Positions 1 to 64,000 of a stretch of 64,000 nucleotides of DNA are shown in pieces. The notes under the pieces were generated by a model, which saw nothing but the letters and a program-made list of their open reading frames with translations, did no database searches and was not told where the DNA came from. The position numbers and the translations under genes are program-made. Each line of letters opens with the position of its first letter. Positions within the stretch are counted from its first letter, which is position 1. Source of the DNA: Sphingobium trunci (GTDB lineage: Bacteria; Pseudomonadota; Alphaproteobacteria; Sphingomonadales; Sphingomonadaceae); assembly GCF_022664535.1 (NCBI RefSeq), contig NZ_JAKUJY010000004.1, positions 186,001 to 250,000 of the forward strand, given 5' to 3'.

Positions 1-456
1 GCAGACGAACTCCTTGGGGTCGGCCCCGGCATGGGGCTCGGTCATGGAGAAGGTGGAGACGATGTCCCCGTCCAGCAGCGGCTGAAGATATTTCGCCTTC
101 TGCTCCTCCGTCCCAAACATGGCCAGGATCTCGGCATTGCCGGTATCGGGCGCGGCGGTGCCGAACACGGTCGGTGCCCAGTAGGACCGGCCCAATATCT
201 CGTTCATCAGCGCCAGCTTGAGCTGGCCGTAGCCCTCGCCGCCCAGATGCGGGTCGAGGTGGCAGGCCCACAATCCCTGTTGCTTCACCTGTTCCTGCAA
301 CGGCCTGATGATGGCGCGCGACGTCTCGTTCCTGGTGTCATAGGGATCGCCATGATGGGGGAAGAGGATGTCGAGCGGCTCGCACTCGCGCTTCACGAAA
401 TCCAGCATCCAGTCCAGCTTGGCCTGAAATTCGGGTTCGACGGAAAAATCGATCAT
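1..456 (-). CDS. Acyl-CoA dehydrogenase, N-terminal part (cut by window start)
   Basis: FAD-dependent acyl-CoA oxidation or related elimination. The frame starts with ATG at 456, behind a GGAGAG-type ribosome binding site, and runs off the window without a stop. About 152 residues are visible. They begin MIDFSVEPEF and include the helical N-terminal domain and the FAD/substrate signature FSMTEPHAGADP, which places it firmly in the family. It lies 23 bases downstream of an APH-fold kinase on the same strand, so the two are probably co-transcribed. In levulinate degradation (LvaA/LvaC) and in the vertebrate fusions ACAD10/11, a kinase and an acyl-CoA dehydrogenase act together on 4-hydroxyacyl-CoA. 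That this gene does the same is inference. The catalytic base lies outside the window. Confidence 0.88.
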   Translation of the reverse strand, partial: MIDFSVEPEFQAKLDWMLDFVKRECEPLDILFPHHGDPYDTRNETSRAIIRPLQEQVKQQGLWACHLDPHLGGEGYGQLKLALMNEILGRSYWAPTVFGTAAPDTGNAEILAMFGTEEQKAKYLQPLLDGDIVSTFSMTEPHAGADPKEFVC

Positions 457-479
457 GCTGTCTCTCCTGAAAACTCTGT

Positions 480-1568
480 TCAGCCAAGGCGGCGGCACAG
501 CGCCTCGGCCTTTTCGAAATTGCTGAGAACGAGGCCGGAAAAGAAGGTGCCGGTGGCCTCGGGAAGGATGCCTGCGGCGGCCTGCGCCACCTTATATTCG
601 AGGATGCAGCCGCCCTTGAACATCTGGAGCGCGCGGTAATAGTCGAAATGGGACAGGTCGCGCCCGGTGCCCGCCGCATAATAGCGCGCCAGCTCCTGCC
701 GGGTGGGGAAGTTGGCGACATTGTAGAGCGCGTGGCTGGGTATCTCGTCCGGCCTTTCCTCGTCGCGCATCTTGTTGGTGAAACCGGCCAGGTCCATCAG
801 CGGGTCGCCGATGGTCGAGAGTTCCCAGTCTATGAGCGCGGTCAGCCGCGCGGGCCGGTCGAAGGCGAACAGGGCATTGGGCGTGCCGACATCGCCATGC
901 ATGATGCCCGCGTGGAAATCGTCCGGGATGTTGGCGCGCAGCCAGTCGCGCACATAGTCGTAGCCCGGCAGCGCGCGCCCGGCATAACCGTAAAGCGCGC
1001 CATAGCTTTCCAGCTGCCCCGACCAGCGGTCGACCTGCCGCTCCAGGAAATTGTCCGGCTTGCCGAAGCCCTCCAGCCCCACCGCCCTGTAGTCGACATT
1101 GGCGAGTGCCACGAGGCCGTCGATCATCGCATAGGCGATGCCCGGCTCGCTCGGCATGGTGTCGAAGGGCGGGCGGTTGTAGATATTGCCGTCCGCCCGC
1201 AATTCGGCGGCCCAGCCCGGAACCCGCTCCATCACATAGAAGGCGGAGCCGATGACGCTTTCATCCTCGCAGGCGCCATGGCAATGCGGGTGCGGCACCG
1301 GCGTGCCGTTGAGCGCGGTCAGCACCCGCGCCTCGCGCAGCACCGATTTCGCGCTGCCCGGCGGCGGCACGGCGGGCGGGCGGCGCAGGATCATCGTCGG
1401 ACCGCCCCGGTCGAGCGCGAAGATCACGTTCGACGTGCCGCCATGGATCATGGTGGCCGTCAGGCGCCCATCGCCCAGTTCCGGAATATGCGCATCCAGC
1501 CAGGCGGTCAGCCGTTCCTCGTCAATCAGCGGCCGCTGCAGCGGCTGCTCCTCGGTCACCATCGTCAT
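480..1568 (-). CDS. APH-fold phosphotransferase (LvaA/ACAD10-11 kinase type)
   Basis: A 362-residue kinase of the aminoglycoside phosphotransferase fold. The catalytic loop is HGDVGTPN (His224, Asp226, Asn231) and the metal-binding segment is LIDWELSTIGDP (Asp247, with Glu249), so the active site looks intact. The ATG at 1568 follows GGAGAGG. The C-terminal part runs into the short gap before an acyl-CoA dehydrogenase gene, and the N-terminus overlaps the upstream MarR gene by 47 bases, indicating a MarR-kinase-dehydrogenase operon. Kinases paired with acyl-CoA dehydrogenases phosphorylate the 4-hydroxyl of 4-hydroxyacyl-CoA (levulinate pathway, ACAD10/11). Antibiotic modification is unlikely in this setting. 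The true substrate is not known from sequence. Confidence 0.85.
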   Translation of the reverse strand: MTMVTEEQPLQRPLIDEERLTAWLDAHIPELGDGRLTATMIHGGTSNVIFALDRGGPTMILRRPPAVPPPGSAKSVLREARVLTALNGTPVPHPHCHGACEDESVIGSAFYVMERVPGWAAELRADGNIYNRPPFDTMPSEPGIAYAMIDGLVALANVDYRAVGLEGFGKPDNFLERQVDRWSGQLESYGALYGYAGRALPGYDYVRDWLRANIPDDFHAGIMHGDVGTPNALFAFDRPARLTALIDWELSTIGDPLMDLAGFTNKMRDEERPDEIPSHALYNVANFPTRQELARYYAAGTGRDLSHFDYYRALQMFKGGCILEYKVAQAAAGILPEATGTFFSGLVLSNFEKAEALCRRLG

Positions 1569-2031
1569 CGATCCTCTCCTCTTCGTCTTCCCGAAGATTG
1601 CGTTCCATCGTTTCGCGGATCAGCCGCAGTCCGGCCGTGGTGTCGGCCAGCACCTGCGGATCGATCCCGCGCGTCAGCCTGTCCGCCACGGCCAGCCCCT
1701 GCCGGTCCCGGTCCTGCTGCATCGCGCGGCCCGCGCCAGTGGGCAGGAGAAGGCGCGCGCGCTTATGCTCCGGATTATCCTCGAACCGGATCAGGTCCCG
1801 CTGCTGCAGGCTGTCGGCCGCGCGCTGGATCACCTGGCGGGGATGACCCAGGCTGCGGCCGATCTGCGACACGGTGGGCGCGTGGCGCGCCCGCACCACC
1901 GCCGCCAGGACGATGGCTTCCATTTCGGCCAGGCCTTCCGCCGAGCGCACGGACTGGAAGGCGGCAGAGGTGCGACCGCGTGTACGGGCCAGCTCGTCGA
2001 GCAGGGCGATCATGGCGAGGGAACGACTCAT
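1522..2031 (-). CDS. MarR family transcriptional regulator
   Basis: A 169-residue winged-helix regulator. The core SQIGRSLGHPRQVIQRAADSL is the HTH with recognition helix, followed by the wing (FEDNPEHKRARLL) and the C-terminal dimerisation helices. I chose the ATG at 2031, which follows TTTAGG at a suitable distance. A TTG at 2049 would add six residues but lies inside the operator-like repeats. The 3' end overlaps the kinase gene by 47 bases, so the pair is translationally linked. Inverted repeats with TGACA and GACAC arms directly upstream suggest that it controls itself and probably the divergent hydrolase operon at 2197. The C-terminus is an alanine-rich tail without clear function. Confidence 0.85.
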   Translation of the reverse strand: MSRSLAMIALLDELARTRGRTSAAFQSVRSAEGLAEMEAIVLAAVVRARHAPTVSQIGRSLGHPRQVIQRAADSLQQRDLIRFEDNPEHKRARLLLPTGAGRAMQQDRDRQGLAVADRLTRGIDPQVLADTTAGLRLIRETMERNLREDEEERIDDDGDRGAAAAAAAD

Positions 2032-2032
2032 A

Positions 2033-2073
2033 TGACACCTAAATGTCAAAACGACACAAAAGTGTCAATGTCA
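2033..2073. promoter_or_regulatory. Probable MarR operator with nested inverted repeats
   Basis: TGACA at 2033-2037 is inverted as TGTCA at 2044-2048 (six-base spacer). GACAC at 2053-2057 is inverted as GTGTC at 2062-2066 (four-base spacer), and another TGTCA lies at 2069-2073. The cluster sits immediately upstream of the MarR start and between two divergent operons, the usual place for an autoregulatory MarR site. Confidence 0.6.
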
Positions 2074-2114
2074 TTCTGTCGTCCACCGGCATTGCAATGC
2101 CCTAAAAGCTCGTG

Positions 2115-2125
2115 CACTTGGTATG
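2115..2125. promoter_or_regulatory. ACYWRGT-type site (CACTTGGTATG)
   Basis: The palindromic core ACTTGGT lies 72 bases before the start of the hydrolase at 2197. It belongs to a group of similar near-palindromes before acyl-CoA genes in this window. The flanks match less well than at 17563. Confidence 0.3.
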
Positions 2126-2196
2126 TTATGTCGTCCGCAACAGGACGGCGGACAAGCGGCGGCAGTTGACCGGATCCTTCTTGGAGAGTGATAGAA

Positions 2197-3060
2197 ATGG
2201 CGCAATGGACGATGGGCGATGTTCGCATCACGACGATTGACGAGACCGTCGTCGTCTTTCGCGGCGATCATTTCTTCCCCAAATCGACGCGGGAGGAAAT
2301 GGCCGCGGTACCATGGCTCGGTGAACCCTATATCACCAAGGAAGGCCGCGTCCGCCTCGTCATCCGGGCCTTTCTGATCGAAACGCCGCAGACCAAAATC
2401 ATCGTCGATACCTGCTTCGGCAACGACAAGCCGCGCCACTGGGCCGACGCCAGCATGTTGCAGACCGATTTCCTGGGCAAGCTGGAAGCGGCAGGCTGTC
2501 CGCGCGAATCGATCGATGCCGTGCTCTGCACCCATCTGCACATCGACCATGTCGGCTGGAATACCATGTGGGACGGCGAACGCTGGGTGCCGACCTTCCC
2601 CAATGCCCGCTACATGTTCGCCCGCACGGAGTTCGAACATTGGCAGGCGCATAGCGAGGGCGAGGAACTGACGGTGTTCGAGGATTCGGTGAAGCCGGTC
2701 TTCGACGCCGGGCTGGTCGACCTGGTGACCACCGATCACCGCGTCGATCCCTGGATCAGCCTCACGCCGTCCCACGGTCATACGCCCGGCCATGTCTGCG
2801 TGCTGGTCGACGCGGGCGGGGTCCGCTCGATCATCACCGGCGATTCCTTCCACAGCCCGATGCAGATCGCGCGGCCCGACTGGGGATCGGTCCCGGACTG
2901 GGATACGGCGATGGGCGAAAAAACGCGCCTTCGCATCCTGGGTGATCTGGCTGGCACGGACAATCGCATGTTCGGCACGCATTTTCCCGAACCTGCCGCC
3001 GGACATATCGTGCGCGAAGGCGATGGCTATCGCTTCGCCCCGCTGGACGGCGCGGCCTGA
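2197..3060 (+). CDS. Metallo-beta-lactamase-fold hydrolase (lactonase-like)
   Basis: A 287-residue MBL-fold hydrolase with no signal peptide. The metal ligands are all visible: the HxHxDH motif THLHIDHVG (His113, His115, Asp117, His118), His195/His199 in SHGHTPGH, Asp216 in ITGD and His262 in FGTHFP. The ATG at 2197 follows GGAGAG at 2183. A GTG at 2188 in frame is too close to that site. It heads a divergent set with an alpha/beta hydrolase (4 bases downstream) and an SDR, opposite the MarR-kinase-dehydrogenase operon. This group includes lactonases and other ester or thioester hydrolases. If the kinase acts on 4-hydroxyacyl-CoA, lactone opening here would fit, but this is inference. Confidence 0.85.
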   Translation: MAQWTMGDVRITTIDETVVVFRGDHFFPKSTREEMAAVPWLGEPYITKEGRVRLVIRAFLIETPQTKIIVDTCFGNDKPRHWADASMLQTDFLGKLEAAGCPRESIDAVLCTHLHIDHVGWNTMWDGERWVPTFPNARYMFARTEFEHWQAHSEGEELTVFEDSVKPVFDAGLVDLVTTDHRVDPWISLTPSHGHTPGHVCVLVDAGGVRSIITGDSFHSPMQIARPDWGSVPDWDTAMGEKTRLRILGDLAGTDNRMFGTHFPEPAAGHIVREGDGYRFAPLDGAA

Positions 3061-3064
3061 TCCC

Positions 3065-3961
3065 ATGGACATGAGTTGGTCACCCGGTCCCGGCACCGGG
3101 ATCAGGATGATCGAGGTGGCGGCCAACGGGCAGCGCTTCGAGGTGGCGGAGGCCGGCGGCGGCGATCATCTCGCCCTGTGCCTGCACGGCTTCCCCGAAC
3201 TCCATTATTCCTGGCGTCACCAGATGCCGCTGCTGGCCGGGATGGGCTATCGCGTATGGGCGCCCAACCAGCGCGGCTATGGCGGGTCATCGCGCCCGCG
3301 GGGCGTGGACGCCTACCGGATCGAGCGGTTGCTGGAAGATATCGGCGCGCTGTTCGACGCCAGCGGCGCCAGCAGGCTGACGCTGATCGGCCATGACTGG
3401 GGCGCGATCCTTGCCTGGCATTTCGCGATCCGGCAGGTGCGCCCGATCGAACGGCTGGTCATCATGAACATGCCCCATCCCGCCTGCCTTGCCGCCACGG
3501 TCAAGCGCAACTGGCGGCAGCGCCTCCGCCTCTGGTACATGGCCTTTTTCCAGTTGCCGCGCCTGCCCGAACTGTTCATGGCGGGCGGTAGCGGCAACAC
3601 GGTGCGCAACGCCTTCCGCGCTTCGGCGGTGGACAAGGCGCGCTTCCCCGACGAAGTGCTGGATGTCTATGCCGCCGCGGCCACGCGGCCGGGGGCGATG
3701 ACGGCGATGATAAACTGGTATCGGGCGGCGGGCCGTCATCGCGCGAGCCGCGCCACCGGCAGCGGCGTGGTGGACGTTCCGACCCTTATCGTCTGGGGCG
3801 ATCAGGATGCCGCGCTGCTCGCCGAGACGCTCGACGGCACGGGCGACTTCGTGCGCGACCTCACGATCCGCAGGCTCTCCCATGCCTCGCACTGGGTGCA
3901 GCAGGACGCGCCGGAGGATGTGAACGCCATTCTCTCCGAATGGCTGCCACGCGGCGGATAA
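3065..3961 (+). CDS. Alpha/beta hydrolase, epoxide hydrolase-like
   Basis: A 298-residue alpha/beta hydrolase. It shows HGFPE (residues 41-45, oxyanion loop) and the nucleophile elbow GHDWG, with Asp111 as nucleophile, which is typical of epoxide hydrolases and haloalkane dehalogenases rather than Ser esterases. A later Asp in VWGDQD and a His in ASHWVQQ complete the likely triad. ATG at 3065 (or 3071) lies four bases after the stop of the preceding MBL hydrolase, so the two are coupled. A start at Met15 is also possible because the first residues are low in conservation. Halide-binding residues were not assigned, so epoxide hydrolysis is the more likely reaction given the catabolic context. 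Confidence 0.82.
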   Translation: MDMSWSPGPGTGIRMIEVAANGQRFEVAEAGGGDHLALCLHGFPELHYSWRHQMPLLAGMGYRVWAPNQRGYGGSSRPRGVDAYRIERLLEDIGALFDASGASRLTLIGHDWGAILAWHFAIRQVRPIERLVIMNMPHPACLAATVKRNWRQRLRLWYMAFFQLPRLPELFMAGGSGNTVRNAFRASAVDKARFPDEVLDVYAAAATRPGAMTAMINWYRAAGRHRASRATGSGVVDVPTLIVWGDQDAALLAETLDGTGDFVRDLTIRRLSHASHWVQQDAPEDVNAILSEWLPRGG

Positions 3962-4002
3962 CAGCAGATTTTCAGCAATCACAGGACGAAAGGCAGATTA
4001 GC

Positions 4003-4806
4003 ATGGATTTCTCGAACAGCGCCTTCAAGGACGGGCTGATGACCGGCAAGGTCGTGTTCGTCGCGGGTGGCACCAGCGGCATCAACCTGGGGATAGCCAA
4101 GCGCTTCGCTTCCCTCGGTGCAAAGTTAGCGGTCGTCGGCCGTAACCCGGAAAAGGCGCAGAACGCAGCCAAGGAGATCGGCCCGGACGCGATCGGCCTG
4201 TCGGCGGACGTGCGCGACTATGCCGCCATTCGCGGCGCGCTGGAGGAAGTGGCGGCGAAGCTGGGACCGCTCGACATCGTCGTTTCCGGCGCGGCCGGGA
4301 ATTTCCTGGCGCCCGCCGCCGCCATGTCGGCCAACGCCTTCCGCACCGTGGTCGATATCGACCTCAACGGCACGTTCAACGTGTTCCGCGCATGCTATGA
4401 CCTGCTGAACAAGCCGGGCGCTTCGCTGATCGCGATCACGGCGGGGCAGGCGGTCAATGCCTCGCCGCTCCAGGCCCACGCCTGCGCCGCCAAGGCGGGC
4501 ATCAACCACCTCATCCGCGTGCTGGCGATGGAATGGGGTCCGGAGGTTCGCGTGAATGGCATTTCGCCCGGCCCGATCGAGGGTACGGAGGGCATGGCCC
4601 GCCTGGCCCCCTCTGACGATACGCGCGAAGCCTATTATGCCCGCATCCCGATGCGGCGCTGGGGCGAGATCGGCGAAGTGGCCGAAGCGGCCGTGTTCCT
4701 GTCCAGCCCCTCGGCGGTCTATGTGACCGGCACCGTTCTTGACGTGGACGGCGGGTCGCAGCTCGGCGACGCCAGCAAGAATGATGTCGAGAAGGGCATG
4801 GCCTGA
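4003..4806 (+). CDS. SDR family protein, decarboxylase/DECR-like branch with altered active site
   Basis: A 267-residue Rossmann-fold protein. The cofactor loop AGGTSGINLGIA near residue 20 and the VSGAAGN segment match the 2,4-dienoyl-CoA reductase-like SDRs. The C-terminal DVDGGSQ is also typical. The ATG at 4003 follows AAAGGCAG. An upstream in-frame ATG at 3940 lies inside the preceding gene and is rejected. The usual YxxxK is ACAAK here, with Ala at the Tyr position, and the Tyr used by mammalian DECR1 fifteen residues before the Lys is Gln. The catalytic acid is therefore unclear, although the Lys is kept. It is the third gene of the MBL-hydrolase operon. Enzyme activity is likely but the substrate is unknown. 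Confidence 0.8.
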   Translation: MDFSNSAFKDGLMTGKVVFVAGGTSGINLGIAKRFASLGAKLAVVGRNPEKAQNAAKEIGPDAIGLSADVRDYAAIRGALEEVAAKLGPLDIVVSGAAGNFLAPAAAMSANAFRTVVDIDLNGTFNVFRACYDLLNKPGASLIAITAGQAVNASPLQAHACAAKAGINHLIRVLAMEWGPEVRVNGISPGPIEGTEGMARLAPSDDTREAYYARIPMRRWGEIGEVAEAAVFLSSPSAVYVTGTVLDVDGGSQLGDASKNDVEKGMA

Positions 4807-4828
4807 CGCCATCATCGGGTTTGAGCGG

Positions 4829-4852
4829 AGCCGGGGGATATTCACCCCGGCT
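4829..4852. terminator. Hairpin between convergent genes
   Basis: AGCCGGGG (4829-4836) pairs with CCCCGGCT (4845-4852) across an eight-base loop. It lies between the convergent ends of the SDR and the phosphatase-like gene. There is no long T-run, so a bidirectional terminator is only likely. Confidence 0.5.
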
Positions 4853-4857
4853 TCGTC

Positions 4858-5340
4858 TCAATAATCCCGGCGCGCGTAGAGATGGTCGCGTGAAACCGCT
4901 TCTTCGTCGCCGATAAAGCCCGCCCAGACGCCGCCGGGTCGCCAGATGCGATCCATCTCCTGTCGCGCTTCGTCCGCGGGCATGGCCAGAACGTCTCGTC
5001 GGTAACGATAGATGAAGGCGGAAACGCGCAGATTGGCGATGCAGTGGACATGCACGCTATGCCCCGCCAGCTCCTGCATCGCCGAACAGAAACGCTCGAA
5101 ATCCTGATCGGTCGGGTGGGCGAAATCCACCGGTATATGGATATAGGTCATGCCAAGCGCACTGACGCTCGCCGCCTCGTCGGGCAGTGCCTTTTCATGG
5201 CTGTGCAGCCCCAGATTGACGATATGCGTGACCCCGATCGCCCGGAGTGCGGCCAGCTGATCCTCGCTGGGCTGCCCGGATGTGGTGAGCGAAGGATCGA
5301 GACGCCGCCACATATAGATGTCGGTGGGATCGTTCAGCAT
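4858..5340 (-). CDS. Protein tyrosine phosphatase-like (DUF442/BLH-type) protein
   Basis: A 160-residue cytoplasmic protein of the small phosphatase-like family. The P-loop-like signature VHVHCIANLRVSAF has the Cys and Arg (C-x4-R spacing, as in the rhodanese/BLH-type relatives). The upstream LTTSGQPSEDQLAAL segment is also characteristic of this family. The ATG at 5340 follows a GGACG site. A GTG at 5361 would add seven residues. The start overlaps the stop of the VOC gene by seven bases, so the two are translationally coupled. Phosphatase activity is inferred from the family. The partner VOC gene gives no substrate hint. Confidence 0.78.
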   Translation of the reverse strand: MLNDPTDIYMWRRLDPSLTTSGQPSEDQLAALRAIGVTHIVNLGLHSHEKALPDEAASVSALGMTYIHIPVDFAHPTDQDFERFCSAMQELAGHSVHVHCIANLRVSAFIYRYRRDVLAMPADEARQEMDRIWRPGGVWAGFIGDEEAVSRDHLYARRDY

Positions 5341-5708
5341 GGCGCGAACGTCCAGCTGCACAGCTTGTTGCCGTCCAGGTCGCGGAAATAGGCGAAATAG
5401 GATCCCCCGCCGCGATCGCCGGGCGCGCCTTCGTCCGTGCCGCCCAATGCGATGGCACGATGGTAGAAGGCATCCACCCCTGCACGGCTGTCGAAGGCGA
5501 AGCCGATCATCGTGCCGTTGCCGATCGTCGCGGCCTCGCCGTCGAAAGGCGTGACCACCGCGAACATGCCGTCCTGGATGCTGCCGAAGAAGCGTCCGCC
5601 CCCGGGATTGTCGAAAAGCCTGTTCCAGCCGATGCTGCCCAGCAACGCTTCATAGAAGGCAATGGCCCGGTCCAGATCGTTCGTTCCCACACTGGCATAA
5701 AGCTGCAT
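5334..5708 (-). CDS. VOC family (glyoxalase/dioxygenase fold) protein
   Basis: A 124-residue single-unit vicinal oxygen chelate protein. It opens with YASVGTNDLDRAIAFYEALLG, the typical first beta-alpha module, and ends with YFAYFRDLDGNKLCSW, the usual C-terminal metal-side strand. The ATG is at 5708. The stop overlaps the downstream phosphatase-like gene. The family includes glyoxalases, fosfomycin resistance proteins and dioxygenases, but nothing here points to one of these. Acyl-CoA enzymes on both sides suggest a metabolic rather than a resistance role. Confidence 0.85.
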   Translation of the reverse strand: MQLYASVGTNDLDRAIAFYEALLGSIGWNRLFDNPGGGRFFGSIQDGMFAVVTPFDGEAATIGNGTMIGFAFDSRAGVDAFYHRAIALGGTDEGAPGDRGGGSYFAYFRDLDGNKLCSWTFAPC

Positions 5709-5756
5709 TGCGTCACTCCCGATTCACGGCACAGGGCCGGGCTCCATCATCCATGC

Positions 5757-6491
5757 CTATTTCTTGCGCATGCGGGCAAGGCGATCATGCATTTCCGGCC
5801 CGCGCCCTTCGGTCTTCTCGATCTCATAGACGATGCCGTCGTGCAGGCTCATGCCTTCGGTCCTGGCGACCAGCGTCTTGAACGCGCGCGTCGCGCGCCA
5901 GGCATTGGCCAGCACCTCGCCGCAGAATTTGTCGACCTCCGCCTCGAAACCATCATTGGGCACGACGAAATTGGCCAAGCCCATCGCAGCGGCATCCGCG
6001 CCCGAATAGGTGCGGGAGGCGAAGAACATCTCATAGGCCTTGGCTTCGCCGATACGGCGCGGCAGCCGCTGCGACAGGCCCCAGATCGGCGTCAGATCCC
6101 ATTTCGCATGGGTGTCGGCGAACTTCGCGTCCTCGGCCGCGATGATGATGTCGGCGGCGAGCACAAGCTCCAGCCCGCCCGTGTAGCAATGGCCGCGCAC
6201 CGCCGCGACCACCGGCATCGGCAGGGTGGCGAGCCGCTCGATCGTGCGCGTCTCGAACATTCCGGCTGCGTCGTCCTCCGAACCGCTGGAAATCCCCTCC
6301 AGGTCATGCCCGGCACAAAAGCTGCGGCCCGCGCCCGTCAGCAGGACGCAGCCCACTTTCTCCTTCTGGATGGTGTCGATATGGGCATTGAGTTCGTGGA
6401 AAGACTCCACCGACAGGGCGTTCAGCTTTTCCGGGCGATTGAGCGTGATGCGGGCGAGTCCATCCTCGATGGCGAGCAAAACAAGCGACAT
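5757..6491 (-). CDS. Crotonase family (enoyl-CoA hydratase-like) protein
   Basis: A 244-residue crotonase acting on acyl-CoA thioesters in the cytoplasm. It has the N-terminal ITLNRPEKLNAL, the oxyanion-hole segments SFCAGHDL and GHCYTGGLELVLAADI, and QRLPRRIG. The Glu144 equivalent (GGLE) is present, but the Glu164 position is His in ADTHAKWDL, so simple hydration as in rat mitochondrial hydratase is uncertain. This ADTHA subgroup is common in proteobacteria. The ATG at 6491 follows AGAGGATG. A longer frame to 6554 lacks a ribosome binding site. It diverges from another crotonase at 6612, and an ACYWRGT-type site lies between the two. Confidence 0.85.
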   Translation of the reverse strand: MSLVLLAIEDGLARITLNRPEKLNALSVESFHELNAHIDTIQKEKVGCVLLTGAGRSFCAGHDLEGISSGSEDDAAGMFETRTIERLATLPMPVVAAVRGHCYTGGLELVLAADIIIAAEDAKFADTHAKWDLTPIWGLSQRLPRRIGEAKAYEMFFASRTYSGADAAAMGLANFVVPNDGFEAEVDKFCGEVLANAWRATRAFKTLVARTEGMSLHDGIVYEIEKTEGRGPEMHDRLARMRKK

Positions 6492-6524
6492 GCCGGTTAC
6501 ATCCTCTTGGCCAATGTGGAAATA

Positions 6525-6535
6525 TAACTTAGTAT
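6525..6535. promoter_or_regulatory. ACYWRGT-type operator candidate (TAACTTAGTAT)
   Basis: The core ACTTAGT with TA-rich flanks lies between the starts of two divergent crotonase genes (6491 and 6612). It resembles sites before 17527, 24244, 25389/25545 and 33583. Confidence 0.4.
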
Positions 6536-6611
6536 GATATGCGCATGGAGCCATCGGGCGCCGGGGTCAAGGAGATTCCCGGAGGCCCGCCATGACCAGT
6601 TGAGAGGATTG

Positions 6612-7415
6612 ATGACAGACATGCCTTCGCCGAAAATCGTCCTGCACGCGCCCGTTGACGGCGTAGCGCTTATCGAGCTTTCCGACCCCGAAAACAACAA
6701 CGCGTTCGAGGCGGATACGCTCAATCTGCTATCCCGCCTGATGGACGAGGCAGTGGCGGATTCTGCGGTACGGGCCATGGTGATCGCCGGGCAGGGCAAG
6801 CATTTCAGCCGGGGCGCCTCGCCCAATCTGATGGGCGTGCTGCGCGACGCCAGCCCGATCGACGTGCTGGGCAATGTCTATTCGACCGCGCAGGGCGCGA
6901 TGCGCCGCGTCTATAACTGCAGCAAGCCGACGATCGCGGCCGTCACCGGCGCGGCGATCACCATCGGTTGCGAATTGGCGGTGGCCTGCGATTTCCGTAT
7001 CATCGACGAAACCGCGTCCTTCACCGAAGCCTGGATCCGGCTGGGCCTGCTGCCGCCGCTGGGCGGCATGTTCCTGCTGCCCCGCCTGGTGGGCACGGCG
7101 CGGGCGAGCGAGATGATCCTTCAGGGTCGCCGCATCAAGGCCGAGGAGGCGGTGAAGATCGGCCTCGCCAACGAACTGGTGCCTGCCGACCGGCTGCGCG
7201 ACCGGGCGATGGAACTGGCCAGGGAACTTGCCGCGCTGCCGCCGCAGGCCTATCGCATTGCCAAGCTGTCCTTCCACCGCGCGCTTGAATCGACGATGGA
7301 AAATGAATGGAACGCCAACGCGATGGCGCAGGCGATCCTGATGAGCTCGGAGGATTTCGCGGAAGGCGTCGCCTCTGTGCGCGAGGGCCGGACGCCCCAT
7401 TATATTGGCCGCTGA
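6612..7415 (+). CDS. Crotonase family protein
   Basis: A 267-residue enoyl-CoA hydratase/isomerase family member. The oxyanion segments KHFSRGASPN and GAAITIGCELAVACDF are clear, and PPLGGMFLLPRLVG follows. Glu is present at the 144 position (GCEL), while the 164 position is Trp in EAWIRLG, so the reaction may be isomerisation, hydrolysis or C-C cleavage rather than hydration. The ATG at 6612 follows GAGAGG. Upstream in-frame ATG codons lack a binding site. It begins a rightward run of five genes with short gaps or overlaps (6612 to 10163), which reads as one beta-oxidation-type operon. Confidence 0.85.
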   Translation: MTDMPSPKIVLHAPVDGVALIELSDPENNNAFEADTLNLLSRLMDEAVADSAVRAMVIAGQGKHFSRGASPNLMGVLRDASPIDVLGNVYSTAQGAMRRVYNCSKPTIAAVTGAAITIGCELAVACDFRIIDETASFTEAWIRLGLLPPLGGMFLLPRLVGTARASEMILQGRRIKAEEAVKIGLANELVPADRLRDRAMELARELAALPPQAYRIAKLSFHRALESTMENEWNANAMAQAILMSSEDFAEGVASVREGRTPHYIGR

Positions 7416-7429
7416 AGGAAGGCGCGGAC

Positions 7430-8218
7430 GTGGATCTGGGCATAGTGGGAAAGACCGCGCTGGTTGCGGGCGGCAGCGCGGGTCTGGGTGGGGCCAGTGC
7501 CCGCGCGCTTGCGCGGGAAGGCGTCGACCTGTTCGTCAGCGCGCGTGGCGGCGACCGGCTTGAGGCAGCGGCGGCGGCCATCCGGGCGGAAACGGGGAGC
7601 AAGGTGACAGCGATCGTCGCCGACCATGGCAGCAAGGAAGGGCGCCAGCGCCTGTTCGATGCCTGTCCGGCGCCCGATATACTGGTCATCACCTTTTCGC
7701 CCCCGCCGCTGACCGACGATTATCGGAAGGTGACGGCCGACCAGTGGCGCGCCGTGTTCGACATGGCCGTCGTCGGGTCGACCGAACTGATGCGCCATTA
7801 TTTGCAGGGCATGGCCGATCGCGGCTTCGGCCGGATCGTCAACATCAGCACCATCGCCGCCAAATATCCGCTGGCGGCGCGGATGCTCTCGGGGGCATCG
7901 CGGGCTGCGGTGGGCAATTATGCGACAGGCCTGTCGAAACTGCTGGCCCGGCATAACGTCGCCGTCAATTCGCTGCTACCTGGCATTTTCGAAACGCCGG
8001 GGCTGACGGGCACCTTCACCGATGCGGCCAGCGCCAACGGCACGAGCGAGGCGGAGGAGCGCGAGAAGTTCCTGCGCCGGTTCAACATTCCCGCCCGTCG
8101 CTATGGCGACCCCGATGAAATCGGCGCATTGTGCGCCATGCTGTGCAGCCGCCATGCCGGCTACGTCGTGGGGCAGAGCCTGGGCGTGGACGGCGGGCTG
8201 GGAGGAGCATTGTTTTGA
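7430..8218 (+). CDS. SDR family oxidoreductase with non-canonical S-x3-R active site
   Basis: A 262-residue classical-length SDR. The cofactor loop VAGGSAGLGGASA is near residue 10, and VNISTIAAKYPLA carries the active-site Ser strand. The usual YxxxK is replaced by SGASR, with Ser for Tyr and Arg for Lys. The C-terminus GQSLGVDGGLGGALF is typical of the family. The GTG at 7430 follows GGAAGG and comes 14 bases after the preceding crotonase. The stop overlaps the TTG start of the next crotonase. The fold is certain. Oxidoreductase activity is doubtful because both catalytic residues are changed, but related SDRs with an LSGA(S/T)R motif are widespread, so it is not simply a decayed gene. Confidence 0.82.
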   Translation: MDLGIVGKTALVAGGSAGLGGASARALAREGVDLFVSARGGDRLEAAAAAIRAETGSKVTAIVADHGSKEGRQRLFDACPAPDILVITFSPPPLTDDYRKVTADQWRAVFDMAVVGSTELMRHYLQGMADRGFGRIVNISTIAAKYPLAARMLSGASRAAVGNYATGLSKLLARHNVAVNSLLPGIFETPGLTGTFTDAASANGTSEAEEREKFLRRFNIPARRYGDPDEIGALCAMLCSRHAGYVVGQSLGVDGGLGGALF

Positions 8219-9000
8219 GCGACGATACGGGCACCGTATTTTCGGAATTGCATGTGGGTGGCGTCCTGCTGCTGACCCTGTCCTTTCCGGCCCGGCGCAA
8301 CGCCATCTCCATGCGTATGCGCGCGGTGCTGGAAGAGAGGCTGGAGCAGGCGCAGACCGACCCGGCCTGCCGCGCCATCGTGCTGACGGGGGAGGGCGAG
8401 CATTTTTGTTCGGGCGGCGACCTCACCAGCTTTGCGGGCGTAACCTCCTCCGGCGGGCGGCTGCGCATGCAGAATCTGCACCGGATCATCCGCATGATGG
8501 CGGCGGGCAGGAAGCCGATCGTCGCGGCGGTGGAGGGGGCGGCGATGGGCGCCGGTCTTGGCCTTGCAGCCGCCTGCGACGTGATCGTCGCGTCGCAGAC
8601 CGCGAAATTCTCCGTGCCCTTTGCCCGGTTCAACCTGGTGCCCGATTATGGCGGCATGTGGACGCTGACCAACCGCATCGGCATGGGCCGCACCCGCCTG
8701 CTGGTGATGAGCGGCCGAACGATCAGGGCCGAGGAAGCCGAACGCATCGGCCTGGTCGAGCAGATCGTTCCGGCAGGGACCGCCCTTGCGGAGGCACTGG
8801 CGCTCGCCGGGCAGATCGCAAAGGGCGCGCCGCTGTCGCATGAATATCTGAAGGCGGTGCTGGCGCGCGGCCCCGCAGGGCTTGAAGACGTCCTTGCCGC
8901 TGAAGCGGATGCGCAGGGCGTGCTCTATGGCACCGAAGATTATGTCGAAGGCTACACCTCCTTCTTCGAAAAACGTGAACCCCAGTTCAAAGGCCAATGA
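8215..9000 (+). CDS. Crotonase family protein, probable enoyl-CoA isomerase
   Basis: A 261-residue crotonase. The oxyanion parts EHFCSGGDLTSF and GAAMGAGLGLAAACDV are clear. Both hydratase Glu positions are replaced (Gly in GAGLG and Phe in SVPFARFNL), while VPDYGGMW carries the Asp seen in PaaG/ECI-type isomerases, so a double-bond isomerase is the better guess. The start is TTG at 8215, eight bases after GGAGGAG and overlapping the upstream stop by four bases. No ATG gives a full N-terminus. It overlaps the acyl-CoA dehydrogenase gene by four bases (ATGA), so the operon is translationally coupled. Confidence 0.83.
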   Translation: MSDDTGTVFSELHVGGVLLLTLSFPARRNAISMRMRAVLEERLEQAQTDPACRAIVLTGEGEHFCSGGDLTSFAGVTSSGGRLRMQNLHRIIRMMAAGRKPIVAAVEGAAMGAGLGLAAACDVIVASQTAKFSVPFARFNLVPDYGGMWTLTNRIGMGRTRLLVMSGRTIRAEEAERIGLVEQIVPAGTALAEALALAGQIAKGAPLSHEYLKAVLARGPAGLEDVLAAEADAQGVLYGTEDYVEGYTSFFEKREPQFKGQ

Positions 9001-10163
9001 CCATGAATGCAATGACCAGCCTGCCTCCCGCCCTTGCGGACGAATCCTACGAGATGTTCGCCGAGACGGTTCGCCGCTTCTTCGAGCGCGAGGCGTCCCC
9101 CGAACGGGTCCAGGAATGGCGCGACGCCGGGATCGTGCCTCGCGAAGTGTGGCGCGCGGCCGGTGACGCGGGCCTGCTGGGCGCGTCGATGCCCGCCGAG
9201 CTGGGCGGTGGAGGCGGCGATTTCGGCCATGAGGCGATCCTGACGCGGGAAGTCGGCCGCCACAATCTGGAGGGCTGGGGCCTGGCCGTCCACAACGCCA
9301 TCGTGCTGCCCTATTTTCTGAGCTACGCCAATGAGGAGCAGAAGGCGCGCTGGATTCCCAAGCTTTGCGCCGGCGAATGGATCTGCGCGATCGCCATGAC
9401 CGAACCGCATGCCGGTTCCGACCTTCAGCGTATCCGCACCACCGCCCGGCGCGAGGGCGATGAATATGTCATCAACGGGCAGAAGGTGTTCATCAGCAAC
9501 GGCCAGAATGCCGACATCATCGTCGTCGCGGCTAAGACCGATCCGACGCTGGGCGCCAAGGGCGTGTCGCTCATCGTGGTCGAGACGGCGGACTTGCCCG
9601 GTTACCGGCGCGGACGCAATCTGGACAAGATCGGCAATGAGATGTCGGACACGTCCGAACTGTTCTTCGACGATGTCCGCGTACCGGCGGAAAACCTGCT
9701 CGGCGGGGTCGAGGGCAAGGGCTTTACCCAGATGATGGTGAAGCTGCCGCAGGAGCGTCTGCTCACCGCCCTTCTGTGCCAGGGTTCAGCCGAGCGCGCG
9801 CTGTGGTTGACGCTGGAATATGTGAAGGAACGTGAAATCTTTGGCCAGCGCCTGTTCGATTTCCAGAACACCCAGTTCAAGCTGGCCGAGATGAAGACCG
9901 AGACGACCATCAGCGAAGCCTTTGTCGATCGCTGCGTCGAACAGCATATGAGGGGTGAGATGACCACCGAGCTTGCCTCCATGGCGAAGCTCTACACCTC
10001 CGAACTGTGCGGCCGGGTCGTTGACCAGTGCCTCCAGTTTTTTGGCGGATATGGTTATATGACCGAATATCCGATTGCGCGTATGTACAAGGATGTGCGT
10101 GTGCGCCGCATCCTTGCCGGTTCGAGCGAAGTCATGAAGATGATTATCGCGCGATCCCTGTGA
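8997..10163 (+). CDS. Acyl-CoA dehydrogenase
   Basis: A full-length 388-residue FAD enzyme that oxidises an acyl-CoA to the 2-enoyl-CoA. The family signatures AMTEPHAGSDLQ (near residue 138) and QFFGGYGYMTEYPIARMYKDVRV in the C-terminal domain are present. The site ILAGSSEVMK replaces the common EGT motif, so the catalytic base is probably elsewhere, as in long-chain or isovaleryl types. The ATG at 8997 overlaps the previous stop. It is the last gene of the 6612-10163 run and is followed by a hairpin. Confidence 0.92.
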   Translation: MTMNAMTSLPPALADESYEMFAETVRRFFEREASPERVQEWRDAGIVPREVWRAAGDAGLLGASMPAELGGGGGDFGHEAILTREVGRHNLEGWGLAVHNAIVLPYFLSYANEEQKARWIPKLCAGEWICAIAMTEPHAGSDLQRIRTTARREGDEYVINGQKVFISNGQNADIIVVAAKTDPTLGAKGVSLIVVETADLPGYRRGRNLDKIGNEMSDTSELFFDDVRVPAENLLGGVEGKGFTQMMVKLPQERLLTALLCQGSAERALWLTLEYVKEREIFGQRLFDFQNTQFKLAEMKTETTISEAFVDRCVEQHMRGEMTTELASMAKLYTSELCGRVVDQCLQFFGGYGYMTEYPIARMYKDVRVRRILAGSSEVMKMIIARSL

Positions 10164-10173
10164 TCTCTGCCAC

Positions 10174-10199
10174 CGGCGCCTGACGACTGTCGGGCGCCG
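10174..10199 (+). terminator. Hairpin after the crotonase/dehydrogenase run
   Basis: CGGCGCC (10174-10180) pairs with GGCGCCG (10193-10199), with an inner GAC/GTC extension. No T-run follows, so termination is uncertain. Confidence 0.35.
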
Positions 10200-10273
10200 A
10201 CGCAGTGTCCCCGGACGGGCCGATGGATGTCGGATCTTTGCGCGGTGCTGAAACGGTTGGAAAGGGGAAGGCC

Positions 10274-11341
10274 ATGGTTGATATCGACAAGAGCAAGCCG
10301 GTGCTGGTCACGGGCGCGACCGGCTATGTGGCGGGCTGGATCGTCAAGCGGCTGCTGGAGGAGGGCGCCACCGTCCATGCGGCGGTGCGTGACCCCGGCA
10401 ATGCGGAGAAGCTCCGATATCTCAATGAAATAGCGGTGGGCCTTCCCGGAACGATCCGCTATTTCAAGGCGGACCTGCTCGACGAAGGCTCCTATGCGGA
10501 GGCGATGGCCGGTTGCGAGGTGGTGTTCCACACGGCCTCGCCCTTCTTCCGCGATGTGAAGGACGCACAGACCGAACTGGTCGATCCGGCGGTGAAGGGC
10601 ACCCGCAATGTGCTGGAAACCGCGAACCGCACGGAATCGGTCCGGCGCGTGGTCGTCACCAGCAGTTGCGCTGCCATCTATGGCGACGCGGCCGACATCG
10701 CGACCTATCCGGGCCAGGTGATGACCGAGCAATGCTGGAACAGCAGTTCCTCGCTCGACCATAATCCCTATCCCTATTCGAAGGTGCTGGCCGAGAAGGA
10801 AGCCTGGAAGATCGCCGAGGCGCAGTCGCGGTGGAAGCTGGTCGTCATCAATCCGGGCTTCGTGCTCGGCCCGGCCATCAATCCCTATGGCGAGGGCGAG
10901 AGCTTCGCGGTCATCCGCCAGATGGGCGGCGGCCCGATGAAGGCGGGCATCCCGGCGATCGGCATCGGCGTCATCGACGTGCGCGACCTGGCCGAGGCGC
11001 ATCTGCGCGCGGGCTTCCTGCCGGAGGCGAACGGGCGCAACATCATCGTCGCGGAAAACACCTCCTTGCTCGATCTGGCGGCGACGCTGCGGCCCAAATT
11101 TCCCAGATATCCCCTGCCCAAAAGCCTCCTGCCCAAATGGCTCGTCTGGCTGGTGGGGCCGTTGGCCGACAAGTCCACGACCCGCAAGTTCATTTCCCGC
11201 AATGTCGGCCATCCGTGGAAGGCGGACAATAGCAAGAGCGTCCGCGAACTCGGCATGAGCTATCGGCCGATTGCGCAGACCATGCAGGACATGTTCCAGC
11301 AGATCGTCGATACGGGGCAGATTCCGGTACCCAAGGGCTGA
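10274..11341 (+). CDS. NAD(P)-dependent extended SDR (dihydroflavonol reductase-like)
   Basis: A 355-residue extended SDR. It has VLVTGATGYVAGWIVKRLL at the N-terminus (TGxxGxxG type) and the catalytic YPYSKVLAE (YxxxK). A VVFHTASPF segment is typical of dihydroflavonol-4-reductase, cinnamoyl-CoA reductase and 3-beta-HSD-like enzymes. The ATG at 10274 follows GGGGAAGG. An upstream in-frame ATG at 10223 has no clear binding site. It is followed after 26 bases by an F420-reductase-like gene. It probably reduces a carbonyl or oxidises a secondary alcohol of the catabolised compound, with the substrate unknown. Confidence 0.88.
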   Translation: MVDIDKSKPVLVTGATGYVAGWIVKRLLEEGATVHAAVRDPGNAEKLRYLNEIAVGLPGTIRYFKADLLDEGSYAEAMAGCEVVFHTASPFFRDVKDAQTELVDPAVKGTRNVLETANRTESVRRVVVTSSCAAIYGDAADIATYPGQVMTEQCWNSSSSLDHNPYPYSKVLAEKEAWKIAEAQSRWKLVVINPGFVLGPAINPYGEGESFAVIRQMGGGPMKAGIPAIGIGVIDVRDLAEAHLRAGFLPEANGRNIIVAENTSLLDLAATLRPKFPRYPLPKSLLPKWLVWLVGPLADKSTTRKFISRNVGHPWKADNSKSVRELGMSYRPIAQTMQDMFQQIVDTGQIPVPKG

Positions 11342-11367
11342 CGGGCTGCCTCACCGGAGAGGAATGG

Positions 11368-12084
11368 ATGGAAATAGGAATCATCGGGGCCGGCAATATC
11401 GGCGGCACGCTGGCAAGGTTGTTCAGCGAGGCTGGTCACAAGGTGATGATCGCCAATTCGCGCGGACCGGACTCACTGCGCGACCTGGCCGACCGGCTGG
11501 GCGTGCAGGCGGTGGACCGGCGGGAGGCGGCGCGTGCCCGCGATCTCGTTGTCCTTGCGCTGCGGCCCACGGTGATCGCCGGGCTGGGAGCCGACCTGTT
11601 TTCGGAAACGCCCGCCGACACCATCATCGTCGATACCGGCAACTATTATCCGGAAGCGCGCGACGGCCGGATCGCCGGGATCGATGAGGGCCTGCCCGAA
11701 AGCGTCTGGGTGGCGAAGACGATCGGCCGTCCGGTGCTCAAGGCATTCAACAGCATCGGGGCGCCCAGCCTAGCCACGGGCAGCCGCCCGAAAGGGAGTA
11801 AGGATCGCATCGCCTTGGCCGTTTCCGGTGACGATATCGCCGCAAAGGAAAAGCTGATGGGGTTGCTCGACCAGATCGGTTTCGACAGTGTCGATGCGGG
11901 GCCGCTTTCCCAATCCTGGCGGCAGCAACCGGGCACGCTGGGCTATTGCCATGACTATGAGACGGCGCGTCTGCGTGCGGCGCTGGCCGCCGCGAATCCG
12001 GATCATGTGGCGCATTGCCGGGCGGAGGGCGATGCCTTCGCGATCCAACTGATCGCCATGCACACCGGCGCGGGACGGGTCTGA
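11368..12084 (+). CDS. NADPH-dependent F420 reductase-like Rossmann protein
   Basis: A 238-residue dinucleotide-binding protein of the F420-dependent NADP reductase-like family (COG2085). The N-terminal GIIGAGNIGGTLARLF is the GxGxxG loop and IANSRGP follows the second strand, the position that reads the NADP phosphate. A central NYYPEARDGR and the VKAFNSIG-like segment (LKAFNSIG) match the family. Many members in bacteria without F420 act as NADP-dependent reductases or are uncharacterised. The ATG at 11368 follows GAGAGG. It sits between an extended SDR and an aldo/keto reductase on the same strand. Confidence 0.82.
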   Translation: MEIGIIGAGNIGGTLARLFSEAGHKVMIANSRGPDSLRDLADRLGVQAVDRREAARARDLVVLALRPTVIAGLGADLFSETPADTIIVDTGNYYPEARDGRIAGIDEGLPESVWVAKTIGRPVLKAFNSIGAPSLATGSRPKGSKDRIALAVSGDDIAAKEKLMGLLDQIGFDSVDAGPLSQSWRQQPGTLGYCHDYETARLRAALAAANPDHVAHCRAEGDAFAIQLIAMHTGAGRV

Positions 12085-12111
12085 GCGCCGCGGCCATTTT
12101 TCAGGAAGAGG

Positions 12112-13152
12112 ATGACAACAATGGAAACCCGGTTCTTGGGAGCGAGCGGACTGGAAGTGTCCGTGCTCAGCTTTGGTGCGATGACTTTTTCCGAAGGCAC
12201 GGGCATGTTCGGCTTGGTCGGCCAGACGCAGGGCGGCGACGCGCGGCGCCAGGTCGATATCTGCCTCGATGCCGGGGTGACGCTGTTCGACACCGCCGAC
12301 ATGTATTCGGAGGGCAAGTCGGAGGAGATATTGGGCGCGGCGCTGGGCGACCGGCGCAAGGACATCATCCTTGCGACCAAGGGCTTTGCCGCCATGGGGC
12401 CGGGCGCGCATGACCGGGGCCTGTCGCGCCGCCACCTGATCGAGGCCTGCGAAGATTCGCTGCGGCGGCTCAAGACCGACTGGATCGACCTCTATCAGGT
12501 CCATAATTTCGATGCGCGCGTGCCGCTGGAGGAAACGCTGCGCGCTCTCGATGACCTGGTGACGGCGGGCAAGATCCGCTATGTCGGCTGCTCCAACTAT
12601 GCGGGCTGGCAGTTGATGAAGGCCGCGGCCATCGCCGACAAGCGTGGCTACAGCCCCTATGTCAGCCAGCAGATCCAATATTCGCTGATGGTGCGCGATG
12701 CGGAGGAGGAACTGCTCCCCTGCGGCGTCGACCAGGGCGTTGGCAGCCTGATCTGGAGCCCGCTGGCACAGGGCTATCTCAGCGGCAAGTTCAGGGGCGG
12801 TTCGAGTGGTACGACCCGGCTGGAAGCATCGGGCGGCCTCAAGCTGTTCGCGGGTGAAACGGGCGAGGCGGTGCTCGCGGCGATGGACGCCATTGTCGAG
12901 GCGCGTGGCACTGTCAGCCACAGTCAGGTCGCGCTCAACTGGGTGCTGAAGCGTCCCGGGGTGACGACGATCCTGGTCGGCGCGCGCACGGACGAGCAGT
13001 TGAACGACAATCTCGCGGCGGCGCAATGGTCGCTGACCGACGAGGAAGTGGCGGCTCTGGACAAGGCGAGCCAGCGTCCTGTCCCGGCCTATCCCAATTC
13101 GAGCCACCGGCGCTACACCGACCGGAACCCGCAACTCTTCCCGCGTTATTGA
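12112..13152 (+). CDS. Aldo/keto reductase
   Basis: A 346-residue NADPH-dependent aldo/keto reductase of the YajO/tas-like group. The TIM barrel elements are visible: DTADMYSEGKSEEILG with the catalytic Asp and Tyr, LATKGF with the Lys, YQVHNFDA with the His position, VGCSNYAGWQL, and the C-terminal cofactor-binding VGARTDEQL. Starts at 12112 and 12121 are both possible behind AGGAAGAGG. The second has better spacing. It ends just before a strong terminator facing a convergent thioesterase gene. Confidence 0.9.
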   Translation: MTTMETRFLGASGLEVSVLSFGAMTFSEGTGMFGLVGQTQGGDARRQVDICLDAGVTLFDTADMYSEGKSEEILGAALGDRRKDIILATKGFAAMGPGAHDRGLSRRHLIEACEDSLRRLKTDWIDLYQVHNFDARVPLEETLRALDDLVTAGKIRYVGCSNYAGWQLMKAAAIADKRGYSPYVSQQIQYSLMVRDAEEELLPCGVDQGVGSLIWSPLAQGYLSGKFRGGSSGTTRLEASGGLKLFAGETGEAVLAAMDAIVEARGTVSHSQVALNWVLKRPGVTTILVGARTDEQLNDNLAAAQWSLTDEEVAALDKASQRPVPAYPNSSHRRYTDRNPQLFPRY

Positions 13153-13163
13153 CCGCCTGCTGC

Positions 13164-13197
13164 ATGGCCCGGACGCGTCCGGGCCATCGCCTTTTCT
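13164..13197. terminator. Rho-independent terminator between convergent genes
   Basis: ATGGCCCGGA (13164-13173) and TCCGGGCCAT (13178-13187) form a ten-base stem with a CGCG loop, followed by CTTTTCTT. It serves the aldo/keto reductase on the plus strand and may also act on the convergent thioesterase transcript. Confidence 0.8.
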
Positions 13198-13689
13198 TCA
13201 GCCGTTCATCACCAGCCCGGACAGGAAGGCGCGTAGCGGCTCTGGCAGGGGCGCGGGCCTGCGGCTGTCCCTGTCCACATAGACATGGACGAAAAAGCCC
13301 TCAGCCGACGCCTCCTCCTCATCGCCCCGGAACAGGCCGATCTCATAGCGGACGCTGGAGGTGCCGAGTTGCGCTACCCGGATGCCCGCGTCGACCGTTT
13401 CGGGAAAGCTGATCGGGGCGGCATAGCGACAGCCGGTCTCCACCACCAGCCCGATCACTTCGCTCCGTTCCGGGGCCAGCACGCCCGCGTCGATCAGCGC
13501 GGCATTCACCGCTGTGTCGAAAAAGCTGTAGTAGATGACATTGTTGACATGGCCGTAGACGTCGTTGTCCATCCAGCGCGTCGTGATCTGACGGAACTGC
13601 GCATAATCCTTGCGGGTGGCGCGAATCCTGGGTTTTTTCTTCGTTTCCGTTGCGGTTCCGTCGCCGGTCCCGGTCGTCGCAATTGTCAT
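13198..13689 (-). CDS. Acyl-CoA thioesterase (4HBT fold)
   Basis: A 163-residue hotdog-fold thioesterase. The signature RWMDNDVYGHVNNVIYYSFFDTA is the 4HBT active-site helix with the Asp used in this clade. The N-terminal 25 residues are polar and poorly conserved. I chose the ATG at 13689, seven bases after GGGAG. ATG codons at 13695 and 13713 are possible but less well placed. It is monocistronic and convergent to the aldo/keto reductase. It probably hydrolyses short or aromatic acyl-CoA to balance the free CoA pool. Confidence 0.87.
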   Translation of the reverse strand: MTIATTGTGDGTATETKKKPRIRATRKDYAQFRQITTRWMDNDVYGHVNNVIYYSFFDTAVNAALIDAGVLAPERSEVIGLVVETGCRYAAPISFPETVDAGIRVAQLGTSSVRYEIGLFRGDEEEASAEGFFVHVYVDRDSRRPAPLPEPLRAFLSGLVMNG

Positions 13690-13796
13690 TTGCATCTCCC
13701 AATTGACTTCCATAAGGAACCAAATGTCGCGCGCGTCAAGGCTGCAACCGCCCGTACCGTGCGACCTGGATAAATGAGACAGACAGGTGGCATCCG

Positions 13797-14933
13797 ATGA
13801 AAGTGAGAGCGGTCGTTTTGCGCGAAATGGGTGCCGCCCATCCCTATGCCGAGACCCGGCCGTTGCGGATCGAGGAGGTACAGCTTGACCCGCCCGGTCC
13901 CGGCGAGGTGCTCGTCAAGATCGCGGCTGCGGGGCTGTGCCATTCCGACCTGTCGGTGGTGAACGGCAGCCGCCCGCGCCCGATGCCGATGGCGATCGGG
14001 CATGAGGCCGCGGGCGTCGTGGTGGAGACGGGCGAGGGGGTCGATGACCTCACCCCCGGCGATCATGTCGTCATGGTCTTCATGCCGAGTTGCGGCCATT
14101 GCCTGCCCTGTTCGGAGGGGCGGCCGGCGCTGTGCGAACCCGGCGCGGCGGCCAATGGTTCGGGCAAGCTGCTGTCCGGCGCGATCCGCCTGCATGAATG
14201 CGACGGCGAAGGGCATATACACCATCATCTGGGCTGTTCCGCCTTTGCCGACCATGCGGTGGTGTCGCGGCGCTCGCTGGTGAAGGTCGACAAGGATCTG
14301 CCGCTGGTGGAGGCCGCTCTGTTCGGTTGCGCGGTCCTGACCGGTGTCGGCGCTGTGGTGAATACGGCCAAGGTTCAGGCCGGGCAGAGCGTGGTCGTGA
14401 TCGGGCTGGGCGGCGTGGGTCTGGCGGCGCTGCTGGGTGCGCTGGCAGCGGGCGCATCGACGGTGGTCGCGGTTGACCTGTCGGAAGACAAGCTGGAACT
14501 GGCGCGGAGCCTGGGCGCGACCGCCACCATCAATGCGGCCGATCCCGAATGCGTGGCGAAAGTGCGCGCGCTCACCCAAGGCGGCGCGGATTTCGCCTTC
14601 GAATTTGCGGGCGTCGCGCGCGCGCTGGACAATGCCTATCAGATGACCCGCCGGGGCGGCACGACGGTGACCGCGGGCCTGCCGCCGCCGGACGCGACGT
14701 TGGGCGTCAATATCGTCAATCTCGTGGCTGAGGAGCGCACGGTGAAGGGCAGCTATATCGGCACCTGCGTGCCGGTGCGCGACGTGCCGCGCTATGTCGC
14801 CCTCTATCGGTCAGGCAGGCTGCCCGTGAACAAGCTGTTGAGCGGCGTCATCGCGCTGGACGAGATCAATCAGGGCTTCGACCGCCTTCATGACGGCAGC
14901 GTCGCCCGGCTGGTGGTCAGCTTCGAGGGCTGA
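13797..14933 (+). CDS. Zinc-dependent alcohol dehydrogenase (MDR)
   Basis: A 378-residue medium-chain dehydrogenase/reductase of the class III/AdhC-like group. Catalytic zinc ligands are in GLCHSDL and IGHEAAG. The structural zinc loop CGHCLPCSEGRPALC has all four cysteines. The coenzyme loop is VVIGLGGVGLAALLG, with VVAVDLSEDK and its NAD-type Asp. The ATG at 13797 has only a weak upstream site (GGTGGC). It is divergent from the thioesterase. A role in oxidising a primary or secondary alcohol of the substrate is inferred from the setting. Confidence 0.92.
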   Translation: MKVRAVVLREMGAAHPYAETRPLRIEEVQLDPPGPGEVLVKIAAAGLCHSDLSVVNGSRPRPMPMAIGHEAAGVVVETGEGVDDLTPGDHVVMVFMPSCGHCLPCSEGRPALCEPGAAANGSGKLLSGAIRLHECDGEGHIHHHLGCSAFADHAVVSRRSLVKVDKDLPLVEAALFGCAVLTGVGAVVNTAKVQAGQSVVVIGLGGVGLAALLGALAAGASTVVAVDLSEDKLELARSLGATATINAADPECVAKVRALTQGGADFAFEFAGVARALDNAYQMTRRGGTTVTAGLPPPDATLGVNIVNLVAEERTVKGSYIGTCVPVRDVPRYVALYRSGRLPVNKLLSGVIALDEINQGFDRLHDGSVARLVVSFEG

Positions 14934-15094
14934 CCGCCCTTATTGACAGAATGTAAAGTGCCGCGTTAAATCCGGCGCTTCACTATTATAGCGGCCCTCA
15001 CGTGCAGAATCCGGCCTCGGCTCGCGCTCTGTGCCGGATTGTCGGCTTTTGCTCATGAAGTTTTCGAACGTTCCCAACAAGCCCTGGAAAAGAG

Positions 15095-15126
15095 ATTGCC
15101 AGCCAGCTGGGAAGCTGGCTGGCAAT
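15095..15126 (-). terminator. Terminator of the TonB receptor gene
   Basis: ATTGCCAGCCAGCT and its exact complement form a 14-base stem with a four-base loop (15095-15108, 15113-15126). On the minus strand CTCTTTTCC follows, 29 bases after the receptor stop codon. The 221-base gap around it holds nothing else clear. Confidence 0.85.
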
Positions 15127-15154
15127 GCAATCCGTCCGAAGGACAGTTTCGGGA

Positions 15155-17527
15155 TCAGAACTTGGTTCTGACCTCGAAGGTCCACATACGCGGCGCGCCG
15201 ATGGCATAGCCTTCGATACCGAACTCGGCGGTGCCGCCGGTGCCGCTATAGTAATATTTGTTGGTCAGGTTGGTCACCGCCGCCGACAGATCGAAGCGCG
15301 AACCGAAGGCGTGGTTCAACTCGAGCCGCATGTCGACGGTCGTGTAGGCCGGGACCAACTGGCTGCAACGGCCATCCGCAATGCAGGTGGAGTCGCGGCT
15401 GGCGAGACCGAAGGTCGCGATCGCGTCAGCAGGCAGCAGCTTCGTGAACGGCGTCACATAGATGTCCGACTGATAATTGATCGCGCCAAACAGTACCGCC
15501 TCACCGATGTTGTTCGGCAGTTCGCCATGCAGACGCGCGGTGGCGGTCAGCTTGTTGCGGGGCGCCTGCGGCACCGGGTTCACCGAAAGGTCTGCCGTGC
15601 TGGGATGCACGGTCGACGGATCGGGGAAATAGGTGATCTTGGCGTTGTCGTACGAATAGGCGAGCGACAGGTCGAGGAACTGGGCTGGCGCGATGCCTGC
15701 GTTCAGGTCAAAGCCCCAGAAGCGCACCTTCGGAATATTGATGGTGTTGGTGATGAGCTGGCCAGACGTGCCGTCGGCCAGATAGGTGCCCTGGAAGTCC
15801 TTATATTTGTCGTAGAAGAATTCCAGGTTCGCATGGCCGGGCATGCTGCCGAGATGGAAGCTGTTCTTCACGCCTGCCGAGAAGTCGTCGACCTTTTCCG
15901 GATTGAAGGTCGCGCCCGACGACGGGTTGAAACCGCCACGCTTGAACCCATGGCGATAGGCGCCATAGACCATCAGATCCTGATCGAAGTGGTAATCGAC
16001 TCCAATATTGTAGGTCGAACCCTTGAAGCTGCCACTCTTCGTGCTGATGGCCGCTGGATTATTGGGCTGGGGAGCGCCAGCCGGGTACAGCGCCGCACCC
16101 GAAGTCTGGGCGACGTCGATCCAGGTATAGCGGTAACCGCCGGTGATGTTGAGCTTCTCGATCGGCGTCACCGTGACGGAGCCGTAAAGGGCCTTCGACC
16201 GGATGTTGGTCGACTGGAAATTGTAGAAGTTGTAGAGAGTGCCGCCGATCGGAACCGGGTAATCGATCGAATAAGGATTGATCGTGGTGATTCCGGTGGG
16301 CTGCGACGTCTTGTCATACATGCCACCGAACAGGTAGCTGAGCATACCGGTCTTGCCCGACAACTGAAGTTCCTCGGTGAACTGTTCGTTCTTCTTCTTC
16401 CGCGCCGGGGCGGGAAGATCGATGAACGGCAGGTCGAAGCCGTCGGAGTCGGCTGCGTCATTGGTGTAACCGACGCTCTTGATATAGCCGACAATGTTTT
16501 TCAGATTGATCGTGTCGGACAGGCCGAGAGTTGTCGTATTGGCAACGAAATAGACCTTGGTCGCGGGCTTGGTGAGATTGGTGTCCACATAGCCGCAATA
16601 TTTGCCGCACATGGGCGTCGCCTGATATTTGCCCAGGTCGGCCGGGTTTCCGGTGAGGAAATATTTGTTGATGATGCCGCCCAGACCAGAAGCCCGCGTC
16701 TTGTCGACTTCATAGGAAAGGACGGTCAGGTTGCTGATCGTGTCCGACGGCGTCACCAGCAGCGAAGCGCGGAACTGGGTCTGATTGACATTGTTGAAGG
16801 TCTGGCTGCCAAGCGGCTTGCCGCCGGTCGAGCTTTCCGTCTCGGTGGCGCCGGTGAAATAGTTGGTGGCCGACGAATGGAGATAACCGTCACGCTGCCA
16901 GTCAAACGCGGCAAGGCGCAGGGCCACATCGTCACCGAACGGAATGTTGATCGCACCTTCGAACTGGAAGTCGTTATAGGTGCCGCCCTGAACGCGGACA
17001 TAGCCTTCGGTCTTGCCGAGCTTGGGGGCTTCGGGGACGATCACGACCGCGCCGCCAGTGGTGTTCCGGCCGAACAGCGTGCCCTGCGGGCCCTTGAGAA
17101 CCTGGAAGGAGGCGACGTCAAAGAATTGCGGCGCCATGCCGGGGATCTGGAAGGTCGCGCTGAGCGGGATGTCCGCGAAATAGGTCTCCACCGAACCCGA
17201 TGCAGCGCCATATTGCTGGCCGCGGCCGCGGATGGTGAAGGTGGGCAGCGACGGGTTGCCCGAGTCGGAATTGATCGACAGGCCTGCGACCGCCTTCGAC
17301 AGATCGGCCGCCGAAGTGACGCCGCGCTGGGTCAGATCCTTTTGCGATAGCGCTTCGATCGCGAGCGGAACCTGCTGCAGGCTTTCCGACACACGACGCG
17401 CGGTAACCACGATGTCGGAAACAGAACCGGATTGGTTCTGCTGTGCCTGCGCGACGCCGGGGCTGGTCATGCCAATCAGCACCATGACGCAGGTAGACGA
17501 TAACAACTTGAATTTGTTCGGATTCAT
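15155..17527 (-). CDS. TonB-dependent outer membrane receptor
   Basis: A 790-residue outer-membrane receptor. A signal peptide spans about residues 1-28 (cut after AQA), followed by SDIVVTARRVSESLQQVPLA, the TonB-box and plug start usual in sphingomonad receptors. The plug motif LKGPQGTLFGRNTTGGAVV is complete, and the protein ends in the C-terminal barrel signature FEVRTKF. The ATG at 17527 follows GGGAGG. A likely promoter (TTGATT, GATAAT) and an ACYWRGT operator lie just upstream, and a strong hairpin terminates the gene. It is transcribed in the same direction as the CoA-transferase/amidohydrolase operon before it. It probably imports that pathway's substrate, which cannot be identified here. 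Confidence 0.93.
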   Translation of the reverse strand: MNPNKFKLLSSTCVMVLIGMTSPGVAQAQQNQSGSVSDIVVTARRVSESLQQVPLAIEALSQKDLTQRGVTSAADLSKAVAGLSINSDSGNPSLPTFTIRGRGQQYGAASGSVETYFADIPLSATFQIPGMAPQFFDVASFQVLKGPQGTLFGRNTTGGAVVIVPEAPKLGKTEGYVRVQGGTYNDFQFEGAINIPFGDDVALRLAAFDWQRDGYLHSSATNYFTGATETESSTGGKPLGSQTFNNVNQTQFRASLLVTPSDTISNLTVLSYEVDKTRASGLGGIINKYFLTGNPADLGKYQATPMCGKYCGYVDTNLTKPATKVYFVANTTTLGLSDTINLKNIVGYIKSVGYTNDAADSDGFDLPFIDLPAPARKKKNEQFTEELQLSGKTGMLSYLFGGMYDKTSQPTGITTINPYSIDYPVPIGGTLYNFYNFQSTNIRSKALYGSVTVTPIEKLNITGGYRYTWIDVAQTSGAALYPAGAPQPNNPAAISTKSGSFKGSTYNIGVDYHFDQDLMVYGAYRHGFKRGGFNPSSGATFNPEKVDDFSAGVKNSFHLGSMPGHANLEFFYDKYKDFQGTYLADGTSGQLITNTINIPKVRFWGFDLNAGIAPAQFLDLSLAYSYDNAKITYFPDPSTVHPSTADLSVNPVPQAPRNKLTATARLHGELPNNIGEAVLFGAINYQSDIYVTPFTKLLPADAIATFGLASRDSTCIADGRCSQLVPAYTTVDMRLELNHAFGSRFDLSAAVTNLTNKYYYSGTGGTAEFGIEGYAIGAPRMWTFEVRTKF

Positions 17528-17562
17528 ACATCCTCCCTATTGGAAACGGCCTCTGAGCTCTA

Positions 17563-17573
17563 TAACTTGGTTA
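17563..17573 (-). promoter_or_regulatory. ACYWRGT-type operator at the receptor promoter (TAACTTGGTTA)
   Basis: This is the best-matching copy of the recurring motif. It lies directly downstream of a minus-strand promoter-like pair, TTGATT (17602-17597) and GATAAT (17581-17576, 15-base spacer), the place where a repressor would block initiation. Confidence 0.5.
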
Positions 17574-17685
17574 GAATTATCGAACGCGCAGGGCCGAATC
17601 AATTCGGAAAACGGCTGGTGTCCGTTTCATGTGTATTTTGTTTCGATCTGTTGCTGATTGGCAGCAGTTGCCGCCTGACCGGCCA

Positions 17686-19071
17686 TCATTCGATGTGAAT
17701 GAGGGTGCCTCGGGATAAGGTCGCCGCAACGGGTTTCGCCGGGAGATCAGCCAGCCATCCGGCGAAGGATGTGTTCAGCAGGCAGATATCGGCAGGTGAT
17801 CCGATCTTCAATGCGCGGGCTGGGCCTCCGGGCTCGTCGAGCGGAGACAGAAACAAGTTCAGGGCACGGCTTGCGGTAATGGCCTCGGCCGGGTTGAGCG
17901 ATGCGCCCGAAGCAGTTCGCCTTTGGACGGCCGCGCCGATCGCCTGCCATGGATCGACCGGACCGTAGGGCGCATCCGAACTGCCCGCGACGGGGATGCC
18001 GGATTGCAGCAGGCTCGCGCAGCGATAGAGATCGGCTTGCTCCTCCGCGTCTACCAGGGCGCGATAGCGGTCGCCGCGGGTTGCGAGGAAACCGGGCTGC
18101 GTCACCACCGTCAGGCGCAGATCGCGGATGACGGAGAGGGCGTCGGCGGGAATGATGCTGCCATGTTCGATCCGGTCGCCGGGCATCGCGCCCGCCTGCT
18201 CGAAGGCGGCCAGCATCACGGCGAGTTCACCGGCCGTGACGCAATGCGCGGCGACGCGGCGGTTCCACGAGCGGGCGTGCGCGATGATTTCGACAACTGC
18301 GTCGATCGTCGGCAAGCGATGATCGTCGAGCAGGATCTTCACTGGTCCGACGGCGAAGGCTCCGTCCTCCGGCGCCGCAAGCGGGCCACCGGACATCAGC
18401 ATCAACTCGCCCGGCAGCGCGCCCATGCGCACCGCATCGGCAAGTATGGCGGCGCTCGCCGCATCATTCGTCACCCCGGCATCGCACAGGCCGGTAATTC
18501 CCTGGGCGGCGATCTGTTGGCCGAGCGCGGCGAGATCGGGTGTCTCCCGGCCGATGCGGGCACTGAGCCATGTATCGCCACGAAAAATCCGCCCGGTCGG
18601 ACGACCTTCGCGGTCCCGTTCGACTTCCTCCGGCCACGGTTCGCCACCCAGCCGTTCCAGCGCCGCGCTGTTGAGGATCCACAGCCCTCCCGTCTGATGC
18701 TGGACCCGCAGCGGCCGGGCAGGCAGGATGGCGTCCAGGGCATGTCGGTCGAGCAGCGCGCCGTCCTGCTGATGATAGCCCGTCGCGCGCATCCATTCGC
18801 CCGGCCCGAGCATCCTGTCGGCCGCTCGCAATGTTCGGGCGAGCGCATCCGGATCGCGGCATGGGTCGAGCTGGACCGAGCGGAGCAGCGCGGCGCTGCC
18901 CAGCAAGTGGATGTGATGATCGTGCAGTCCCGGCAGCGCGGCGCAACCCCGCGCGTCCACCAGCTCCTCGCCCCTCAGGTTCGCGCCGATCTCCGCGATG
19001 CGGCCCTCCCTGATGGCGATGTCCAGGATGCGGCCGTCCACATCGGCATTGCGGATCAGGAGCGTCTTCAT
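17686..19071 (-). CDS. YtcJ-type metal-dependent amidohydrolase
   Basis: A 461-residue amidohydrolase superfamily protein of the YtcJ group. Metal-binding residues are seen in GLHDHHIHL (HxH after strand 1), AAHCVT, RIEHGS and the terminal Asp in AGSSDAPYG. The composite beta-sandwich is formed by the first 55 and last 60 residues (DICLLN, AATLSRG). There is no signal peptide. The ATG at 19071 overlaps the stop of the permuted CoA-transferase (ATGA), so it is translationally coupled to it. YtcJ-like enzymes hydrolyse amides, esters or ring carbonyl compounds. A ring-opening or deacylating step in the neighbouring acyl-CoA pathway is inference. Confidence 0.85.
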   Translation of the reverse strand: MKTLLIRNADVDGRILDIAIREGRIAEIGANLRGEELVDARGCAALPGLHDHHIHLLGSAALLRSVQLDPCRDPDALARTLRAADRMLGPGEWMRATGYHQQDGALLDRHALDAILPARPLRVQHQTGGLWILNSAALERLGGEPWPEEVERDREGRPTGRIFRGDTWLSARIGRETPDLAALGQQIAAQGITGLCDAGVTNDAASAAILADAVRMGALPGELMLMSGGPLAAPEDGAFAVGPVKILLDDHRLPTIDAVVEIIAHARSWNRRVAAHCVTAGELAVMLAAFEQAGAMPGDRIEHGSIIPADALSVIRDLRLTVVTQPGFLATRGDRYRALVDAEEQADLYRCASLLQSGIPVAGSSDAPYGPVDPWQAIGAAVQRRTASGASLNPAEAITASRALNLFLSPLDEPGGPARALKIGSPADICLLNTSFAGWLADLPAKPVAATLSRGTLIHIE

Positions 19072-20072
19072 CGCAGCGCCGCCACGCCGGCGGCCGTGCG
19101 GGAAAGGGCGGCATCGATCATCCGGCCTCCGCCTGCCTGGGCGGCCTCGATCGCGGCGATCGCGGCGGCAAGGCCGGTCAACGGGTCGGCCACGGCGTCT
19201 CCGGCAAAACGGGGCAGTCCCCCCTGCCAGTCGACCAGTCCGCCGGCCACTGCGGCATCATCGCCAAAGCCGGTTCGGAATGCTGCCTCTCCACTCCAGC
19301 CATGGCCAGTGACGGCGACCCAGATCAGGGCAGGATTGGCGGCGAACAGGCGATCGGGCGTGACATCCAATGCCTCGAACGCCCGTGGCCGCGCGCTGGT
19401 GATGAGGATGTCGCACCCGGCCAGCAGGTCCATGAGGCCGGATCGGTCGAAGTCGATCCCCATGCGCCGCTTGGCGCCGTTCAGCCGCCGGTCGAGCAAG
19501 GGGGTGGCGCTGGCGACAGGATCGGGCCGGGTTCGGCTCTCCGCCTTGACGACGTCATGACCAGCGGCGGCCAATATGCCGCCGCACAGGGGGCCGGCCC
19601 ATAAGGTGGAGAGATCGACGACTTTCAGGCGCGTCTTGACGGGGGCGGGGCGGGCGAGGGCCGAACGGAGAGACAGCGCGCGCCAGCTGGACGCCTTGAT
19701 TTCTCCCAACTGCGCGACCGCCAGCCCTAGTTCAGCGCCGCGTGCGATGAAATCCCGCGTCGTTTCGCTGCCGGCCGCCTTGGCAATGGCGGCCCAGGGG
19801 TCCTCCTCCATTTCCCCGAAGGTCCAGGCAGGCACGAGTTCGGCATCGTCCGGCCGTGGCAGGTTGACGGCGATCCAACCGTCGCGCGCTTCGATCAGGC
19901 GGCAACTGCCATTGGGCGAAACCAGTCCCGGTTCCCGCAAGGGCAGCGAATCCGATCGATCGAGCACTTGGACCGGATCGATCTCTACGCTCTTTCCATT
20001 GTCGCGGGTCAGCCGCGCGATTTCTCCGGTCATGGCGGCCGCTGCCTTTACCACCAGCGGAGAAGTGGTCAT
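19068..20072 (-). CDS. Type III (CaiB/BaiF) CoA-transferase family protein, apparently circularly permuted
   Basis: A 334-residue protein of the CaiB/BaiF CoA-transferase fold in an unusual order. The normal family N-terminus (LKVVDLSTLWAGPLCGGILA, then HDVVKAES) begins only at about residue 147. The preceding segment (SPNGSCRLIEARDGWIAVNL, LPRPDD) looks like the region that normally follows the active site. The catalytic Asp is probably in GFGDDAAVAGG, and ADPLTGLAAAIAAI follows as usual. The protein then stops where normal members continue for over 150 residues. The ATG at 20072 overlaps the crotonase stop (ATGA). Order of segments was judged by eye from family memory. Activity as a CoA-transferase or racemase is plausible but untested. 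Confidence 0.75.
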   Translation of the reverse strand: MTTSPLVVKAAAAMTGEIARLTRDNGKSVEIDPVQVLDRSDSLPLREPGLVSPNGSCRLIEARDGWIAVNLPRPDDAELVPAWTFGEMEEDPWAAIAKAAGSETTRDFIARGAELGLAVAQLGEIKASSWRALSLRSALARPAPVKTRLKVVDLSTLWAGPLCGGILAAAGHDVVKAESRTRPDPVASATPLLDRRLNGAKRRMGIDFDRSGLMDLLAGCDILITSARPRAFEALDVTPDRLFAANPALIWVAVTGHGWSGEAAFRTGFGDDAAVAGGLVDWQGGLPRFAGDAVADPLTGLAAAIAAIEAAQAGGGRMIDAALSRTAAGVAALR

Positions 20073-21073
20073 GTCGCGGCATCCACGGCGTGGACAAGAC
20101 CCCAGTCCAGTGCCGTTGCGAGATCGATCCGGCGCGCACTCAGCAGCATATAGGCGGTGCGATGCCGTCCTATGGCGCGCGTCAGGGTGACGGTGCCGCC
20201 CGCGCCGGGAATGAGGCCCATGCGCAGTTCGGGCAGGTGGAAGAAGGTGCCGGGACGGGCGATGCGCCTGGCCGCCGCGGCCGGGACTTCTATGCCCGAT
20301 CCGACGCAGGCGCCATGAAGGACCACCGTCGCGCGATCACCGATGCGGTGGAGCATGACGGCACAGCTTCGCATCGTGCGGATGACATGCGCCATCGCAA
20401 GGTCGCTCGCGCTGCCGAATTCGGGGAGGTCGCCGCCGGTCGAGAAACAGGGCCCCGCGCCCTCCAGCCAGAGCGCGGGCTGCGTGGGATCGTCCGCCAC
20501 CGCCGCCAGCGCCTCGAACAGCGCGTCGCGCATCCCGGCGCACAGTGCATTGCGGTTGTCCGGCCGCGCCAGTCGAACCGTCACATGGTCGTCGCTGCGC
20601 TCCATCTCGATAAAAGGGGCGGCAACGACTGTCCGGGGTTCGGTCTTGCGCTCGGACAGCCATTGGCGAAACTCCGCTCCGCCAAGCAGCGTGGAATAGG
20701 CGAGGGATTCGGCGTGCACCGCATCCTCGAACCCCATATCGGCCTGCATCCGCATCAGCCGCATCGCTATGGTCGTTGCTACCGGATGGCGTGACGCCAG
20801 AGCCGTCATGGCCTCGATGCGATCCCGCCAATGCGCCGCGGCCACCGTGACCCAGGGCCGTGGCGCGTCCACGGCACTGGTCATCAGCAGGTCGAAAAGG
20901 GATTCGTCCACGCCAGGCAGGGCACCTTCCGGGTCCAACCCAACCACAGCGGCTTGGGTGACGCGGGAGAGCAGCCTTGCCTGCTCCATCGCATCCGGCG
21001 AGCCGAGATCGAGGAAGCAGATCGGTCGATCGCCCAGGGCCGAAAAACGCTCTGCCTCCAGACTATCGATCAT
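20069..21073 (-). CDS. Crotonase family protein with rearranged (permuted) domain order
   Basis: A 334-residue crotonase with unusual layout. Residues 90-150 (HPVATTIAMRLMRMQ through ESLAYSTLLGGAEF to WLSERK) resemble the C-terminal helices that end normal crotonases. The catalytic core then follows: VRLARPDNRNAL, CFSTGGDLPEF, GACVGSGIEVPAA and PELRMGLIPGAGGT. Both hydratase Glu residues (GSGIE and LPE) are present. The protein ends right after GLVHAVD, where normal members add about 60 residues. The first 80 residues look like a worn N-terminal crotonase segment. The ATG at 21073 follows GAAGGCAGG. It is coupled to the permuted CoA-transferase. Hydratase activity is likely if the fold closes. 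Confidence 0.78.
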   Translation of the reverse strand: MIDSLEAERFSALGDRPICFLDLGSPDAMEQARLLSRVTQAAVVGLDPEGALPGVDESLFDLLMTSAVDAPRPWVTVAAAHWRDRIEAMTALASRHPVATTIAMRLMRMQADMGFEDAVHAESLAYSTLLGGAEFRQWLSERKTEPRTVVAAPFIEMERSDDHVTVRLARPDNRNALCAGMRDALFEALAAVADDPTQPALWLEGAGPCFSTGGDLPEFGSASDLAMAHVIRTMRSCAVMLHRIGDRATVVLHGACVGSGIEVPAAAARRIARPGTFFHLPELRMGLIPGAGGTVTLTRAIGRHRTAYMLLSARRIDLATALDWGLVHAVDAAT

Positions 21074-21128
21074 GACCTGCCTTCCCGTTCGCCGCCAGGT
21101 CATGCCCTAGCCTGAAGGCAGCCTCCTG

Positions 21129-22631
21129 TCAGGCGGCGATGTCCTTCGTCATCTCCACCTTCAGGACGCGGCGGAGCAGCTTGCCCGTTTCATTATAGGG
21201 CAGTTCGGCGCGGAAATCCCAGCTTTCCGGCGTCTTGGTCGAACGCAGGCGGGTCTGCACCCATTGCGCCAGTTCCGCCGTCTCCGGCCGGGGATCGGCG
21301 CAGACGATCGAGCAGCCGACCTTTTCGCCCCACTGGTCGTCGGGCAGGCCATAAACAGCCACGTCGACCACGGACGGATGCTGGCGCAGCACATCCTCGA
21401 TCTCGCCGGGTGAGATATTCTCCCCGCCACGCACGATCACGTCGTCCAGACGGCCCTCGACGAACAGATAGCCGTCCTCATCGACCCAGCCCGCATCGTT
21501 GGTCGCGAACCAGCCATCGTCGGACAGCACCTTCTTGTGCAGATATTCGCCGGCGACCTGTTCGCCGCGCACATAGATCTCGCCCGATTCGCGGGGGCCG
21601 AGCACGGTCTTGCCGTCGGGTCCGCGAATTTCCAGTTCCAGGCTGGGGAGCGGCCTTCCGACCGAACCGAGCCGCGCGCGCACCTTCTCATCAGGGGACG
21701 CGAACGCCTGGCGGTGATCCTCCGGTCCCAGCACGGCGATGGTGGAGCTGGTTTCGGTGAGGCCATAGGCGTTGACGAAATCGACATTGGGCAGCTTCTG
21801 CATCGCCCGCTCGATGACCGCGGCGGGCATGCGGCCGCCGCCATAGGACACCGCGCGCAGATGCGGCAGCTCGATCTTCAGCAGCTCCATCGCATCCAGG
21901 ATGCGGCTGAGCATGGTCGGCACGACCATGGCGTGCGTCACCCGCTCCGCATGGGCGAGCTGGACCCAGGCGTCGGGCGCGAAACTATGGAGATAGGCGA
22001 TGCGTCGGCCGGAATAGGTGCCGGTCAGAACGGCCGCGATGCCCGCGATATGATAGGGCGGCACGCTGACCAAAGCGGTTTCGTCCTCGCCCGCGCCCAT
22101 GAACTCCACGGTGGAGATGACGTAGGAGGTAAGGTTGCCGTGCCGCAGCACCGCCGCCTTGGGATCGCCGGTGGTGCCGCTGGTGAACAGCAGGATGGCG
22201 ATATCCTGATCCACGAAGGGCAGTTCGGCGCAGCAATTGTCGTCGTCGACGCAGGCGGCCTCGAACGCTTCGCGGGTGACGACGCGCACACCCTCGACGC
22301 CATGCACGCGCGTCGCCATCGTGCCGTCCGCGATCAGCACCGAGGGCGCCGTTCGCGCGACCAGCTTGCGCAGATCGGCATCGGCCAGGCGATAGTTGAG
22401 CGGAACGAAGGGCCGACCCGCCAGCCCGGCGGCATAGAGCGCCAGCGGAAAGGCGGGGCCGTTATGCCCCAGGAACACGACCTTGTCCCCTTCGAAACGG
22501 CTGAGGAAGTTCGCACCTCCCTTGGCCCGGCGGAACGCCTCAGCATAGCTGAGACCGCCTTCGACAGTGGTATAGCCTTCGCGGTCACCGATCGCTTCGG
22601 CCGCCATTTCGAGGAGGAGGTGGGTCTGCAT
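21129..22631 (-). CDS. AMP-forming acyl-CoA ligase
   Basis: A 500-residue class I adenylate-forming enzyme that activates a carboxylic acid with ATP and CoA. The P-loop is LLFTSGTTGDPKAAVLR. YGLTETSS, the adenylate-binding GWFATNDAGWVDEDGYL and the hinge VRGGENISPGEIEDVL follow. The C-terminal catalytic Lys is in NETGKLLRR. The N-terminal half is short compared with fatty-acyl ligases, as in small medium-chain or aryl ligases. It lies between a small desulforedoxin-like gene and the permuted crotonase on the same strand and probably provides the first activation step of this operon. The substrate is not predictable. Confidence 0.92.
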   Translation of the reverse strand: MQTHLLLEMAAEAIGDREGYTTVEGGLSYAEAFRRAKGGANFLSRFEGDKVVFLGHNGPAFPLALYAAGLAGRPFVPLNYRLADADLRKLVARTAPSVLIADGTMATRVHGVEGVRVVTREAFEAACVDDDNCCAELPFVDQDIAILLFTSGTTGDPKAAVLRHGNLTSYVISTVEFMGAGEDETALVSVPPYHIAGIAAVLTGTYSGRRIAYLHSFAPDAWVQLAHAERVTHAMVVPTMLSRILDAMELLKIELPHLRAVSYGGGRMPAAVIERAMQKLPNVDFVNAYGLTETSSTIAVLGPEDHRQAFASPDEKVRARLGSVGRPLPSLELEIRGPDGKTVLGPRESGEIYVRGEQVAGEYLHKKVLSDDGWFATNDAGWVDEDGYLFVEGRLDDVIVRGGENISPGEIEDVLRQHPSVVDVAVYGLPDDQWGEKVGCSIVCADPRPETAELAQWVQTRLRSTKTPESWDFRAELPYNETGKLLRRVLKVEMTKDIAA

Positions 22632-22667
22632 CTGGGTCGATCTGTCCTGTCTTGCGCCTGACCGCGC

Positions 22668-22976
22668 TTAGTCCGAAGCGGGAAGCGGCTTGGCGTCCTT
22701 GAGCGTCGCGGCGCGCCCGTCCACCGACAGCGAGCCGGGACCAGCCTTGCTGCCCAGCAGTTCGATGCCGCTATCGGCATCGACATAGCGCTTGCCGACC
22801 GAGGTGCCGCCCGAAAAATCGGGCGAGATGGTGAGGCCCTCGGGCGCGGCTTCGCCCAGGGCGACCATGGGATGGCCGCCGCATTCCAGCGACACGTCGC
22901 CCTTGGGCGGACGAACGACCACGACTTCGGTGCTGTCCACCGCGCTCTTCCAACGTGAACCGGGCTTAACCTGCAT
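22668..22976 (-). CDS. Small desulforedoxin-like protein that has lost most metal cysteines
   Basis: A 102-residue cytoplasmic protein. Its first 38 residues align by eye with the desulforedoxin/desulfoferrodoxin N-terminal zinc-or-iron knuckle (YKCxxCGxxVEV, about 10 residues, then CCGxPM). Here they read WKSAVDSTEVVVV, then ECGGHPM, so the first two Cys are Ser and Asp and only one of the last pair is kept. The remaining 60 residues (DADSGIELLGSKAG) are not recognised. The ATG at 22976 follows an AGGGAG-like site. It lies 23 bases after a CoA-transferase and 36 before a CoA ligase, so a small structural or accessory role in the pathway is suggested. No function is established. Confidence 0.7.
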   Translation of the reverse strand: MQVKPGSRWKSAVDSTEVVVVRPPKGDVSLECGGHPMVALGEAAPEGLTISPDFSGGTSVGKRYVDADSGIELLGSKAGPGSLSVDGRAATLKDAKPLPASD

Positions 22977-22999
22977 GTTCTAGTCTCCCTGCGGGCCGC

Positions 23000-24244
23000 T
23001 CAGGCGACCGCGCCTTTCTCTTTCAACTGTTCGATCCGGTCCCATTCGATGCCGAGTTCCATCAGCACCAGTTCGGTATGTTCGGACGCTTCCGGCGCGC
23101 GCGTCGTTTCGACCTTCGCGTGATCGAACTGGACGGGATTCGCAACCAGCCGGATCGGCGCGCCGCCGTCCGCAGACTCTACCTCGAAAATGAAGTCGTT
23201 GGCCAGAACCTGTTCGTCGAACGAAACATCATAGACTGACTGATAGGCCGCCCACTGGCCACGCATGGTCTTGAGGCGATCGGTCCAATATTTGAACGGC
23301 TTGGTCTTGAACGCGGCGACGATCATTTCGTAGGCCGCGCGGGTATTTTCCTCCTTCATCAACTCGACGTCGGTGGAAAAGCGCGGATCGTCGGCATGTT
23401 CGCCGATGCCCAGATGCTCGAACGTGTCCTTGATATAGGGTCCGGGCGTCAGGACGGACAAGCTGATATGCCCGCCATCCTCCGTCTCGAACATGCCGAT
23501 CAGCGGATTGGTGCCGACGGTGTTCTTGCCCGGCATCGCCGCCTCGAACGGATTGGTCTTCAGCTCCATCGCGACATCGACGCTGCATGCGGTCGCCCAG
23601 ATGCCGGAGGAGAGCAGCGACACGTCGACCTCGGTGGCCTTGCCGGTGCGCTCGCGGTGGAAGAGGGCGGCGGCAATGCCGCCCGCGATGTTCATGCCGC
23701 CGATCGTGTCGCCATAGGCCGGGCCGGGCTGAAGCAGCGGCGAACCTAGTTCCTTGGGCGCCACCAGCTTGGCCGATCCGCCCCGCGCCCAGAAGGCGGT
23801 CGAGTCAAACCCGCCCTTTTCCCGCTCCGGGCCCTTGTCGCCGAAAGCGGAACCGCGAACATAGATGATATTCGGATTGGCGGCGCGGATATGCTCCACG
23901 TCGATCTTCAGCTTCTGCCGCTGCTGGGGCAGATAGTTGGTCAGGAACACGTCGCACTGCTTGGCGAGTTCGTAGATCAGTTCCTGCCCCTCGGGCGTGG
24001 AAACGTCGATGCCGACCGAGCGCTTGCCGCGATTGGGATGCTGCATCAGGCTGGAACGCTGCGGATTGACCGCGAGGCGCTGGAGCATCTGGATGCCGCG
24101 CTGCGCGTCGCCGCGGACGGGATGCTCGACCTTGATGACGTCCGCGCCCCAATCGGCCAGAACACCGCCGGCCATGGGCACGAAAGTGAACTGGGCTATT
24201 TCCAGGACCCGAACGCCCTCCATCACCTTCGTCATTGTCTGCAT
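23000..24244 (-). CDS. Type III CoA-transferase (CaiB/BaiF family)
   Basis: A full-length 414-residue enzyme with normal segment order: VRVLEIAQFTFVPMAGGVLADWGADVIKVEHP at the start, then KGGFDSTAFWARGG with the catalytic Asp that forms the acyl-aspartyl anhydride, and GDTIGGMNIAGGIAAALFHRERTG after it. The ATG at 24244 follows AGGAGAT, with another in-frame ATG at 24235. It is the first gene of the leftward operon down to 17686. A minus-strand TTGACA (24322-24317) overlapping an ACYWRGT-like site lies upstream. It moves CoA between carboxylic acids, or racemises a 2-methylacyl-CoA as the related AMACR does. The two cannot be told apart here. Confidence 0.9.
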   Translation of the reverse strand: MQTMTKVMEGVRVLEIAQFTFVPMAGGVLADWGADVIKVEHPVRGDAQRGIQMLQRLAVNPQRSSLMQHPNRGKRSVGIDVSTPEGQELIYELAKQCDVFLTNYLPQQRQKLKIDVEHIRAANPNIIYVRGSAFGDKGPEREKGGFDSTAFWARGGSAKLVAPKELGSPLLQPGPAYGDTIGGMNIAGGIAAALFHRERTGKATEVDVSLLSSGIWATACSVDVAMELKTNPFEAAMPGKNTVGTNPLIGMFETEDGGHISLSVLTPGPYIKDTFEHLGIGEHADDPRFSTDVELMKEENTRAAYEMIVAAFKTKPFKYWTDRLKTMRGQWAAYQSVYDVSFDEQVLANDFIFEVESADGGAPIRLVANPVQFDHAKVETTRAPEASEHTELVLMELGIEWDRIEQLKEKGAVA

Positions 24245-24319
24245 CTCCTCCTACATATGGCGGTTCTTGCGGAACCGGCCTCGTCGCAACGCGTTCAAGC
24301 GATAAAAATGACGTTCTGT

Positions 24320-24330
24320 CAACTTAGGTA
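24320..24330 (-). promoter_or_regulatory. ACYWRGT-like site overlapping a -35 box
   Basis: CAACTTAGGTA matches the recurring motif in six of seven core positions. It overlaps the minus-strand TTGACA at 24322-24317, 76 bases before the CoA-transferase start. A second partial copy (AAATAGGTTA) lies near 24353-24362. The -10 box is not clear. Confidence 0.35.
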
Positions 24331-24432
24331 TAAAAGGCACCGGAACATACGTAAATAGGTTAAATAGGCGCCACCAGTCGCATTGCGCGCCATTTTCCCG
24401 TCAACGCCTTTGCTGCGCATGAATTCCGCCCT

Positions 24433-25389
24433 TCAGTCCGCGCCATTTTCCCCGGCGTCGGGATCAGCCATGGGTTTCCGCTCTTCCACCACGCGAATCA
24501 ATCCCTCCTGCGCCACCGATGCTATCAGAGTAGCGCTGCGATCATAGAATTGGCCATGCGCCAATCCGCGGCCGTTGCCGCTCCACGAGGTGTGCAGCGA
24601 CCAGAGCGTCCAGTCGTCGAAGGAGGGCACGCCGTGGAACCAGATGCTGTGATCCAGGCTGGCGCGCTGCATGCCCGTCGTCGACCAGTAGATGCCATGC
24701 GGCAGCAAGGTCGTGGAAAGCAGCATCATGTCGCTGGTATAGGCCAGCACCGCCTGACGCAGGCGCCAGTCCTGCCCGACCGGTTCGGTCGGCCGGATCC
24801 AGAATTGATGGGCGGGCTGCATCACCCTGGGTTCGGCGAAATCGCGCGGACAGGTGGACCGCAGCTCCATGCCCATGCCGCCCATGGTCGGTGGGGAGAC
24901 CCACTGGATATCATCGCGCTCCATCGCCCTGTCACGCAGTTCCTGTTCGGTGCGCAGGCCCTCAGGACCGGGCACCTGGGGCATGGGCGCCTGGAAGGAC
25001 AGGCCTTCGGGAGCAGCGTGGCAGGATATCGTCGCCTGCAACAGCACGCGCCCGTCCTGGATCGCCTCGACCGACCGGGTCGAAAAGCCGCGGCCGTCAC
25101 GGATGCGCTCGACCGCATAGGTCAGGGGACGGCTGGTCAGGCCCGCGCGCAGGAAATGGGCGTGCATCGAGTGGGCGGGCCTGTCGTCGCCGACGGTCTG
25201 GAGCGCGGCCATGACGGACTGGCCCAGTAACTGGCCGCCGAAAATCGGGCGGGCGGGACCGTCCGGCATGGTAGCCGTGAATCGATCCCCACCCTCCTCG
25301 CGAAGCGTGAGCAACCGCACGAGCAAGGGTTGGGATTGCCCGTTGGCGTCCGATCCGCATCTGTCCAACATGGCCTCGCCGCTTGCCAT
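24433..25389 (-). CDS. Acyl-CoA thioesterase II (TesB-type double hotdog)
   Basis: About 318 residues. The first hotdog has FGGQLLGQSVMAAL and HAHFLRAG, and the second ends in LDHSIWFHG and WSLHTSWSGNGRGLAHGQFYD with RSATLIASVAQEGL, the TesB C-terminal signature with the catalytic Asp/Thr/Gln region. ATG codons at 25389 and 25371 and a TTG at 25416 are all possible starts. I took 25389 behind GGGGAAG. It diverges from a MaoC-type hydratase, with an ACYWRGT site between them. It probably releases acids from stalled acyl-CoA intermediates. Confidence 0.88.
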   Translation of the reverse strand: MASGEAMLDRCGSDANGQSQPLLVRLLTLREEGGDRFTATMPDGPARPIFGGQLLGQSVMAALQTVGDDRPAHSMHAHFLRAGLTSRPLTYAVERIRDGRGFSTRSVEAIQDGRVLLQATISCHAAPEGLSFQAPMPQVPGPEGLRTEQELRDRAMERDDIQWVSPPTMGGMGMELRSTCPRDFAEPRVMQPAHQFWIRPTEPVGQDWRLRQAVLAYTSDMMLLSTTLLPHGIYWSTTGMQRASLDHSIWFHGVPSFDDWTLWSLHTSWSGNGRGLAHGQFYDRSATLIASVAQEGLIRVVEERKPMADPDAGENGAD

Positions 25390-25430
25390 CCGATCCGGCT
25401 TCCCCGCTCTTATCAATCCTTCTAGATAGA

Positions 25431-25441
25431 TAACCTAGTGA
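25431..25441. promoter_or_regulatory. ACYWRGT-type operator candidate (TAACCTAGTGA)
   Basis: The core ACCTAGT lies between the divergent starts of the TesB thioesterase (25389) and the MaoC-type hydratase (25545), so one protein could control both. Confidence 0.4.
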
Positions 25442-25544
25442 TCTTCGTCGGTCTGTGTCAAGCTTCGGGGCGGCATTGCAAGACCGGCTGCGGAAGATAT
25501 CATCATGGTTGCCGGAGCGTGCGCCGTGCGGAATGAGAGGAAAA

Positions 25545-26405
25545 ATGACGGAAAGCCTGGACATCGAGCATTTGCGGAGCTGGATCGGCGCGGAGGAGCG
25601 CGTCGAGGACCTGCTCGACCCCGGTCTGGCGGCGCGGTTCCACCTGACGCTGGACATGCCGGGCGATCCGGCCGGCGAAGGGGATGCGGCGCCCAGGCTG
25701 CTGCATTTCTGTCTTTGCCAGCCGATCGCCGCAACGGCGATGCTGGGTGCCGACGGGCACCCGGCGCGAGGCGGTTTTCTGCCGCCGGTCCCGCTGCCGC
25801 GCCGGATGTGGGCGGCAAGCCGCATCGCCTTCATCGGCGACCTGCGGGTTGGCGAGCGGGTGCGGCGTGATTCGCGGATCTCCGACGTGACCGTCAAGGA
25901 GGGGCGGACGGGCACGCTGTGCTTCGTCACCGTCGATCACCGCATCTCCGGCAGCAGCGGCGTCGTGGTCGAGGAACAGCAGACCATCGTCTATCGCGGG
26001 GCGGAGGACGGCTCCATGCCGCCCGCGGCCGCCACCGCCGAAGCCGCGCCGGAAGGCATGGTGAAGCAGACGGTCGACCCGTCACCGCCCCTGTTGTTCC
26101 GCTATTCGGCGCTCACCTTCAACGGCCATCGCATCCATTATGACCGTCCCTATGCGACGGATATAGAAGGCTATCCGGGCCTGGTCGTGCACGGTCCGCT
26201 TCAGGCGACGCTGCTGCTGCACTTCGCGGCGCGGCAGCGCGATGGCCGCGCGCCGGATCGCTTCACCTTCCGCAGCGGCAGCCCGCTTTATGACCTTCAG
26301 CCGGTGGAACTCCATTGCGAAGCATCGGGGGATGGTGGGCTGTCGCTCTGGACGGCGCGGCCCGGCGGCCCATTCGCGATGCGCGCGGATGCGGCCTGGA
26401 ACTGA
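25545..26405 (+). CDS. MaoC-like/FAS1 dehydratase-type hydratase (mesaconyl-C4-CoA hydratase-like)
   Basis: A 286-residue double hotdog protein. The N-terminal half carries FLPPVPLPRRMWAASRIAF, and the second half has the hydratase-2 style site FRYSALTFNGHRIHYDRPYA, with an Asn/His pair in place of the usual D-H dyad, followed by YPGLVVHGPLQATLLL. This arrangement matches itaconyl/mesaconyl-C4-CoA hydratase-like proteins. The ATG at 25545 follows GAGAGGAA. A longer in-frame start at 25455 has no binding site. It is followed after 14 to 23 bases by a DUF2332 gene. Hydration of a branched or dicarboxylic enoyl-CoA is likely, but the exact substrate is unknown. Confidence 0.82.
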   Translation: MTESLDIEHLRSWIGAEERVEDLLDPGLAARFHLTLDMPGDPAGEGDAAPRLLHFCLCQPIAATAMLGADGHPARGGFLPPVPLPRRMWAASRIAFIGDLRVGERVRRDSRISDVTVKEGRTGTLCFVTVDHRISGSSGVVVEEQQTIVYRGAEDGSMPPAAATAEAAPEGMVKQTVDPSPPLLFRYSALTFNGHRIHYDRPYATDIEGYPGLVVHGPLQATLLLHFAARQRDGRAPDRFTFRSGSPLYDLQPVELHCEASGDGGLSLWTARPGGPFAMRADAAWN

Positions 26406-26428
26406 ATAGATAGGCGAGGATGATTGCG

Positions 26429-27466
26429 ATGGCGACGGAACAGCAGGTGCGCGATGCGCTGAAATGGCAGCGGGATTTCTGCATCAACGACGGCGCACCG
26501 GCGACGGGCGCGGTATGCGGGGCGCTGGCGGAACGGCTCGATCGGGAAAGTGAAACCGGGCGGCGGGCGCTCGACTGGCCCGGCGAACCCATTGCCGACG
26601 CGCTGGCGCTGCGCCTCGCGGCACCCTTTCACGCCCTCTATCGCTCCGGCCGCGCGCCGCAACTGGCGCCGATCTACGGTGGCGAGATCAGTCAGGCGGG
26701 TGATCTGATCGCAACGACGATCGCACAGCATGATGGGGAGATCAGCCGTTGGCTGGACGGCCCGCCCCAGACCAACGAGCCGGGCCGGTCGGCCATCCTG
26801 ATGACCGGCCTGCTGGCCTTGGCGGATCGCCATGGACTGCCGTTCGAATTGCTGGAAATCGGTTCTTCGGCCGGGCTCAACCTGCTGATCGACCGGTTCC
26901 GCATGGATCTGGGAGGGGTGGAGGTCGGTCCATCGGACTCGCCGGTTCTGGTCGAGCCCGAATGGCGCGGCGCGCCGCCGCCCGATGTTCCGGTCTCCAT
27001 CCTCAGCGTGCGCGGCGTGGATATCGCGCCAATCGACATCCGGGCGCCCGGAGCGGTCGAACGGCTGCTGGCCTATGTCTGGGCGGACCAGACGCGGCGG
27101 GTCGAGCTGCTTGCCAAGGTGCTGGACCTTGCGCTCACCCATCCGCCCAAGGTGGAGCAGGGCGATGCGGCCGACTGGATCGAAGCGCGGCTGGCCGAAC
27201 CGCAGGCCGACGGCACTTGCCGCGTGCTGGTGCACAGCATCATGTGGCAATATCTGCCGCGCGAGACGCGCCACCGGATAGAGGCCGCGATGGCCGCGGC
27301 GGGCGAGGCGGCGACGCCCTCCCGTCCGCTCGGCTGGGTGACCTATGAAGGCGACCGGGAGAGCAGGCGCCCGGTGCTCAAGGTGCGGAGCTGGCCCGGC
27401 CATGCGGAGGCGGAGATGTTGGCCCACGCCCAGCCGCATGGCCTGTGGATAGCGCCGATCGAGTGA
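26429..27466 (+). CDS. DUF2332 family protein
   Basis: A protein of 345 residues of the uncharacterised DUF2332 family. Recognisable parts are QRDFCINDGAPATGAVCGAL at the start, LLEIGSSAGLNLLIDRF in the middle, and VLVHSIMWQYLP and WVTYEGDRES near the end. LEIGSSAGLNL resembles a Rossmann methyltransferase motif I (xExGxGxG), so a methyltransferase-like fold is possible, but this is only a resemblance. The ATG at 26429 is nine bases after GAGG. The ATG at 26420 is too close to it. It is co-directional with the MaoC-type hydratase. No function is known. Confidence 0.83.
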   Translation: MATEQQVRDALKWQRDFCINDGAPATGAVCGALAERLDRESETGRRALDWPGEPIADALALRLAAPFHALYRSGRAPQLAPIYGGEISQAGDLIATTIAQHDGEISRWLDGPPQTNEPGRSAILMTGLLALADRHGLPFELLEIGSSAGLNLLIDRFRMDLGGVEVGPSDSPVLVEPEWRGAPPPDVPVSILSVRGVDIAPIDIRAPGAVERLLAYVWADQTRRVELLAKVLDLALTHPPKVEQGDAADWIEARLAEPQADGTCRVLVHSIMWQYLPRETRHRIEAAMAAAGEAATPSRPLGWVTYEGDRESRRPVLKVRSWPGHAEAEMLAHAQPHGLWIAPIE

Positions 27467-27481
27467 AACCGGCGCGCGGCG

Positions 27482-28651
27482 TCAGCGTCCCTGCTGGACC
27501 TGGCGCCGCCGCAGCCACCAATTATACTGGTCGGGCCACAGCTTCCACGCGTCGGGAACGCCCATCTCGACCGCGACCTGCGCTGGCCAGTTGGGATTCC
27601 ACAGCAGTTCGCGGCCGATGGCCACCAGGTCGCAACGACCCTCGGCAAGGGCGGCGGCGGCCTGTTCGCCGGTACGGATTAACCCGACGCCCATGGTCAG
27701 TACGCCCGTCTCCTTGCGGATGCGCTCCGAAAAAGGAAGCTGGAAGCCCGGCGTGCGGGCGACGAGGCTGTTCTGTGCGGGCAGCTTGAAGCCGCCTGAC
27801 GAACAATCGACCACATCGATGCCGATGGCCTTGAGCGCAGCGGCGAATGCCACCGAATCGTCCAGGCCCCAGCCAATATCGACGCCATCGACCGACGAGA
27901 TGCGCACGAAACAGGGCCTGTCCTCCGGCCACATGTCGCGCATCATCGCGGCGATGCGCAGCGGGAGCCGCATCCGCCCCTCGCGGTCGCCGCCATATTC
28001 GTCCGTCCTCTGGTTGCCGAGCGGTGAGAGGAAGGAGTGCATCAGATAGCCGTGCGCGCAATGCAGTTCGGCAATGTCGAAACCAGCCTTCAGCGCGCGC
28101 TCGAAGGCCAGGCGATAATCCTCCACCACGGCCTCGATCTGTTCGATCGTCATCTCGGCGGGCGTCTGGCAACCCTGATCGAAGGCAATGGCGCTGGGCG
28201 CCGCAATGTCCCATGGCCCTTCGCCGCGCGCCGCTATGTCGGCATCGCCGAGCGGTCCACCGCCCTCCCAGGGGCGCTGGGAAGCACCCTTGCGTCCTGA
28301 ATGCGCGATCTGGATCGCCGAAGCCGCACCGAAGGAACGGACGATGTCCGCCAGCCGCTTGAGACCCGCAATATGGTCATCGTCCCAGATGCCCAGGCAT
28401 CCATGGGTGATCCGCCCCTGCGTGTTGACCGAACTCTGCTCGATGAACACCAGACCCGCGCCGCCGGCCGCCAGCTTGCCGATATGCTGGACGTGCCAAT
28501 CGGTGGCGTAGCCGTCGACAGCCGAATAGGTGGCCATGGGCGACACCACGATGCGGTTGCGCAGGGTCAGGCCGCGAATCCGCATTGGCTCGAACAATGT
28601 GCCGAGATCAGGGGCTGTTTGCGGCGTTAACGTATGAAGATTCTGGGTCAC
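27482..28651 (-). CDS. Old yellow enzyme family NADH:flavin oxidoreductase (YqjM/XenA-like)
   Basis: A 389-residue FMN-dependent TIM-barrel ene-reductase. It starts with LFEPMRIRGLTLRNRIVVSPMATYSA, then IQIAHSGRKG with the active-site His, ELHCAHGYLMHSFLSPLGNQRTDEYGG, and VGLIRTGEQAAAALAEGRCDLVAIGRELL for the FMN phosphate. The GTG at 28651 follows AGGAGAG. A longer frame to 28705 lacks a binding site. It is convergent to DUF2332 and diverges from a CoA ligase at 28820. Reduction of an alpha,beta-unsaturated carbonyl, or of a 2,4-dienoyl-type CoA, would fit the setting. Confidence 0.9.
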   Translation of the reverse strand: MTQNLHTLTPQTAPDLGTLFEPMRIRGLTLRNRIVVSPMATYSAVDGYATDWHVQHIGKLAAGGAGLVFIEQSSVNTQGRITHGCLGIWDDDHIAGLKRLADIVRSFGAASAIQIAHSGRKGASQRPWEGGGPLGDADIAARGEGPWDIAAPSAIAFDQGCQTPAEMTIEQIEAVVEDYRLAFERALKAGFDIAELHCAHGYLMHSFLSPLGNQRTDEYGGDREGRMRLPLRIAAMMRDMWPEDRPCFVRISSVDGVDIGWGLDDSVAFAAALKAIGIDVVDCSSGGFKLPAQNSLVARTPGFQLPFSERIRKETGVLTMGVGLIRTGEQAAAALAEGRCDLVAIGRELLWNPNWPAQVAVEMGVPDAWKLWPDQYNWWLRRRQVQQGR

Positions 28652-28819
28652 GGTCTCTCCTGAACCATCTGAAATCTGGCTGTCCCGGTCTTTTCGCTTG
28701 GGCAAAGTGACGGCGAGTCCCTAGCATTTCAACAGAAAGTTATAATGGTTAGTTTTGTAGTTGCGCCACAACCTTGGCCTAAATAACAGGGGGGAGGCAG
28801 CGGCGGAGAGGTGTCGAGC

Positions 28820-30379
28820 ATGAAATTTCCAGAGGCGGACCGCAATCTCGCAGATGCACTGGCCGATGCCGCCCGCGATCGCGGCGAGGCGAGGGTTGTC
28901 GTCTCCTCGAGCGTTCGGCCCGTCGACCTGACCCTGGCCGATATCGCTGCCCAGGGCGAATTGTTCGCCGCGCATCTGGTGCGGCTCGGGATCGGGCCGG
29001 GCGATGTCGTTGCCGTGCAGCTTCCGGCCTGGTCGGAATGGATGATCGCCTGCGCCGGGATTGCGCGGGCAGGGGCGATCCTGCTGCCGATCGTATCCAT
29101 TTATGGCGCGAAGGAGATGTCCTTCATCCTGCGCCAGTCGGGCGCGCGCTTGATCGTGACGCCCGACCGCTGGCGCAATGCCGATTATGGCGCCGTGCTG
29201 GCGGAATGCGGAGACCTGCCCGATTTGCGGCATCATGTGGTCGTCGGGCCGCTTCGTCCTGAGGGCGCCATCGGCTGGGACAAGATGGTTGCGTCGGCGG
29301 AGCCTGTCCCAGCCATTGTCCGCGCGCCCGATGACGTCGCCCTGCTGGTCTATACCTCCGGCACCACCTCCGACCCCAAGGGGGTCCAGCATAGCAGCCG
29401 TACCATCCTTTCCGAATTCGCGATTCAGTCCCGGCTCCGCGATCTGGACCATGACCGCACGCTTTCGCCATGGCCACCGGGTCATGTCGCGGGCGCCTAT
29501 GCGATGATCCGCACGATGCTTTACGGCGGGCCGTTGGTGTTGATGGACCTGTGGGACCCGGCCGAGGCCGGACGGCTGATCGAGGCGCATGGGCTGACGA
29601 GCTGTTCCTTCACGCCCTTCCATCTCTCGGGCCTGCTCGACGCGGCTGACCGCGAAGGGCTCGACCTCTCGACCCTGACCAACGTCATGGTCGGCGCGGC
29701 GCCCGTTTCGCCCACATTGATCGAACGCTGCTCCGCCAAGGGCCTGCGCACCTATCGCTGCTACGGGTCGAGCGAGATGCCGACCGTCAGCACCGGCTTC
29801 CCGGACGATCCGATCGACAAGCGGCTGACGACCGAGGGCAAGCCCATGCTGGGCGCGGAAATCCGCTTCATCGATGAGGATGGCGAAGACGCGGAAGAGG
29901 GCGAAATCGCCCTGCGCGGGCCCGATCTGTTTATCGGCTATCGCGACCCGGCGCTGAACGAAAAGGCGTTTCTGCCGGGCGGATGGTTCCTGACCGGCGA
30001 CGTCGGACGGCTGGATGCGGATGGCTATCTCCAGATCACCGATCGCAAGAAGGACATCATCATCCGCGGCGGCGAGAATATCTCTTCGCGCGAGGTGGAG
30101 GATCTGCTCTTCCAGCATCCCGACGTAGCCGAGGCGGCGGTCGTCGCCGCGCCCGATGAGCGCATGGGCGAGGTCGTCTGCGCCTTCCTGATCCCGGCGC
30201 CCGGCGGCCAGCCGTCGCTGGAGAATGTCAGGGATTATTTCTTCGCCGCCGGCATCGCCCGGCAGAAGACGCCGGAGAGAGTCGAGATCGTCGCGGATTT
30301 CCCCCGCAACAGCACCGGCAAGGTGCTGAAGCATGAATTGCGCGCGCGTTTGCGCGGCGCCACCACGAAAGGCACATGA
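28820..30379 (+). CDS. AMP-forming acyl-CoA ligase
   Basis: A 519-residue adenylate-forming ligase. It has LVYTSGTTSDPKGVQHSSR as P-loop, YGSSEMPTVS, GWFLTGDVGRLDADGYL, IIRGGENISSREVEDLL and the C-terminal STGKVLKHELR with the catalytic Lys. This layout is close to the short/medium-chain and cyclohexane-carboxylate type ligases. The ATG at 28820 is nine bases after GGAGAGG. A GTG at 28811 is less likely. The stop overlaps the start of a crotonase (ATGA), so ligation and the next hydratase-type step are coupled. Confidence 0.92.
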   Translation: MKFPEADRNLADALADAARDRGEARVVVSSSVRPVDLTLADIAAQGELFAAHLVRLGIGPGDVVAVQLPAWSEWMIACAGIARAGAILLPIVSIYGAKEMSFILRQSGARLIVTPDRWRNADYGAVLAECGDLPDLRHHVVVGPLRPEGAIGWDKMVASAEPVPAIVRAPDDVALLVYTSGTTSDPKGVQHSSRTILSEFAIQSRLRDLDHDRTLSPWPPGHVAGAYAMIRTMLYGGPLVLMDLWDPAEAGRLIEAHGLTSCSFTPFHLSGLLDAADREGLDLSTLTNVMVGAAPVSPTLIERCSAKGLRTYRCYGSSEMPTVSTGFPDDPIDKRLTTEGKPMLGAEIRFIDEDGEDAEEGEIALRGPDLFIGYRDPALNEKAFLPGGWFLTGDVGRLDADGYLQITDRKKDIIIRGGENISSREVEDLLFQHPDVAEAAVVAAPDERMGEVVCAFLIPAPGGQPSLENVRDYFFAAGIARQKTPERVEIVADFPRNSTGKVLKHELRARLRGATTKGT

Positions 30380-31164
30380 TGAGCGAAGACCTGGTCACCA
30401 TCGAACGGGATGGCGGCACCGCCGTCGTCACCCTCAACCGTCCCAACGCCATGAACGCCCTGTCGAAGGCGCTCCGCTCGCGCCTGTTCCACGTCATGAC
30501 GGAACTGAACGAGGACGACGCGATCAGGGTGGTCATATTGACCGGCGCGGGCGACCGGGCCTTCACCGCCGGGCTGGATCTGAAGGAGCTGGGGTCCGAG
30601 CCGGGCGCACTCAGCGCCGCCAACGCCGAAGGCGCCGACGAAAATCCGGTCAAGGCGATCGAAGTCTGCACCAAGCCGGTCATCGGCGCGATCAACGGCG
30701 TTGCGATCACCGGCGGGTTCGAGGTGGCGCTGGCCTGCGACATATTGATCGCGTCGGACAAGGCGCGCTTCGCCGACACCCATGCGCGCGTGGGCATCAT
30801 GCCCGGCTGGGGCCTGTCGCAGAAGCTGTCGCGCATGATCGGCATTTCGCGCGCCAAGGAATTGTCGTTCAGCGGCAATTTCCTGGATGCGCAGACCGCC
30901 TGCGCCTGGGGCCTGGTGAACCGCGTGGTTCCGGCCAATGAACTGTTGAGCCACGCCAAGGCGCTGGCGCGCGACATCGAAAGCGCCGATCCAGCCATGG
31001 TCCGCGTGTACAAGAAGCTGATCGACGACGGTTTCGCCCTGTCCTTCGGGGACGCGATGGCGCATGAGCTGGAGATATCCTCCGACATGAACGGAAAGGT
31101 CACGCCGGAGGAGGTGGAGCGCCGTCGCGGCGTCGTGCAGGCGCGCGGGCGCACGCAGCAATAA
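30376..31164 (+). CDS. Enoyl-CoA hydratase/isomerase family protein
   Basis: A 262-residue crotonase. It shows VTLNRPNAMNALSKAL, RAFTAGLDLKEL, NGVAITGGFEVALACDI and ADTHARVGIMPGWGLSQKL. The Glu144 equivalent (GGFE) is present and the Glu164 position is His, as in the crotonase at 5757, whose ADTHA stretch is nearly the same. The ATG at 30376 overlaps the ligase stop, and a second ATG at 30379 is possible. It is likely a beta-oxidation hydratase or related lyase for the product of the upstream ligase. Confidence 0.88.
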   Translation: MMSEDLVTIERDGGTAVVTLNRPNAMNALSKALRSRLFHVMTELNEDDAIRVVILTGAGDRAFTAGLDLKELGSEPGALSAANAEGADENPVKAIEVCTKPVIGAINGVAITGGFEVALACDILIASDKARFADTHARVGIMPGWGLSQKLSRMIGISRAKELSFSGNFLDAQTACAWGLVNRVVPANELLSHAKALARDIESADPAMVRVYKKLIDDGFALSFGDAMAHELEISSDMNGKVTPEEVERRRGVVQARGRTQQ

Positions 31165-31190
31165 AGGCGCAGCAGTTACGGGATAGGGGT

Positions 31191-31216
31191 GGAGGGGCGT
31201 GGCTCCTCCGCTTTTC
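31191..31216. terminator. Hairpin between convergent genes
   Basis: GGAGG (31191-31195) pairs with CCTCC (31205-31209), followed by GCTTTTCC. It lies between the crotonase and the convergent nitroreductase. The stem is short. Confidence 0.5.
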
Positions 31217-31217
31217 C

Positions 31218-31898
31218 TTATCGGTGGAACCGGATCGCGTCGTCGATCGTCGAGCGCGTCGTGCGCGCGTCGTTGGCGGGATGATCGGGATCGGGATAGC
31301 CGAAGGCGAGGCCGAACAGCAGGCGCAGTTCCGGACCTATGCCCAGTTCGCGGTGAACGATATCAGCATAATGGCTGAGCGCGCCCTGTGCGCAGGAAGC
31401 GAGGCCATTGGCCGTCAGCGCCAGCATCAGCGATTGTGCATACATGCCTGCGTCGGCCGCTTCGCGCATCGCCGCCCATTCGGGAAGGAAGATGAAGGCG
31501 GCGTGCGGTGCGTCGAAGAAGCGGAAATTGCGCAGGAAACTTTCGGTGCGAGCAGCCTTGTCGTCGCGCTCGACGCCCGTGGCGGAGAACAGGGCCTTGG
31601 CCGCGTCGATCTGCCGCGTGCGATATTCGCCCGGATAGGCCCCCGTCAGCGGGAAATCCGGCGACACGTCAGCGCCGGTTTTGGCATGATCGTGCAGCGC
31701 GGCGCGAACCCGCTCCGCTTCGGCACCCGAAACGATATGCACCACCCAGGGCTGCACATTGCAATTGGAAGGCGAAAGCTGCGCCGTTTCCAATATATGC
31801 CGCAACAGCGCATCGGGAACCGGATCGGGCAGGAACCCTCGGATCGACCGCCGCTCGCGCATGATTTCGTCGAAGGCGGTGGCCCATGTCTGGGGCAT
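31218..31898 (-). CDS. Nitroreductase family FMN oxidoreductase
   Basis: A 226-residue nitroreductase-fold enzyme. MRERRSIRGFLPDPV is the N-terminal FMN phosphate site, AQLSPSNCNVQPW the second FMN contact, and GMYAQSLMLALTANGLASCAQG the dimer helix. The C-terminal LLFGLAFGYPDPDHPAN is the usual closing strand. The ATG at 31898 is chosen over an ATG at 31967, which gives an unconserved extension. It uses NAD(P)H to reduce nitro groups, quinones or activated double bonds. A physiological role with the neighbouring CoA genes is not obvious. Confidence 0.88.
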   Translation of the reverse strand: MPQTWATAFDEIMRERRSIRGFLPDPVPDALLRHILETAQLSPSNCNVQPWVVHIVSGAEAERVRAALHDHAKTGADVSPDFPLTGAYPGEYRTRQIDAAKALFSATGVERDDKAARTESFLRNFRFFDAPHAAFIFLPEWAAMREAADAGMYAQSLMLALTANGLASCAQGALSHYADIVHRELGIGPELRLLFGLAFGYPDPDHPANDARTTRSTIDDAIRFHR

Positions 31899-31956
31899 GA
31901 TCGTGGGAATCCTCAAAGCGCGGAAGGGTGTCGGTGGCTCCTCCCGAAAGACAGCC

Positions 31957-31980
31957 CTCCCGCCCACCTGCGGGCGGGAG
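31957..31980 (-). terminator. Terminator of the small exported protein gene
   Basis: CTCCCGCCC (31957-31965) pairs with GGGCGGGAG (31972-31980). On the minus strand GGCTGTCTTTC follows. It lies 16 bases after the stop of the gene at 31997. Confidence 0.6.
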
Positions 31981-31996
31981 GCGATGTCAATGGATG

Positions 31997-32293
31997 TCAG
32001 AGCTTGCTGACTTCGTGGCGCGACAGCGACGTGGTCAGCTTTCCATCGGTGACGCTGAGGGTCGAAGCCGGGACGACGACGAAGCGCGTGCCGACGATGA
32101 TCTGGACCGAACCGTCGGCCATGACGCGGGTCACGGCGCCCAGCCGGGCCGCACCCGAGTCGCGCAGGACGTCGCCGACCTTGGCGACGCGCGCGGCTGC
32201 CGGAGCCGCGGTTGCCGGGCTGTCGGAATTCTGGGCTGCATGGCTCGCGCTCGCGGCGAGGACTGCGACAGCCATGGCTGCAAGATAACGCAT
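31997..32293 (-). CDS. Small exported protein, sphingomonad type, unknown function
   Basis: A 98-residue protein with a clear signal peptide (MRYLAAMAVAVLAASASHA, cut before AQNSD). The mature part of about 78 residues has VGDVLRDSGAARLGAVTRV, then SVQIIVGTRFVVVPASTLS, a pattern like a small PRC-barrel-type beta domain, as seen in many short periplasmic sphingomonad proteins. The ATG at 32293 is preferred. A TTG at 32308 would add five residues. It has its own hairpin and is flanked by a nitroreductase and an alcohol dehydrogenase on the same strand, but apparently forms its own unit. No partner is evident. Confidence 0.7.
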   Translation of the reverse strand: MRYLAAMAVAVLAASASHAAQNSDSPATAAPAAARVAKVGDVLRDSGAARLGAVTRVMADGSVQIIVGTRFVVVPASTLSVTDGKLTTSLSRHEVSKL

Positions 32294-32330
32294 CTCTATA
32301 ACCCCCAATTAGTTAGCTGGGCTTCATACC

Positions 32331-32341
32331 CAAGTTGGTTA
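32331..32341. promoter_or_regulatory. Weak ACYWRGT-like site
   Basis: CAAGTTGGTTA agrees with the best copy (17563) in nine of eleven bases but breaks the palindrome at the second core base. It lies 38 bases before the small exported protein gene. Confidence 0.25.
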
Positions 32342-32430
32342 GACAAGTGGCCGTAACCGCATTCGGCTAGGGCTGCAATACAGTTTCGGATTGCAATCTT
32401 TGCACCCCTGATTGCAGATTGCGACGAACG

Positions 32431-32465
32431 GCGCCCGGCTCCGCCGCGAAAGCGGAGCCGGGCGC
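32431..32465. terminator. Strong GC-rich hairpin after the alcohol dehydrogenase
   Basis: GCGCCCGGCTCCGC (32431-32444) and its exact complement (32452-32465) form a 14-base stem with a seven-base loop. It lies 62 bases after the dehydrogenase stop on the minus strand. No T-run follows on either strand, so the type of termination is unclear. Confidence 0.55.
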
Positions 32466-32527
32466 GATCGATGCAAAAGCGTTACGAAATGTGCGCTGCA
32501 ATCCGGCGCGATTTCATCCGCGCGAGG

Positions 32528-33583
32528 TCAGCGATCGGCGGACAGGCTCGCCAGATCGATGACGAAGCGATATTTGACGTCGCTTCTTTCCATCCGCTCA
32601 TAGGCGCCGTTAATGTCCTGAATGGCGATCGTCTCGCATTCCGGCAGGATGTTCTTTTCCGCGCAGAAATCCAACAGTTCCTGGGTTTCGGCAATGCCGC
32701 CGATCGGCGATCCCGCTATACGGCGGCGCCCGCCCAATATATGCCCGGAATGGAAGCTGGGCAGCATGTCGATCGCCCCCACGAGCACCAGCGTGCTTTC
32801 GACGTCCAGCAGCGGAAGATAGGGCTGAATGTCATGGGCGACCGGCACGGTGTCGATGATGAGGTCGAAGCTCGAGCGCCCCTTCTTCATTGCTTCGGGA
32901 TCCTTCGACAGGAGAACCCGGTTGGCGCCCAGTTTCAGCGCATCAGCTTCCTTTTCCGGCGACGTCGTGATGACGGTGACATCGGCGCCCAGCCCCGCGG
33001 CCAGCTTGACCGCCATATGTCCAAGTCCGCCCAGGCCGATCACGCCGACCCGGCTGCCCGGTCCGACCTTCCACTCGCGCAGCGGCGACCAGGTGGTGAT
33101 GCCCGCGCACAGCAGCGGCGCGGCGCGTTCCATGTCGAGCGAATCGGGCACGGTGAGCACGAATTCCTCGCGCACGACGATATGGTCCGAATAGCCGCCG
33201 AAGGTCAGGTCGCCGGTCTGCCGGTCCTTGCCATTATAGGTCATGGTCGCGCCCTTGCGGCACATCTGCTCCATGCCCCGGTCGCACTGGTCGCAGGAAA
33301 GGCAGCTGTCGACCATGCAGCCGACCGCGACTTTCTGCCCCACCGCCATCTTGCTGACCTTCGGGCCGACGGCGGTCACCGTGCCGACGATCTCATGGCC
33401 GGGTACCAGCGGGTACATGCTGCTATGCCAGTCGTTCCGGGCCTGATGCAGGTCGGAATGGCAGACGCCGCAATAGAGTATCTCGATAGCGACATCCTCG
33501 TCGCGAAGGTCGCGCCGCTCGAAATGGAAGGGCGCCAGCGGGGATTGCGCGTCCTTTGCGGCGTAGCCAATGGCTTGGGTCAT
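32528..33583 (-). CDS. NAD(P)-dependent alcohol dehydrogenase (YahK/CAD type)
   Basis: A 351-residue zinc MDR enzyme. The catalytic zinc site is in GVCHSDLHQ and VPGHEIVG. The structural zinc loop CLSCDQCDRGMEQMC is complete. The cofactor loop is IGLGGLGHMAVKLA. VITTSPEK follows the second strand with Ser/Thr, which indicates NADPH use as in E. coli YahK and cinnamyl alcohol dehydrogenases. The ATG at 33583 follows AGAGAGG. An ACCTAGT site lies 57 bases upstream. It probably interconverts an aldehyde and an alcohol of broad range. Confidence 0.92.
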   Translation of the reverse strand: MTQAIGYAAKDAQSPLAPFHFERRDLRDEDVAIEILYCGVCHSDLHQARNDWHSSMYPLVPGHEIVGTVTAVGPKVSKMAVGQKVAVGCMVDSCLSCDQCDRGMEQMCRKGATMTYNGKDRQTGDLTFGGYSDHIVVREEFVLTVPDSLDMERAAPLLCAGITTWSPLREWKVGPGSRVGVIGLGGLGHMAVKLAAGLGADVTVITTSPEKEADALKLGANRVLLSKDPEAMKKGRSSFDLIIDTVPVAHDIQPYLPLLDVESTLVLVGAIDMLPSFHSGHILGGRRRIAGSPIGGIAETQELLDFCAEKNILPECETIAIQDINGAYERMERSDVKYRFVIDLASLSADR

Positions 33584-33639
33584 GGGAACCTCTCTGAAAG
33601 GTGAAGGCCGTCCGTTCTGTCGAGCCGGCTTAACCTGTC

Positions 33640-33650
33640 TTACCTAGTAA
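33640..33650. promoter_or_regulatory. ACYWRGT-type operator candidate (TTACCTAGTAA)
   Basis: A nearly perfect palindrome 57 bases before the alcohol dehydrogenase start, sharing the core ACCTAGT with the site at 25431. Another half-like TAACCTG precedes it at 33631. Confidence 0.4.
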
Positions 33651-33686
33651 CATTTCAGCAATCCAGCACGAAGATGAACCCCGGCT

Positions 33687-34562
33687 TCAAATGAAGGACC
33701 GGACTTCCTCCAGAAAACCGTCCAGCCGATCATGATGGACCCAGTGCCCGGCCTTGTCGAAGGCGATTGTGCGCGCGTGGCGGAAATGGCTGGCGCGCCC
33801 GTCCATTTCCGGGTTGGATGCCCAGCTATCCTTGCCATAGACCAGCAGCACCGGACATTCGACGGCGTTCCACAAGGCATGTTGCTCCTCCTCGCGGATC
33901 TCGACCGGCGTATGGTTGCGTGCCATGGGATCAAACTTCCACCCATAGCTGCCATCCTCGTTGCGGATGACGCCATGGATGGTCAGATGCCGCGCCTGCG
34001 CTTCGGTCAGATGCGCGTTCGCCTCCCGCATCCGCTTGAGCGCCGTGTCGATGTCGGGATAGCGGCGCGGGGTCAGGGCTGCGCCGGCGTGGCGGTTTTC
34101 CAGCCATTCGCGCCAGCGCTGCGTGGCGGGAACCGCCGCCTGGGTGGCGAACAGGGTCGGGGAGGGGCCAAGCCCCTCGATCGACACCAGCTTGCGCACC
34201 TTTTCCGGATAGATGGCGCTGTAGCGGACGGCAATGGCGCCGCCCATCGAGTGCGCGACGATCGTCACCTGTTCGTCGCCAAGCTGCCGGATGAACTGCG
34301 CCAGGTCGTAGGTGAAATAGGGCATGCTGTAGGCGCCGTCCGGCGACCAGGCGCTGTCGCCATGGCCGCGCAGGTCCGGGCAGACCACATGCCAGTCATG
34401 ACGCAGGGCGCGCGCCACATCGTCCCAGCTGCGGGCATGGTCCAGATTGCCGTGCAGCAGGATCAGCGTCGGCGCATCCGCATTGCCCCAGTCGAGATAA
34501 TGAAGCCGCAGCCGCTGGGAAACGAAATGATGGGATGTGGGGCCGTAATCTTCGACGGGCAT
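33687..34562 (-). CDS. Alpha/beta hydrolase (serine type)
   Basis: A hydrolase of about 291 residues. LILLHGNLDHARSWDDVA is the oxyanion loop. DLRGHGDSAWSPDG precedes the nucleophile elbow VAHSMGGAIAVRYS with a Ser nucleophile. LVYGKDSWASNP has the acid and FDKAGHWVHHDR the His. This set suggests an esterase, C-C hydrolase or thioesterase. I chose the ATG at 34562, eight bases after AGGA. In-frame ATG codons upstream to 34670 give an unconserved extension. It is 103 bases upstream of the alcohol dehydrogenase on the same strand, apparently with a separate promoter for the latter. Confidence 0.85.
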   Translation of the reverse strand: MPVEDYGPTSHHFVSQRLRLHYLDWGNADAPTLILLHGNLDHARSWDDVARALRHDWHVVCPDLRGHGDSAWSPDGAYSMPYFTYDLAQFIRQLGDEQVTIVAHSMGGAIAVRYSAIYPEKVRKLVSIEGLGPSPTLFATQAAVPATQRWREWLENRHAGAALTPRRYPDIDTALKRMREANAHLTEAQARHLTIHGVIRNEDGSYGWKFDPMARNHTPVEIREEEQHALWNAVECPVLLVYGKDSWASNPEMDGRASHFRHARTIAFDKAGHWVHHDRLDGFLEEVRSFI

Positions 34563-34676
34563 GGGCGGCGGTCCTGAATAGTTTCTGGTGATGCCATGTG
34601 CCGCGACGGTGTGGCCGTCAAGCCGAAGCGGCGATTCCTTCATGCACATTGAGTACCGGGGGCCGTTCAAGCAAAA

Positions 34677-34703
34677 GCGCCGCCGGATCGAATCCGGCGG
34701 CGC
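34677..34703 (-). terminator. Rho-independent terminator of the 4HBD-like gene
   Basis: GCGCCGCCGGAT and its exact complement form a 12-base stem (34677-34688, 34692-34703). On the minus strand CTTTTGC follows. It lies 30 bases after the stop at 34733. Confidence 0.8.
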
Positions 34704-34732
34704 CTGTCATCCCTTGGGTTTGCGTAAGCGGC

Positions 34733-36253
34733 TCAGTCCTTGCGGTCTTCGCCCCGCTCGACGCCCGCCAGATTCTCGGCATAGCCCTTCTTGCGCTCGA
34801 CCTCCATCTGGCGGAGGATCTGGATGCGCTGCGCCTGCGGGCTGCCCGCGCCGTGCATCGATTCCGTCAGATAGCCCACCGCATTGCGGCCCAGCGTCAT
34901 ATTCTCGATCAAGCGCAGCATGCGCTGGCGATGCTCGACCGGGATGTTGTTACGGCCTTTCAGATATTTTTCCAGGATCGGGCCGGTCACATCATTCTTG
35001 AAATCCGCTTCCGAGGGCAGCGTCACCATCAGGCCCCCGGCAAGATCCTGCGCCAGACGGCTGATCTCATAGGGGAATCGGGTGACATTATGCTTGCAGA
35101 CATTCGCCAGCATCCCGTCGTTCATGTAGATGCCCGACGGCAGCGGCTTGGCCTCATGGCTCGACGCGATGGCGGAGGAATAGATGGTCTCGTTGAGATG
35201 CGTCATTTCGACCAGCTTGTCCTTCACATGGCTGGCCTGGTCCGCGCCATTATATTCGGCGATGGCCGCCGCCGCGCCGACCATCACGTCGCCCAGGCCC
35301 GTCTTGCAGACATAGGAGGCGCGGTGATAACTGGTGAAGCGGGCCACCATCTCCTGCGCGAATTCATATTCGCCGTCCATCAGCACATGTTCGTTGGGGA
35401 TGAAGACCTCGTCGAACACGACCAGCGCTTCCTGCCCGCCGAAGCGCGCATTGCCCTTGTCGATGTCGCCCGCCTCCATCGCCCGCGTGTCGCAGGACTG
35501 GCGGCCGTAGATATAGGTGATGCCCTCCGCATCGGCGGGGACCAGACCGACCACCGCATAATCCTTGTCATTGGGGCCAAGGTTCATGGTCGGCATCACC
35601 GCGATCCAGTGCGAATTCCAGCCGCCGGTCATATGCGCCTTGGCACCCTTCACATAGATGCCCGTCTCGGTGCGGCGGGTGATGTGCAGGAACAGGTCGG
35701 GATCGGCCTGTTCGGACGGGCGCTTGGACCGGTCGCCCTTGGGATCGGTCATGCCCGCGCCGACGATGATGTTGTTGGCTTGCGCGTGCTTCATGAATTC
35801 CAGATAGCGCTGGTGGTAGGAGGTGCCGTGCTTCTGGTCGATGTCGTAGGTGATCGAATGCAGGACGGAGATGGTGTCCAGCCCCGCGCAGCGCTGGAAG
35901 CAGGTGCCGGTCAGCTGGCCCATGCGGCGCTGCATCCGGTTCTTCATCACCAGGTCCTGCGGGCTTCCGACGATATGCAGGAAGCGGTTGACCCGCGCGT
36001 CGATCAGGTCGCTATGCGCGGTCGCCAGTTCCGGATCTTCATTGGCAAGGTCGTACGTCATGGCGAGCGCGTTGATCGACGGGCGGATGATCGGGTGGTC
36101 GGCCGGTTCCTCGATCTGCTCGCCGAACAGGTAGAGCGTCGTGCCGCGCCCACGCAGCGACTCGATATATTCCGCGCCCGAACGGATCGGCTTGAAGCGC
36201 GACCAACGGCGTTCGGCGGACTCTTCCTTCGGGTGCTTGACGATGGCGTTCAT
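34733..36253 (-). CDS. 4-hydroxybutyryl-CoA dehydratase-type protein (HpaB superfamily)
   Basis: A 506-residue protein of the HpaB/4-hydroxybutyryl-CoA dehydratase superfamily. Features of the dehydratase branch are visible: a C-x3-C pair (Cys118, Cys122 in TCFQRCAGL), His310 and Cys316 in YHRASYVCKTG, corresponding to the [4Fe-4S] ligands, the adjacent Lys317, and the branch-typical TESMHGAGSPQAQR with its Glu. The His-to-Cys distance is one residue shorter than I remember for the Clostridium enzyme. The usual automatic name 4-hydroxyphenylacetate 3-monooxygenase is less likely because that branch lacks these ligands. The ATG at 36253 follows GAGGA. It diverges from an AraC-type regulator. 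Dehydration of a 4-hydroxyacyl-CoA is inferred. Confidence 0.78.
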   Translation of the reverse strand: MNAIVKHPKEESAERRWSRFKPIRSGAEYIESLRGRGTTLYLFGEQIEEPADHPIIRPSINALAMTYDLANEDPELATAHSDLIDARVNRFLHIVGSPQDLVMKNRMQRRMGQLTGTCFQRCAGLDTISVLHSITYDIDQKHGTSYHQRYLEFMKHAQANNIIVGAGMTDPKGDRSKRPSEQADPDLFLHITRRTETGIYVKGAKAHMTGGWNSHWIAVMPTMNLGPNDKDYAVVGLVPADAEGITYIYGRQSCDTRAMEAGDIDKGNARFGGQEALVVFDEVFIPNEHVLMDGEYEFAQEMVARFTSYHRASYVCKTGLGDVMVGAAAAIAEYNGADQASHVKDKLVEMTHLNETIYSSAIASSHEAKPLPSGIYMNDGMLANVCKHNVTRFPYEISRLAQDLAGGLMVTLPSEADFKNDVTGPILEKYLKGRNNIPVEHRQRMLRLIENMTLGRNAVGYLTESMHGAGSPQAQRIQILRQMEVERKKGYAENLAGVERGEDRKD

Positions 36254-36380
36254 GATGGGGTTCCTCGGGCTATCCTCTGCTGAATGCGTTTCTACGGCGC
36301 GGGCCGGTTGCGGAACAGGTCAGTTTGCGCGATATGAAATCACCAGATCTGAAAAGTGACGCGCAACAACGGGTGAAGCC

Positions 36381-37415
36381 ATGGCCACCATCGGCCGCTA
36401 TTATTTTCGCGTCTGCACCGAGGGCGCAGAGCGCCGAGGCGTGGATGCCGATGCGCTGCTGGAGCAGGCGGGGCTTTGCAGGGCCGATCTCGACACGCCG
36501 GGCTGGCGTGGCTCCGCGGTCGCGATGGCGGGGCTGGTGCGTGCCGTCTGGAACAGTCTGAACGATGAATGGATGGGCTATACCGCCCTGCCGGTGCGGC
36601 CCGGGGCGCTGGCCTTCGCCTGCGAACTGGCGCTGGAGTGCGAGACGGTGGCCGACGGGCTGATGCGGGCGGCGCGCTTCTACAACATCCTGAATGACGG
36701 CATTCATACGCAGGTGGAGGACGGCGGGGAGGGGCTGGCCGTCACCGTCCGCTTCGACCGGCCCGAACTCGATCCCAAACGCTATTTCAGCGAATTCTGG
36801 ATGATCATCTGGCATCGCCTCGCCTGCTGGCTCGCCAATGAGACGGTGCCGATGCTGTCGGCCGAATTCGACTATCGCCCCGCGCCCGAGGCCGAAGAGG
36901 AGTTCCGCTACATGTTCCCAGGCAAGCGGCGCTTCGATACGGACCGGCGCCGCCTGCTGCTCGACCGCCATGTGCTGCATGCGCCGATCCGGCGCAGCCC
37001 GCAGGAATTGCGGGAGATGATCGCTGCCGCGCCGGTCCAGTTGATGACCATCCCGGCGAGCGACAACGGCCTGGCGCTGCGTGCCCGGTCCTTGCTGTTC
37101 CGTGATCCCGCACTGCCCCTGGACCGGCTTGCCGAAGCGCTCTCCATCGCGCCGGAAAAGCTGGCGCACCGGCTGAAGACGGAGGGTGCCACCCTGTCGT
37201 CACTGCGTCAGAATGTGCGTCGCGACAAGGCGCTGCGCTGGCTCACCACCAGCAACCGCAGCGTCGAACGGATTGCCTGGGATCTCGGCTATGCCGAACC
37301 CCGTTCCTTCACCCGTGCCTTTTCCGAATGGTTCGGATGCAGCCCGTCCGCCTATCGGCGGGGCCGGGTCATCCCCGGCCCGGAAGAGGAAGGCGGTCAC
37401 CCCGCATCGGGCTGA
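36381..37415 (+). CDS. AraC family transcriptional regulator (OruR/ArgR-like N-domain)
   Basis: A 344-residue regulator. The N-terminal part (residues 1-190) is the arabinose-binding-like domain of the QS/OruR type (Arabinose_bd). The C-terminal 100 residues hold two HTH motifs: LPLDRLAEALSIAPEKLAHRL, and RSVERIAWDLGYAEPRSFTRAF with the typical P-S-A-YR end (CSPSAYRRG). The ATG at 36381 lies in a 127-base gap to the divergent 4HBD-like gene, which it probably controls in response to a pathway intermediate. A direct binding site was not recognised. Confidence 0.88.
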   Translation: MATIGRYYFRVCTEGAERRGVDADALLEQAGLCRADLDTPGWRGSAVAMAGLVRAVWNSLNDEWMGYTALPVRPGALAFACELALECETVADGLMRAARFYNILNDGIHTQVEDGGEGLAVTVRFDRPELDPKRYFSEFWMIIWHRLACWLANETVPMLSAEFDYRPAPEAEEEFRYMFPGKRRFDTDRRRLLLDRHVLHAPIRRSPQELREMIAAAPVQLMTIPASDNGLALRARSLLFRDPALPLDRLAEALSIAPEKLAHRLKTEGATLSSLRQNVRRDKALRWLTTSNRSVERIAWDLGYAEPRSFTRAFSEWFGCSPSAYRRGRVIPGPEEEGGHPASG

Positions 37416-37439
37416 CGGGCCAACCTGCGGCCCAACGTC

Positions 37440-38813
37440 TCAGCCCTGCCGCTGCGCCGCGAAATCCGCCGTGTTGATCCGCGGTCCACCATCGAAGCGC
37501 TGGCAGACATAATGGGTCGCCATCTTCGACCCGATCGGCCCCATCAGCATATGCGTGCGCAGGTTCATGCGATGGAACAGCCAGATAAGCGCGCGGTCAT
37601 GCTCGCCCTTTTCGCGGTCGGCGAGGACGAACGCCTCCAGCGCTGCCTCGGCCGACCGCCAGCCGTCATGGCGCTGGCCCGTCACCTGTTCGATATCGTC
37701 CAGATTGTCGGCCTTGATCTGGTCGCCAATCTCCGCGACGCGCTGAAGATGCCGGGCCGTGCGGAATCCGCGCCGCAACTCCTCCTGGAGATAGGCCTCC
37801 TCCGGCCGCAGGCGCGAGAGCAACTGCACCAGATAGCCATGCGTCGCCGCCTCGGCCAGATCGACCGGCTCCGGCACCCGGATCGTCGGCAGTTCCATGT
37901 CATAATATTCCGCGAGCGCTTCGGTCGCCATCAGGCTCGTCTCGCTGTCCCACTGCATATAGGTCATGAGGTCGGTTTCCGGCAGCGGATCGCGCACGGC
38001 ATTGCCGAACATCAGCTCGTTGCCGAAGCAAGCCGCGATATGCATCCGCTTCACCGTTTCCATGTCGACGGTATCGCCGGTCAGTTCCTCATAATAGCCG
38101 TAGATGCGGTGGAAATCGCCATAGTCGATCAGCGTGTCGCGCATTCGCCACACCGTCAGGTCTTCCAGCGGGTCGCCCAGCCCGCCAAACTCAAGATCGA
38201 TGATCGCCTGGAGATGGCCATCGGCATGATGGAACTGGCCGCTGTCCGACACGATCGGCACCAGCCGGTCGAGCTGGCGCCAGGGATGCCGCTCGATCCA
38301 GCCGATGCCGAACTCCATGAAGGGATAGGGCCGGGTCTTGGTCTCGCGATATTTGATGATCTGGTTGAGCGAGCCGGTCGTCTGGCGGATGCCCGCGTCG
38401 AGAAAGGGCTGGGGGTCCAGCTTGTGCAGCTTCGCCAGCGCCTCGACATATTCGTCGACGATGCGGTCCCGCACCGCCGGTTCCTCTCCCACCAGGCTCT
38501 GCCTGCCCGGCACGAAGCTCATGACGACGGCGTTCAGCGCATCCGACCAGTGATAGATATTGGGCACCGGAATGCCGCGTTCCTCCAGCATGCGGTGAAA
38601 CTTCACTTCATCGGACAGGGGCTGCTCCTGCTCCTGCAGGCGCTCGCCGCGCAGGACCAGTTTCGTCCGCTCGCCTTTCCATTCGACGTCCATGAACCAT
38701 TGCGGCCGCCAGCGGGTCTGCCGGTCCATCTTCAGGATGGTAAGGCCCGGCATCTCGGCCTCCAATATCCGCTTCACTTCGGCGTCGGGCGGAATGATCG
38801 CTTCAAAGTCCAT
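37440..38813 (-). CDS. APH-fold phosphotransferase family protein with altered catalytic loop
   Basis: A 457-residue protein of the phosphotransferase (APH) fold, longer than usual by a C-terminal helical part of about 150 residues. The N-lobe KLVLRGERL and the metal-binding LIDxE-like segment AIIDLEFGGLGDP (Asp206, Glu208) are kept. The catalytic HGD is VSD in IVSDSGQF (residues 188-194), so the His is lost although an Asp remains, and no Asn follows at the normal place. It may be a weak kinase or a pseudokinase. The ATG at 38813 follows AAGGAG. The gene starts 13 bases after the MFS transporter stop, so both are in one operon. Confidence 0.8.
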   Translation of the reverse strand: MDFEAIIPPDAEVKRILEAEMPGLTILKMDRQTRWRPQWFMDVEWKGERTKLVLRGERLQEQEQPLSDEVKFHRMLEERGIPVPNIYHWSDALNAVVMSFVPGRQSLVGEEPAVRDRIVDEYVEALAKLHKLDPQPFLDAGIRQTTGSLNQIIKYRETKTRPYPFMEFGIGWIERHPWRQLDRLVPIVSDSGQFHHADGHLQAIIDLEFGGLGDPLEDLTVWRMRDTLIDYGDFHRIYGYYEELTGDTVDMETVKRMHIAACFGNELMFGNAVRDPLPETDLMTYMQWDSETSLMATEALAEYYDMELPTIRVPEPVDLAEAATHGYLVQLLSRLRPEEAYLQEELRRGFRTARHLQRVAEIGDQIKADNLDDIEQVTGQRHDGWRSAEAALEAFVLADREKGEHDRALIWLFHRMNLRTHMLMGPIGSKMATHYVCQRFDGGPRINTADFAAQRQG

Positions 38814-38826
38814 TTTTTTCATCTCC

Positions 38827-40248
38827 TTAATGTGTCGCATAGCGCCCGGATGGGCCAGAACATGGCGCGGATGCGGGCAGGGTCGCCGCTTCACGCTCAG
38901 CATCGGCAAATGCGTGACGCAGCGCGCGACGCCCGGAAAGCAGGATCAGCACGGCGATGCAGGTCGCGACGCCCAGCGTCAGCGCCAGCGACTTGCCGAG
39001 GCCGGTGCTGTTGCCGAACAGATTGTCCGCCAGATAACCGACGACGAAGGGACCGATGCCAAAGCCGACCAACGTCAGGATCAGCATATAGACCGACGTG
39101 GCCCGCCCGCGCATCTGGGGCGGCATCACCAGTTGCAGCGAGGAAAAGGCCGCACCGCCATAAGCCATCTGAATCGTCGCGCCCAATATGACTACCCAGA
39201 CGGCCGCCGTCCCGGACGATATGCCTACAAGGCCGAATATGCAGATGGCCGTGCCGATGCTGCATGTGATCGCCGGAATGCGGAAATGCGCATCGCGCAT
39301 GCCGTGCCGAAAGGCGAGGTCGGTCAGATATCCGCTGGTCAGGTTCGCGCCCACGGCCAGGATGCCGTTGCTGAAACCCATCAGCAGGCCGATTTCCTGT
39401 GCGGTCCAGCCGAATTGCCGCATCGACCAGGACGGCACCCAGAGCGAGGTGGAATAGGTGCAGAGCGCCAGGATGGGAAAGGCCGTCCAGTGCGCGGCCA
39501 GCACGCCGCTCCGCTGGCCCAGGGCGCGCAGGAAGGAGGCGGCGTCGGGACCGTCGCCTTGCGTCCGCGCGCCGCGCCGCGGCTCCCGGATCGCCAGCAC
39601 CAGAAAGGCGAACAGCAGGCCGGGCGCGCCCACGATCATGAACACCGCCTGCCAGGATGCGATAGTGCCAAATAGGGGTGCTTCGACAGTGGGACTGGCG
39701 GCGAGGCCGCCCACCACCAGTCCGCCGATCATGAAGGCCAGCCCGCCGCCGATATTGCTGCCCGCCGTGTAGAAGGAAAGCGCCGTCGCCAGCCTTTCGC
39801 GGGGAAACAGATCGCTGATGAGCGAAAGGCCCGCCGGGGCCAGTGTCGCCTCGCCAACGCCAACGCCCGCTCGCGCAGCGAACATCTGCCAGAAATTGCG
39901 GGAAAGCCCGGTCGTCATCGCCGCGATCGACCAGCCGACAATGCCGCAGAAGATGATCGTGCGCCGCGAATAGCGATCGACCAGCCAGCCGATGGGCAGC
40001 CCGGCCAGCGCATAGGTGATCGAAAAAGCCATGCCCTGAAGCAGGCCGATCTGCGCGTCGCTCAGACCCAGATCATGTTTGATCGGTTCGACCAGCAGCG
40101 CGATGATATGCCGGTCGACAAAGGAGACGACGTAAAGAATGATGATGAGAAGCAGCGAAAGCCAGGCCGCCATGCGGCCCGCCGGATAGTGAACGGGCTG
40201 TTTTGCCCGAGCATCGGGTAGAATTTTCAAGGCACACATCCTCTCCAT
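38827..40248 (-). CDS. MFS transporter, spinster-like
   Basis: A 473-residue inner-membrane transporter with about 12 transmembrane helices. The first helix region SFVDRHIIALLVEPIKHDLGLSDAQIGLLQG and the loop GLPIGWLVDRYSRRTII are typical of the spinster-like MFS group, which is very common in sphingomonad catabolic clusters. FARAGVGVGEATLAPAG-like sequence marks helix 4-5 (AARAGVGVGEATLAP). The ATG is at 40248 or 40239. It is followed by an APH-fold gene and preceded by a co-directional TetR gene. It may import organic acids or export intermediates. The substrate is unknown. Confidence 0.9.
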   Translation of the reverse strand: MERMCALKILPDARAKQPVHYPAGRMAAWLSLLLIIILYVVSFVDRHIIALLVEPIKHDLGLSDAQIGLLQGMAFSITYALAGLPIGWLVDRYSRRTIIFCGIVGWSIAAMTTGLSRNFWQMFAARAGVGVGEATLAPAGLSLISDLFPRERLATALSFYTAGSNIGGGLAFMIGGLVVGGLAASPTVEAPLFGTIASWQAVFMIVGAPGLLFAFLVLAIREPRRGARTQGDGPDAASFLRALGQRSGVLAAHWTAFPILALCTYSTSLWVPSWSMRQFGWTAQEIGLLMGFSNGILAVGANLTSGYLTDLAFRHGMRDAHFRIPAITCSIGTAICIFGLVGISSGTAAVWVVILGATIQMAYGGAAFSSLQLVMPPQMRGRATSVYMLILTLVGFGIGPFVVGYLADNLFGNSTGLGKSLALTLGVATCIAVLILLSGRRALRHAFADAEREAATLPASAPCSGPSGRYATH

Positions 40249-40278
40249 TTTGTCATTTTGATTGCGCCTTATGCGGTG

Positions 40279-40977
40279 CTAGCGATCGGGGCGTATGAAC
40301 TCCATCAACTGTTCGACAAGCTTCCGTTCCGCGGTCGCGATGCGCTTTTCGGGCCAGAGGCCATAGCCCCCCGCCAGTCCGACCTGTCCCGCTTCCCAGA
40401 TGATAAGGTTCAGTTCGACGACCCGGTCTTCATCGACATGGCCATCGGCGTCGGTGATGCGAAAGGCCGGAATATTCTTCGCCATAGCCAGCAGGTCCGC
40501 CTGCTGCACCCGATAGGATATGGCGCCCAGGTCAAGGTCGATATAGGAACCCAGATGGACCAGCCGGACGCCGTCCATCGATTTGGAGATGGTCCGCACA
40601 TAGCGCGCGACCCAGCGTTTCAGATCGGATTCCTGCGGATAGGGCGGCAGGCTGGCGCGCGTCAGCAGTCGCTGCGAAATCGCGATCTGGTGCCGGATCG
40701 TCTTTTCCAGCAGGTCGCGCTTGTCGCGGAAATGCAGATAGGCGACCGCCCGGCTGACCCCAGCCCGCTTGACGATGGCGGAAACGCTGGTGTCGAAATA
40801 GCTGTTTTCCATGAACTCGCGGCGCGCGGCCCGGATGATCCGGGCATGGGTGCGGGCTCGCTGCCGGGGCCGTTCCAGTCGCGATGCCGGTTCCAGATCA
40901 ACGTCCGGGCTTTGGCGCTCGCTATCCTGTCCCATGGGTTGATGCGTCCATTGAATTCGGAATTTCCATTTTCCCAT
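40279..40977 (-). CDS. TetR family transcriptional regulator
   Basis: A 232-residue regulator with an N-terminal 40-residue polar extension. The HTH is AARREFMENSYFDTSVSAIVKRAGVSRAVAYLHFRDKRDLLEKTI in order, a clear TetR_N domain near residues 48-95, followed by an all-helical ligand domain. ATG codons at 40977 and 40935 are possible starts. The upstream gap to the divergent TonB receptor holds a perfect TAGACA/TGTCTA palindrome, a likely operator. It probably controls the receptor-CoA ligase-lactonase-SDR set and perhaps the MFS gene 30 bases downstream. Confidence 0.88.
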   Translation of the reverse strand: MGKWKFRIQWTHQPMGQDSERQSPDVDLEPASRLERPRQRARTHARIIRAARREFMENSYFDTSVSAIVKRAGVSRAVAYLHFRDKRDLLEKTIRHQIAISQRLLTRASLPPYPQESDLKRWVARYVRTISKSMDGVRLVHLGSYIDLDLGAISYRVQQADLLAMAKNIPAFRITDADGHVDEDRVVELNLIIWEAGQVGLAGGYGLWPEKRIATAERKLVEQLMEFIRPDR

Positions 40978-41010
40978 AAACCTGCAAATCGCATCTTGTC
41001 ACGAACTATC

Positions 41011-41025
41011 TAGACACTCTGTCTA
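41011..41025. promoter_or_regulatory. Probable TetR operator (TAGACA-CTC-TGTCTA)
   Basis: A perfect six-base inverted repeat with a three-base spacer, 34 bases upstream of the TetR start and 132 bases before the divergent TonB receptor. A TAG/CTA-rich surrounding (ACTATCTAGAC, AATTATCTCTAG) extends it. Confidence 0.6.
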
Positions 41026-41156
41026 ATTATCTCTAGCCCTGAAGATTGGGAGCATGTCCGGACCATCCATCCGGAAGGGCGGATGTGGAACCCGGATGGT
41101 CGAGGCGCGGCGGAAGAATGAATTCGCGCCCGGCAAAGGGATGAGGATGTACGGAG

Positions 41157-43466
41157 ATGTCCAGGAAGATATCCGCCGTTGCGGCGGCCATGTTGTCGAG
41201 CACAGTCATCGCCCCCCATGCCCTGGCCCGCCCGCTGGCGGATCAGGCAGCCGGGACTGAAATCAGCAAAGCCGATATCGGCGACATCATCGTCACCGCG
41301 CGCCGCCGCAGCGAACGGTTGCAGGATGTGCCGGTCGCGATTTCCGTGGTGGAGGGCGCGGAACTGCAACGTCAGTCCATCGTGCGCGCCGAAGATCTGC
41401 CGCGCGCCGCTCCGGGCATGGTCGTCACTACCTCCGTCTATGGCGGCAGCAACCTGACGATCGGCATCCGGTCCCAGCGGCAGCAGCTCAACAACGGCAC
41501 CTATGACGCGTCGGTCGGCGTCTATCTGGACGAAGTGCCGCAGGCCCGCACCCAGGGCCTGAACGGCGCCCTTTACGACATCGCCTCGGTGCAGGTGCTC
41601 AAGGGGCCGCAGGGCACATTGTTCGGGCGCAACACGACCGGGGGCGCTGTCCTGATCACCAGCGCGCCGCCGACCGACCGGCTAGAGGGCTATGCCCAGA
41701 TCGGCCTCGGCAATTTCGGCGCGAGGGATATGGAGGCTGTACTGAACCTTCCGGTATCGGACAGCCTTCAACTCCGCTTCTCCGGCAAGTACAGCGCCCA
41801 TGACGGCTATTTCTACAGCACGACCGAAGGGCGCAGGATCGGCGATCTGGACACCAGGGCGTGGCGGTTTTCCGCGCGATGGCAGCCGACGGACAATCTG
41901 ACCAACCTGCTGGTCGTCAACGGCTTCGACGAGAGAGATGACGGCACGGTATTCAAGCTGGCCGCCGTCAACCCGCTCGGCGCGGGCGCGATCTATCGCG
42001 ACCAGATGACACAGTTCACGCTGTTGCAGAATAGCGCGTTCTGGACCACGACCGCATCGGTGGTGCCTGGCGGCACCGATGTGAACACATTGTCGGTTTC
42101 CAATATCACCACGCTGGAGGCGGGTGCGGTCACGCTGAAGAACATCTTCGGCTATCGTCGCGTCCGGTCGGCCATCGGCTTCAACATCGATGGCGACCAG
42201 TATAATTCCTATTTCATCAACACCCTCGATAGCGGGCATCAATATTCCGACGAGTTGAACCTGTCCGGAAAGGCAATGGACGGGAAGCTGGAATACTTTG
42301 CGGGTCTGTTCTTCTTCAAGGAAGACAATGCCTCCAGCCAGCGCACGCAAAACCGCATGAGCGTGCCCTTCACCAGTGCCCAACCCGGCGTGATCGCCAA
42401 CACCATTGCCGATCCGATCACCAACACCAGCTATTCCGCTTATGCACAGGCCACCTATCATTTCGGGGAATCGGGAATCTCGCTCACCGGCGGCGCGCGT
42501 TACACCTACGACAAGCGCGAAGTCGCCTGGCGATCGGCGTTCCTCGCGCCGACGACCAATTGCCGACTTGTGGACGCCAATGGCGTGGCGCTGTCGCCCT
42601 GCGTCCGGGAAGGCAGCATATCCTATCGCCGCCCCACCTGGACGGCGACGCTGGACTGGAAGGCCAGCGCGGACCTGCTGCTCTACGGCACCTATCGCCG
42701 CGGCTACCGCTCCGGCGGCTTCACCCTGACCGCCTACAACCCGTTCGAGGCGCAACCCTATGCCCCCGAAACGGTCGACGATTTCGAAATCGGCGCCAAG
42801 GGGACGCTGCGCTTCGACGGCGGACGCTTCACCTATGCCCTGGCTGGCTATTATGACAAATATAACGACATCCAGCGGCAACTGACCGACAACAGCAAGC
42901 CGATCGTATCCGTCTTCTTCGTCAACGCGGCCAAGGCGACGATCAAGGGCGTCGAGGCCAACGGCACGCTGGATTATGGCAGGCTCACCCTGTCGGGCAG
43001 CTTTTCCTATTCGGACGCGCAGTATAAGCGATTCTTCGCGCCCGGACCGGGTGGCCGGATATTCGATTATTCCCGCGCGCCCTTTGCCGGGGCGCCCAAA
43101 TATACCGTGACCTGGCTGGCGCGCTATGCCCTGATCGACAGCGAAAGGACAGGGCGGGTCAGCATCCAGGGCAGCGGATATTATCAGTCCGACACCGTCG
43201 CGCAGGACGTGACCTCCTTCGATCCGATCACGGAAACGGTCCGGCCGCAGACCGTGCTGCATTCGCGCCATGTCATCGACGGCATGCTCGAATGGGCGAA
43301 TGTCATGGGCGGCGCGGTCGACTTGCAACTTTATGTCCGCAATCTGACCAAGGCGCGTTATCTCACGCAGATTAACGATGCGCTGGCGTCCACATCCTTT
43401 GGCCAGACAGAGGCCATCATGGGCAATCCGCGCACCTATGGCGGGTCGCTGAAAATCCGCTTCTGA
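41157..43466 (+). CDS. TonB-dependent outer membrane receptor
   Basis: A 769-residue receptor. The signal peptide covers about residues 1-25 (ending PHALARP), followed by IGDIIVTARRRSERLQDVPVA as the TonB-box/plug start. The plug motif LKGPQGTLFGRNTTGGAVL is complete and the protein ends with the barrel signal GGSLKIRF. It is the first of five co-directional genes with CoA ligase, lactonase-like hydrolase and two SDRs, opposite a TetR gene. Uptake of the compound processed by these genes is inferred. The start at 41157 follows ACGGAG closely, so ribosome binding may be weak. Confidence 0.93.
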   Translation: MSRKISAVAAAMLSSTVIAPHALARPLADQAAGTEISKADIGDIIVTARRRSERLQDVPVAISVVEGAELQRQSIVRAEDLPRAAPGMVVTTSVYGGSNLTIGIRSQRQQLNNGTYDASVGVYLDEVPQARTQGLNGALYDIASVQVLKGPQGTLFGRNTTGGAVLITSAPPTDRLEGYAQIGLGNFGARDMEAVLNLPVSDSLQLRFSGKYSAHDGYFYSTTEGRRIGDLDTRAWRFSARWQPTDNLTNLLVVNGFDERDDGTVFKLAAVNPLGAGAIYRDQMTQFTLLQNSAFWTTTASVVPGGTDVNTLSVSNITTLEAGAVTLKNIFGYRRVRSAIGFNIDGDQYNSYFINTLDSGHQYSDELNLSGKAMDGKLEYFAGLFFFKEDNASSQRTQNRMSVPFTSAQPGVIANTIADPITNTSYSAYAQATYHFGESGISLTGGARYTYDKREVAWRSAFLAPTTNCRLVDANGVALSPCVREGSISYRRPTWTATLDWKASADLLLYGTYRRGYRSGGFTLTAYNPFEAQPYAPETVDDFEIGAKGTLRFDGGRFTYALAGYYDKYNDIQRQLTDNSKPIVSVFFVNAAKATIKGVEANGTLDYGRLTLSGSFSYSDAQYKRFFAPGPGGRIFDYSRAPFAGAPKYTVTWLARYALIDSERTGRVSIQGSGYYQSDTVAQDVTSFDPITETVRPQTVLHSRHVIDGMLEWANVMGGAVDLQLYVRNLTKARYLTQINDALASTSFGQTEAIMGNPRTYGGSLKIRF

Positions 43467-43487
43467 ACGGACAGGGAGAGGAAGGCG

Positions 43488-45236
43488 ATGAGCGACGACT
43501 GGAAAAGCAAGCCTCGGCCGCATGAAATCCGGGGGGAACTGCCGGTCGCCGCCACCGTCCCGGCGGTGTTCGCCCATGCCCTGTCCCGGTTCGGCGACCT
43601 GCCCTATCTGCGGGACGAAGGGCGGGTGATGACCTATGCGCAGGTGGATGCGGAATCGCGTCGACTGTCGCGCGGGCTGATCGCCATGGGCATAGCAAAG
43701 GGCACCCGCGTCGGCATCATGATGCCCAATGGCATTGACTGGGTGCTCGCATGGCTGGCGATCTGCCGGATCGGCGCCGTCGCCGTGGGGTTGAGCACGC
43801 TCTTCCAGCGCCGTGAAATCCAGTGGGCGCTGCGGCACAACGATATCGACACGCTGCTGGTTTCGGCCAGTTTCGGCAAGGCGGATTTCCAGCAGCGGAT
43901 CGAACAGGCTTTCCCGATGCTGGCCGACCGGTCCGGGCAGGACCGGCTGTTCCTGCCCGATGCCCCCTATCTGCGCCGGATCGTGGTGGTCGGCGGCCCG
44001 GCCCGGCCCTGGGCGATGCAGGGGTGGGACGCGCTGGATCGCGCGGCATCCGCCACGCCGCAGGCCGATGACCGGATCGTCGCGGCGATGGAAGCCGCCG
44101 TATCGCCTGCCGACGACATGCTCATCATCTGCACCTCCGGAACCACCAGCGAGCCGAAAGGCGTCATCTGCATGCATGGCCCGGCCATGCGCAACGGATG
44201 GAATTTCGCGCCCTATACGCTGATCGACAGGGGCGAGAATTTCTATTGCGGCATGCCCTTCTTCTGGGTGGGCGGTTTCATCTGGGGCATATTGCCGGTG
44301 ATGAACAATGGCGCCTGCCTGTGTTTTCCCGCATCGCTCAGCGGCGAGGATATTCTGTCCATGCTGGTCCGCGATCATGTGACCGGCATCTTCCCCGTCG
44401 CCGCGCAACTGCATGCGATCCGGCATGCGGCGGAGGAAGAGGGTATCGATCTTGGTTTCATCCGTAACGGTTATGTCGCCCATCGCGATGCCGATACGGG
44501 CGAGCCGATACCGCCGGACCGCCGGATGGGCGGAACCTTGGGCATGACGGAAACCTTCGGCACCCACAGCACGGATCAGGAGGGCAAGCCCACCCCATTG
44601 GGCAAGGCTGGCCATTGGGGCCGCGCCATGCCGGGCATCGAACGGCGGATCGTTTCCCTCGACACGGGCGAGCCGCTTGGTCCTGGCGAGGTGGGCGAAC
44701 TCCAGCTTCGCGGTTCCGGCCTGATGCGCGGCTATGTGAAGAAGGAACGGCATGAGATCATGACAGGGGATGGCTTCTTCCCCACCGGCGACCGCTGCAT
44801 GATCGACGAGGACGATCTGCTCTATTTCTATGGCCGGGCCAAGGACATGATAAAGACCAGCGGCGCCAATGTCGCCCCGGCCGAAGTCGAGGCGGCGCTG
44901 CTCGACTTTCCGGAAGTGCGTGAGGCGATCGTTCTTGGCCTGCCGGATATCAAGCTGGGGGAGATCGTTGCGGCGGTGTTGGTTCCGGAACATGGACACC
45001 AGATCAACTGCGCCGGAATAGGAGCGCGGTTGCGCGAGGAAATCTCCAGCTACAAGATTCCCCGGATCGTGGTGATAATGGACTATGAGGATGTGCCGCG
45101 TACGGACGCCGCCGAAAAACCTCGGCGCAACGTCCTGCGTGAACAGCTGATCGCGAGGCTCCACAATAGGCCGGAGGTGGCACCCCTCCGCGCGAAGGGG
45201 CTGGAAAGTGAGGGGAGGAACAGGCATGGCAGGTGA
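43488..45236 (+). CDS. AMP-forming CoA ligase (feruloyl-CoA synthetase-like)
   Basis: A 582-residue adenylate-forming ligase. The P-loop IICTSGTTSEPKGVICMHG, GMTETFGTHS, FFPTGDRCMIDEDDLLYF and MIKTSGANVAPAEVEAAL follow the usual order. The C-terminal Lys motif is unusual: DAAEKPRRNVLRE rather than TGKxxR, but a Lys is still present. The ATG at 43488 follows GGGAGAGGAAGG, 21 bases after the receptor gene. The 3' end overlaps the lactonase-like gene by 11 bases. It probably activates the acid released by that hydrolase. The substrate is unknown. Confidence 0.88.
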   Translation: MSDDWKSKPRPHEIRGELPVAATVPAVFAHALSRFGDLPYLRDEGRVMTYAQVDAESRRLSRGLIAMGIAKGTRVGIMMPNGIDWVLAWLAICRIGAVAVGLSTLFQRREIQWALRHNDIDTLLVSASFGKADFQQRIEQAFPMLADRSGQDRLFLPDAPYLRRIVVVGGPARPWAMQGWDALDRAASATPQADDRIVAAMEAAVSPADDMLIICTSGTTSEPKGVICMHGPAMRNGWNFAPYTLIDRGENFYCGMPFFWVGGFIWGILPVMNNGACLCFPASLSGEDILSMLVRDHVTGIFPVAAQLHAIRHAAEEEGIDLGFIRNGYVAHRDADTGEPIPPDRRMGGTLGMTETFGTHSTDQEGKPTPLGKAGHWGRAMPGIERRIVSLDTGEPLGPGEVGELQLRGSGLMRGYVKKERHEIMTGDGFFPTGDRCMIDEDDLLYFYGRAKDMIKTSGANVAPAEVEAALLDFPEVREAIVLGLPDIKLGEIVAAVLVPEHGHQINCAGIGARLREEISSYKIPRIVVIMDYEDVPRTDAAEKPRRNVLREQLIARLHNRPEVAPLRAKGLESEGRNRHGR

Positions 45237-46143
45237 ACGACAGGGCAAGGGCAGGCGCATGGTGAGGATGATGGCCCTGCTGGCGGCGTCGCTGGGCGGT
45301 TCGAGCGTCGGCACCGCACAGACCAGGCCTGCGCAGGCCATGCCGCAACCGCCGTCGCGGCCCAATATCGCGCCCTTGCCCCGCGTCACCACGCCGCGCC
45401 TCTATGTGATCGATTGCGGTTATCTCACCACCAACCGTCCCGAAGCCTTCGGCCTGACGCGCGACGAAGTGGCGGACAGCAACATGCCAGTCACCTGCTA
45501 TCTGGTCATTCATCCCAAAGGGGTGCTGCTCTACGATACCGGGCTTTCGGATCTGCTGGTGGGCAGGCCCGCCTATGAGCATAGCGTCTTCGGCTGGGGC
45601 CAGATCAAGATGCGGAGCCTGCGCGGCGAATTGGCCGATATCGGCCTGGCGCCGGAGGACATCACCTATCTCGCCTTGTCGCACGGCCATTTCGACCATG
45701 TCGGCAATGCCAACATGTTCGCCGGTTCGACATGGCTGACGCCGCGCGCCGAATATGCGGACATGTTCGAAAAGGGCGCGACCTTCAGCCTGGCCGACTA
45801 TGCCGCGCTCGCCCATTCCCGCAAAATTCTCTATGATGGCGATCATGATGTGTTCGGCGACGGCACCGTCATACTCAAGGCGACGCCGGGCCACACCCCC
45901 GGCCATCAATCGCTCTATGTGAAGCTGGCGCATACCGGCGGCGTCATTCTGAGCGGCGACCTCTATCATTATGAGGAGGAACTGACGAAGGACCGCATGC
46001 CGGAACGGGAGCGGCACAGCGGAACGCCCGAATCCCGCCGGGCGCTGGCCGATTTCGCGGCGCGGACGCATTCGCAGCTCTGGATCGGCCACAGCACGGC
46101 CTTCTTCCGGAACGCGCGCAAGTCGCCCGCCTGGTACGACTGA
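45226..46143 (+). CDS. Exported MBL-fold lactonase-like hydrolase (AHL-lactonase family)
   Basis: A 305-residue protein with an N-terminal signal (basic GRRM start, hydrophobic MMALLAASLGG, then about 20 proline-rich residues), so it should act in the periplasm or at the membrane. The metal site is complete: SHGHFDHVG (HxHxDH), PGHTPGHQ, LSGDLYH with the Asp and IGHS with the last His. YVIDCG at the start and this layout match N-acyl homoserine lactonase-type MBL proteins. The ATG at 45226 follows GGGGAGGA and overlaps the CoA ligase end. Lactone opening before CoA activation fits the operon, and quorum quenching is an alternative. Confidence 0.85.
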   Translation: MAGERQGKGRRMVRMMALLAASLGGSSVGTAQTRPAQAMPQPPSRPNIAPLPRVTTPRLYVIDCGYLTTNRPEAFGLTRDEVADSNMPVTCYLVIHPKGVLLYDTGLSDLLVGRPAYEHSVFGWGQIKMRSLRGELADIGLAPEDITYLALSHGHFDHVGNANMFAGSTWLTPRAEYADMFEKGATFSLADYAALAHSRKILYDGDHDVFGDGTVILKATPGHTPGHQSLYVKLAHTGGVILSGDLYHYEEELTKDRMPERERHSGTPESRRALADFAARTHSQLWIGHSTAFFRNARKSPAWYD

Positions 46144-46172
46144 AACGCCCATTTTTCGCGATCGGCCTGCAC

Positions 46173-46199
46173 GCCGGGGCTTGTTCAGTCTGCCCCGGC
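46173..46199 (+). terminator. Hairpin between lactonase-like gene and SDR pair
   Basis: GCCGGGGC and GCCCCGGC pair across an 11-base loop. No T-run follows, so it may only attenuate transcription. Confidence 0.35.
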
Positions 46200-46239
46200 C
46201 ATGGAGAAGGCGCCGACCGCTATCGAGGAGACAGGAGAA

Positions 46240-47118
46240 ATGACGATTCCCCCGCATCATAAGGTGGTCGAGGCACCGCCCGTCGATCGTCCCCCGCTAC
46301 CCGCGGGAACCCTGAACGGTGAGGTCGCCGTCGTGACCGGCGGCGGATCGGGCATGGGTCTCGCCATGGCCAGCGCCTTCGTCCAGGCGGGTGCGAAGGT
46401 CGCCATCTTCGGCCGCACGCAGGAAAAGGCCGATCAGGGCGCGGAAAAGCTGCGCGCCATGGGCGGGCAAGTGCTGGCCGTCGGCGCCGATGTCCGCGAC
46501 CCTGCAAAGATCGCCGACGTGTTCGACCGGGCAGAGGCGGAATTGGGCCCCGTCACCATCCTCGCCAATAATGCGGGGGGCAATTATCCCGTTCTGGCTG
46601 AGGGCATGAGCGCGGGCCAGTGGCGTTCGATCACCCGCATCGCCATTGACGGCACCTTCTTCTGCTCGACGGAATTTGCGCGGCGCCGGATCGCGGCGGG
46701 CGGGCGCGGCGCCATCGTCAACAATTCCGCGCAATATATCTGGACCGGCTTTCCCGGAGACGCCCATTCCGCAGCGGCCAAGGCGGCGATCGCGACGATG
46801 AGCGCGACCCAGGCGCAGGACTGGAAGCAGCATCGCATCCGCGTGAATTGCGTGGCGGCGGGCTTCTTCCCCCATGCCCATTCGGTGAATGGGCAGAATG
46901 CCGATCAGGATGTCCGGCTGGGCGCGATGCTGCCGATCGCGCGCGTGGGCCGCATGCATGAATTCGGCTGGATTTCAGCCTTTCTCTGCTCGCCCTTCGC
47001 AGCCGGGATCACCGGCGAGACATTGGTGATCGACGCGGCGGACCGCCTGCGCCGCACCCTGACCAGCCCCGACTTCATCCCTCCGCGCGAACGCGAAGTC
47101 ATCTGGGGAGACATGTAA
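46240..47118 (+). CDS. SDR family, 2,4-dienoyl-CoA reductase-type
   Basis: A 292-residue SDR. The cofactor loop is VVTGGGSGMGLAMASAF, and FGRTQEK follows the second strand with Arg, indicating NADPH. NNAGGNYP is typical. The catalytic set is of the mammalian DECR1 kind: Tyr in SAQYIWTG, then Ser eleven and Lys fifteen residues later in HSAAAKAA, in place of YxxxK. This supports a 2,4-dienoyl-CoA or trans-2-enoyl-CoA reductase. The ATG at 46240 follows AGGAGACAGGAG. The stop overlaps the next gene by one base (TAATG). The partner gene is a degenerate SDR. Confidence 0.85.
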   Translation: MTIPPHHKVVEAPPVDRPPLPAGTLNGEVAVVTGGGSGMGLAMASAFVQAGAKVAIFGRTQEKADQGAEKLRAMGGQVLAVGADVRDPAKIADVFDRAEAELGPVTILANNAGGNYPVLAEGMSAGQWRSITRIAIDGTFFCSTEFARRRIAAGGRGAIVNNSAQYIWTGFPGDAHSAAAKAAIATMSATQAQDWKQHRIRVNCVAAGFFPHAHSVNGQNADQDVRLGAMLPIARVGRMHEFGWISAFLCSPFAAGITGETLVIDAADRLRRTLTSPDFIPPREREVIWGDM

Positions 47119-47735
47119 TGGCCGCGACCCAGCTCATCGCCCTTCCCGCCTGGCTGGAGGGACGCCGTGCCCTTGCCGTTGGCGAAGGCGCCGCCCTCGA
47201 TGCCGTTGCCGCCGCGCTCGAGACAGCCGGGGCCAGGGCGGTGCGTGGCGCCGCCGTTGCCGATCTGCCGGAAGTGGCTGCGCAATTCGATGCCGCGGGC
47301 CCCGTCGACCTGCTGGTGCATGCGGGCACGCCATTGCCTACCATCTCGTCCGAACAGATCGGCATGGAACAGTGGCGGGCGACCTTCTCCGCCGATCTGG
47401 ACGGCCGTTTCCTCCATGCGGCGGAATTCACCCGCCGGTTGCTGGCCGCCGACATGCCGGGCAATATCCTTTACCTCATGCCCCCCTACAGGGTGGAGGC
47501 CGGACAGGGCATGGCGGGCACCGCGCATGGCGCGCTTGACAATCTGGTGAAGTCGCTCTCGGTGGAATGGGCGCGCGACGGCATCCGCGTCAACGCCATC
47601 GCTTCGCGCGTGGTCGCCGATTATCAGGGCAGCACGGAGCCGCAGCAGACCTCGCTCACCAGCCTCGCCGCCTATCTGCTCAGCGATTACGCCGCCTATG
47701 TGACCGGGACGATCACCGGCATCGACGAGGTTTGA
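47118..47735 (+). CDS. Degenerate SDR-like protein paired with the upstream SDR
   Basis: A 205-residue protein with SDR-type secondary structure but without the usual motifs. The first strand and loop are ALAVGEGAALDAVAAALE, with no TGxxxGxG, and the YxxxK helix is AGTAHGALDNLVKSL, with no Tyr or Lys at the expected spacing. The later part EWARDGIRVNAIASR and the end YVTGTITGIDEV are clearly SDR-like. It is shorter than normal by about 50 residues. One-base stop/start overlap with the upstream DECR-type SDR gives near-equal translation, so a heteromeric enzyme with one structural subunit is a fair inference. Confidence 0.78.
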   Translation: MAATQLIALPAWLEGRRALAVGEGAALDAVAAALETAGARAVRGAAVADLPEVAAQFDAAGPVDLLVHAGTPLPTISSEQIGMEQWRATFSADLDGRFLHAAEFTRRLLAADMPGNILYLMPPYRVEAGQGMAGTAHGALDNLVKSLSVEWARDGIRVNAIASRVVADYQGSTEPQQTSLTSLAAYLLSDYAAYVTGTITGIDEV

Positions 47736-47749
47736 CCGCAGGCACGATC

Positions 47750-47778
47750 GGATGCGGGCTGTCTTGCAGCCCGCATCC
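47750..47778. terminator. Bidirectional hairpin between convergent genes
   Basis: GGATGCGGGCTG (47750-47761) and CAGCCCGCATCC (47767-47778) form a 12-base stem with a five-base loop between the SDR-like gene and the convergent glycerophosphodiesterase. No long T-run is present. Confidence 0.65.
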
Positions 47779-47784
47779 GGTGGC

Positions 47785-48924
47785 TCACGCCATCGCTTCG
47801 TCGATAGCCTGCTTCCCCAATGCGGGGTCGTCGGTGAAGAAGGCGTCCAGCCCCGTGGCGATATAGCGCTTCATCTCCGCGATGCTGCCCGCCGGGTTGC
47901 GCGCGGCATCGCCCGCATCGTTCCGGAAGTCGGCGGCCAGGAAATGATTTTCCGGCCGGAAGGTCCATATCCCGACCAGCAGCCCCGCCTTGTGCGCGGC
48001 TTCGACCAGCCCGCTTGGCGTCGTCAGCCGCCCATCGGGTCCGATGGGGATGACCATCCGCACATGCGGCGCCACATAGGTCGCATAGGTCGCCATCTCC
48101 GCCAGCCCCTCCGGCGACAGCAGCGCGCCATAGGTCCGCCCGATGCCCTGCGCGGCGAAATCCGGTGGGGGTTGGCGCGGATCACCGATCAGCTGCATCA
48201 GCCCGATATGGGACATGGACGCGGTCTTCTGGCGCAGCGCTTTCAGATTGCCGACCTCGAAGGACTGGATGATCAGCGGCGCGCGCAACAGATAGCCGCT
48301 GCGGCCGATGATATCGAGCAAGCGCTGTTCCTGCGGCAGGCCGATCCCCGTGAAATAGGTCGGATGCTTGATCTCCGGGATCAGGCCGATGGTGCGGCCG
48401 CGCGCGGCGGATTCCGCCGCCACGAAATCGGCGATCTCCTCCATCGACACGATCTGGAACTGGCCGTCATAGCTCTGGCTTTCCGGCCGCATGGCCCCCA
48501 GCCTTTCCTTGGCGCGCAGCGTCTTGAGCTCGGCGAAGGTGAAGTCCTCGGTGAACCAGCCGACCTGCTGTTCGCCATCGATCGTCTTGGCGGTCTTGCG
48601 GCCGGCGAATTCCGGATGCGCGGCGACGTCGGTGGTTTCGGCGATGTTGTTTTCATGGCGCGCGACCAGCACCCCGTCCTTTGTCGGCACGAGGTCCGGC
48701 TCCACGAAATCGGCTCCGTCCTGGATCGCCTTGGCATAGGAACCCAGCGTATGTTCGGGCCGAAGCGCCGAACAGCCGCGATGGGCGAGCAGGACCGGAC
48801 GCTTGCGCCCCCCGTCGCGCGTGAGGGAGGCGGCATTCGCCACCCCCGTCGCGGCCGCCGCGCCCAGCAGCGGCAATTGGGCGGCCGAGCGCAGCAGGCC
48901 GCGCCGGGACAGCGACGCGGCCAT
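47785..48924 (-). CDS. glpQ: Glycerophosphodiester phosphodiesterase, Tat-exported
   Basis: A 379-residue GDPD of the GlpQ type. It starts with a twin-arginine signal (SRRGLLRSAAQLPLLGAAAA) and is therefore likely periplasmic. The catalytic HRG is in LLAHRGCSALRPEHTLGSY, with the Glu/Asp pair in DFVEPDLVPTKDG, and HxN (ARHENN) follows. LIPEIKHP is the next family motif. The ATG at 48924 overlaps the stop of the TonB receptor by one base, so the operon is receptor-GDPD under the PHO box at 51446-51507. It releases glycerol phosphate from glycerophosphodiesters to supply phosphate. The gene symbol follows the E. coli homologue. Confidence 0.9.
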   Translation of the reverse strand: MAASLSRRGLLRSAAQLPLLGAAAATGVANAASLTRDGGRKRPVLLAHRGCSALRPEHTLGSYAKAIQDGADFVEPDLVPTKDGVLVARHENNIAETTDVAAHPEFAGRKTAKTIDGEQQVGWFTEDFTFAELKTLRAKERLGAMRPESQSYDGQFQIVSMEEIADFVAAESAARGRTIGLIPEIKHPTYFTGIGLPQEQRLLDIIGRSGYLLRAPLIIQSFEVGNLKALRQKTASMSHIGLMQLIGDPRQPPPDFAAQGIGRTYGALLSPEGLAEMATYATYVAPHVRMVIPIGPDGRLTTPSGLVEAAHKAGLLVGIWTFRPENHFLAADFRNDAGDAARNPAGSIAEMKRYIATGLDAFFTDDPALGKQAIDEAMA

Positions 48925-51383
48925 CAGAAGCCCACCGACAGGGTGCCGAACCACTGGCGCGGCGGGATGGGATAGACGTTGTAATTGTTGGTGTTCGCGC
49001 TTGCCTGCACGGTCGCCGCACCCTTTTCGTCGAACAGGTTGGTGACGTTCAGGCTGATCTCCGCCTTCTTGAGCCCGATCAGCCCGGACGGCAGCTTGTA
49101 GCCGATGCGCGCGCTCGCCTGGAAATAGGATTTGACCCAGGCATCGTTGGTGAAGGTCGCGTAACGGCGGCCGACATAATCGCCCACAAGCTGCGCATCG
49201 AAATCGCCGATGGTCAGCGTCGCGACGGTCTTGTTCATCCATTTCGGGCTGACCGGGATCAGCTTGCCGCCCGTCGGCACGACGCCGCCCACAGTGGCGA
49301 AGCCACCGATCCGCGTGCCCGTCGCCTGGCCGGTCACTGTGCTGTAATCGCTGTCATAGATGGACCGATTGTAGGACAGCGCGTTGTAGAGCGAAAATGC
49401 CTTGCCGAAACGCAGCGTCACCGCCGCGTCGACGCCGTCGGTCTTCACGCTGCCGACGTTGAAGACGGAAGGCGTGCCGCCGGAAATGCCGCCGCCGCCG
49501 ATCCCGCCAATCGCTGCGGCGGGTGTGATGCCGATCAGGCGGTCGTGGAAATCGACATGATAATAGTTCACCTGCGCGTCGATGCCGGTCAGGAATGCCG
49601 TGTTGATCGTCCGGCTGCTGCGGAAGCCGATTTCGTAGGTCCACGCCGTTTCCGGACGGCCGTTATTCTTCAGATTGTCGAACGCCGCCTGGCTGCCGGT
49701 GCTCCAGGGCGTGACGCCGCCGCCGCCATAGGGCTGGAAGTGGCGCAGATTCTTCTGCACGTTGACGTAGAGCTGCTCCTTGCCGGTGATGTCCCATTTG
49801 GCGCCGATAGCGGGCAGGAACCAGCGCTTGGTGTTGATCTCGCCTTCAGGAAGCGCGCTCGACGATCCGGGCAGCGATCCGATGATCGGCTGGACCGGGA
49901 AGGTGCCGCTCGCGAACTGGAGGCTGGACTTGAAACCGCCCTGGATCAGCAGGCTGGGCGTCAGTTGCCAGGCGTCCTGTGCATGGAATTGCAGCACATT
50001 GGTGCGCATCTCGCTGCCATATTGGGTGAAGAGCGGGTTGGTCGGGCGGACATAGGGCTTGTAGTCGTCCGCCCGCGTCACATCCAGCGCATACCAGCGG
50101 CGATAGGCGGCCGAACTGTTATATTCATACCAGATACCCGCCTGGAGCGTGTGGTTGCCCAGCGTCGCATCCAAGGTCGAGATCGCGCCGCCCCGGTCGA
50201 TGCGATATTCGGTCGTGCGGATGGCGTAGCCCGAATTGCCGGTCGCCTGCTTCAGATTCTGCCCCGGAAAATAAAGCGAGAACAGCGTCGGCAGGCCTGC
50301 GACGGTGATAGGCCCGGCGACGATGCCTGCGCCGTCATTATGATGATAATAGACCTGGGTCGACCAGTCGACCGCGTCCGTCAGATGCGCCTGATATTTG
50401 ATATAGCCCAGATAGTCGGTCCGCAGTGCCGCACTGTAATAGTTGCGGTAGTTCACGGACTGGGATGCCGGCACATTGCCGTTCGCGTCCAGATAGGCGA
50501 CGGCGGCGTTGAAATCGGGATAGAAGAAGGGACGGGTATAAGGCTGGTAGGCCTGGGCGGCATTGGCCGGGTTCTTGAAGACGGTGGTTGCGTCCTCATT
50601 GGGTTCCTGCTTGTCGGAATAGGCGAAATAGGCGGTCAGCTTGCCGTTGCTGTCGTCATGGACGAACTTGGCGTTGACCTGCCAGCCCTTCTGGATGCCG
50701 TTGAAGTCCCAGGCGCGGGCACGCTGGCGCAGCACCGACACATAGCCGCTGTTGCCATTACCGAACACGCCGCTGTCGAGGCGGAGGAAGGTGCGCGACG
50801 TGTCGTAGCTGCCGAGCGTCTGGTTGATCTGCGCGCCCATCTGTTCGCGCGGGTCGCTGGAGAAATTCTCGATCCCGCCGCCCAGATTGCTTGTGGAGGC
50901 GATGCCCAGTTCCGCCGCGCCGGTCGCCACCACGACGCTGCCGACATTTTCGGAGATGATTGCGCGCTGCGGCGACAGGCCGTTGAAATTGCCGTAGCTC
51001 TGGTCGCCCAGCGGCACACCGTCCAAGGTGTGGCCGAGCTGCTGCCCGCTGAAGCCGTGGATGAAGAGCGAAGCGTTCTGCTCGTTATTGCCCCACGGGT
51101 CGGCGGTCACATACATGACGCCCGGCAGGGTCTGGATCGCCTTGAACGGCGCGACGCCGGGCAGGATCTTCTGGATCTCGGTCGTGGTGATGGCGGTGGC
51201 CGAACGGGTCGCCTTGACGCCCGTCACGATGATTTCGGAATGGCCGTCATCGGCTGCGGCAGCGGCCGTCTCTGCCGAAGTGGCGTCCGCAGGTGTTTGC
51301 GCAAGGGCAGGCGCTGAAGCGAAGACGGACAGAATGGCGGCGCCAGCCAGCAGCCGGCCCCGGAAGGTCGGATAAGCGATCAT
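48924..51383 (-). CDS. TonB-dependent receptor of a phosphate-starvation operon
   Basis: An 819-residue outer-membrane receptor. The signal peptide ends at SAPALAQ (about residue 29), followed by a 20-residue Ala-rich linker and SEIIVTGVKATRSATAITT. The plug is not of the LKGPQGTLFGRNT type but has FIHGFSGQQLGHTLDGVPLG and GGGIENFSS, so it belongs to another receptor subgroup. The barrel ends in WFGTLSVGF. The ATG at 51383 follows AGGGGA. With glpQ directly downstream and a PHO box upstream, it probably imports a phosphorus-containing nutrient such as a phosphodiester or a phospholipid head group when phosphate is short. Confidence 0.9.
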   Translation of the reverse strand: MIAYPTFRGRLLAGAAILSVFASAPALAQTPADATSAETAAAAADDGHSEIIVTGVKATRSATAITTTEIQKILPGVAPFKAIQTLPGVMYVTADPWGNNEQNASLFIHGFSGQQLGHTLDGVPLGDQSYGNFNGLSPQRAIISENVGSVVVATGAAELGIASTSNLGGGIENFSSDPREQMGAQINQTLGSYDTSRTFLRLDSGVFGNGNSGYVSVLRQRARAWDFNGIQKGWQVNAKFVHDDSNGKLTAYFAYSDKQEPNEDATTVFKNPANAAQAYQPYTRPFFYPDFNAAVAYLDANGNVPASQSVNYRNYYSAALRTDYLGYIKYQAHLTDAVDWSTQVYYHHNDGAGIVAGPITVAGLPTLFSLYFPGQNLKQATGNSGYAIRTTEYRIDRGGAISTLDATLGNHTLQAGIWYEYNSSAAYRRWYALDVTRADDYKPYVRPTNPLFTQYGSEMRTNVLQFHAQDAWQLTPSLLIQGGFKSSLQFASGTFPVQPIIGSLPGSSSALPEGEINTKRWFLPAIGAKWDITGKEQLYVNVQKNLRHFQPYGGGGVTPWSTGSQAAFDNLKNNGRPETAWTYEIGFRSSRTINTAFLTGIDAQVNYYHVDFHDRLIGITPAAAIGGIGGGGISGGTPSVFNVGSVKTDGVDAAVTLRFGKAFSLYNALSYNRSIYDSDYSTVTGQATGTRIGGFATVGGVVPTGGKLIPVSPKWMNKTVATLTIGDFDAQLVGDYVGRRYATFTNDAWVKSYFQASARIGYKLPSGLIGLKKAEISLNVTNLFDEKGAATVQASANTNNYNVYPIPPRQWFGTLSVGF

Positions 51384-51445
51384 CGGTGATTCCCCTAAGA
51401 TGGCGTGCCGATTTGCACGCTTGCGCGGACGCCTAGGCGAAAGGC

Positions 51446-51507
51446 GTGACAGTTTGTTGGCGTTGCGCGGACACTATGGTTACAGAGGAATGAAATCTTG
51501 ATGACAG
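51446..51507 (-). promoter_or_regulatory. Multi-unit PHO box (PhoB-binding site)
   Basis: On the minus strand, 11-base units follow in register: CTGTCATCAAG (from 51507), ATTTCATTCCT (51496), CTGTAACCATA (51485), a weak GTGTCCG (51474), and again CTGTCAC (51452). The first and third units match the alphaproteobacterial CTGTCAT/CTGTAAC consensus. It lies 63 to 124 bases before the receptor start and predicts induction under phosphate limitation. Confidence 0.75.
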
Positions 51508-51607
51508 CGCTAACATCGTCATCCCGCCGCTACGGCGATGCAGGCGCAGCGCATAGGCGACATTATCCGCCCCGGCTGACTTCGGCTCGGTTCCAGCCGC
51601 TTGCGCC

Positions 51608-53164
51608 TCAGGCGATACGCCCGTCCCTGTCCTTCCAGTAGCGGTCCCGGATTTCCCGCTTGTAGAGCTTGCCGGTTTCATGTCGCGGCAATTCCCGTTC
51701 GAAATCGACCGAGCGGGGGCATTTGACGCTGCTCAAATGGCTGCGGCAATAGGCGATCAATTCCGCTTCCAGCGCCGGTCCGGCATCCTGCCAATCGCGC
51801 GGCTGGACCACGGCCTTCACTTCCTCGCCCATCTCCGCGCTTGGCACGCCGATCACGGCGACGTCGGCGATCTTGGGATGGACGATCAGCAGATTTTCGA
51901 TTTCCTGCGGATAGATATTCACCCCGCCCGAGATGATCATGAAGCTCTTGCGGTCGGTCAGGAACAGATAGCCGTCGGCATCGGCATAGCCGATATCGCC
52001 CAGCGTGGTCCATGTGGGGTGCAGTGGGTTGCGCGCGTCGTTCGTCTTCTGCGCGTCATTGAGGTAGGAAAAGTCCCAGCCGCCCTCGAAATAGACCAGG
52101 CCCTGCTCGCCGCTGGGCAGTTCATGGCCTGCCTCGTCGCAGATATGCAGCGTGCCAAAGTCCGACCGGCCCACCGATCCCGGTTTGCGCAGCCACTCCT
52201 CGGCGCTGATATAGGTGGTGCCGTTCCCCTCCGACCCGCCATAATATTCGTGGATGATCGGCCCCACCCATTCGATCATCGCGCGCTTGACCTCGACCGG
52301 GCAGGGGGCGGCGGCATGGACGATCCCGCGCAGCGACGACAGGTCGTAGGACAGGCGCTGCTCCTCCGGCAGGCGCAGCATGCGCAGGAACATGGTGGGG
52401 ACCATCTGGGAGAAGGTGACGCGGTAGCGCTGAATCGCCTCCAGCGCCGTTTCGGGCACGAACCTGCGCAGCAGCACGACCGTCGCGCCCAGCCGTTGCG
52501 CCATGGTGGAATAAGCCAGCGGCGCGGTGTGATAGATGGGCGCGGGTGACAGATAGACCGTATCCTCGCCAATGCCGTACCGGTTGGACAGCCGTTCCGC
52601 CAGCATATGCGGCTCGGTCGCCGGACCACCGGACAATGGCAGGCGAACGCCCTTGGGCCTGCCGGTCGTGCCGGAGGAATAGACCATGTGGAACCCAGCG
52701 CTTTCGTCGGCGATGGGCGTCTCGGGGAAGGTGGCGATCGCCTGCGCCCATTCCTCTTTTCCGTCCATGGGGCCGTCGGCCCAGAGGATATGGTCGAGGG
52801 CCGGACATCGCGCCGCGGCGATCTTCAGGAGACCGGGCAGCGCCTCCATCTCTCCGCTCGTCACCAGCAGCCGGGCCTTGCAATCGCCCAATATATAAGC
52901 GGCTTCCTCCCCGGTCAGCTTGGCCGAGATCGGCGTGATGTAGAGTCCGGCGCGCTGCGCCGCCCAATAGACCTCATAATAGCGCAGCGTATTGGGCAGC
53001 CAGATCGCCACCGTATCCCCCGCCGTGATCCCCAGCGATCGCAGGAAATGCGCGCCCTGGTTCGCTCGCTTCTCCAGTTCGGCGTAACTGAGCGTTTCGC
53101 CCGTTTCCGCCATGATGCAGGCGGGCTTGTCCGGCGTGGACAGGGCGTGATGGCGCGGATGCAT
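51608..53164 (-). CDS. AMP-forming acyl-CoA ligase
   Basis: A 518-residue ligase. The P-loop VYSSGTTGRPKGVRLP, YYGGSEGNGTTY, WTTLGDIGYADADGYL, MIISGGVNIYPQEIENLL and HETGKLYKREIR with the catalytic Lys are all present. It resembles fatty-acid or bile-acid/steroid-type ligases by its GGVNIYP hinge, but I cannot assign a substrate. The ATG at 53164 follows GGAAGGAGA. Upstream in-frame Met codons to 53239 are rejected. It stands alone between the PHO operon and DUF3422. Confidence 0.92.
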   Translation of the reverse strand: MHPRHHALSTPDKPACIMAETGETLSYAELEKRANQGAHFLRSLGITAGDTVAIWLPNTLRYYEVYWAAQRAGLYITPISAKLTGEEAAYILGDCKARLLVTSGEMEALPGLLKIAAARCPALDHILWADGPMDGKEEWAQAIATFPETPIADESAGFHMVYSSGTTGRPKGVRLPLSGGPATEPHMLAERLSNRYGIGEDTVYLSPAPIYHTAPLAYSTMAQRLGATVVLLRRFVPETALEAIQRYRVTFSQMVPTMFLRMLRLPEEQRLSYDLSSLRGIVHAAAPCPVEVKRAMIEWVGPIIHEYYGGSEGNGTTYISAEEWLRKPGSVGRSDFGTLHICDEAGHELPSGEQGLVYFEGGWDFSYLNDAQKTNDARNPLHPTWTTLGDIGYADADGYLFLTDRKSFMIISGGVNIYPQEIENLLIVHPKIADVAVIGVPSAEMGEEVKAVVQPRDWQDAGPALEAELIAYCRSHLSSVKCPRSVDFERELPRHETGKLYKREIRDRYWKDRDGRIA

Positions 53165-53436
53165 CTTCTCTCCTTCCGTTGGCCGCCCAGACGGACGGCC
53201 TTCCATGTTCGCCGAACTGATAGCGCCGTTGCAGTCCAATGGGAAAGAGGGCGGGTGGGGCCTTCACGTTTGAAGCCACGGTTCGGTGCCGTGGATCGGG
53301 GCTACGGACAGTCCAGCCTGCCCATCATCCTTTCGGGCAGGACCGATTGCCATTTGCGATGCGGCCGCAGTAACAATGGTCGATGACGGCATTGCCGGAC
53401 CTTTCGATGCAATCTTGCCAGGGCAGAAGAGCGCAT

Positions 53437-54732
53437 ATGGACGATATGACCAGTAGCCCGGCCGATCCATTCGCCTCGTTCCGCGAGCGCGATCATCCGC
53501 TTCGCGCGTCCCTCTCGCGTGAGATGCATATTCGCGGCCTGCCTCGTTTCGATGCGCCAGCCCTCGCGCTGCAATTCATGCTGCTGGTCGATGAGCCGCA
53601 GGCCCGCGAGAGCATTGACCTTCTTTCCGAGCGCTTTCCCCTTCTCAAACCTGGAGATCGCTTTCTCTCCGCGCGGATCGGCGATCTCCATTTTTCCTGG
53701 GAGCGCCATACCGAATATATGACCTACAGCTTTCTGGCGCCGGTCGAGGGGGCGACGCTGTTCGACCTTCGCCCGTTCGGCGAGGTACCGTGCTGGATGG
53801 CCGAAATCCCCGGACGGCTTATCCGTTCCACCCATATCGCGATGGTCGTGAACGAACCGCTCCCCGCCATCATCGCGGCGCATTTCGCCACTGACGATCT
53901 CATCATATCGGATGTCGCCGACGGCTGTGCCCGCATCTGGAGCGACTTTCGCTTGCACGAAGACGGCTTCGGCCGCCTGCTCATCCATGACAGGGGATTG
54001 AAGGGCGATGAAAGTTCGCAACTGGTGCAGCGGCTCCAGGAACTGGGCAATTACCGCAAGATCGCATTGCTCGGCCTGCCGGAAGCGCAGCAGGCGACTC
54101 CGCTGCTGACCGCGCTGGAACAAAGGCTGACGATGATCACCAGCCATGTGGCCCAGAAGGACGCGGACGCCGATCAGGTACTGGAACAGCTTTCGGCCCT
54201 GAGTGCCGAACTGGCCGAGATCGTGGCGCGTACCCGCTACCGGATGAGCGCGACGGAGGCTTATGCGGAAATCTGCCGCGACCGTATCCGGCGCCTTGCC
54301 GTGCTGCCGGTGCGTGGCTACCGCTCGCTCGACGATTTCACCGAACGGCGCTTGCTCCCGGCCATGCGGACGTGCGGCGCCTTCACCTCGAGGCTGGAGG
54401 ATCTGGCGCAACGGACCGCCTGGACCAGTGCCCTGCTCCGCACGCGGGTCGATACCGCGCTGGCTCGTCGCAACCGTGATCTGCTGGCCTCCATGGACCG
54501 GCGAACCGCCCTCCAGTTGCGGCTCCAGCATACGGTCGAAGGGCTGTCGGTGGTGGCGATCAGCTATTATGCCCTTGGCCTCTGGCACCATCTGAAGGAA
54601 GCGCTCGAGCTTCAGGGGCTCCATCTGCCTGCATGGATCGACATGGTGCTGCTTCCCGTGACGATCATCACGGTTTTCCTGGGGGTCGGTCAGATCCGAA
54701 AGGTCAAGCGGTTGCCGCCTGACGGACATTAG
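53437..54732 (+). CDS. DUF3422 family membrane protein
   Basis: A 431-residue protein of the DUF3422 family. It starts with FRERDHPLRASLSREMHIRG, the family N-terminus, and ends with two predicted membrane segments (VVAISYYALGLWHHL and WIDMVLLPVTIITVFLGV), with a coiled-coil-rich central region (residues 215-340). This layout is CorA-like in outline, but no GMN motif is present, so metal transport should not be assumed. The start at 53437 is the best of three in-frame Met codons (53383, 53407, 53437), without a strong binding site. The stop codon is part of a hairpin. Confidence 0.82.
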   Translation: MDDMTSSPADPFASFRERDHPLRASLSREMHIRGLPRFDAPALALQFMLLVDEPQARESIDLLSERFPLLKPGDRFLSARIGDLHFSWERHTEYMTYSFLAPVEGATLFDLRPFGEVPCWMAEIPGRLIRSTHIAMVVNEPLPAIIAAHFATDDLIISDVADGCARIWSDFRLHEDGFGRLLIHDRGLKGDESSQLVQRLQELGNYRKIALLGLPEAQQATPLLTALEQRLTMITSHVAQKDADADQVLEQLSALSAELAEIVARTRYRMSATEAYAEICRDRIRRLAVLPVRGYRSLDDFTERRLLPAMRTCGAFTSRLEDLAQRTAWTSALLRTRVDTALARRNRDLLASMDRRTALQLRLQHTVEGLSVVAISYYALGLWHHLKEALELQGLHLPAWIDMVLLPVTIITVFLGVGQIRKVKRLPPDGH

Positions 54733-54752
54733 AGCGACCGCTCTATTCTTTT
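54730..54752 (+). terminator. Terminator overlapping the DUF3422 stop codon
   Basis: TAGAGCGACCGCTCTA is an inverted repeat of seven-base arms that includes the TAG stop, followed by TTCTTTT. The AGAGCGAC part recurs at 54809. Confidence 0.6.
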
Positions 54753-54800
54753 GATTTGCCGCGATTTCTGAACCGTCAGACGATGCCATCTGACTGGAAA

Positions 54801-54814
54801 TCGCTCTAGAGCGA
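54801..54814. repeat. Perfect palindrome TCGCTCTAGAGCGA
   Basis: A 14-base palindrome sharing AGAGCGAC with the hairpin at 54730. The two may belong to one REP-like element of about 85 bases between DUF3422 and mgtC. Family membership cannot be judged without genome data. Confidence 0.45.
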
Positions 54815-54894
54815 CGGTTGACCGGGTCTCGACAGGCGTTGTCGTCTGTCCTCGGGAATGAAAGCGAAGAGGGCAGGAAAGGGTGCTCAGCTTA

Positions 54895-55416
54895 TCAATC
54901 GCTCTCCTTGGGCGCTGAGCCGCGCCGGTTGGGCATGGCAATGGCATCCTCGGCCGTGGCGGGCGGCTTCTCCTTTCCGCGGCGGATATGTCTTTCCAGG
55001 ATCAGCAGGGCCGACAGCAGAAGCAGCGCGATGAGGGAACCGGAGAGAACCAGCACATATTGACCTGCCCCGGCGGTAATGCCGACGGCGGCTGCCATCC
55101 AGAGACTGGCCGCCGTGGTCATGTTGCGCACATCGCCGCCGCGTACGAAGATCAGCCCGCCCGCGATGAAGCCTATGGCCTGCGCCAGACCCTGAACGAC
55201 GCGCACCGGATCGCTATTGCCATAGCTTTCGGACAGTTCCAGCGCAGACAGGGTCAGCATGGCGGAACTGAGCGAAACAAGGCCATGCGTGCGCAGGCCC
55301 GCATCGTGGCCGTGCCTTTCCCGCTCGAACCCCAGGGCAAGGCCCAGCAGGGTCGCAAGACACAGGCGTATCAGGGTCGTGCCGAGATCATTGGCTAACA
55401 TGGGCATAGTACCCAT
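54895..55416 (-). CDS. MgtC/SapB family membrane protein
   Basis: A 173-residue inner-membrane protein. The family motif GLALGFERERHGHDAGLRTHGLVSLSSA with its R/E-rich loop is clear, followed by IGFIAGGLIFVRGGDVRNMTTAASLWMAAAVGI. Four to five transmembrane helices are expected. It is shorter than full MgtC because the soluble C-terminal ACT-like domain is lacking, as in the SapB subgroup. Starts at 55416, 55407 and 55401 are equally possible. It is a single gene. The family is linked to magnesium limitation or ATP-synthase regulation, but the role here is unknown. Confidence 0.88.
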   Translation of the reverse strand: MGTMPMLANDLGTTLIRLCLATLLGLALGFERERHGHDAGLRTHGLVSLSSAMLTLSALELSESYGNSDPVRVVQGLAQAIGFIAGGLIFVRGGDVRNMTTAASLWMAAAVGITAGAGQYVLVLSGSLIALLLLSALLILERHIRRGKEKPPATAEDAIAMPNRRGSAPKESD

Positions 55417-55551
55417 GAGCGGCTCGCCCGTTCCGAACGCTCGGCGGAATCCAGGCGGCGCCGGATTCGGGGTGTGCGAAGGAGACGGACCCTCAGCGGT
55501 CGTCGGTGTCTGACGATATGTGCAGGATCAACTGATTGACGCGCAAGTCAT

Positions 55552-55572
55552 TTTTCGCCGAACAGGCGAAAA
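55552..55572. terminator. Hairpin in the mgtC-riboswitch gap
   Basis: TTTTCGCC and GGCGAAAA pair across a five-base loop. U/A-rich ends on both strands make it a possible terminator. The gap 55417-55740 (324 bases) holds no gene and otherwise should contain the promoter of the cobalamin operon, which I could not assign with confidence. Confidence 0.4.
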
Positions 55573-55740
55573 TCTCACAGAGCCAGTCCATGCAGCGAGC
55601 CAGAAAACCCATGGCTCTTCTCCCCATATTATTGCTCGCATGTTAGCAGATGGCCGGGCCGAGGAGAAGATGGATCATCGCCGATCCGCGCTTTGCTTCC
55701 GGTCTTGCGATGATCGGGATCGGCCTTTATCAGCAGCGGC

Positions 55741-55905
55741 GCGACAGGTTCCCCGATGAGGGGATGAAAAGGGAAGTCGGGTGAAGCCCGCGCTGCCCCT
55801 GCAACTGTAAGCGGAGAGCCATCCGGCCATATCGCCATTGGGGCCATCGTCCCGAGAAGGCGGCCGGAAGGCATGGACCCGCGAGCCAGGAGACCTGCCT
55901 GCCGC
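55741..55905 (+). promoter_or_regulatory. Cobalamin (B12) riboswitch
   Basis: The conserved parts appear in order: GACAGGTTCCCC, GATGAAAAGGGAA, GGGTGAAGCCC, GCTGCCCCTGCAACTGTAA and the B12 box GCCAGGAGACCTGCC (55885-55899). It precedes the DUF1636-cobT-cobC-cobS-cobD-cbiB-cobU operon, so adenosylcobalamin should repress it. Downstream, 55906-56065 is untranslated. An imperfect hairpin (CCCACCG, CGGCGGG near 56018-56042) followed by TTTGTT may be the expression platform. Confidence 0.93.
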
Positions 55906-56086
55906 AGTCGTTCTTCGACCGGACAGGGTGCGCCGGCCGAACGGGGATTTCCCTCGCCGAGCGACAGCCATCGCCTTGCCGGTGCGGCCGTGCGGGGGTG
56001 GGCCGTGTCGCGCGTCCCTCCCACCGTTCAGGCCTCCGGCGGGTTTGTTGCCGTCCGGTTGGAGGATGCGGAATGACTGTGAAGGG

Positions 56087-56506
56087 ATGGGCGCGCTGAT
56101 GCTGCGCGCGGTGGAGAGCGGGGCGTCGGTGGTCGTCTGTTCGACCTGTCGTCTGTCGGCGGAGCGCCGGGAAGATGGTGAGGGACGACGTGGTGGAGCC
56201 TTGCTGGCTGAAGCCATGCGCGCCGTTCAGGCGAGTGACCCTGCTTATGTGGGGGTGGCGGTGCAGGATATGCCATGCCTGTTCGCATGCCAGCGCCATT
56301 GCACGGTGCATGTCCGGGGGAGCGGCAAGATCGGCTATGTGCTGGGCGATTTCACCCCCGACGAGGATGCCGCGCGCGCGATCCTCGACTATGCGGCGCG
56401 CCATGCCGCAAGCGAGGAGGGCGTGGTGCGCTATGCCGACTGGCCGCAGGGAGTGAAGGGGCATTTCATCGTTCGCACGCCGCCTGAAGGTTTTGTCTGC
56501 TCATGA
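56087..56506 (+). CDS. DUF1636 family metal-binding protein
   Basis: A protein of about 139 residues of the DUF1636 family. The Cys pattern CSTC near the N-terminus and CLFACQRHC in the middle suggests a thioredoxin-like [2Fe-2S] or other metal site. KIGYVLGDF and GHFIVRTPP complete the family profile. Starts at 56066, 56087 and 56099 are possible. GAAGGG lies near, and none is ideal. It is the first gene after the B12 riboswitch and overlaps cobT by four bases (ATGA). Members often sit in cobalamin clusters, so a role in cobalt or corrinoid metabolism is inferred. No function is proven to my knowledge. Confidence 0.8.
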   Translation: MGALMLRAVESGASVVVCSTCRLSAERREDGEGRRGGALLAEAMRAVQASDPAYVGVAVQDMPCLFACQRHCTVHVRGSGKIGYVLGDFTPDEDAARAILDYAARHAASEEGVVRYADWPQGVKGHFIVRTPPEGFVCS

Positions 56507-57519
56507 TCCGCTTCGAAAACAGGGCGGCCTTTGCCGCGGCCTTGGCCGATCTTCCGGAACCGGATGCGGGCGCCGTGAAGGCAGCGGCGGCGCGGCAGGC
56601 GGTGCTGACCAAGCCCGCGGGATCGCTGGGGCGTCTGGAGGAAATCGCGCTGTTCATGGCCGGCTGGCAGGGACGGGAACGGCCCCGTGCCGAGCGCATC
56701 CGGGCAGCGATCTTCGCCGGAAACCATGGTGTTGCGGCGCGTGGCGTCAGCGCCTTTCCCGCTGAAGTGACGACGCAGATGGTTGCCAACTTCCATCATG
56801 GCGGGGCTGCGATCAATGCCCTGGCGGGGGCTTGCGGGGCGCAACTCACCATCGTGGCGCTCGATCTCGATCGGCCGACCGGCGATATTTGCGTCGAACC
56901 GGCGATGAGCGAGGAGGATTGTCTGGACGCGATCAACGCCGGGGCGGCGGTGGTGGAGCGGGACCTCGACCTGCTGCTTCTGGGCGAGATGGGAATCGCC
57001 AACACCACCCCGGCAGCGGCCCTTTGCGCGCAGTCTTTCGGCGGTGCGGCGGAGCATTGGGTAGGACGCGGGACGGGCGTTGATGCCCATGGCCTGTCTC
57101 GCAAGGCGGAAGCGGTGACGCTGGCGCTGGTGCTGCATGGCCCCGCCTGCGGCGATGCGTTCGAGATGCTGCGCTGCCTTGGCGGGCGGGAGATCGCGGC
57201 CATGGCAGGTGCCATGCTGGCCGCGCGGATGTGGCATGTGCCGGTGATGCTGGATGGCTTTATCGGCTGTGCGGCGGTGGCTCCCTTGGTCCGCGACAAC
57301 AGGGCCATCACAGGCCATTGCCTGGCGGCGCATTGCTCCGCCGAAGCGGGGCATGGGCGGTTGCTCGATGCGCTCGGTCTGGAGCCGCTGCTGCGTCTCG
57401 ACATGCGACTCGGCGAGGGTAGCGGCGCGGCGGTGGCGACCCAGATCGTGCGATCGGCGCTGGCCGCGCATGGTGGCATGGCGACCTTTGCCGAGGCTGC
57501 GGTGGCCGGGGCGCTGTGA
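56503..57519 (+). CDS. cobT: Nicotinate-nucleotide--dimethylbenzimidazole phosphoribosyltransferase
   Basis: A 338-residue CobT of normal length. It makes alpha-ribazole phosphate from nicotinate mononucleotide and dimethylbenzimidazole, forming the lower ligand of cobalamin. TKPAGSLGRLEEIA, FAGNHGVAARGVSAFP, GEMGIANTTPAAAL and the catalytic Glu region LRLDMRLGEGSGAA are visible. Start ATG at 56503 overlaps the DUF1636 stop, and the stop overlaps the GTG start of cobC. It is under riboswitch control. Dimethylbenzimidazole synthesis (bluB) is not in the window. Confidence 0.95.
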   Translation: MIRFENRAAFAAALADLPEPDAGAVKAAAARQAVLTKPAGSLGRLEEIALFMAGWQGRERPRAERIRAAIFAGNHGVAARGVSAFPAEVTTQMVANFHHGGAAINALAGACGAQLTIVALDLDRPTGDICVEPAMSEEDCLDAINAGAAVVERDLDLLLLGEMGIANTTPAAALCAQSFGGAAEHWVGRGTGVDAHGLSRKAEAVTLALVLHGPACGDAFEMLRCLGGREIAAMAGAMLAARMWHVPVMLDGFIGCAAVAPLVRDNRAITGHCLAAHCSAEAGHGRLLDALGLEPLLRLDMRLGEGSGAAVATQIVRSALAAHGGMATFAEAAVAGAL

Positions 57520-58082
57520 ACCCCTTTGCTCTTCACCTGATGCGTCATGGCGCAACGGAGCGGCCGGGACGGCTGTGGGGGCATGGGGATGAGCCGTCCA
57601 GCGCGGAAGGCGTGGCGCTCTGTGTCGAACGGGCGCGAGGTCTGGACTTTGCCCGGGTGGTGACGTCCGACCTGTCGCGGGCGCGGGTGCCGGGGGCGCT
57701 TATCGCGTCGGAACGAGCGGTTCGCCATGAGATCGATCGCCGCTGGCGGGAACTGGATTTCGGGCATTGGGATGGGGCCGATCCGGCCCATTTGCCGGAG
57801 CAGGATCTGGCCCGTTTCTGGAGCGATCCGCAGGGCTTTCCACCGCCGGAAGGGGAGCGATGGAGCGACCTTCATGGGCGGGTGGCGGCGGCGCTCGATG
57901 ATGTTCACGAGCCTGCACTGGTCGTTACCCATGCAGGGGCGATCCGGGCCGCGCTGGCAGCACTTTGCGGCCTCGATCTGCGGCAGGGCTGGGCGGTCGA
58001 CCTGTCCTATGGCGCCGTGCTCACCCTGCGGCTGTGGCCAGGCAAGACGCCGTCCGCGCAAATGACCGGGTTGCTGACATGA
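57516..58082 (+). CDS. cobC: Histidine phosphatase, alpha-ribazole phosphatase
   Basis: A 188-residue histidine phosphatase superfamily protein. LHLMRHGATE has the catalytic RHG, SDLSRARVPG the second Arg, LDFGHWDGADP the Glu/Asp region (REL-DFG) and VVTHAGAIRA the second His. It removes phosphate from alpha-ribazole-5'-phosphate or adenosylcobalamin phosphate in the late pathway. The GTG start at 57516 overlaps the cobT stop by four bases. The symbol follows Salmonella naming. In alphaproteobacteria cobC is also used for the decarboxylase. Confidence 0.88.
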   Translation: MNPFALHLMRHGATERPGRLWGHGDEPSSAEGVALCVERARGLDFARVVTSDLSRARVPGALIASERAVRHEIDRRWRELDFGHWDGADPAHLPEQDLARFWSDPQGFPPPEGERWSDLHGRVAAALDDVHEPALVVTHAGAIRAALAALCGLDLRQGWAVDLSYGAVLTLRLWPGKTPSAQMTGLLT

Positions 58083-58789
58083 GGCGGCTGATATCGGCGC
58101 TGCAATTGATGACCAGCCTGCCGCTGCCTTCGGTCAGGGCTGACGATGCCGATTTTGCGGCGGCGATCCGATGGTTTCCCGCTGCCGGAGCGGCTGTCGG
58201 CATCGTCGTCGCCGGGGCTGCAGGGCTGGGCATCAGGATCGATGCCTGGGCGGGCGCCTGGCTGGCGCTGCTGGCGTGGGTTGCCGTGACTGGTGCGCTG
58301 CATCTGGACGGGCTGGGCGATATGGCCGATGCGGCGGGCGCGGCGCATGGAGACCGTGCGAAACTGTCTGCCGTGTTGGCCGATCCGCATATCGGCAGTT
58401 TCGGCGTCGTCGCCATCCTGCTCCAGTTGCTGACGAAACTGGTTCTGCTGCGGCTCTGGCTGGAGTTTTTTCCGGTCTGGATGCTCATCCCGCTTGCCAT
58501 GGTGGCGCGAATCGGACCGCTGGTCTGGGCGCGATGGTTGCCTCCGTTGCATGAAGGGCTGGCCAGCCGTTTCCGCGCGGGTTGGACGCCCTTCGCCCTC
58601 ATTGTCTGGTCCGGTTTGGCGCTGGTTCTGAGCTGGTGGATTCCGGCATTGCTGACGGCGATCGTGCTGATCCCGCTCTGGAACCGCTGGCTGCGGGTGC
58701 GGATCGGGGGAATCAACGGCGATGGCCATGGTGCTGGCATCGAACTGATGGAAAGCGCGCTGCTGGCGGCGATGGTGGTGGCGCGATGA
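58079..58789 (+). CDS. cobS: Adenosylcobinamide-GDP ribazoletransferase (cobalamin synthase)
   Basis: A 236-residue integral membrane enzyme that joins adenosylcobinamide-GDP and alpha-ribazole. LMTSLPLP at the start, RWFPAAGAAVGI, LHLDGLGDMADAAGA with the metal-binding Asp residues and DPHIGSFGVVAI are family signatures. It has several transmembrane segments. The ATG at 58079 overlaps the cobC stop (ATGA). It is followed by cobD with another four-base overlap. Confidence 0.94.
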   Translation: MRRLISALQLMTSLPLPSVRADDADFAAAIRWFPAAGAAVGIVVAGAAGLGIRIDAWAGAWLALLAWVAVTGALHLDGLGDMADAAGAAHGDRAKLSAVLADPHIGSFGVVAILLQLLTKLVLLRLWLEFFPVWMLIPLAMVARIGPLVWARWLPPLHEGLASRFRAGWTPFALIVWSGLALVLSWWIPALLTAIVLIPLWNRWLRVRIGGINGDGHGAGIELMESALLAAMVVAR

Positions 58790-59763
58790 ACGGCTTTGCC
58801 TGGCATGGCGGACGGTTGGGTGAGGCGCGGGCGCTTTACGGCGGGGAGGAGTGGATCGACCTGTCAACCGGGATCAGCCCGATCGTCTGGCCGGGCGTGG
58901 AAAGGGTAGCCGTGGACTGGCGGGCATTGCCGGACTCGGGCGATCTGGCCGAACTCGAAGAGGCGGCCGCAGGGCATTTCGGGGTCGATCCCGCCTTCGT
59001 CTGCACCTTGCCGGGCAGCGAGATGGGATTGCGGCTGGTCGGGCGACTGCTCGATCTGCCGGGGCGCTGGCTGGTGCCGAGCTATCGGACCCATGGCGAG
59101 ATTTTTGACTCCGGCCATCCCGTGTCGAACGGCGAGAAAGCTCTAGGGGAGGCAGTGGCCCTGCTGCTCGCCAATCCGAACAATCCCGACGGTCGCGTCC
59201 TGGCGCCTGCGCTTTTGCGCCAGTGGCTGGAGGCGCTGGAGCGAGCGGGGGGATGGCTTATCGTGGACGAAGCCTATGCCGATGCCATGCCCGAATGCAG
59301 CGTGATGAGCGACGTGCAAGATGGAAGGCGGCTGATTCTCTTGCGATCCTTCGGCAAGTTTTTCGGGCTGGCCGGGGTTCGGTTGGGTTTTCTGGTCGGG
59401 CCGCGCGCGATCGTCGAACGGGCGCGCCGGATGATGGGGGAATGGCCGGTGTCGGCGGCTGCCATTGCCTTTGGCCGGGAAGCCTATCGCGATTGCGACT
59501 GGATGGCCGAGACCAGATTGCGGCTGAAGGATCGGGCGGCGGGACTCGATAAGGTGCTGGCGACACATGGGCTGGAGGCACGCGGCGCATGTCCGCTGTT
59601 TCGATTGGTGGAGGTGGAGGACGGCTTTGCGCTGTTCGACCGCCTTGCAAGGGCGGCGATCCTGACCCGACCGTTCGAGGATAATCCGCGCTGGCTGCGG
59701 ATAGGCTTGCCGAGTGACGGGTGGGCGCAGGAACGGATCGACCGGGCGCTGGGGCATGGCTGA
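58786..59763 (+). CDS. cobD: Threonine-phosphate decarboxylase (PLP aminotransferase fold)
   Basis: A 325-residue class I/II aminotransferase-fold protein. WIDLSTGISPIVWP marks the CobD/CobC group. ANPNNPDGR, IVDEAYAD and the PLP Lys in RSFGKFFGLAGVRLGF are clear. It makes (R)-1-aminopropan-2-yl phosphate from threonine phosphate, the linker used by CbiB. ATG at 58786 overlaps the cobS stop, and the end overlaps cbiB by eight bases. It is shorter than the Salmonella enzyme by about 40 residues. The alphaproteobacterial name is cobC. Confidence 0.9.
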   Translation: MNGFAWHGGRLGEARALYGGEEWIDLSTGISPIVWPGVERVAVDWRALPDSGDLAELEEAAAGHFGVDPAFVCTLPGSEMGLRLVGRLLDLPGRWLVPSYRTHGEIFDSGHPVSNGEKALGEAVALLLANPNNPDGRVLAPALLRQWLEALERAGGWLIVDEAYADAMPECSVMSDVQDGRRLILLRSFGKFFGLAGVRLGFLVGPRAIVERARRMMGEWPVSAAAIAFGREAYRDCDWMAETRLRLKDRAAGLDKVLATHGLEARGACPLFRLVEVEDGFALFDRLARAAILTRPFEDNPRWLRIGLPSDGWAQERIDRALGHG

Positions 59764-60691
59764 ACCGTTCGCGCTGGTGGCGCTGATGCTGGATGCAGCG
59801 CTGGGTTGGCCGAACTGGCTTCATGTGCGGACCGGGCATCCGGTGGGCGGCTTTGCCCGGATCATCGAAGCGATCGAACGGCTGTGGAACCGGGCGGACT
59901 GGAGCGACCTGCTGCGGCGCTGGGCGGGAATGGGGCTGCTGCTGATCCTGCTGGCCGTCGCTGGAGGCTTGGGATTTGCCCTGGAAACGATCATCAGGCG
60001 CTGGGCTGGAAGCTGGGGCTGGATCTGGCTCGCCTTCGCTGCCTGGCCGGCGCTGGCGCAGCGCAGCCTTTATGCTCATGTTCTGCCGGTTGTGCAGGCG
60101 CTGAAGGCGGGCGATCTGGTCGGCGCGCGACGGGCTGTCGGTTGGATCGTCGGGCGAGACACGGAAAATCTGGATGAAGCGGGCGTGGCGCGTGCGGCCA
60201 TCGAAAGTCTGGCCGAAAGCTTCTGCGATGGGGTTGTCGCACCGCTTTTCTGGCTCCTGTTGCTCGGCTTGCCGGGTGTCTGGGCCTATAAGGCAGTGAA
60301 CACGGCGGACAGTCTGATCGGTCATAAGGAAGCTCCGTTCACCCATTTCGGTTGGGCGGCGGCGCGGTTCGACGATCTGCTCAACTGGATTCCCGCGCGG
60401 CTCGCGGGATTGCTGATCTGTGTGGCGGGCGGCGGAGGCTGGGCTGTGATGTGGCGGGATCATCGGCGCCATGCCTCTCCCAATGCGGGTTGGCCTGAAG
60501 CCGCGATGGCGGGCGCGCTGGGGATCAGGCTGGCGGGACCGGTCCGATATGACGGTGTGCAGCATGACAAGCCGTGGATCGGCGAAGGTGCCGTTGCGGA
60601 TTTGCAGGCCATGGAGGCGGCCTTGCGGGTCTATCTGCGCTCCTGCCTGATGCTCTGGGGATTGGTGGCGCTTTGGGAAGGGATCGCATGA
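59756..60691 (+). CDS. cbiB: Adenosylcobinamide-phosphate synthase
   Basis: A 311-residue membrane enzyme of the CbiB/CobD family. It attaches aminopropanol phosphate to adenosylcobyrate. HPVGGFARIIEAIER, GRDTENLDEAGVARAAIESLAE with the conserved acidic and Ser residues, and YKAVNTADSLIGHK are strong signatures. The ATG at 59756 lies inside the end of cobD. Another in-frame ATG at 59714 is less likely. It overlaps cobU by four bases. Confidence 0.93.
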   Translation: MAEPFALVALMLDAALGWPNWLHVRTGHPVGGFARIIEAIERLWNRADWSDLLRRWAGMGLLLILLAVAGGLGFALETIIRRWAGSWGWIWLAFAAWPALAQRSLYAHVLPVVQALKAGDLVGARRAVGWIVGRDTENLDEAGVARAAIESLAESFCDGVVAPLFWLLLLGLPGVWAYKAVNTADSLIGHKEAPFTHFGWAAARFDDLLNWIPARLAGLLICVAGGGGWAVMWRDHRRHASPNAGWPEAAMAGALGIRLAGPVRYDGVQHDKPWIGEGAVADLQAMEAALRVYLRSCLMLWGLVALWEGIA

Positions 60692-61197
60692 CGAGCTTGC
60701 TGGTTCTGGGCGGGGCGCGATCGGGTAAGAGCGGCTATGCGCAGCGGCGTTGCGAGGTGTTGCCCGGCAGGCTGGGCTATATCGCGACGGCGCAGGCGTT
60801 CGACGCTGAAATGGAGGAGCGGATAGCACGCCACCAGAATGAGCGGGGCGGGCGCTGGTCGACCATCGAGGCGCCGACCGATCTGACCGGAGCGATTCGC
60901 GATGCGGCGGCTGTGGCGGACGTGCTCATGGTGGATTGCCTGACCTTGTGGCTTTCCAATCTGCTGCTCGCAGAGGCGGATGTCGCTGCGGCGCGAACGG
61001 CGCTGGTCGATGCGGTGCTGGGTTGTCCCGTTCCCCTCATCATTGTGGCCAATGAGGTCGGCTATGGCATCGTGCCGGACAATGCGCTGGCCCGCCGGTT
61101 CCGGGATGAGGCCGGATGGCTCAATCAGGCGGTCGCGGCGGCTTGCCGGGAGGTGGTGCTGGTGGCGGCAGGCCTTCCGCTGTCGCTGAAAGGGTAA
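60688..61197 (+). CDS. cobU: Adenosylcobinamide kinase / adenosylcobinamide-phosphate guanylyltransferase
   Basis: A 169-residue bifunctional enzyme of normal size. The P-loop GGARSGKSGYAQR lies at residues 8-20. The guanylylated His region is within ARHQNERGGRW, and VDCLTLWLSNLL and VANEVGYGIVP with the Walker B-like strand follow. It activates adenosylcobinamide for joining with ribazole, and also allows salvage of cobinamide. It is the last gene of the riboswitch operon. The ATG at 60688 overlaps the cbiB stop. Confidence 0.95.
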   Translation: MTSLLVLGGARSGKSGYAQRRCEVLPGRLGYIATAQAFDAEMEERIARHQNERGGRWSTIEAPTDLTGAIRDAAAVADVLMVDCLTLWLSNLLLAEADVAAARTALVDAVLGCPVPLIIVANEVGYGIVPDNALARRFRDEAGWLNQAVAAACREVVLVAAGLPLSLKG

Positions 61198-61404
61198 AAA
61201 TCATGGAAGGGCGTCTGTACGGAAACGCGACCTAGACGGGGGCATAAGAAAACTTCGTTGCGTGAAGTGCCGCGCTGATGTTTCGGAAAGTGCGCCTTGC
61301 CCATTTTTGTCGGAGGGAATAGGGGAAGGGCCGCAGAAAAGCTGTGGAGGGGACTATGATAGGCAGCCGGTCCGGCAAGAGGCAAACATGCTGTGCGCGC
61401 GTCG

Positions 61405-61442
61405 ATCGATCCGCTCCGGTTGAACGGGAAGATCGATTTTTT
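61405..61442 (+). terminator. Probable terminator between cobU and pntA2
   Basis: ATCGATC (61405-61411) pairs with GATCGAT (61431-61437) and a run TTTTTT follows. It lies only 39 bases before the pntA2 start, so it ends the cob transcript or attenuates pnt transcription. The 283-base gap 61198-61480 has no gene. Confidence 0.55.
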
Positions 61443-61480
61443 CGTCCGTCTTTGGGCGGGCTGAACGGGGGGGATGGCCA

Positions 61481-61771
61481 GTGAGTGCGCTCAATCCAGA
61501 TTATTTGTTTGTCTTCATCCTGGCGGCTTTCGTCGGTTTCCAGTTGATCAAGAAGGTATCGCCGCTGCTGCATTCGCCGCTGATGTCGCTGACCAATGCG
61601 ATCGCGGCGGTGGTGATCGTGGGCGCGATCACGATCACGGGCGAGGAAGGCGCGACGCCGCTGGCCAAGACGCTGGGCTTCATTGCGGTCTTCTGCGCGA
61701 CGGTGAACCTGGTTTCGGGCTTCATGATCACCGACCGCATGCTCAAGATGTTCAAGCCGCGGGGGAAGTAA
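61481..61771 (+). CDS. pntAB: NAD(P) transhydrogenase subunit alpha part 2
   Basis: A 96-residue membrane protein forming the small middle subunit of the three-part proton-translocating transhydrogenase. It has three hydrophobic helices (YLFVFILAAFVGFQLI, IAAVVIVGAITI, TLGFIAVFCATVNLVSGF), and ITDRMLKMFKPR at the end is typical. The GTG at 61481 follows GGGGGGATGG. pntB starts three bases after its stop. The gene for alpha part 1 (NAD(H)-binding domain I), normally just upstream, is not here. The complex cannot work without it, so it must lie elsewhere. Confidence 0.9.
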   Translation: MSALNPDYLFVFILAAFVGFQLIKKVSPLLHSPLMSLTNAIAAVVIVGAITITGEEGATPLAKTLGFIAVFCATVNLVSGFMITDRMLKMFKPRGK

Positions 61772-61774
61772 GAA

Positions 61775-63169
61775 ATGCATGCTTTCGTTCCATTCGCGGC
61801 GATCGTCTCATCGTCGCTGTTCATTCTTGCGCTCATGTGGATGAGCCACCCTTCGACCGCGCGCCGGGGCGTCCGGGCGGGCGAGATCGGCATGCTCGTC
61901 GCCATCGTCGGCGCGCTCGTTAGCCATGAGGTGGTCGATTATAATCTCATCATCATCGCGATGATCGCGGGCGCGGCGGCGGGCATTCCGATGGCGCTGC
62001 TGATGCCGATGACGGCGATTCCGCAGCGGACCGCGATCAGCCACGCCTTCGGCGCGCTGGCGGTCGGCCTGATCGGTGCTGCCGAATATTACAAGCATGC
62101 CCATGCCGAATATGCGGGCAGCTTCGTGCTGTGGGCGCTGATGTTCGAAATGGCGCTGGGTTTCCTGACCTGCACCGCCTCTGTCATCGCCTTCGCCAAG
62201 TTGCAGGAACTGATGGGCAGCCGTCCGGTGTCTTTCCCGGGCCAGCGCATCGTCAATGGCGCGGTCGCGCTGGGTGCGGTGGTCATCGCGATCATGCTTG
62301 CCCTCGACCCGACGCAGACCTGGCTGTTTCCCGCATTCGTCGCGCTGGCGCTGCTGTTCGGTATCCTGCTGGTGATCCCCATCGGCGGCGCCGACATGCC
62401 GACCGTGATCGCGCTGCTGAACAGCTATGCGGGTCTGGCGGCGAGCGCAATGGGCTTTGCCCTGGGCAACAAGCTGCTGATCGTGGCGGGCGCGCTGGAC
62501 GGGGCTTCCGGCTTCATCCTGGCCGTCATCATGTGCCGGGCGATGAACCGCAGCTTCGCCAACGTCATGTTCGGCGGCTTCGGCAAGGTCGTGGCGGGCG
62601 CGGCTGGCGGCAAGGACGACCGGGTGGTCCGTTCGGCTTCGGCCGAGGAAGCGGCGATGCAGCTGGAAAATTCCAGCAGCGTCGTCATCATTCCGGGCTA
62701 TGGCATGGCCGTGGCTCAGGCCCAGCACAAGGTCAGCGAACTCTATCAGGCGCTCACCAAGAAGGGCGTGGACGTCAAGTTCGCGATCCATCCGGTGGCG
62801 GGCCGCATGCCAGGGCATATGAACGTGCTGCTGGCCGAGGCCAATGTGCCCTATGAGCAGCTGGTCGAGCTGGACGACATCAACCCCGAACTGCCACAGG
62901 CGGACGTGGCGCTGATCATCGGCGCGAACGACACGATCAATCCCTCGGCGCGCGACGATCCGCAGAGCGCGATCGCGGGGATGCCGATCATTGAGGCGGA
63001 TCGCGCCAAGTCGGTGTTCGTCATCAAGCGGTCGATGAATGCCGGTTTCGCCGGGATCGACAATCCGATCTATTATAACAGCAACACCCAGATGCTGTTC
63101 GGCGATGCCAAGGACATGGTCGGCTCCATCGCCAAGGAACTGGCAGGCGGCGGTTCCGGCCTGCACTGA
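61775..63169 (+). CDS. pntB: NAD(P) transhydrogenase subunit beta
   Basis: A 464-residue membrane and NADP(H)-binding subunit. About eight to nine helices (residues 1-260) are followed by the domain III with VVIIPGYGMAVAQAQHKVSE, the NADP loop, IHPVAGRMPGHMNVLLAEANVPY, and NDTINPSARDDP. The normal length and full motifs suggest a working protein that couples proton flow to NADPH formation. The ATG at 61775 is three bases after pntA2. A clear terminator follows at 63198. It has no obvious link to the cob operon besides position. Confidence 0.96.
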   Translation: MHAFVPFAAIVSSSLFILALMWMSHPSTARRGVRAGEIGMLVAIVGALVSHEVVDYNLIIIAMIAGAAAGIPMALLMPMTAIPQRTAISHAFGALAVGLIGAAEYYKHAHAEYAGSFVLWALMFEMALGFLTCTASVIAFAKLQELMGSRPVSFPGQRIVNGAVALGAVVIAIMLALDPTQTWLFPAFVALALLFGILLVIPIGGADMPTVIALLNSYAGLAASAMGFALGNKLLIVAGALDGASGFILAVIMCRAMNRSFANVMFGGFGKVVAGAAGGKDDRVVRSASAEEAAMQLENSSSVVIIPGYGMAVAQAQHKVSELYQALTKKGVDVKFAIHPVAGRMPGHMNVLLAEANVPYEQLVELDDINPELPQADVALIIGANDTINPSARDDPQSAIAGMPIIEADRAKSVFVIKRSMNAGFAGIDNPIYYNSNTQMLFGDAKDMVGSIAKELAGGGSGLH

Positions 63170-63197
63170 CCGGTTGTTGGCCGCAGATCGAAGACAG

Positions 63198-63230
63198 GAA
63201 GCCCGTCCGATTCCGGCGGGCTTCTTTATT
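63198..63230 (+). terminator. Rho-independent terminator of pntB
   Basis: GAAGCCCG (63198-63205) and CGGGCTTC (63217-63224) pair across an 11-base loop, followed by TTTATT. It lies 29 bases after the pntB stop. Confidence 0.85.
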
Positions 63231-63250
63231 CCTGTTCCCGATAGGATCTG

Positions 63251-63278
63251 GGTGACATAAGTGACACGATAGACATAC
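63251..63278. other. Short direct repeats in the gap after pntB
   Basis: GTGACATAA, GTGACACGA and TAGACATAC follow each other at nine-base spacing. This could be a binding site, but no nearby gene start supports it. The gap 63170-63629 otherwise holds the pntB terminator and REP-like repeats. Confidence 0.2.
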
Positions 63279-63398
63279 GGAAAAATACCGCTTTTGCGCA
63301 ATTTTCCTATTTCAAAGAGCCGGGATCGGCATAGCTTCTCCCAGCGCCTGTAGGACAGCAAAAAATGCCGGTCCGTCAGCGACCATCAACCGTCCCCC

Positions 63399-63480
63399 CG
63401 GACCCGATCCGGGGTCTCGCTTCTTCATTGACCGCCCATGAAAAAGAAAGCGGGATGCCGGGTCAAGCCCGGCATGACGG
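63399..63480. repeat. REP-like inverted repeats
   Basis: GGACCCGATCCGGGGTC (near 63400-63416) and ATGCCGGG-TCAAG-CCCGGCAT (63455-63475, then GACGG) are two GC-rich hairpins that together match the dispersed intergenic repeats I know from many alphaproteobacteria. Copy number cannot be seen in one window. Confidence 0.6.
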
Positions 63481-63629
63481 AGGGGTTCTGGCTTGGAACG
63501 ACCATTTTTTGCCGCTTGGATTGACATCGCTGCAGCCCAATTGCGGACGGTCTTATTTATCGACATAAGAAAGCAATGGCTTCCTTCGCTTACTCTTCCT
63601 CGGCCTCGTTACACCGGATATATGCTTTC

Positions 63630-64000
63630 ATGACGCGAGAACGGATGACGCGGCTTGTGCGCATGTCGTGCTTCTCTATCCTTCTTGCTTTTTCAAGCTG
63701 GGCTGGAGCAGTCACCGGCCCTAGTGGGCTGGCAGAGGACGAGCGGGCACGGATCACCTTGCTCATGCGGCGTGCCGTCCAAACCGCGAGGATAGAAGCA
63801 GATGAGGCCCGCTCTAACCAAGCGTTGTCGCCCGATGACCGCAGGGACGCGCAAAGCCAATTTGCGCTCATCCTTATGACGCTTAACCGCTGCGATGAGA
63901 CCTTGGCGTTCGTGCAAGAGCGCACCGAGATTAAAGCCACGGGAATTGAGCGACTGATTAGCCGGGCAGCAGAAAACAGTGTGAATCGGTCCTGCATAGT
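63630..64000 (+). CDS. Exported protein, partial, unknown function
   Basis: An open frame from ATG 63630 that runs off the window end (123 complete codons). It has a signal peptide (RLVRMSCFSILLAFSSWAGAV, cut near GAVTG), then a charged helical region (LAEDERARITLLMRRAVQ, SPDDRRDAQSQFAL, RCDETLAFVQERTEIK) with one Cys. Start codons at 63645 and 63663 are also possible. Codon use is less GC-biased than in the neighbouring genes (many third-position A/T), which suggests recent acquisition. I do not recognise the family. A minus-strand frame over the same bases has poor composition and is taken as a shadow. Confidence 0.5.
   Translation, partial: MTRERMTRLVRMSCFSILLAFSSWAGAVTGPSGLAEDERARITLLMRRAVQTARIEADEARSNQALSPDDRRDAQSQFALILMTLNRCDETLAFVQERTEIKATGIERLISRAAENSVNRSCI

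Follow-up and report, generated by a model that had tools for sequence, protein, structure and literature searches.

Related enzymes and described pathways

Class III CoA-transferases possess a catalytic aspartate, and the canonical members of the family form interlocked homodimers. YtcJ-type amidohydrolases coordinate their metal through an HxH motif together with a lysine, two histidines and an aspartate. The described system nearest to the genes considered here is the HIP pathway of steroid catabolism, in which EchA20, which has a crotonase fold, and IpdAB, which has a CoA-transferase fold, are described in connection with hydrolytic ring opening (PMC5380842). The likeness, which is drawn by description only, lies in the pairing of these two folds. 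The HIP pathway differs in that its transferase fold is of type I, in that the word 'amidohydrolase' is absent from the main text of the paper, and in that permutation goes unmentioned in the passages that bear on these enzymes (PMC5380842).

The author of an earlier note on this DNA knew of no characterised pathway that contains the present combination of genes, and searches of open-licence literature likewise yielded no assignment of the combination to a known pathway. That literature was also not found to describe a natural circular permutation of either a crotonase or a class III CoA-transferase.

Organization of the gene set

The window is a stretch of 64,000 nucleotides from Sphingobium trunci. 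The earlier note had placed a leftward set of six genes at 17686-24244, and six genes, all on the minus strand, indeed lie there (Table 1). The last three, which encode a permuted crotonase, a permuted CoA-transferase and an amidohydrolase (hereafter the trio), were said to be joined by ATGA overlaps, and both overlaps can be read in the DNA, at 20069-20072 between the crotonase and CoA-transferase genes and at 19068-19071 between the CoA-transferase and amidohydrolase genes. Translation of the crotonase may begin at 21073 rather than at 21103. The TonB-dependent receptor encoded directly downstream is a possible uptake partner of the gene set.

Table 1. Genes of the set and the adjacent receptor gene, with positions in the window
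Feature	Coordinates	Strand	Profile evidence
Canonical class III CoA-transferase P0006, first of the set	23000..24244	-	Pfam CoA_transf_3 1-366/366, E 8e-82
Desulforedoxin-like 102-aa protein P0005 (family A3)	22668..22976	-	No Pfam family; weak desulforedoxin match
Class I adenylate-forming acyl-CoA ligase P0004	21129..22631	-	AMP-binding E 1.3e-64 and AMP-binding_C
Circularly permuted crotonase P0003	20069..21103	-	ECH_1 positions 8-175/251 at residues 175-342/344, E 4.9e-26
Circularly permuted class III CoA-transferase P0002	19068..20072	-	CoA_transf_3 positions 4-201/366 at residues 149-329/334
YtcJ-type amidohydrolase P0001	17686..19071	-	Pfam Amidohydro_3 E 2e-38
TonB-dependent receptor, directly downstream, same strand	15155..17527	-	Pfam TonB_dep_Rec_b-barrel and Plug

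Relatives of the canonical CoA-transferase occur in at least 34 of 101 examined loci and those of the CoA ligase in at least 51. Counts of neighbour clusters are lower bounds because the home-made gene caller missed genes, as it did the crotonase in several genomes where a whole-genome search found it (for example G009, G020, G037 and G055). A KstD-like gene is present on another contig of the S. trunci genome, and nothing ties it to the operon.

Permutation of the crotonase and the CoA-transferase

Both enzymes had been called permuted in the earlier note, and profile comparisons bear this out, since in each family the N-terminal part matches the canonical columns that are otherwise missing and a doubled canonical profile can be followed through the junction between its copies. 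Like other members of the crotonase superfamily (ECH_1, PF00378), the permuted crotonase has the core region, GxGxE and PE motifs and a GAGG loop, and all 13 members of its family (A2) match ECH_1, so that a homologous core is present. It differs in domain order, with the C-terminal helical part preceding the hydratase core rather than following it. The N-terminal part of the family aligned with the C-terminal columns of canonical crotonases with a score of 33.1, compared with 13.2 for the best of 30 column shuffles, over a short match of 61 columns with an hhalign probability of 39%; with the whole family, the permuted match was the second hit, with a probability of 16%. Against the doubled canonical profile the alignment ran continuously through the copy junction for 263 columns and scored 313.0, where a single copy, the comparator for this analysis, gave 287.7. 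In all 76 crotonases the chain ends no more than 11 residues beyond the core, at a median canonical position of 182 of 260, which rules out frameshifted or truncated canonical genes as the source of the arrangement; contig ends or start choice have shortened some members at the other end, the minima ahead of the core being 0 and 2 residues. Glu 272 and Glu 292 are invariant (76/76), and we take them, by motif, to be equivalent to the two catalytic glutamates of rat ECH, E144 and E164.

The permuted CoA-transferase contains both the Rossmann-type N-terminal half (columns about 10-212) and the small-domain region (columns 164-351) of class III enzymes such as CaiB/BaiF and formyl-CoA transferase (PF02515), but places the small-domain region first and the Rossmann part second. 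Its N-terminal part aligned with canonical columns 164-351 with a score of 43.8 (best of 30 column shuffles, 13.8), and the doubled canonical profile was followed through the junction for 350 columns with a score of 270.6, against 242.1 for one copy. Canonical domain order is thus not what these alignments give. Longer members of the family keep a terminal tail that matches columns 390-407, and they contain canonical columns 165-212 twice, for which reason the permutation probably arose through duplication, fusion and complementary loss. Four proteins of 787-815 aa in the examined loci were considered as a fused double ancestor and rejected as a demonstrated one, as none aligns with the permuted profile continuously across its junction; a 9-bit match in L109 is the single trace of such an alignment. 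The predicted monomer structure of P0002 has a mean pLDDT of 88.1 and a pTM of 0.90. The permuted protein has the motif GFGDD where the canonical P0006 has GFD. D271 and D272 are invariant in the 94 permuted CoA-transferases, but in an ungapped PDB profile alignment G270, not D271, lies opposite the aspartate of the CaiB-type enzyme, and retained transferase chemistry is therefore not proven.

Single sequences show the permutation only weakly, the N-terminal matches having E values from 0.002 to more than 1, and several crotonases, mostly mycobacterial, have no N-terminal match (both among 60 of 74 listed). Each permuted family forms one clade among the sampled sequences, with long branches to the canonical families, and on this basis each permutation seems to go back to a single event. 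The clade test is suggestive only, because the canonical sets were same-locus neighbours chosen by score; one member of each permuted family was lost at the match or length filter.

The amidohydrolase and the desulforedoxin-like protein

The amidohydrolase P0001 resembles YtcJ-type enzymes (PF07969) in its near full-length profile match and its metal-ligand pattern. HxH is found in 89 of 90 relatives, the other having a gap, and K245, H276, H303 and D366 in all 90, so that by its motifs the protein keeps a full ligand set of the binuclear type. Conservation of these metal ligands and of the crotonase glutamates suggests live enzymes. The best PDB relatives of P0001, 3icj and 3igh, were deposited as uncharacterised. 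Among the 18 NCBIfam families listed for the amidohydrolase, and among the matches listed for the other two members of the trio (the best 25 of 64 in the case of the crotonase), none attained its model's cut-off.

The small protein encoded near the start of the set had been described as degenerate and desulforedoxin-like. The description is weakly supported: when the family profile was compared with the PDB, desulforedoxin alone came up at E<=10 (E 0.83), and 4 of the 10 members matched Pfam Desulfoferrod_N, the best of them with E 0.015. The family keeps the register of one cysteine before the aligned stretch and of a CGG after it, as in desulforedoxin and the N-terminal domain of desulfoferrodoxin. 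In place of the four-cysteine metal site of desulforedoxin (CxxC and CC), however, the first cysteine of CxxC is missing from all ten A3 sequences and CGG replaces CC in 53 of 53 relatives. Position 14 is a cysteine in 48 of the 53 and an aspartate in the window copy, which leaves two of the four ligands in most relatives and one in the window copy, and the protein is longer than desulforedoxin. A further cysteine occurs at position 75 in 40 of the 53.

Conservation and co-inheritance of the trio

The earlier note had allowed that the trio might not be conserved elsewhere. The gene-neighbourhood comparison instead found a conserved unit in genomes of the genus, in named loci and on plasmids. 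The three genes are present in an identical set of 18 of 61 same-genus genomes, and in 39 genus genomes, S. trunci among them, the small protein keeps to the 13 that hold the trio, apart from one weak extra match (G028). Across the phylum, all three were found in the same 3 of 299 genomes, again including S. trunci, in a search that scored 5-7 candidates per genome in the rows shown and may have missed some.

At least 80 named loci, ranging from sphingomonads to mycobacteria, streptomycetes and deltaproteobacteria, were collected by means of the transferase, and for this reason only the other genes count as independent evidence. The trio lay within the stored stretch in 67 of 80 and was complete in 76 of 80 after whole-genome checks, one of the 76 having its crotonase in two ORFs. 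The amidohydrolase is on the same strand as the transferase match and within 500 bases of it in 64 of the 73 loci that hold both. A Williamsia locus (L139) has the transferase, and the other two genes are absent from its genome; another locus (L045) has no local amidohydrolase, and a copy is found elsewhere in that genome.

Among 72,556 plasmids the permuted CoA-transferase matched 15, and on every one of these the permuted crotonase and the small desulforedoxin-like gene were likewise present, in searches whose E limits differed (1e-15, 1e-5 and 1e-25); the partner genes are sometimes more than 200 kb apart. On a Sphingomonas paeninsulae plasmid about 247 kb separate the crotonase gene from the transferase/amidohydrolase pair, and in genome G060 the crotonase gene and the pair are on different contigs, so that the link among the trio is not one of mere adjacency. 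Gene distances correlate (r 0.69 to 0.92), shared species history included. With the trio conserved in dozens of genomes, chance or an annotation artefact is ruled out, and the trio is a genuine, widespread and apparently undescribed module. Six plasmid records label its products generically as 'CoA transferase', 'enoyl-CoA hydratase/isomerase family protein' and 'amidohydrolase family protein'.

Possible function

Genes that neighbour the trio differ by locus and include those for acyl-CoA dehydrogenases, MaoC, thiolase/OB-fold pairs, P450, KstD-like dehydrogenases, MhpA/MhpB-like and HsaA-like enzymes, and TonB and MFS transporters. They suggest that the acids broken down are hydrophobic and either alicyclic or aromatic, and because the oxidative partners vary between lineages, a single substrate for all lineages is unlikely. 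On balance, and judging from sequence comparisons, we lean towards a conserved module that serves to break down a hydrophobic carboxylic acid, of alicyclic or aromatic origin, once it is activated with CoA. In such a module the ligase or the canonical CoA-transferase would make the CoA thioester, and acyl-CoA dehydrogenases encoded nearby or elsewhere would add a double bond. Next, the permuted crotonase would hydrate the enoyl-CoA or open it hydrolytically, the permuted CoA-transferase would shift CoA between the product and the incoming acid, and the amidohydrolase would hydrolyse the intermediate thus set free, in the simplest case a lactone, an amide or a cyclic ketone. The hydrolytic splitting of a ring or amide, which the earlier note had suggested, is an inference, as are the substrate and the reaction order.

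Alternatively, though this seems unlikely, the trio could act as in the last steps of steroid catabolism, with the permuted crotonase opening a ring hydrolytically as do EchA20 and BadI, the CoA-transferase fold serving as a C-C hydrolase as in IpdAB, and the amidohydrolase opening a second bond. KstD-like neighbours occur in L141, L145, L146 and L149, MhpA/MhpB-like ones in L146 and an HsaA-like one in L148; the trio of L147 has an FAD enzyme nearby that does not resemble KstD. The HIP pathway, as described, brings together two hydrolases, one a crotonase and the other of CoA-transferase fold (PMC5380842). IpdAB, however, has the two-subunit type I fold and not that of class III, the invariance of both hydratase glutamates favours plain hydration, the invariant aspartate pair suggests retained transferase chemistry, and mycobacterial loci have other neighbours. 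Less probable still is a role in detoxification or salvage, in which the module would hydrolyse an N-acyl or lactam xenobiotic and recycle CoA. Such a role would suit the chemistry of the amidohydrolase superfamily and, on one Rhodococcus plasmid, the hydantoinase/oxoprolinase and aminotransferase genes that adjoin the trio, but among the annotated shared neighbour clusters, a minority of all, no nitrogen-metabolism partner recurs whereas genes of the beta-oxidation type do. Very improbable, given active-site motifs that are near-invariant across phyla, is a reading of the permuted proteins as paralogues without catalysis, or with a regulatory task, that persist because they help to assemble a complex; their long branches and the uncertain register of the transferase aspartate might suggest this.

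Returning to a catabolic module for CoA-activated acids, the trio is probably part of a breakdown pathway that has so far gone undescribed. A more tentative proposal is that the two permutations arose independently and later became fixed as one set with the amidohydrolase and the degenerate metal-binding protein, this set forming the core of a hydrolytic, CoA-dependent catabolic pathway, as yet undescribed, in at least Pseudomonadota and Actinomycetota; the coincidence of the permutations might stem from a shared physical assembly, for instance a multienzyme complex or channel, for which the altered chain topology would be required. The occurrence of both permutations in adjacent, co-inherited genes is surprising and offers a clean system in which to ask why chain topology changes. 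In sphingomonads, mycobacteria, rhodococci and streptomycetes alike, the trio probably signals a widespread catabolic route, the enzymes of which the six plasmid records label only in general terms.

The gene set

The window (contig C34 of the source genome G000, positions 186001-250000; genome size 4.67 Mb) contains six leftward genes between positions 17686 and 24244, as judged from gene calls and Pfam matches. The earlier note's account of such a set, with ATGA overlaps among its last three genes, agrees with the DNA, in which these overlaps join the crotonase-family gene to the CoA-transferase-family gene and the latter to the amidohydrolase gene (together, the trio).

Coordinates of the gene set, in order of transcription, and of other features in the window and in loci (L) of other genomes or plasmids
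Location	Coordinates	Feature	Remark
Window	23000-24244	Canonical class III CoA-transferase	Leftward
Window	22668-22976	102-aa small protein	Leftward
Window	21129-22631	Acyl-CoA ligase	Leftward
Window	20069-21103	Crotonase-family protein	Leftward; trio
Window	19068-20072	CoA-transferase-family protein	Leftward; trio
Window	17686-19071	Amidohydro_3 (YtcJ)	Leftward; trio
Window	34733-36253	HpaB-type 4-hydroxyphenylacetate 3-hydroxylase	Near alpha/beta hydrolase and other catabolic genes
Window	56001-60000	Strong strand asymmetry versus remaining window	GC skew 0.166, AT skew -0.181
L109	453-2837	Fused double CoA-transferase (787-815 aa in all four loci)	Two canonical-order copies
L131	4257-6620	Fused double CoA-transferase	Two canonical-order copies
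L140	5486-7900	Fused double CoA-transferase	Two canonical-order copies, partly interrupted
L162	1123-3570	Fused double CoA-transferase	Two canonical-order copies
L148 (Streptomyces plasmid)	15846-23339	Mycofactocin set mftR, G, A, B, C, D, E, F	Adjoins trio; HsaA-like hydroxylase next to set
L145 (Rhodococcus gordoniae plasmid)	17077-20965	Hydantoinase/oxoprolinase and hydantoinase B genes	After trio

Circular permutation of two trio enzymes

The Pfam matches on the crotonase and the transferase of the trio lie C-terminally and cover only the first part of the respective profile. Canonical profiles were built from 31 crotonases and 50 CoA-transferases drawn from the same loci. Single proteins match these weakly at their N-termini (E 0.002 to above 1 among the 60 of 74 crotonases and 60 of 89 transferases listed), and several of the listed crotonases, mostly mycobacterial, have no N-terminal match; where matches are seen, they share one register in crotonases and in transferases. 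Aligned as families with hhalign, the N-terminal parts of 71 crotonases match canonical columns 191-252 (E 3.2e-4, probability only 39%, score 33.1 against at most 13.2 in 30 column shuffles; probability 0.1% with the families swapped) and those of 87 transferases match columns 164-351 (E 1.6e-5, score 43.8, probability 79%; best of 30 shuffles 13.8, swapped-family probability 0.4%). Column shuffles served these part-profile tests, while doubled canonical profiles were compared with the single copy. Across the junction of the doubled profile both families align unbroken, the crotonases over 263 columns (score 313.0 versus 287.7) and the transferases over 350 columns (270.6 versus 242.1). The earlier claim that both proteins are permuted is supported by the N-terminal matches and these unbroken alignments.

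All 76 crotonases stop within 11 residues of the end of the core, at a median canonical position of 182 of 260. In trees of the core regions, the permuted proteins stand apart from the canonical ones, with support of 0.998 for the crotonases (75 permuted, 31 canonical) and 1.0 for the transferases (93 permuted, 50 canonical). At their C-terminal tails, 41 longer transferases resemble the 18 columns 390-407 (probability 14%, score 26.1 against at most 9.6 in 30 shuffles). In 15 longer transferases an N-terminal stretch matches columns 165-291 (score 36.7 against at most 14.8 in 30 shuffles, probability 58%), and because the family core spans about columns 10-212, columns 165-212 are present twice, a pattern that would fit duplication, fusion and complementary loss. 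The confident predicted structure of the transferase (mean pLDDT 88.1, pTM 0.90, 312 of 334 residues at or above 70) suggests that its N-terminal part packs in a defined manner against the Rossmann part.

Active-site residues

The trio enzymes are likely to be catalytically active, judging from conserved motifs. The crotonase keeps E272 and E292 in 76/76 proteins, which we take from the motif to be the two hydratase glutamates. The amidohydrolase has HxH in 89/90 (one gap) and K245, H276, H303 and D366 in 90/90. D271 and D272 of the transferase are kept in 94/94; alignment to PDB entries places the canonical Asp position opposite G270, one residue ahead of the DD pair, which leaves transferase chemistry likely rather than certain. 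The description of the small protein as degenerate and desulforedoxin-like is weakly supported: the likeness is slight, and the window copy carries Asp at a site where 48 of 53 relatives carry Cys.

Conservation of the trio

A gene-neighbourhood search, which the earlier note had proposed, places the trio well beyond the source genome. Within the genus, a full-coverage transferase occurs in the source genome and 17 of 60 others, and crotonase and amidohydrolase (18/61 each) occur in the identical 18 genomes; in a phylum sample each member is found in the same 3/299 genomes, the source included. Among the matches listed, the named sequences nearest to the transferase come from Phenylobacterium and Sphingopyxis, with further sphingomonads just behind. 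The transferase itself retrieved 80 listed named loci, 67 of which hold all members within the stored stretch. Whole-genome checks of the other 13 located the absent member for L069 (split into two pieces, one per contig), L076, L099, L109, L118, L121, L132 and L142, and left the trio incomplete in L093, L113, L122 and L139 (Williamsia). The trio is thus complete for 76/80, counting the Qipengyuania locus L098, a decaying or mis-sequenced copy with its crotonase in two adjacent ORFs and a partial amidohydrolase match. Genome G040 has two copies: in one (L045) no amidohydrolase adjoins the transferase, and the other is kept on contig C1.

Among 38 same-genus genomes, the small protein occurs in exactly the 12 with the trio, plus one weak match in G028. 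Shared clusters over 101 examined loci include the transferase in at least 94, amidohydrolase in at least 90, crotonase in at least 76, small protein in at least 53, ligase in at least 51 and canonical CoA-transferase in at least 34; the counts are minima, as some genes escaped the gene caller.

Of 72,556 plasmid records, 15 carry the transferase (E<=1e-15), 16 the crotonase (E<=1e-25) and 18 the small protein (E<=1e-5); all 15 transferase plasmids are among the other two groups. An amidohydrolase adjoins the transferase in all six regions opened around it on these 15 plasmids. In Sphingomonas paeninsulae, about 247 kb separate the genes of the crotonase and small protein from those of the transferase and amidohydrolase.

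Neighbours and proposed function

The neighbours of the trio show recurring catabolic themes that differ by lineage, and include thiolases, acyl-CoA dehydrogenases, Amidohydro_2 proteins, IclR/MarR/TetR regulators, and MFS and TonB transport. The surroundings of the small protein hold, depending on the locus, genes for P450, aldehyde dehydrogenase, MaoC and acyl-CoA dehydrogenase. A thiolase/OB-fold pair is near the trio in L066. KstD-like dehydrogenases in L141, L145, L146 and L149 score below the cut-off; those of L146 and L149 best match 4-oxocyclohexanecarboxylate dehydrogenase, also below cut-off, and L147 has a different kind of FAD enzyme. MhpA- and MhpB-like enzymes in L146 score above a cut-off, and an HsaA-like enzyme in L148 below.

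In steroid catabolism, the HIP pathway uses a crotonase and a CoA-transferase-fold enzyme, each of which opens a ring by hydrolysis (PMC5380842); in pairing these two folds, this pathway is the nearest working analogy to the trio. PMC12882949 refers to an amidohydrolase that is induced within a bile-salt cluster of Caenibius and may belong to the trio's amidohydrolase family. Among the papers listed from the open-licence literature, titles and abstract openings yielded no description of a permuted crotonase, CoA-transferase or enoyl-CoA hydratase, none, among candidate pathways, of the trio as a pathway, and no assignment of the genes to a known pathway, a possibility that the earlier note had raised against its own proposal. 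The permuted proteins are variants of known enzyme kinds in an apparently undescribed pathway. The best-supported reading is that the trio works as a catabolic module dependent on CoA, acting on hydrophobic acids that are alicyclic or aromatic-derived; a hydration would be followed by transfer of CoA and, last, by a hydrolysis, though we infer both this order and the bond hydrolysed.
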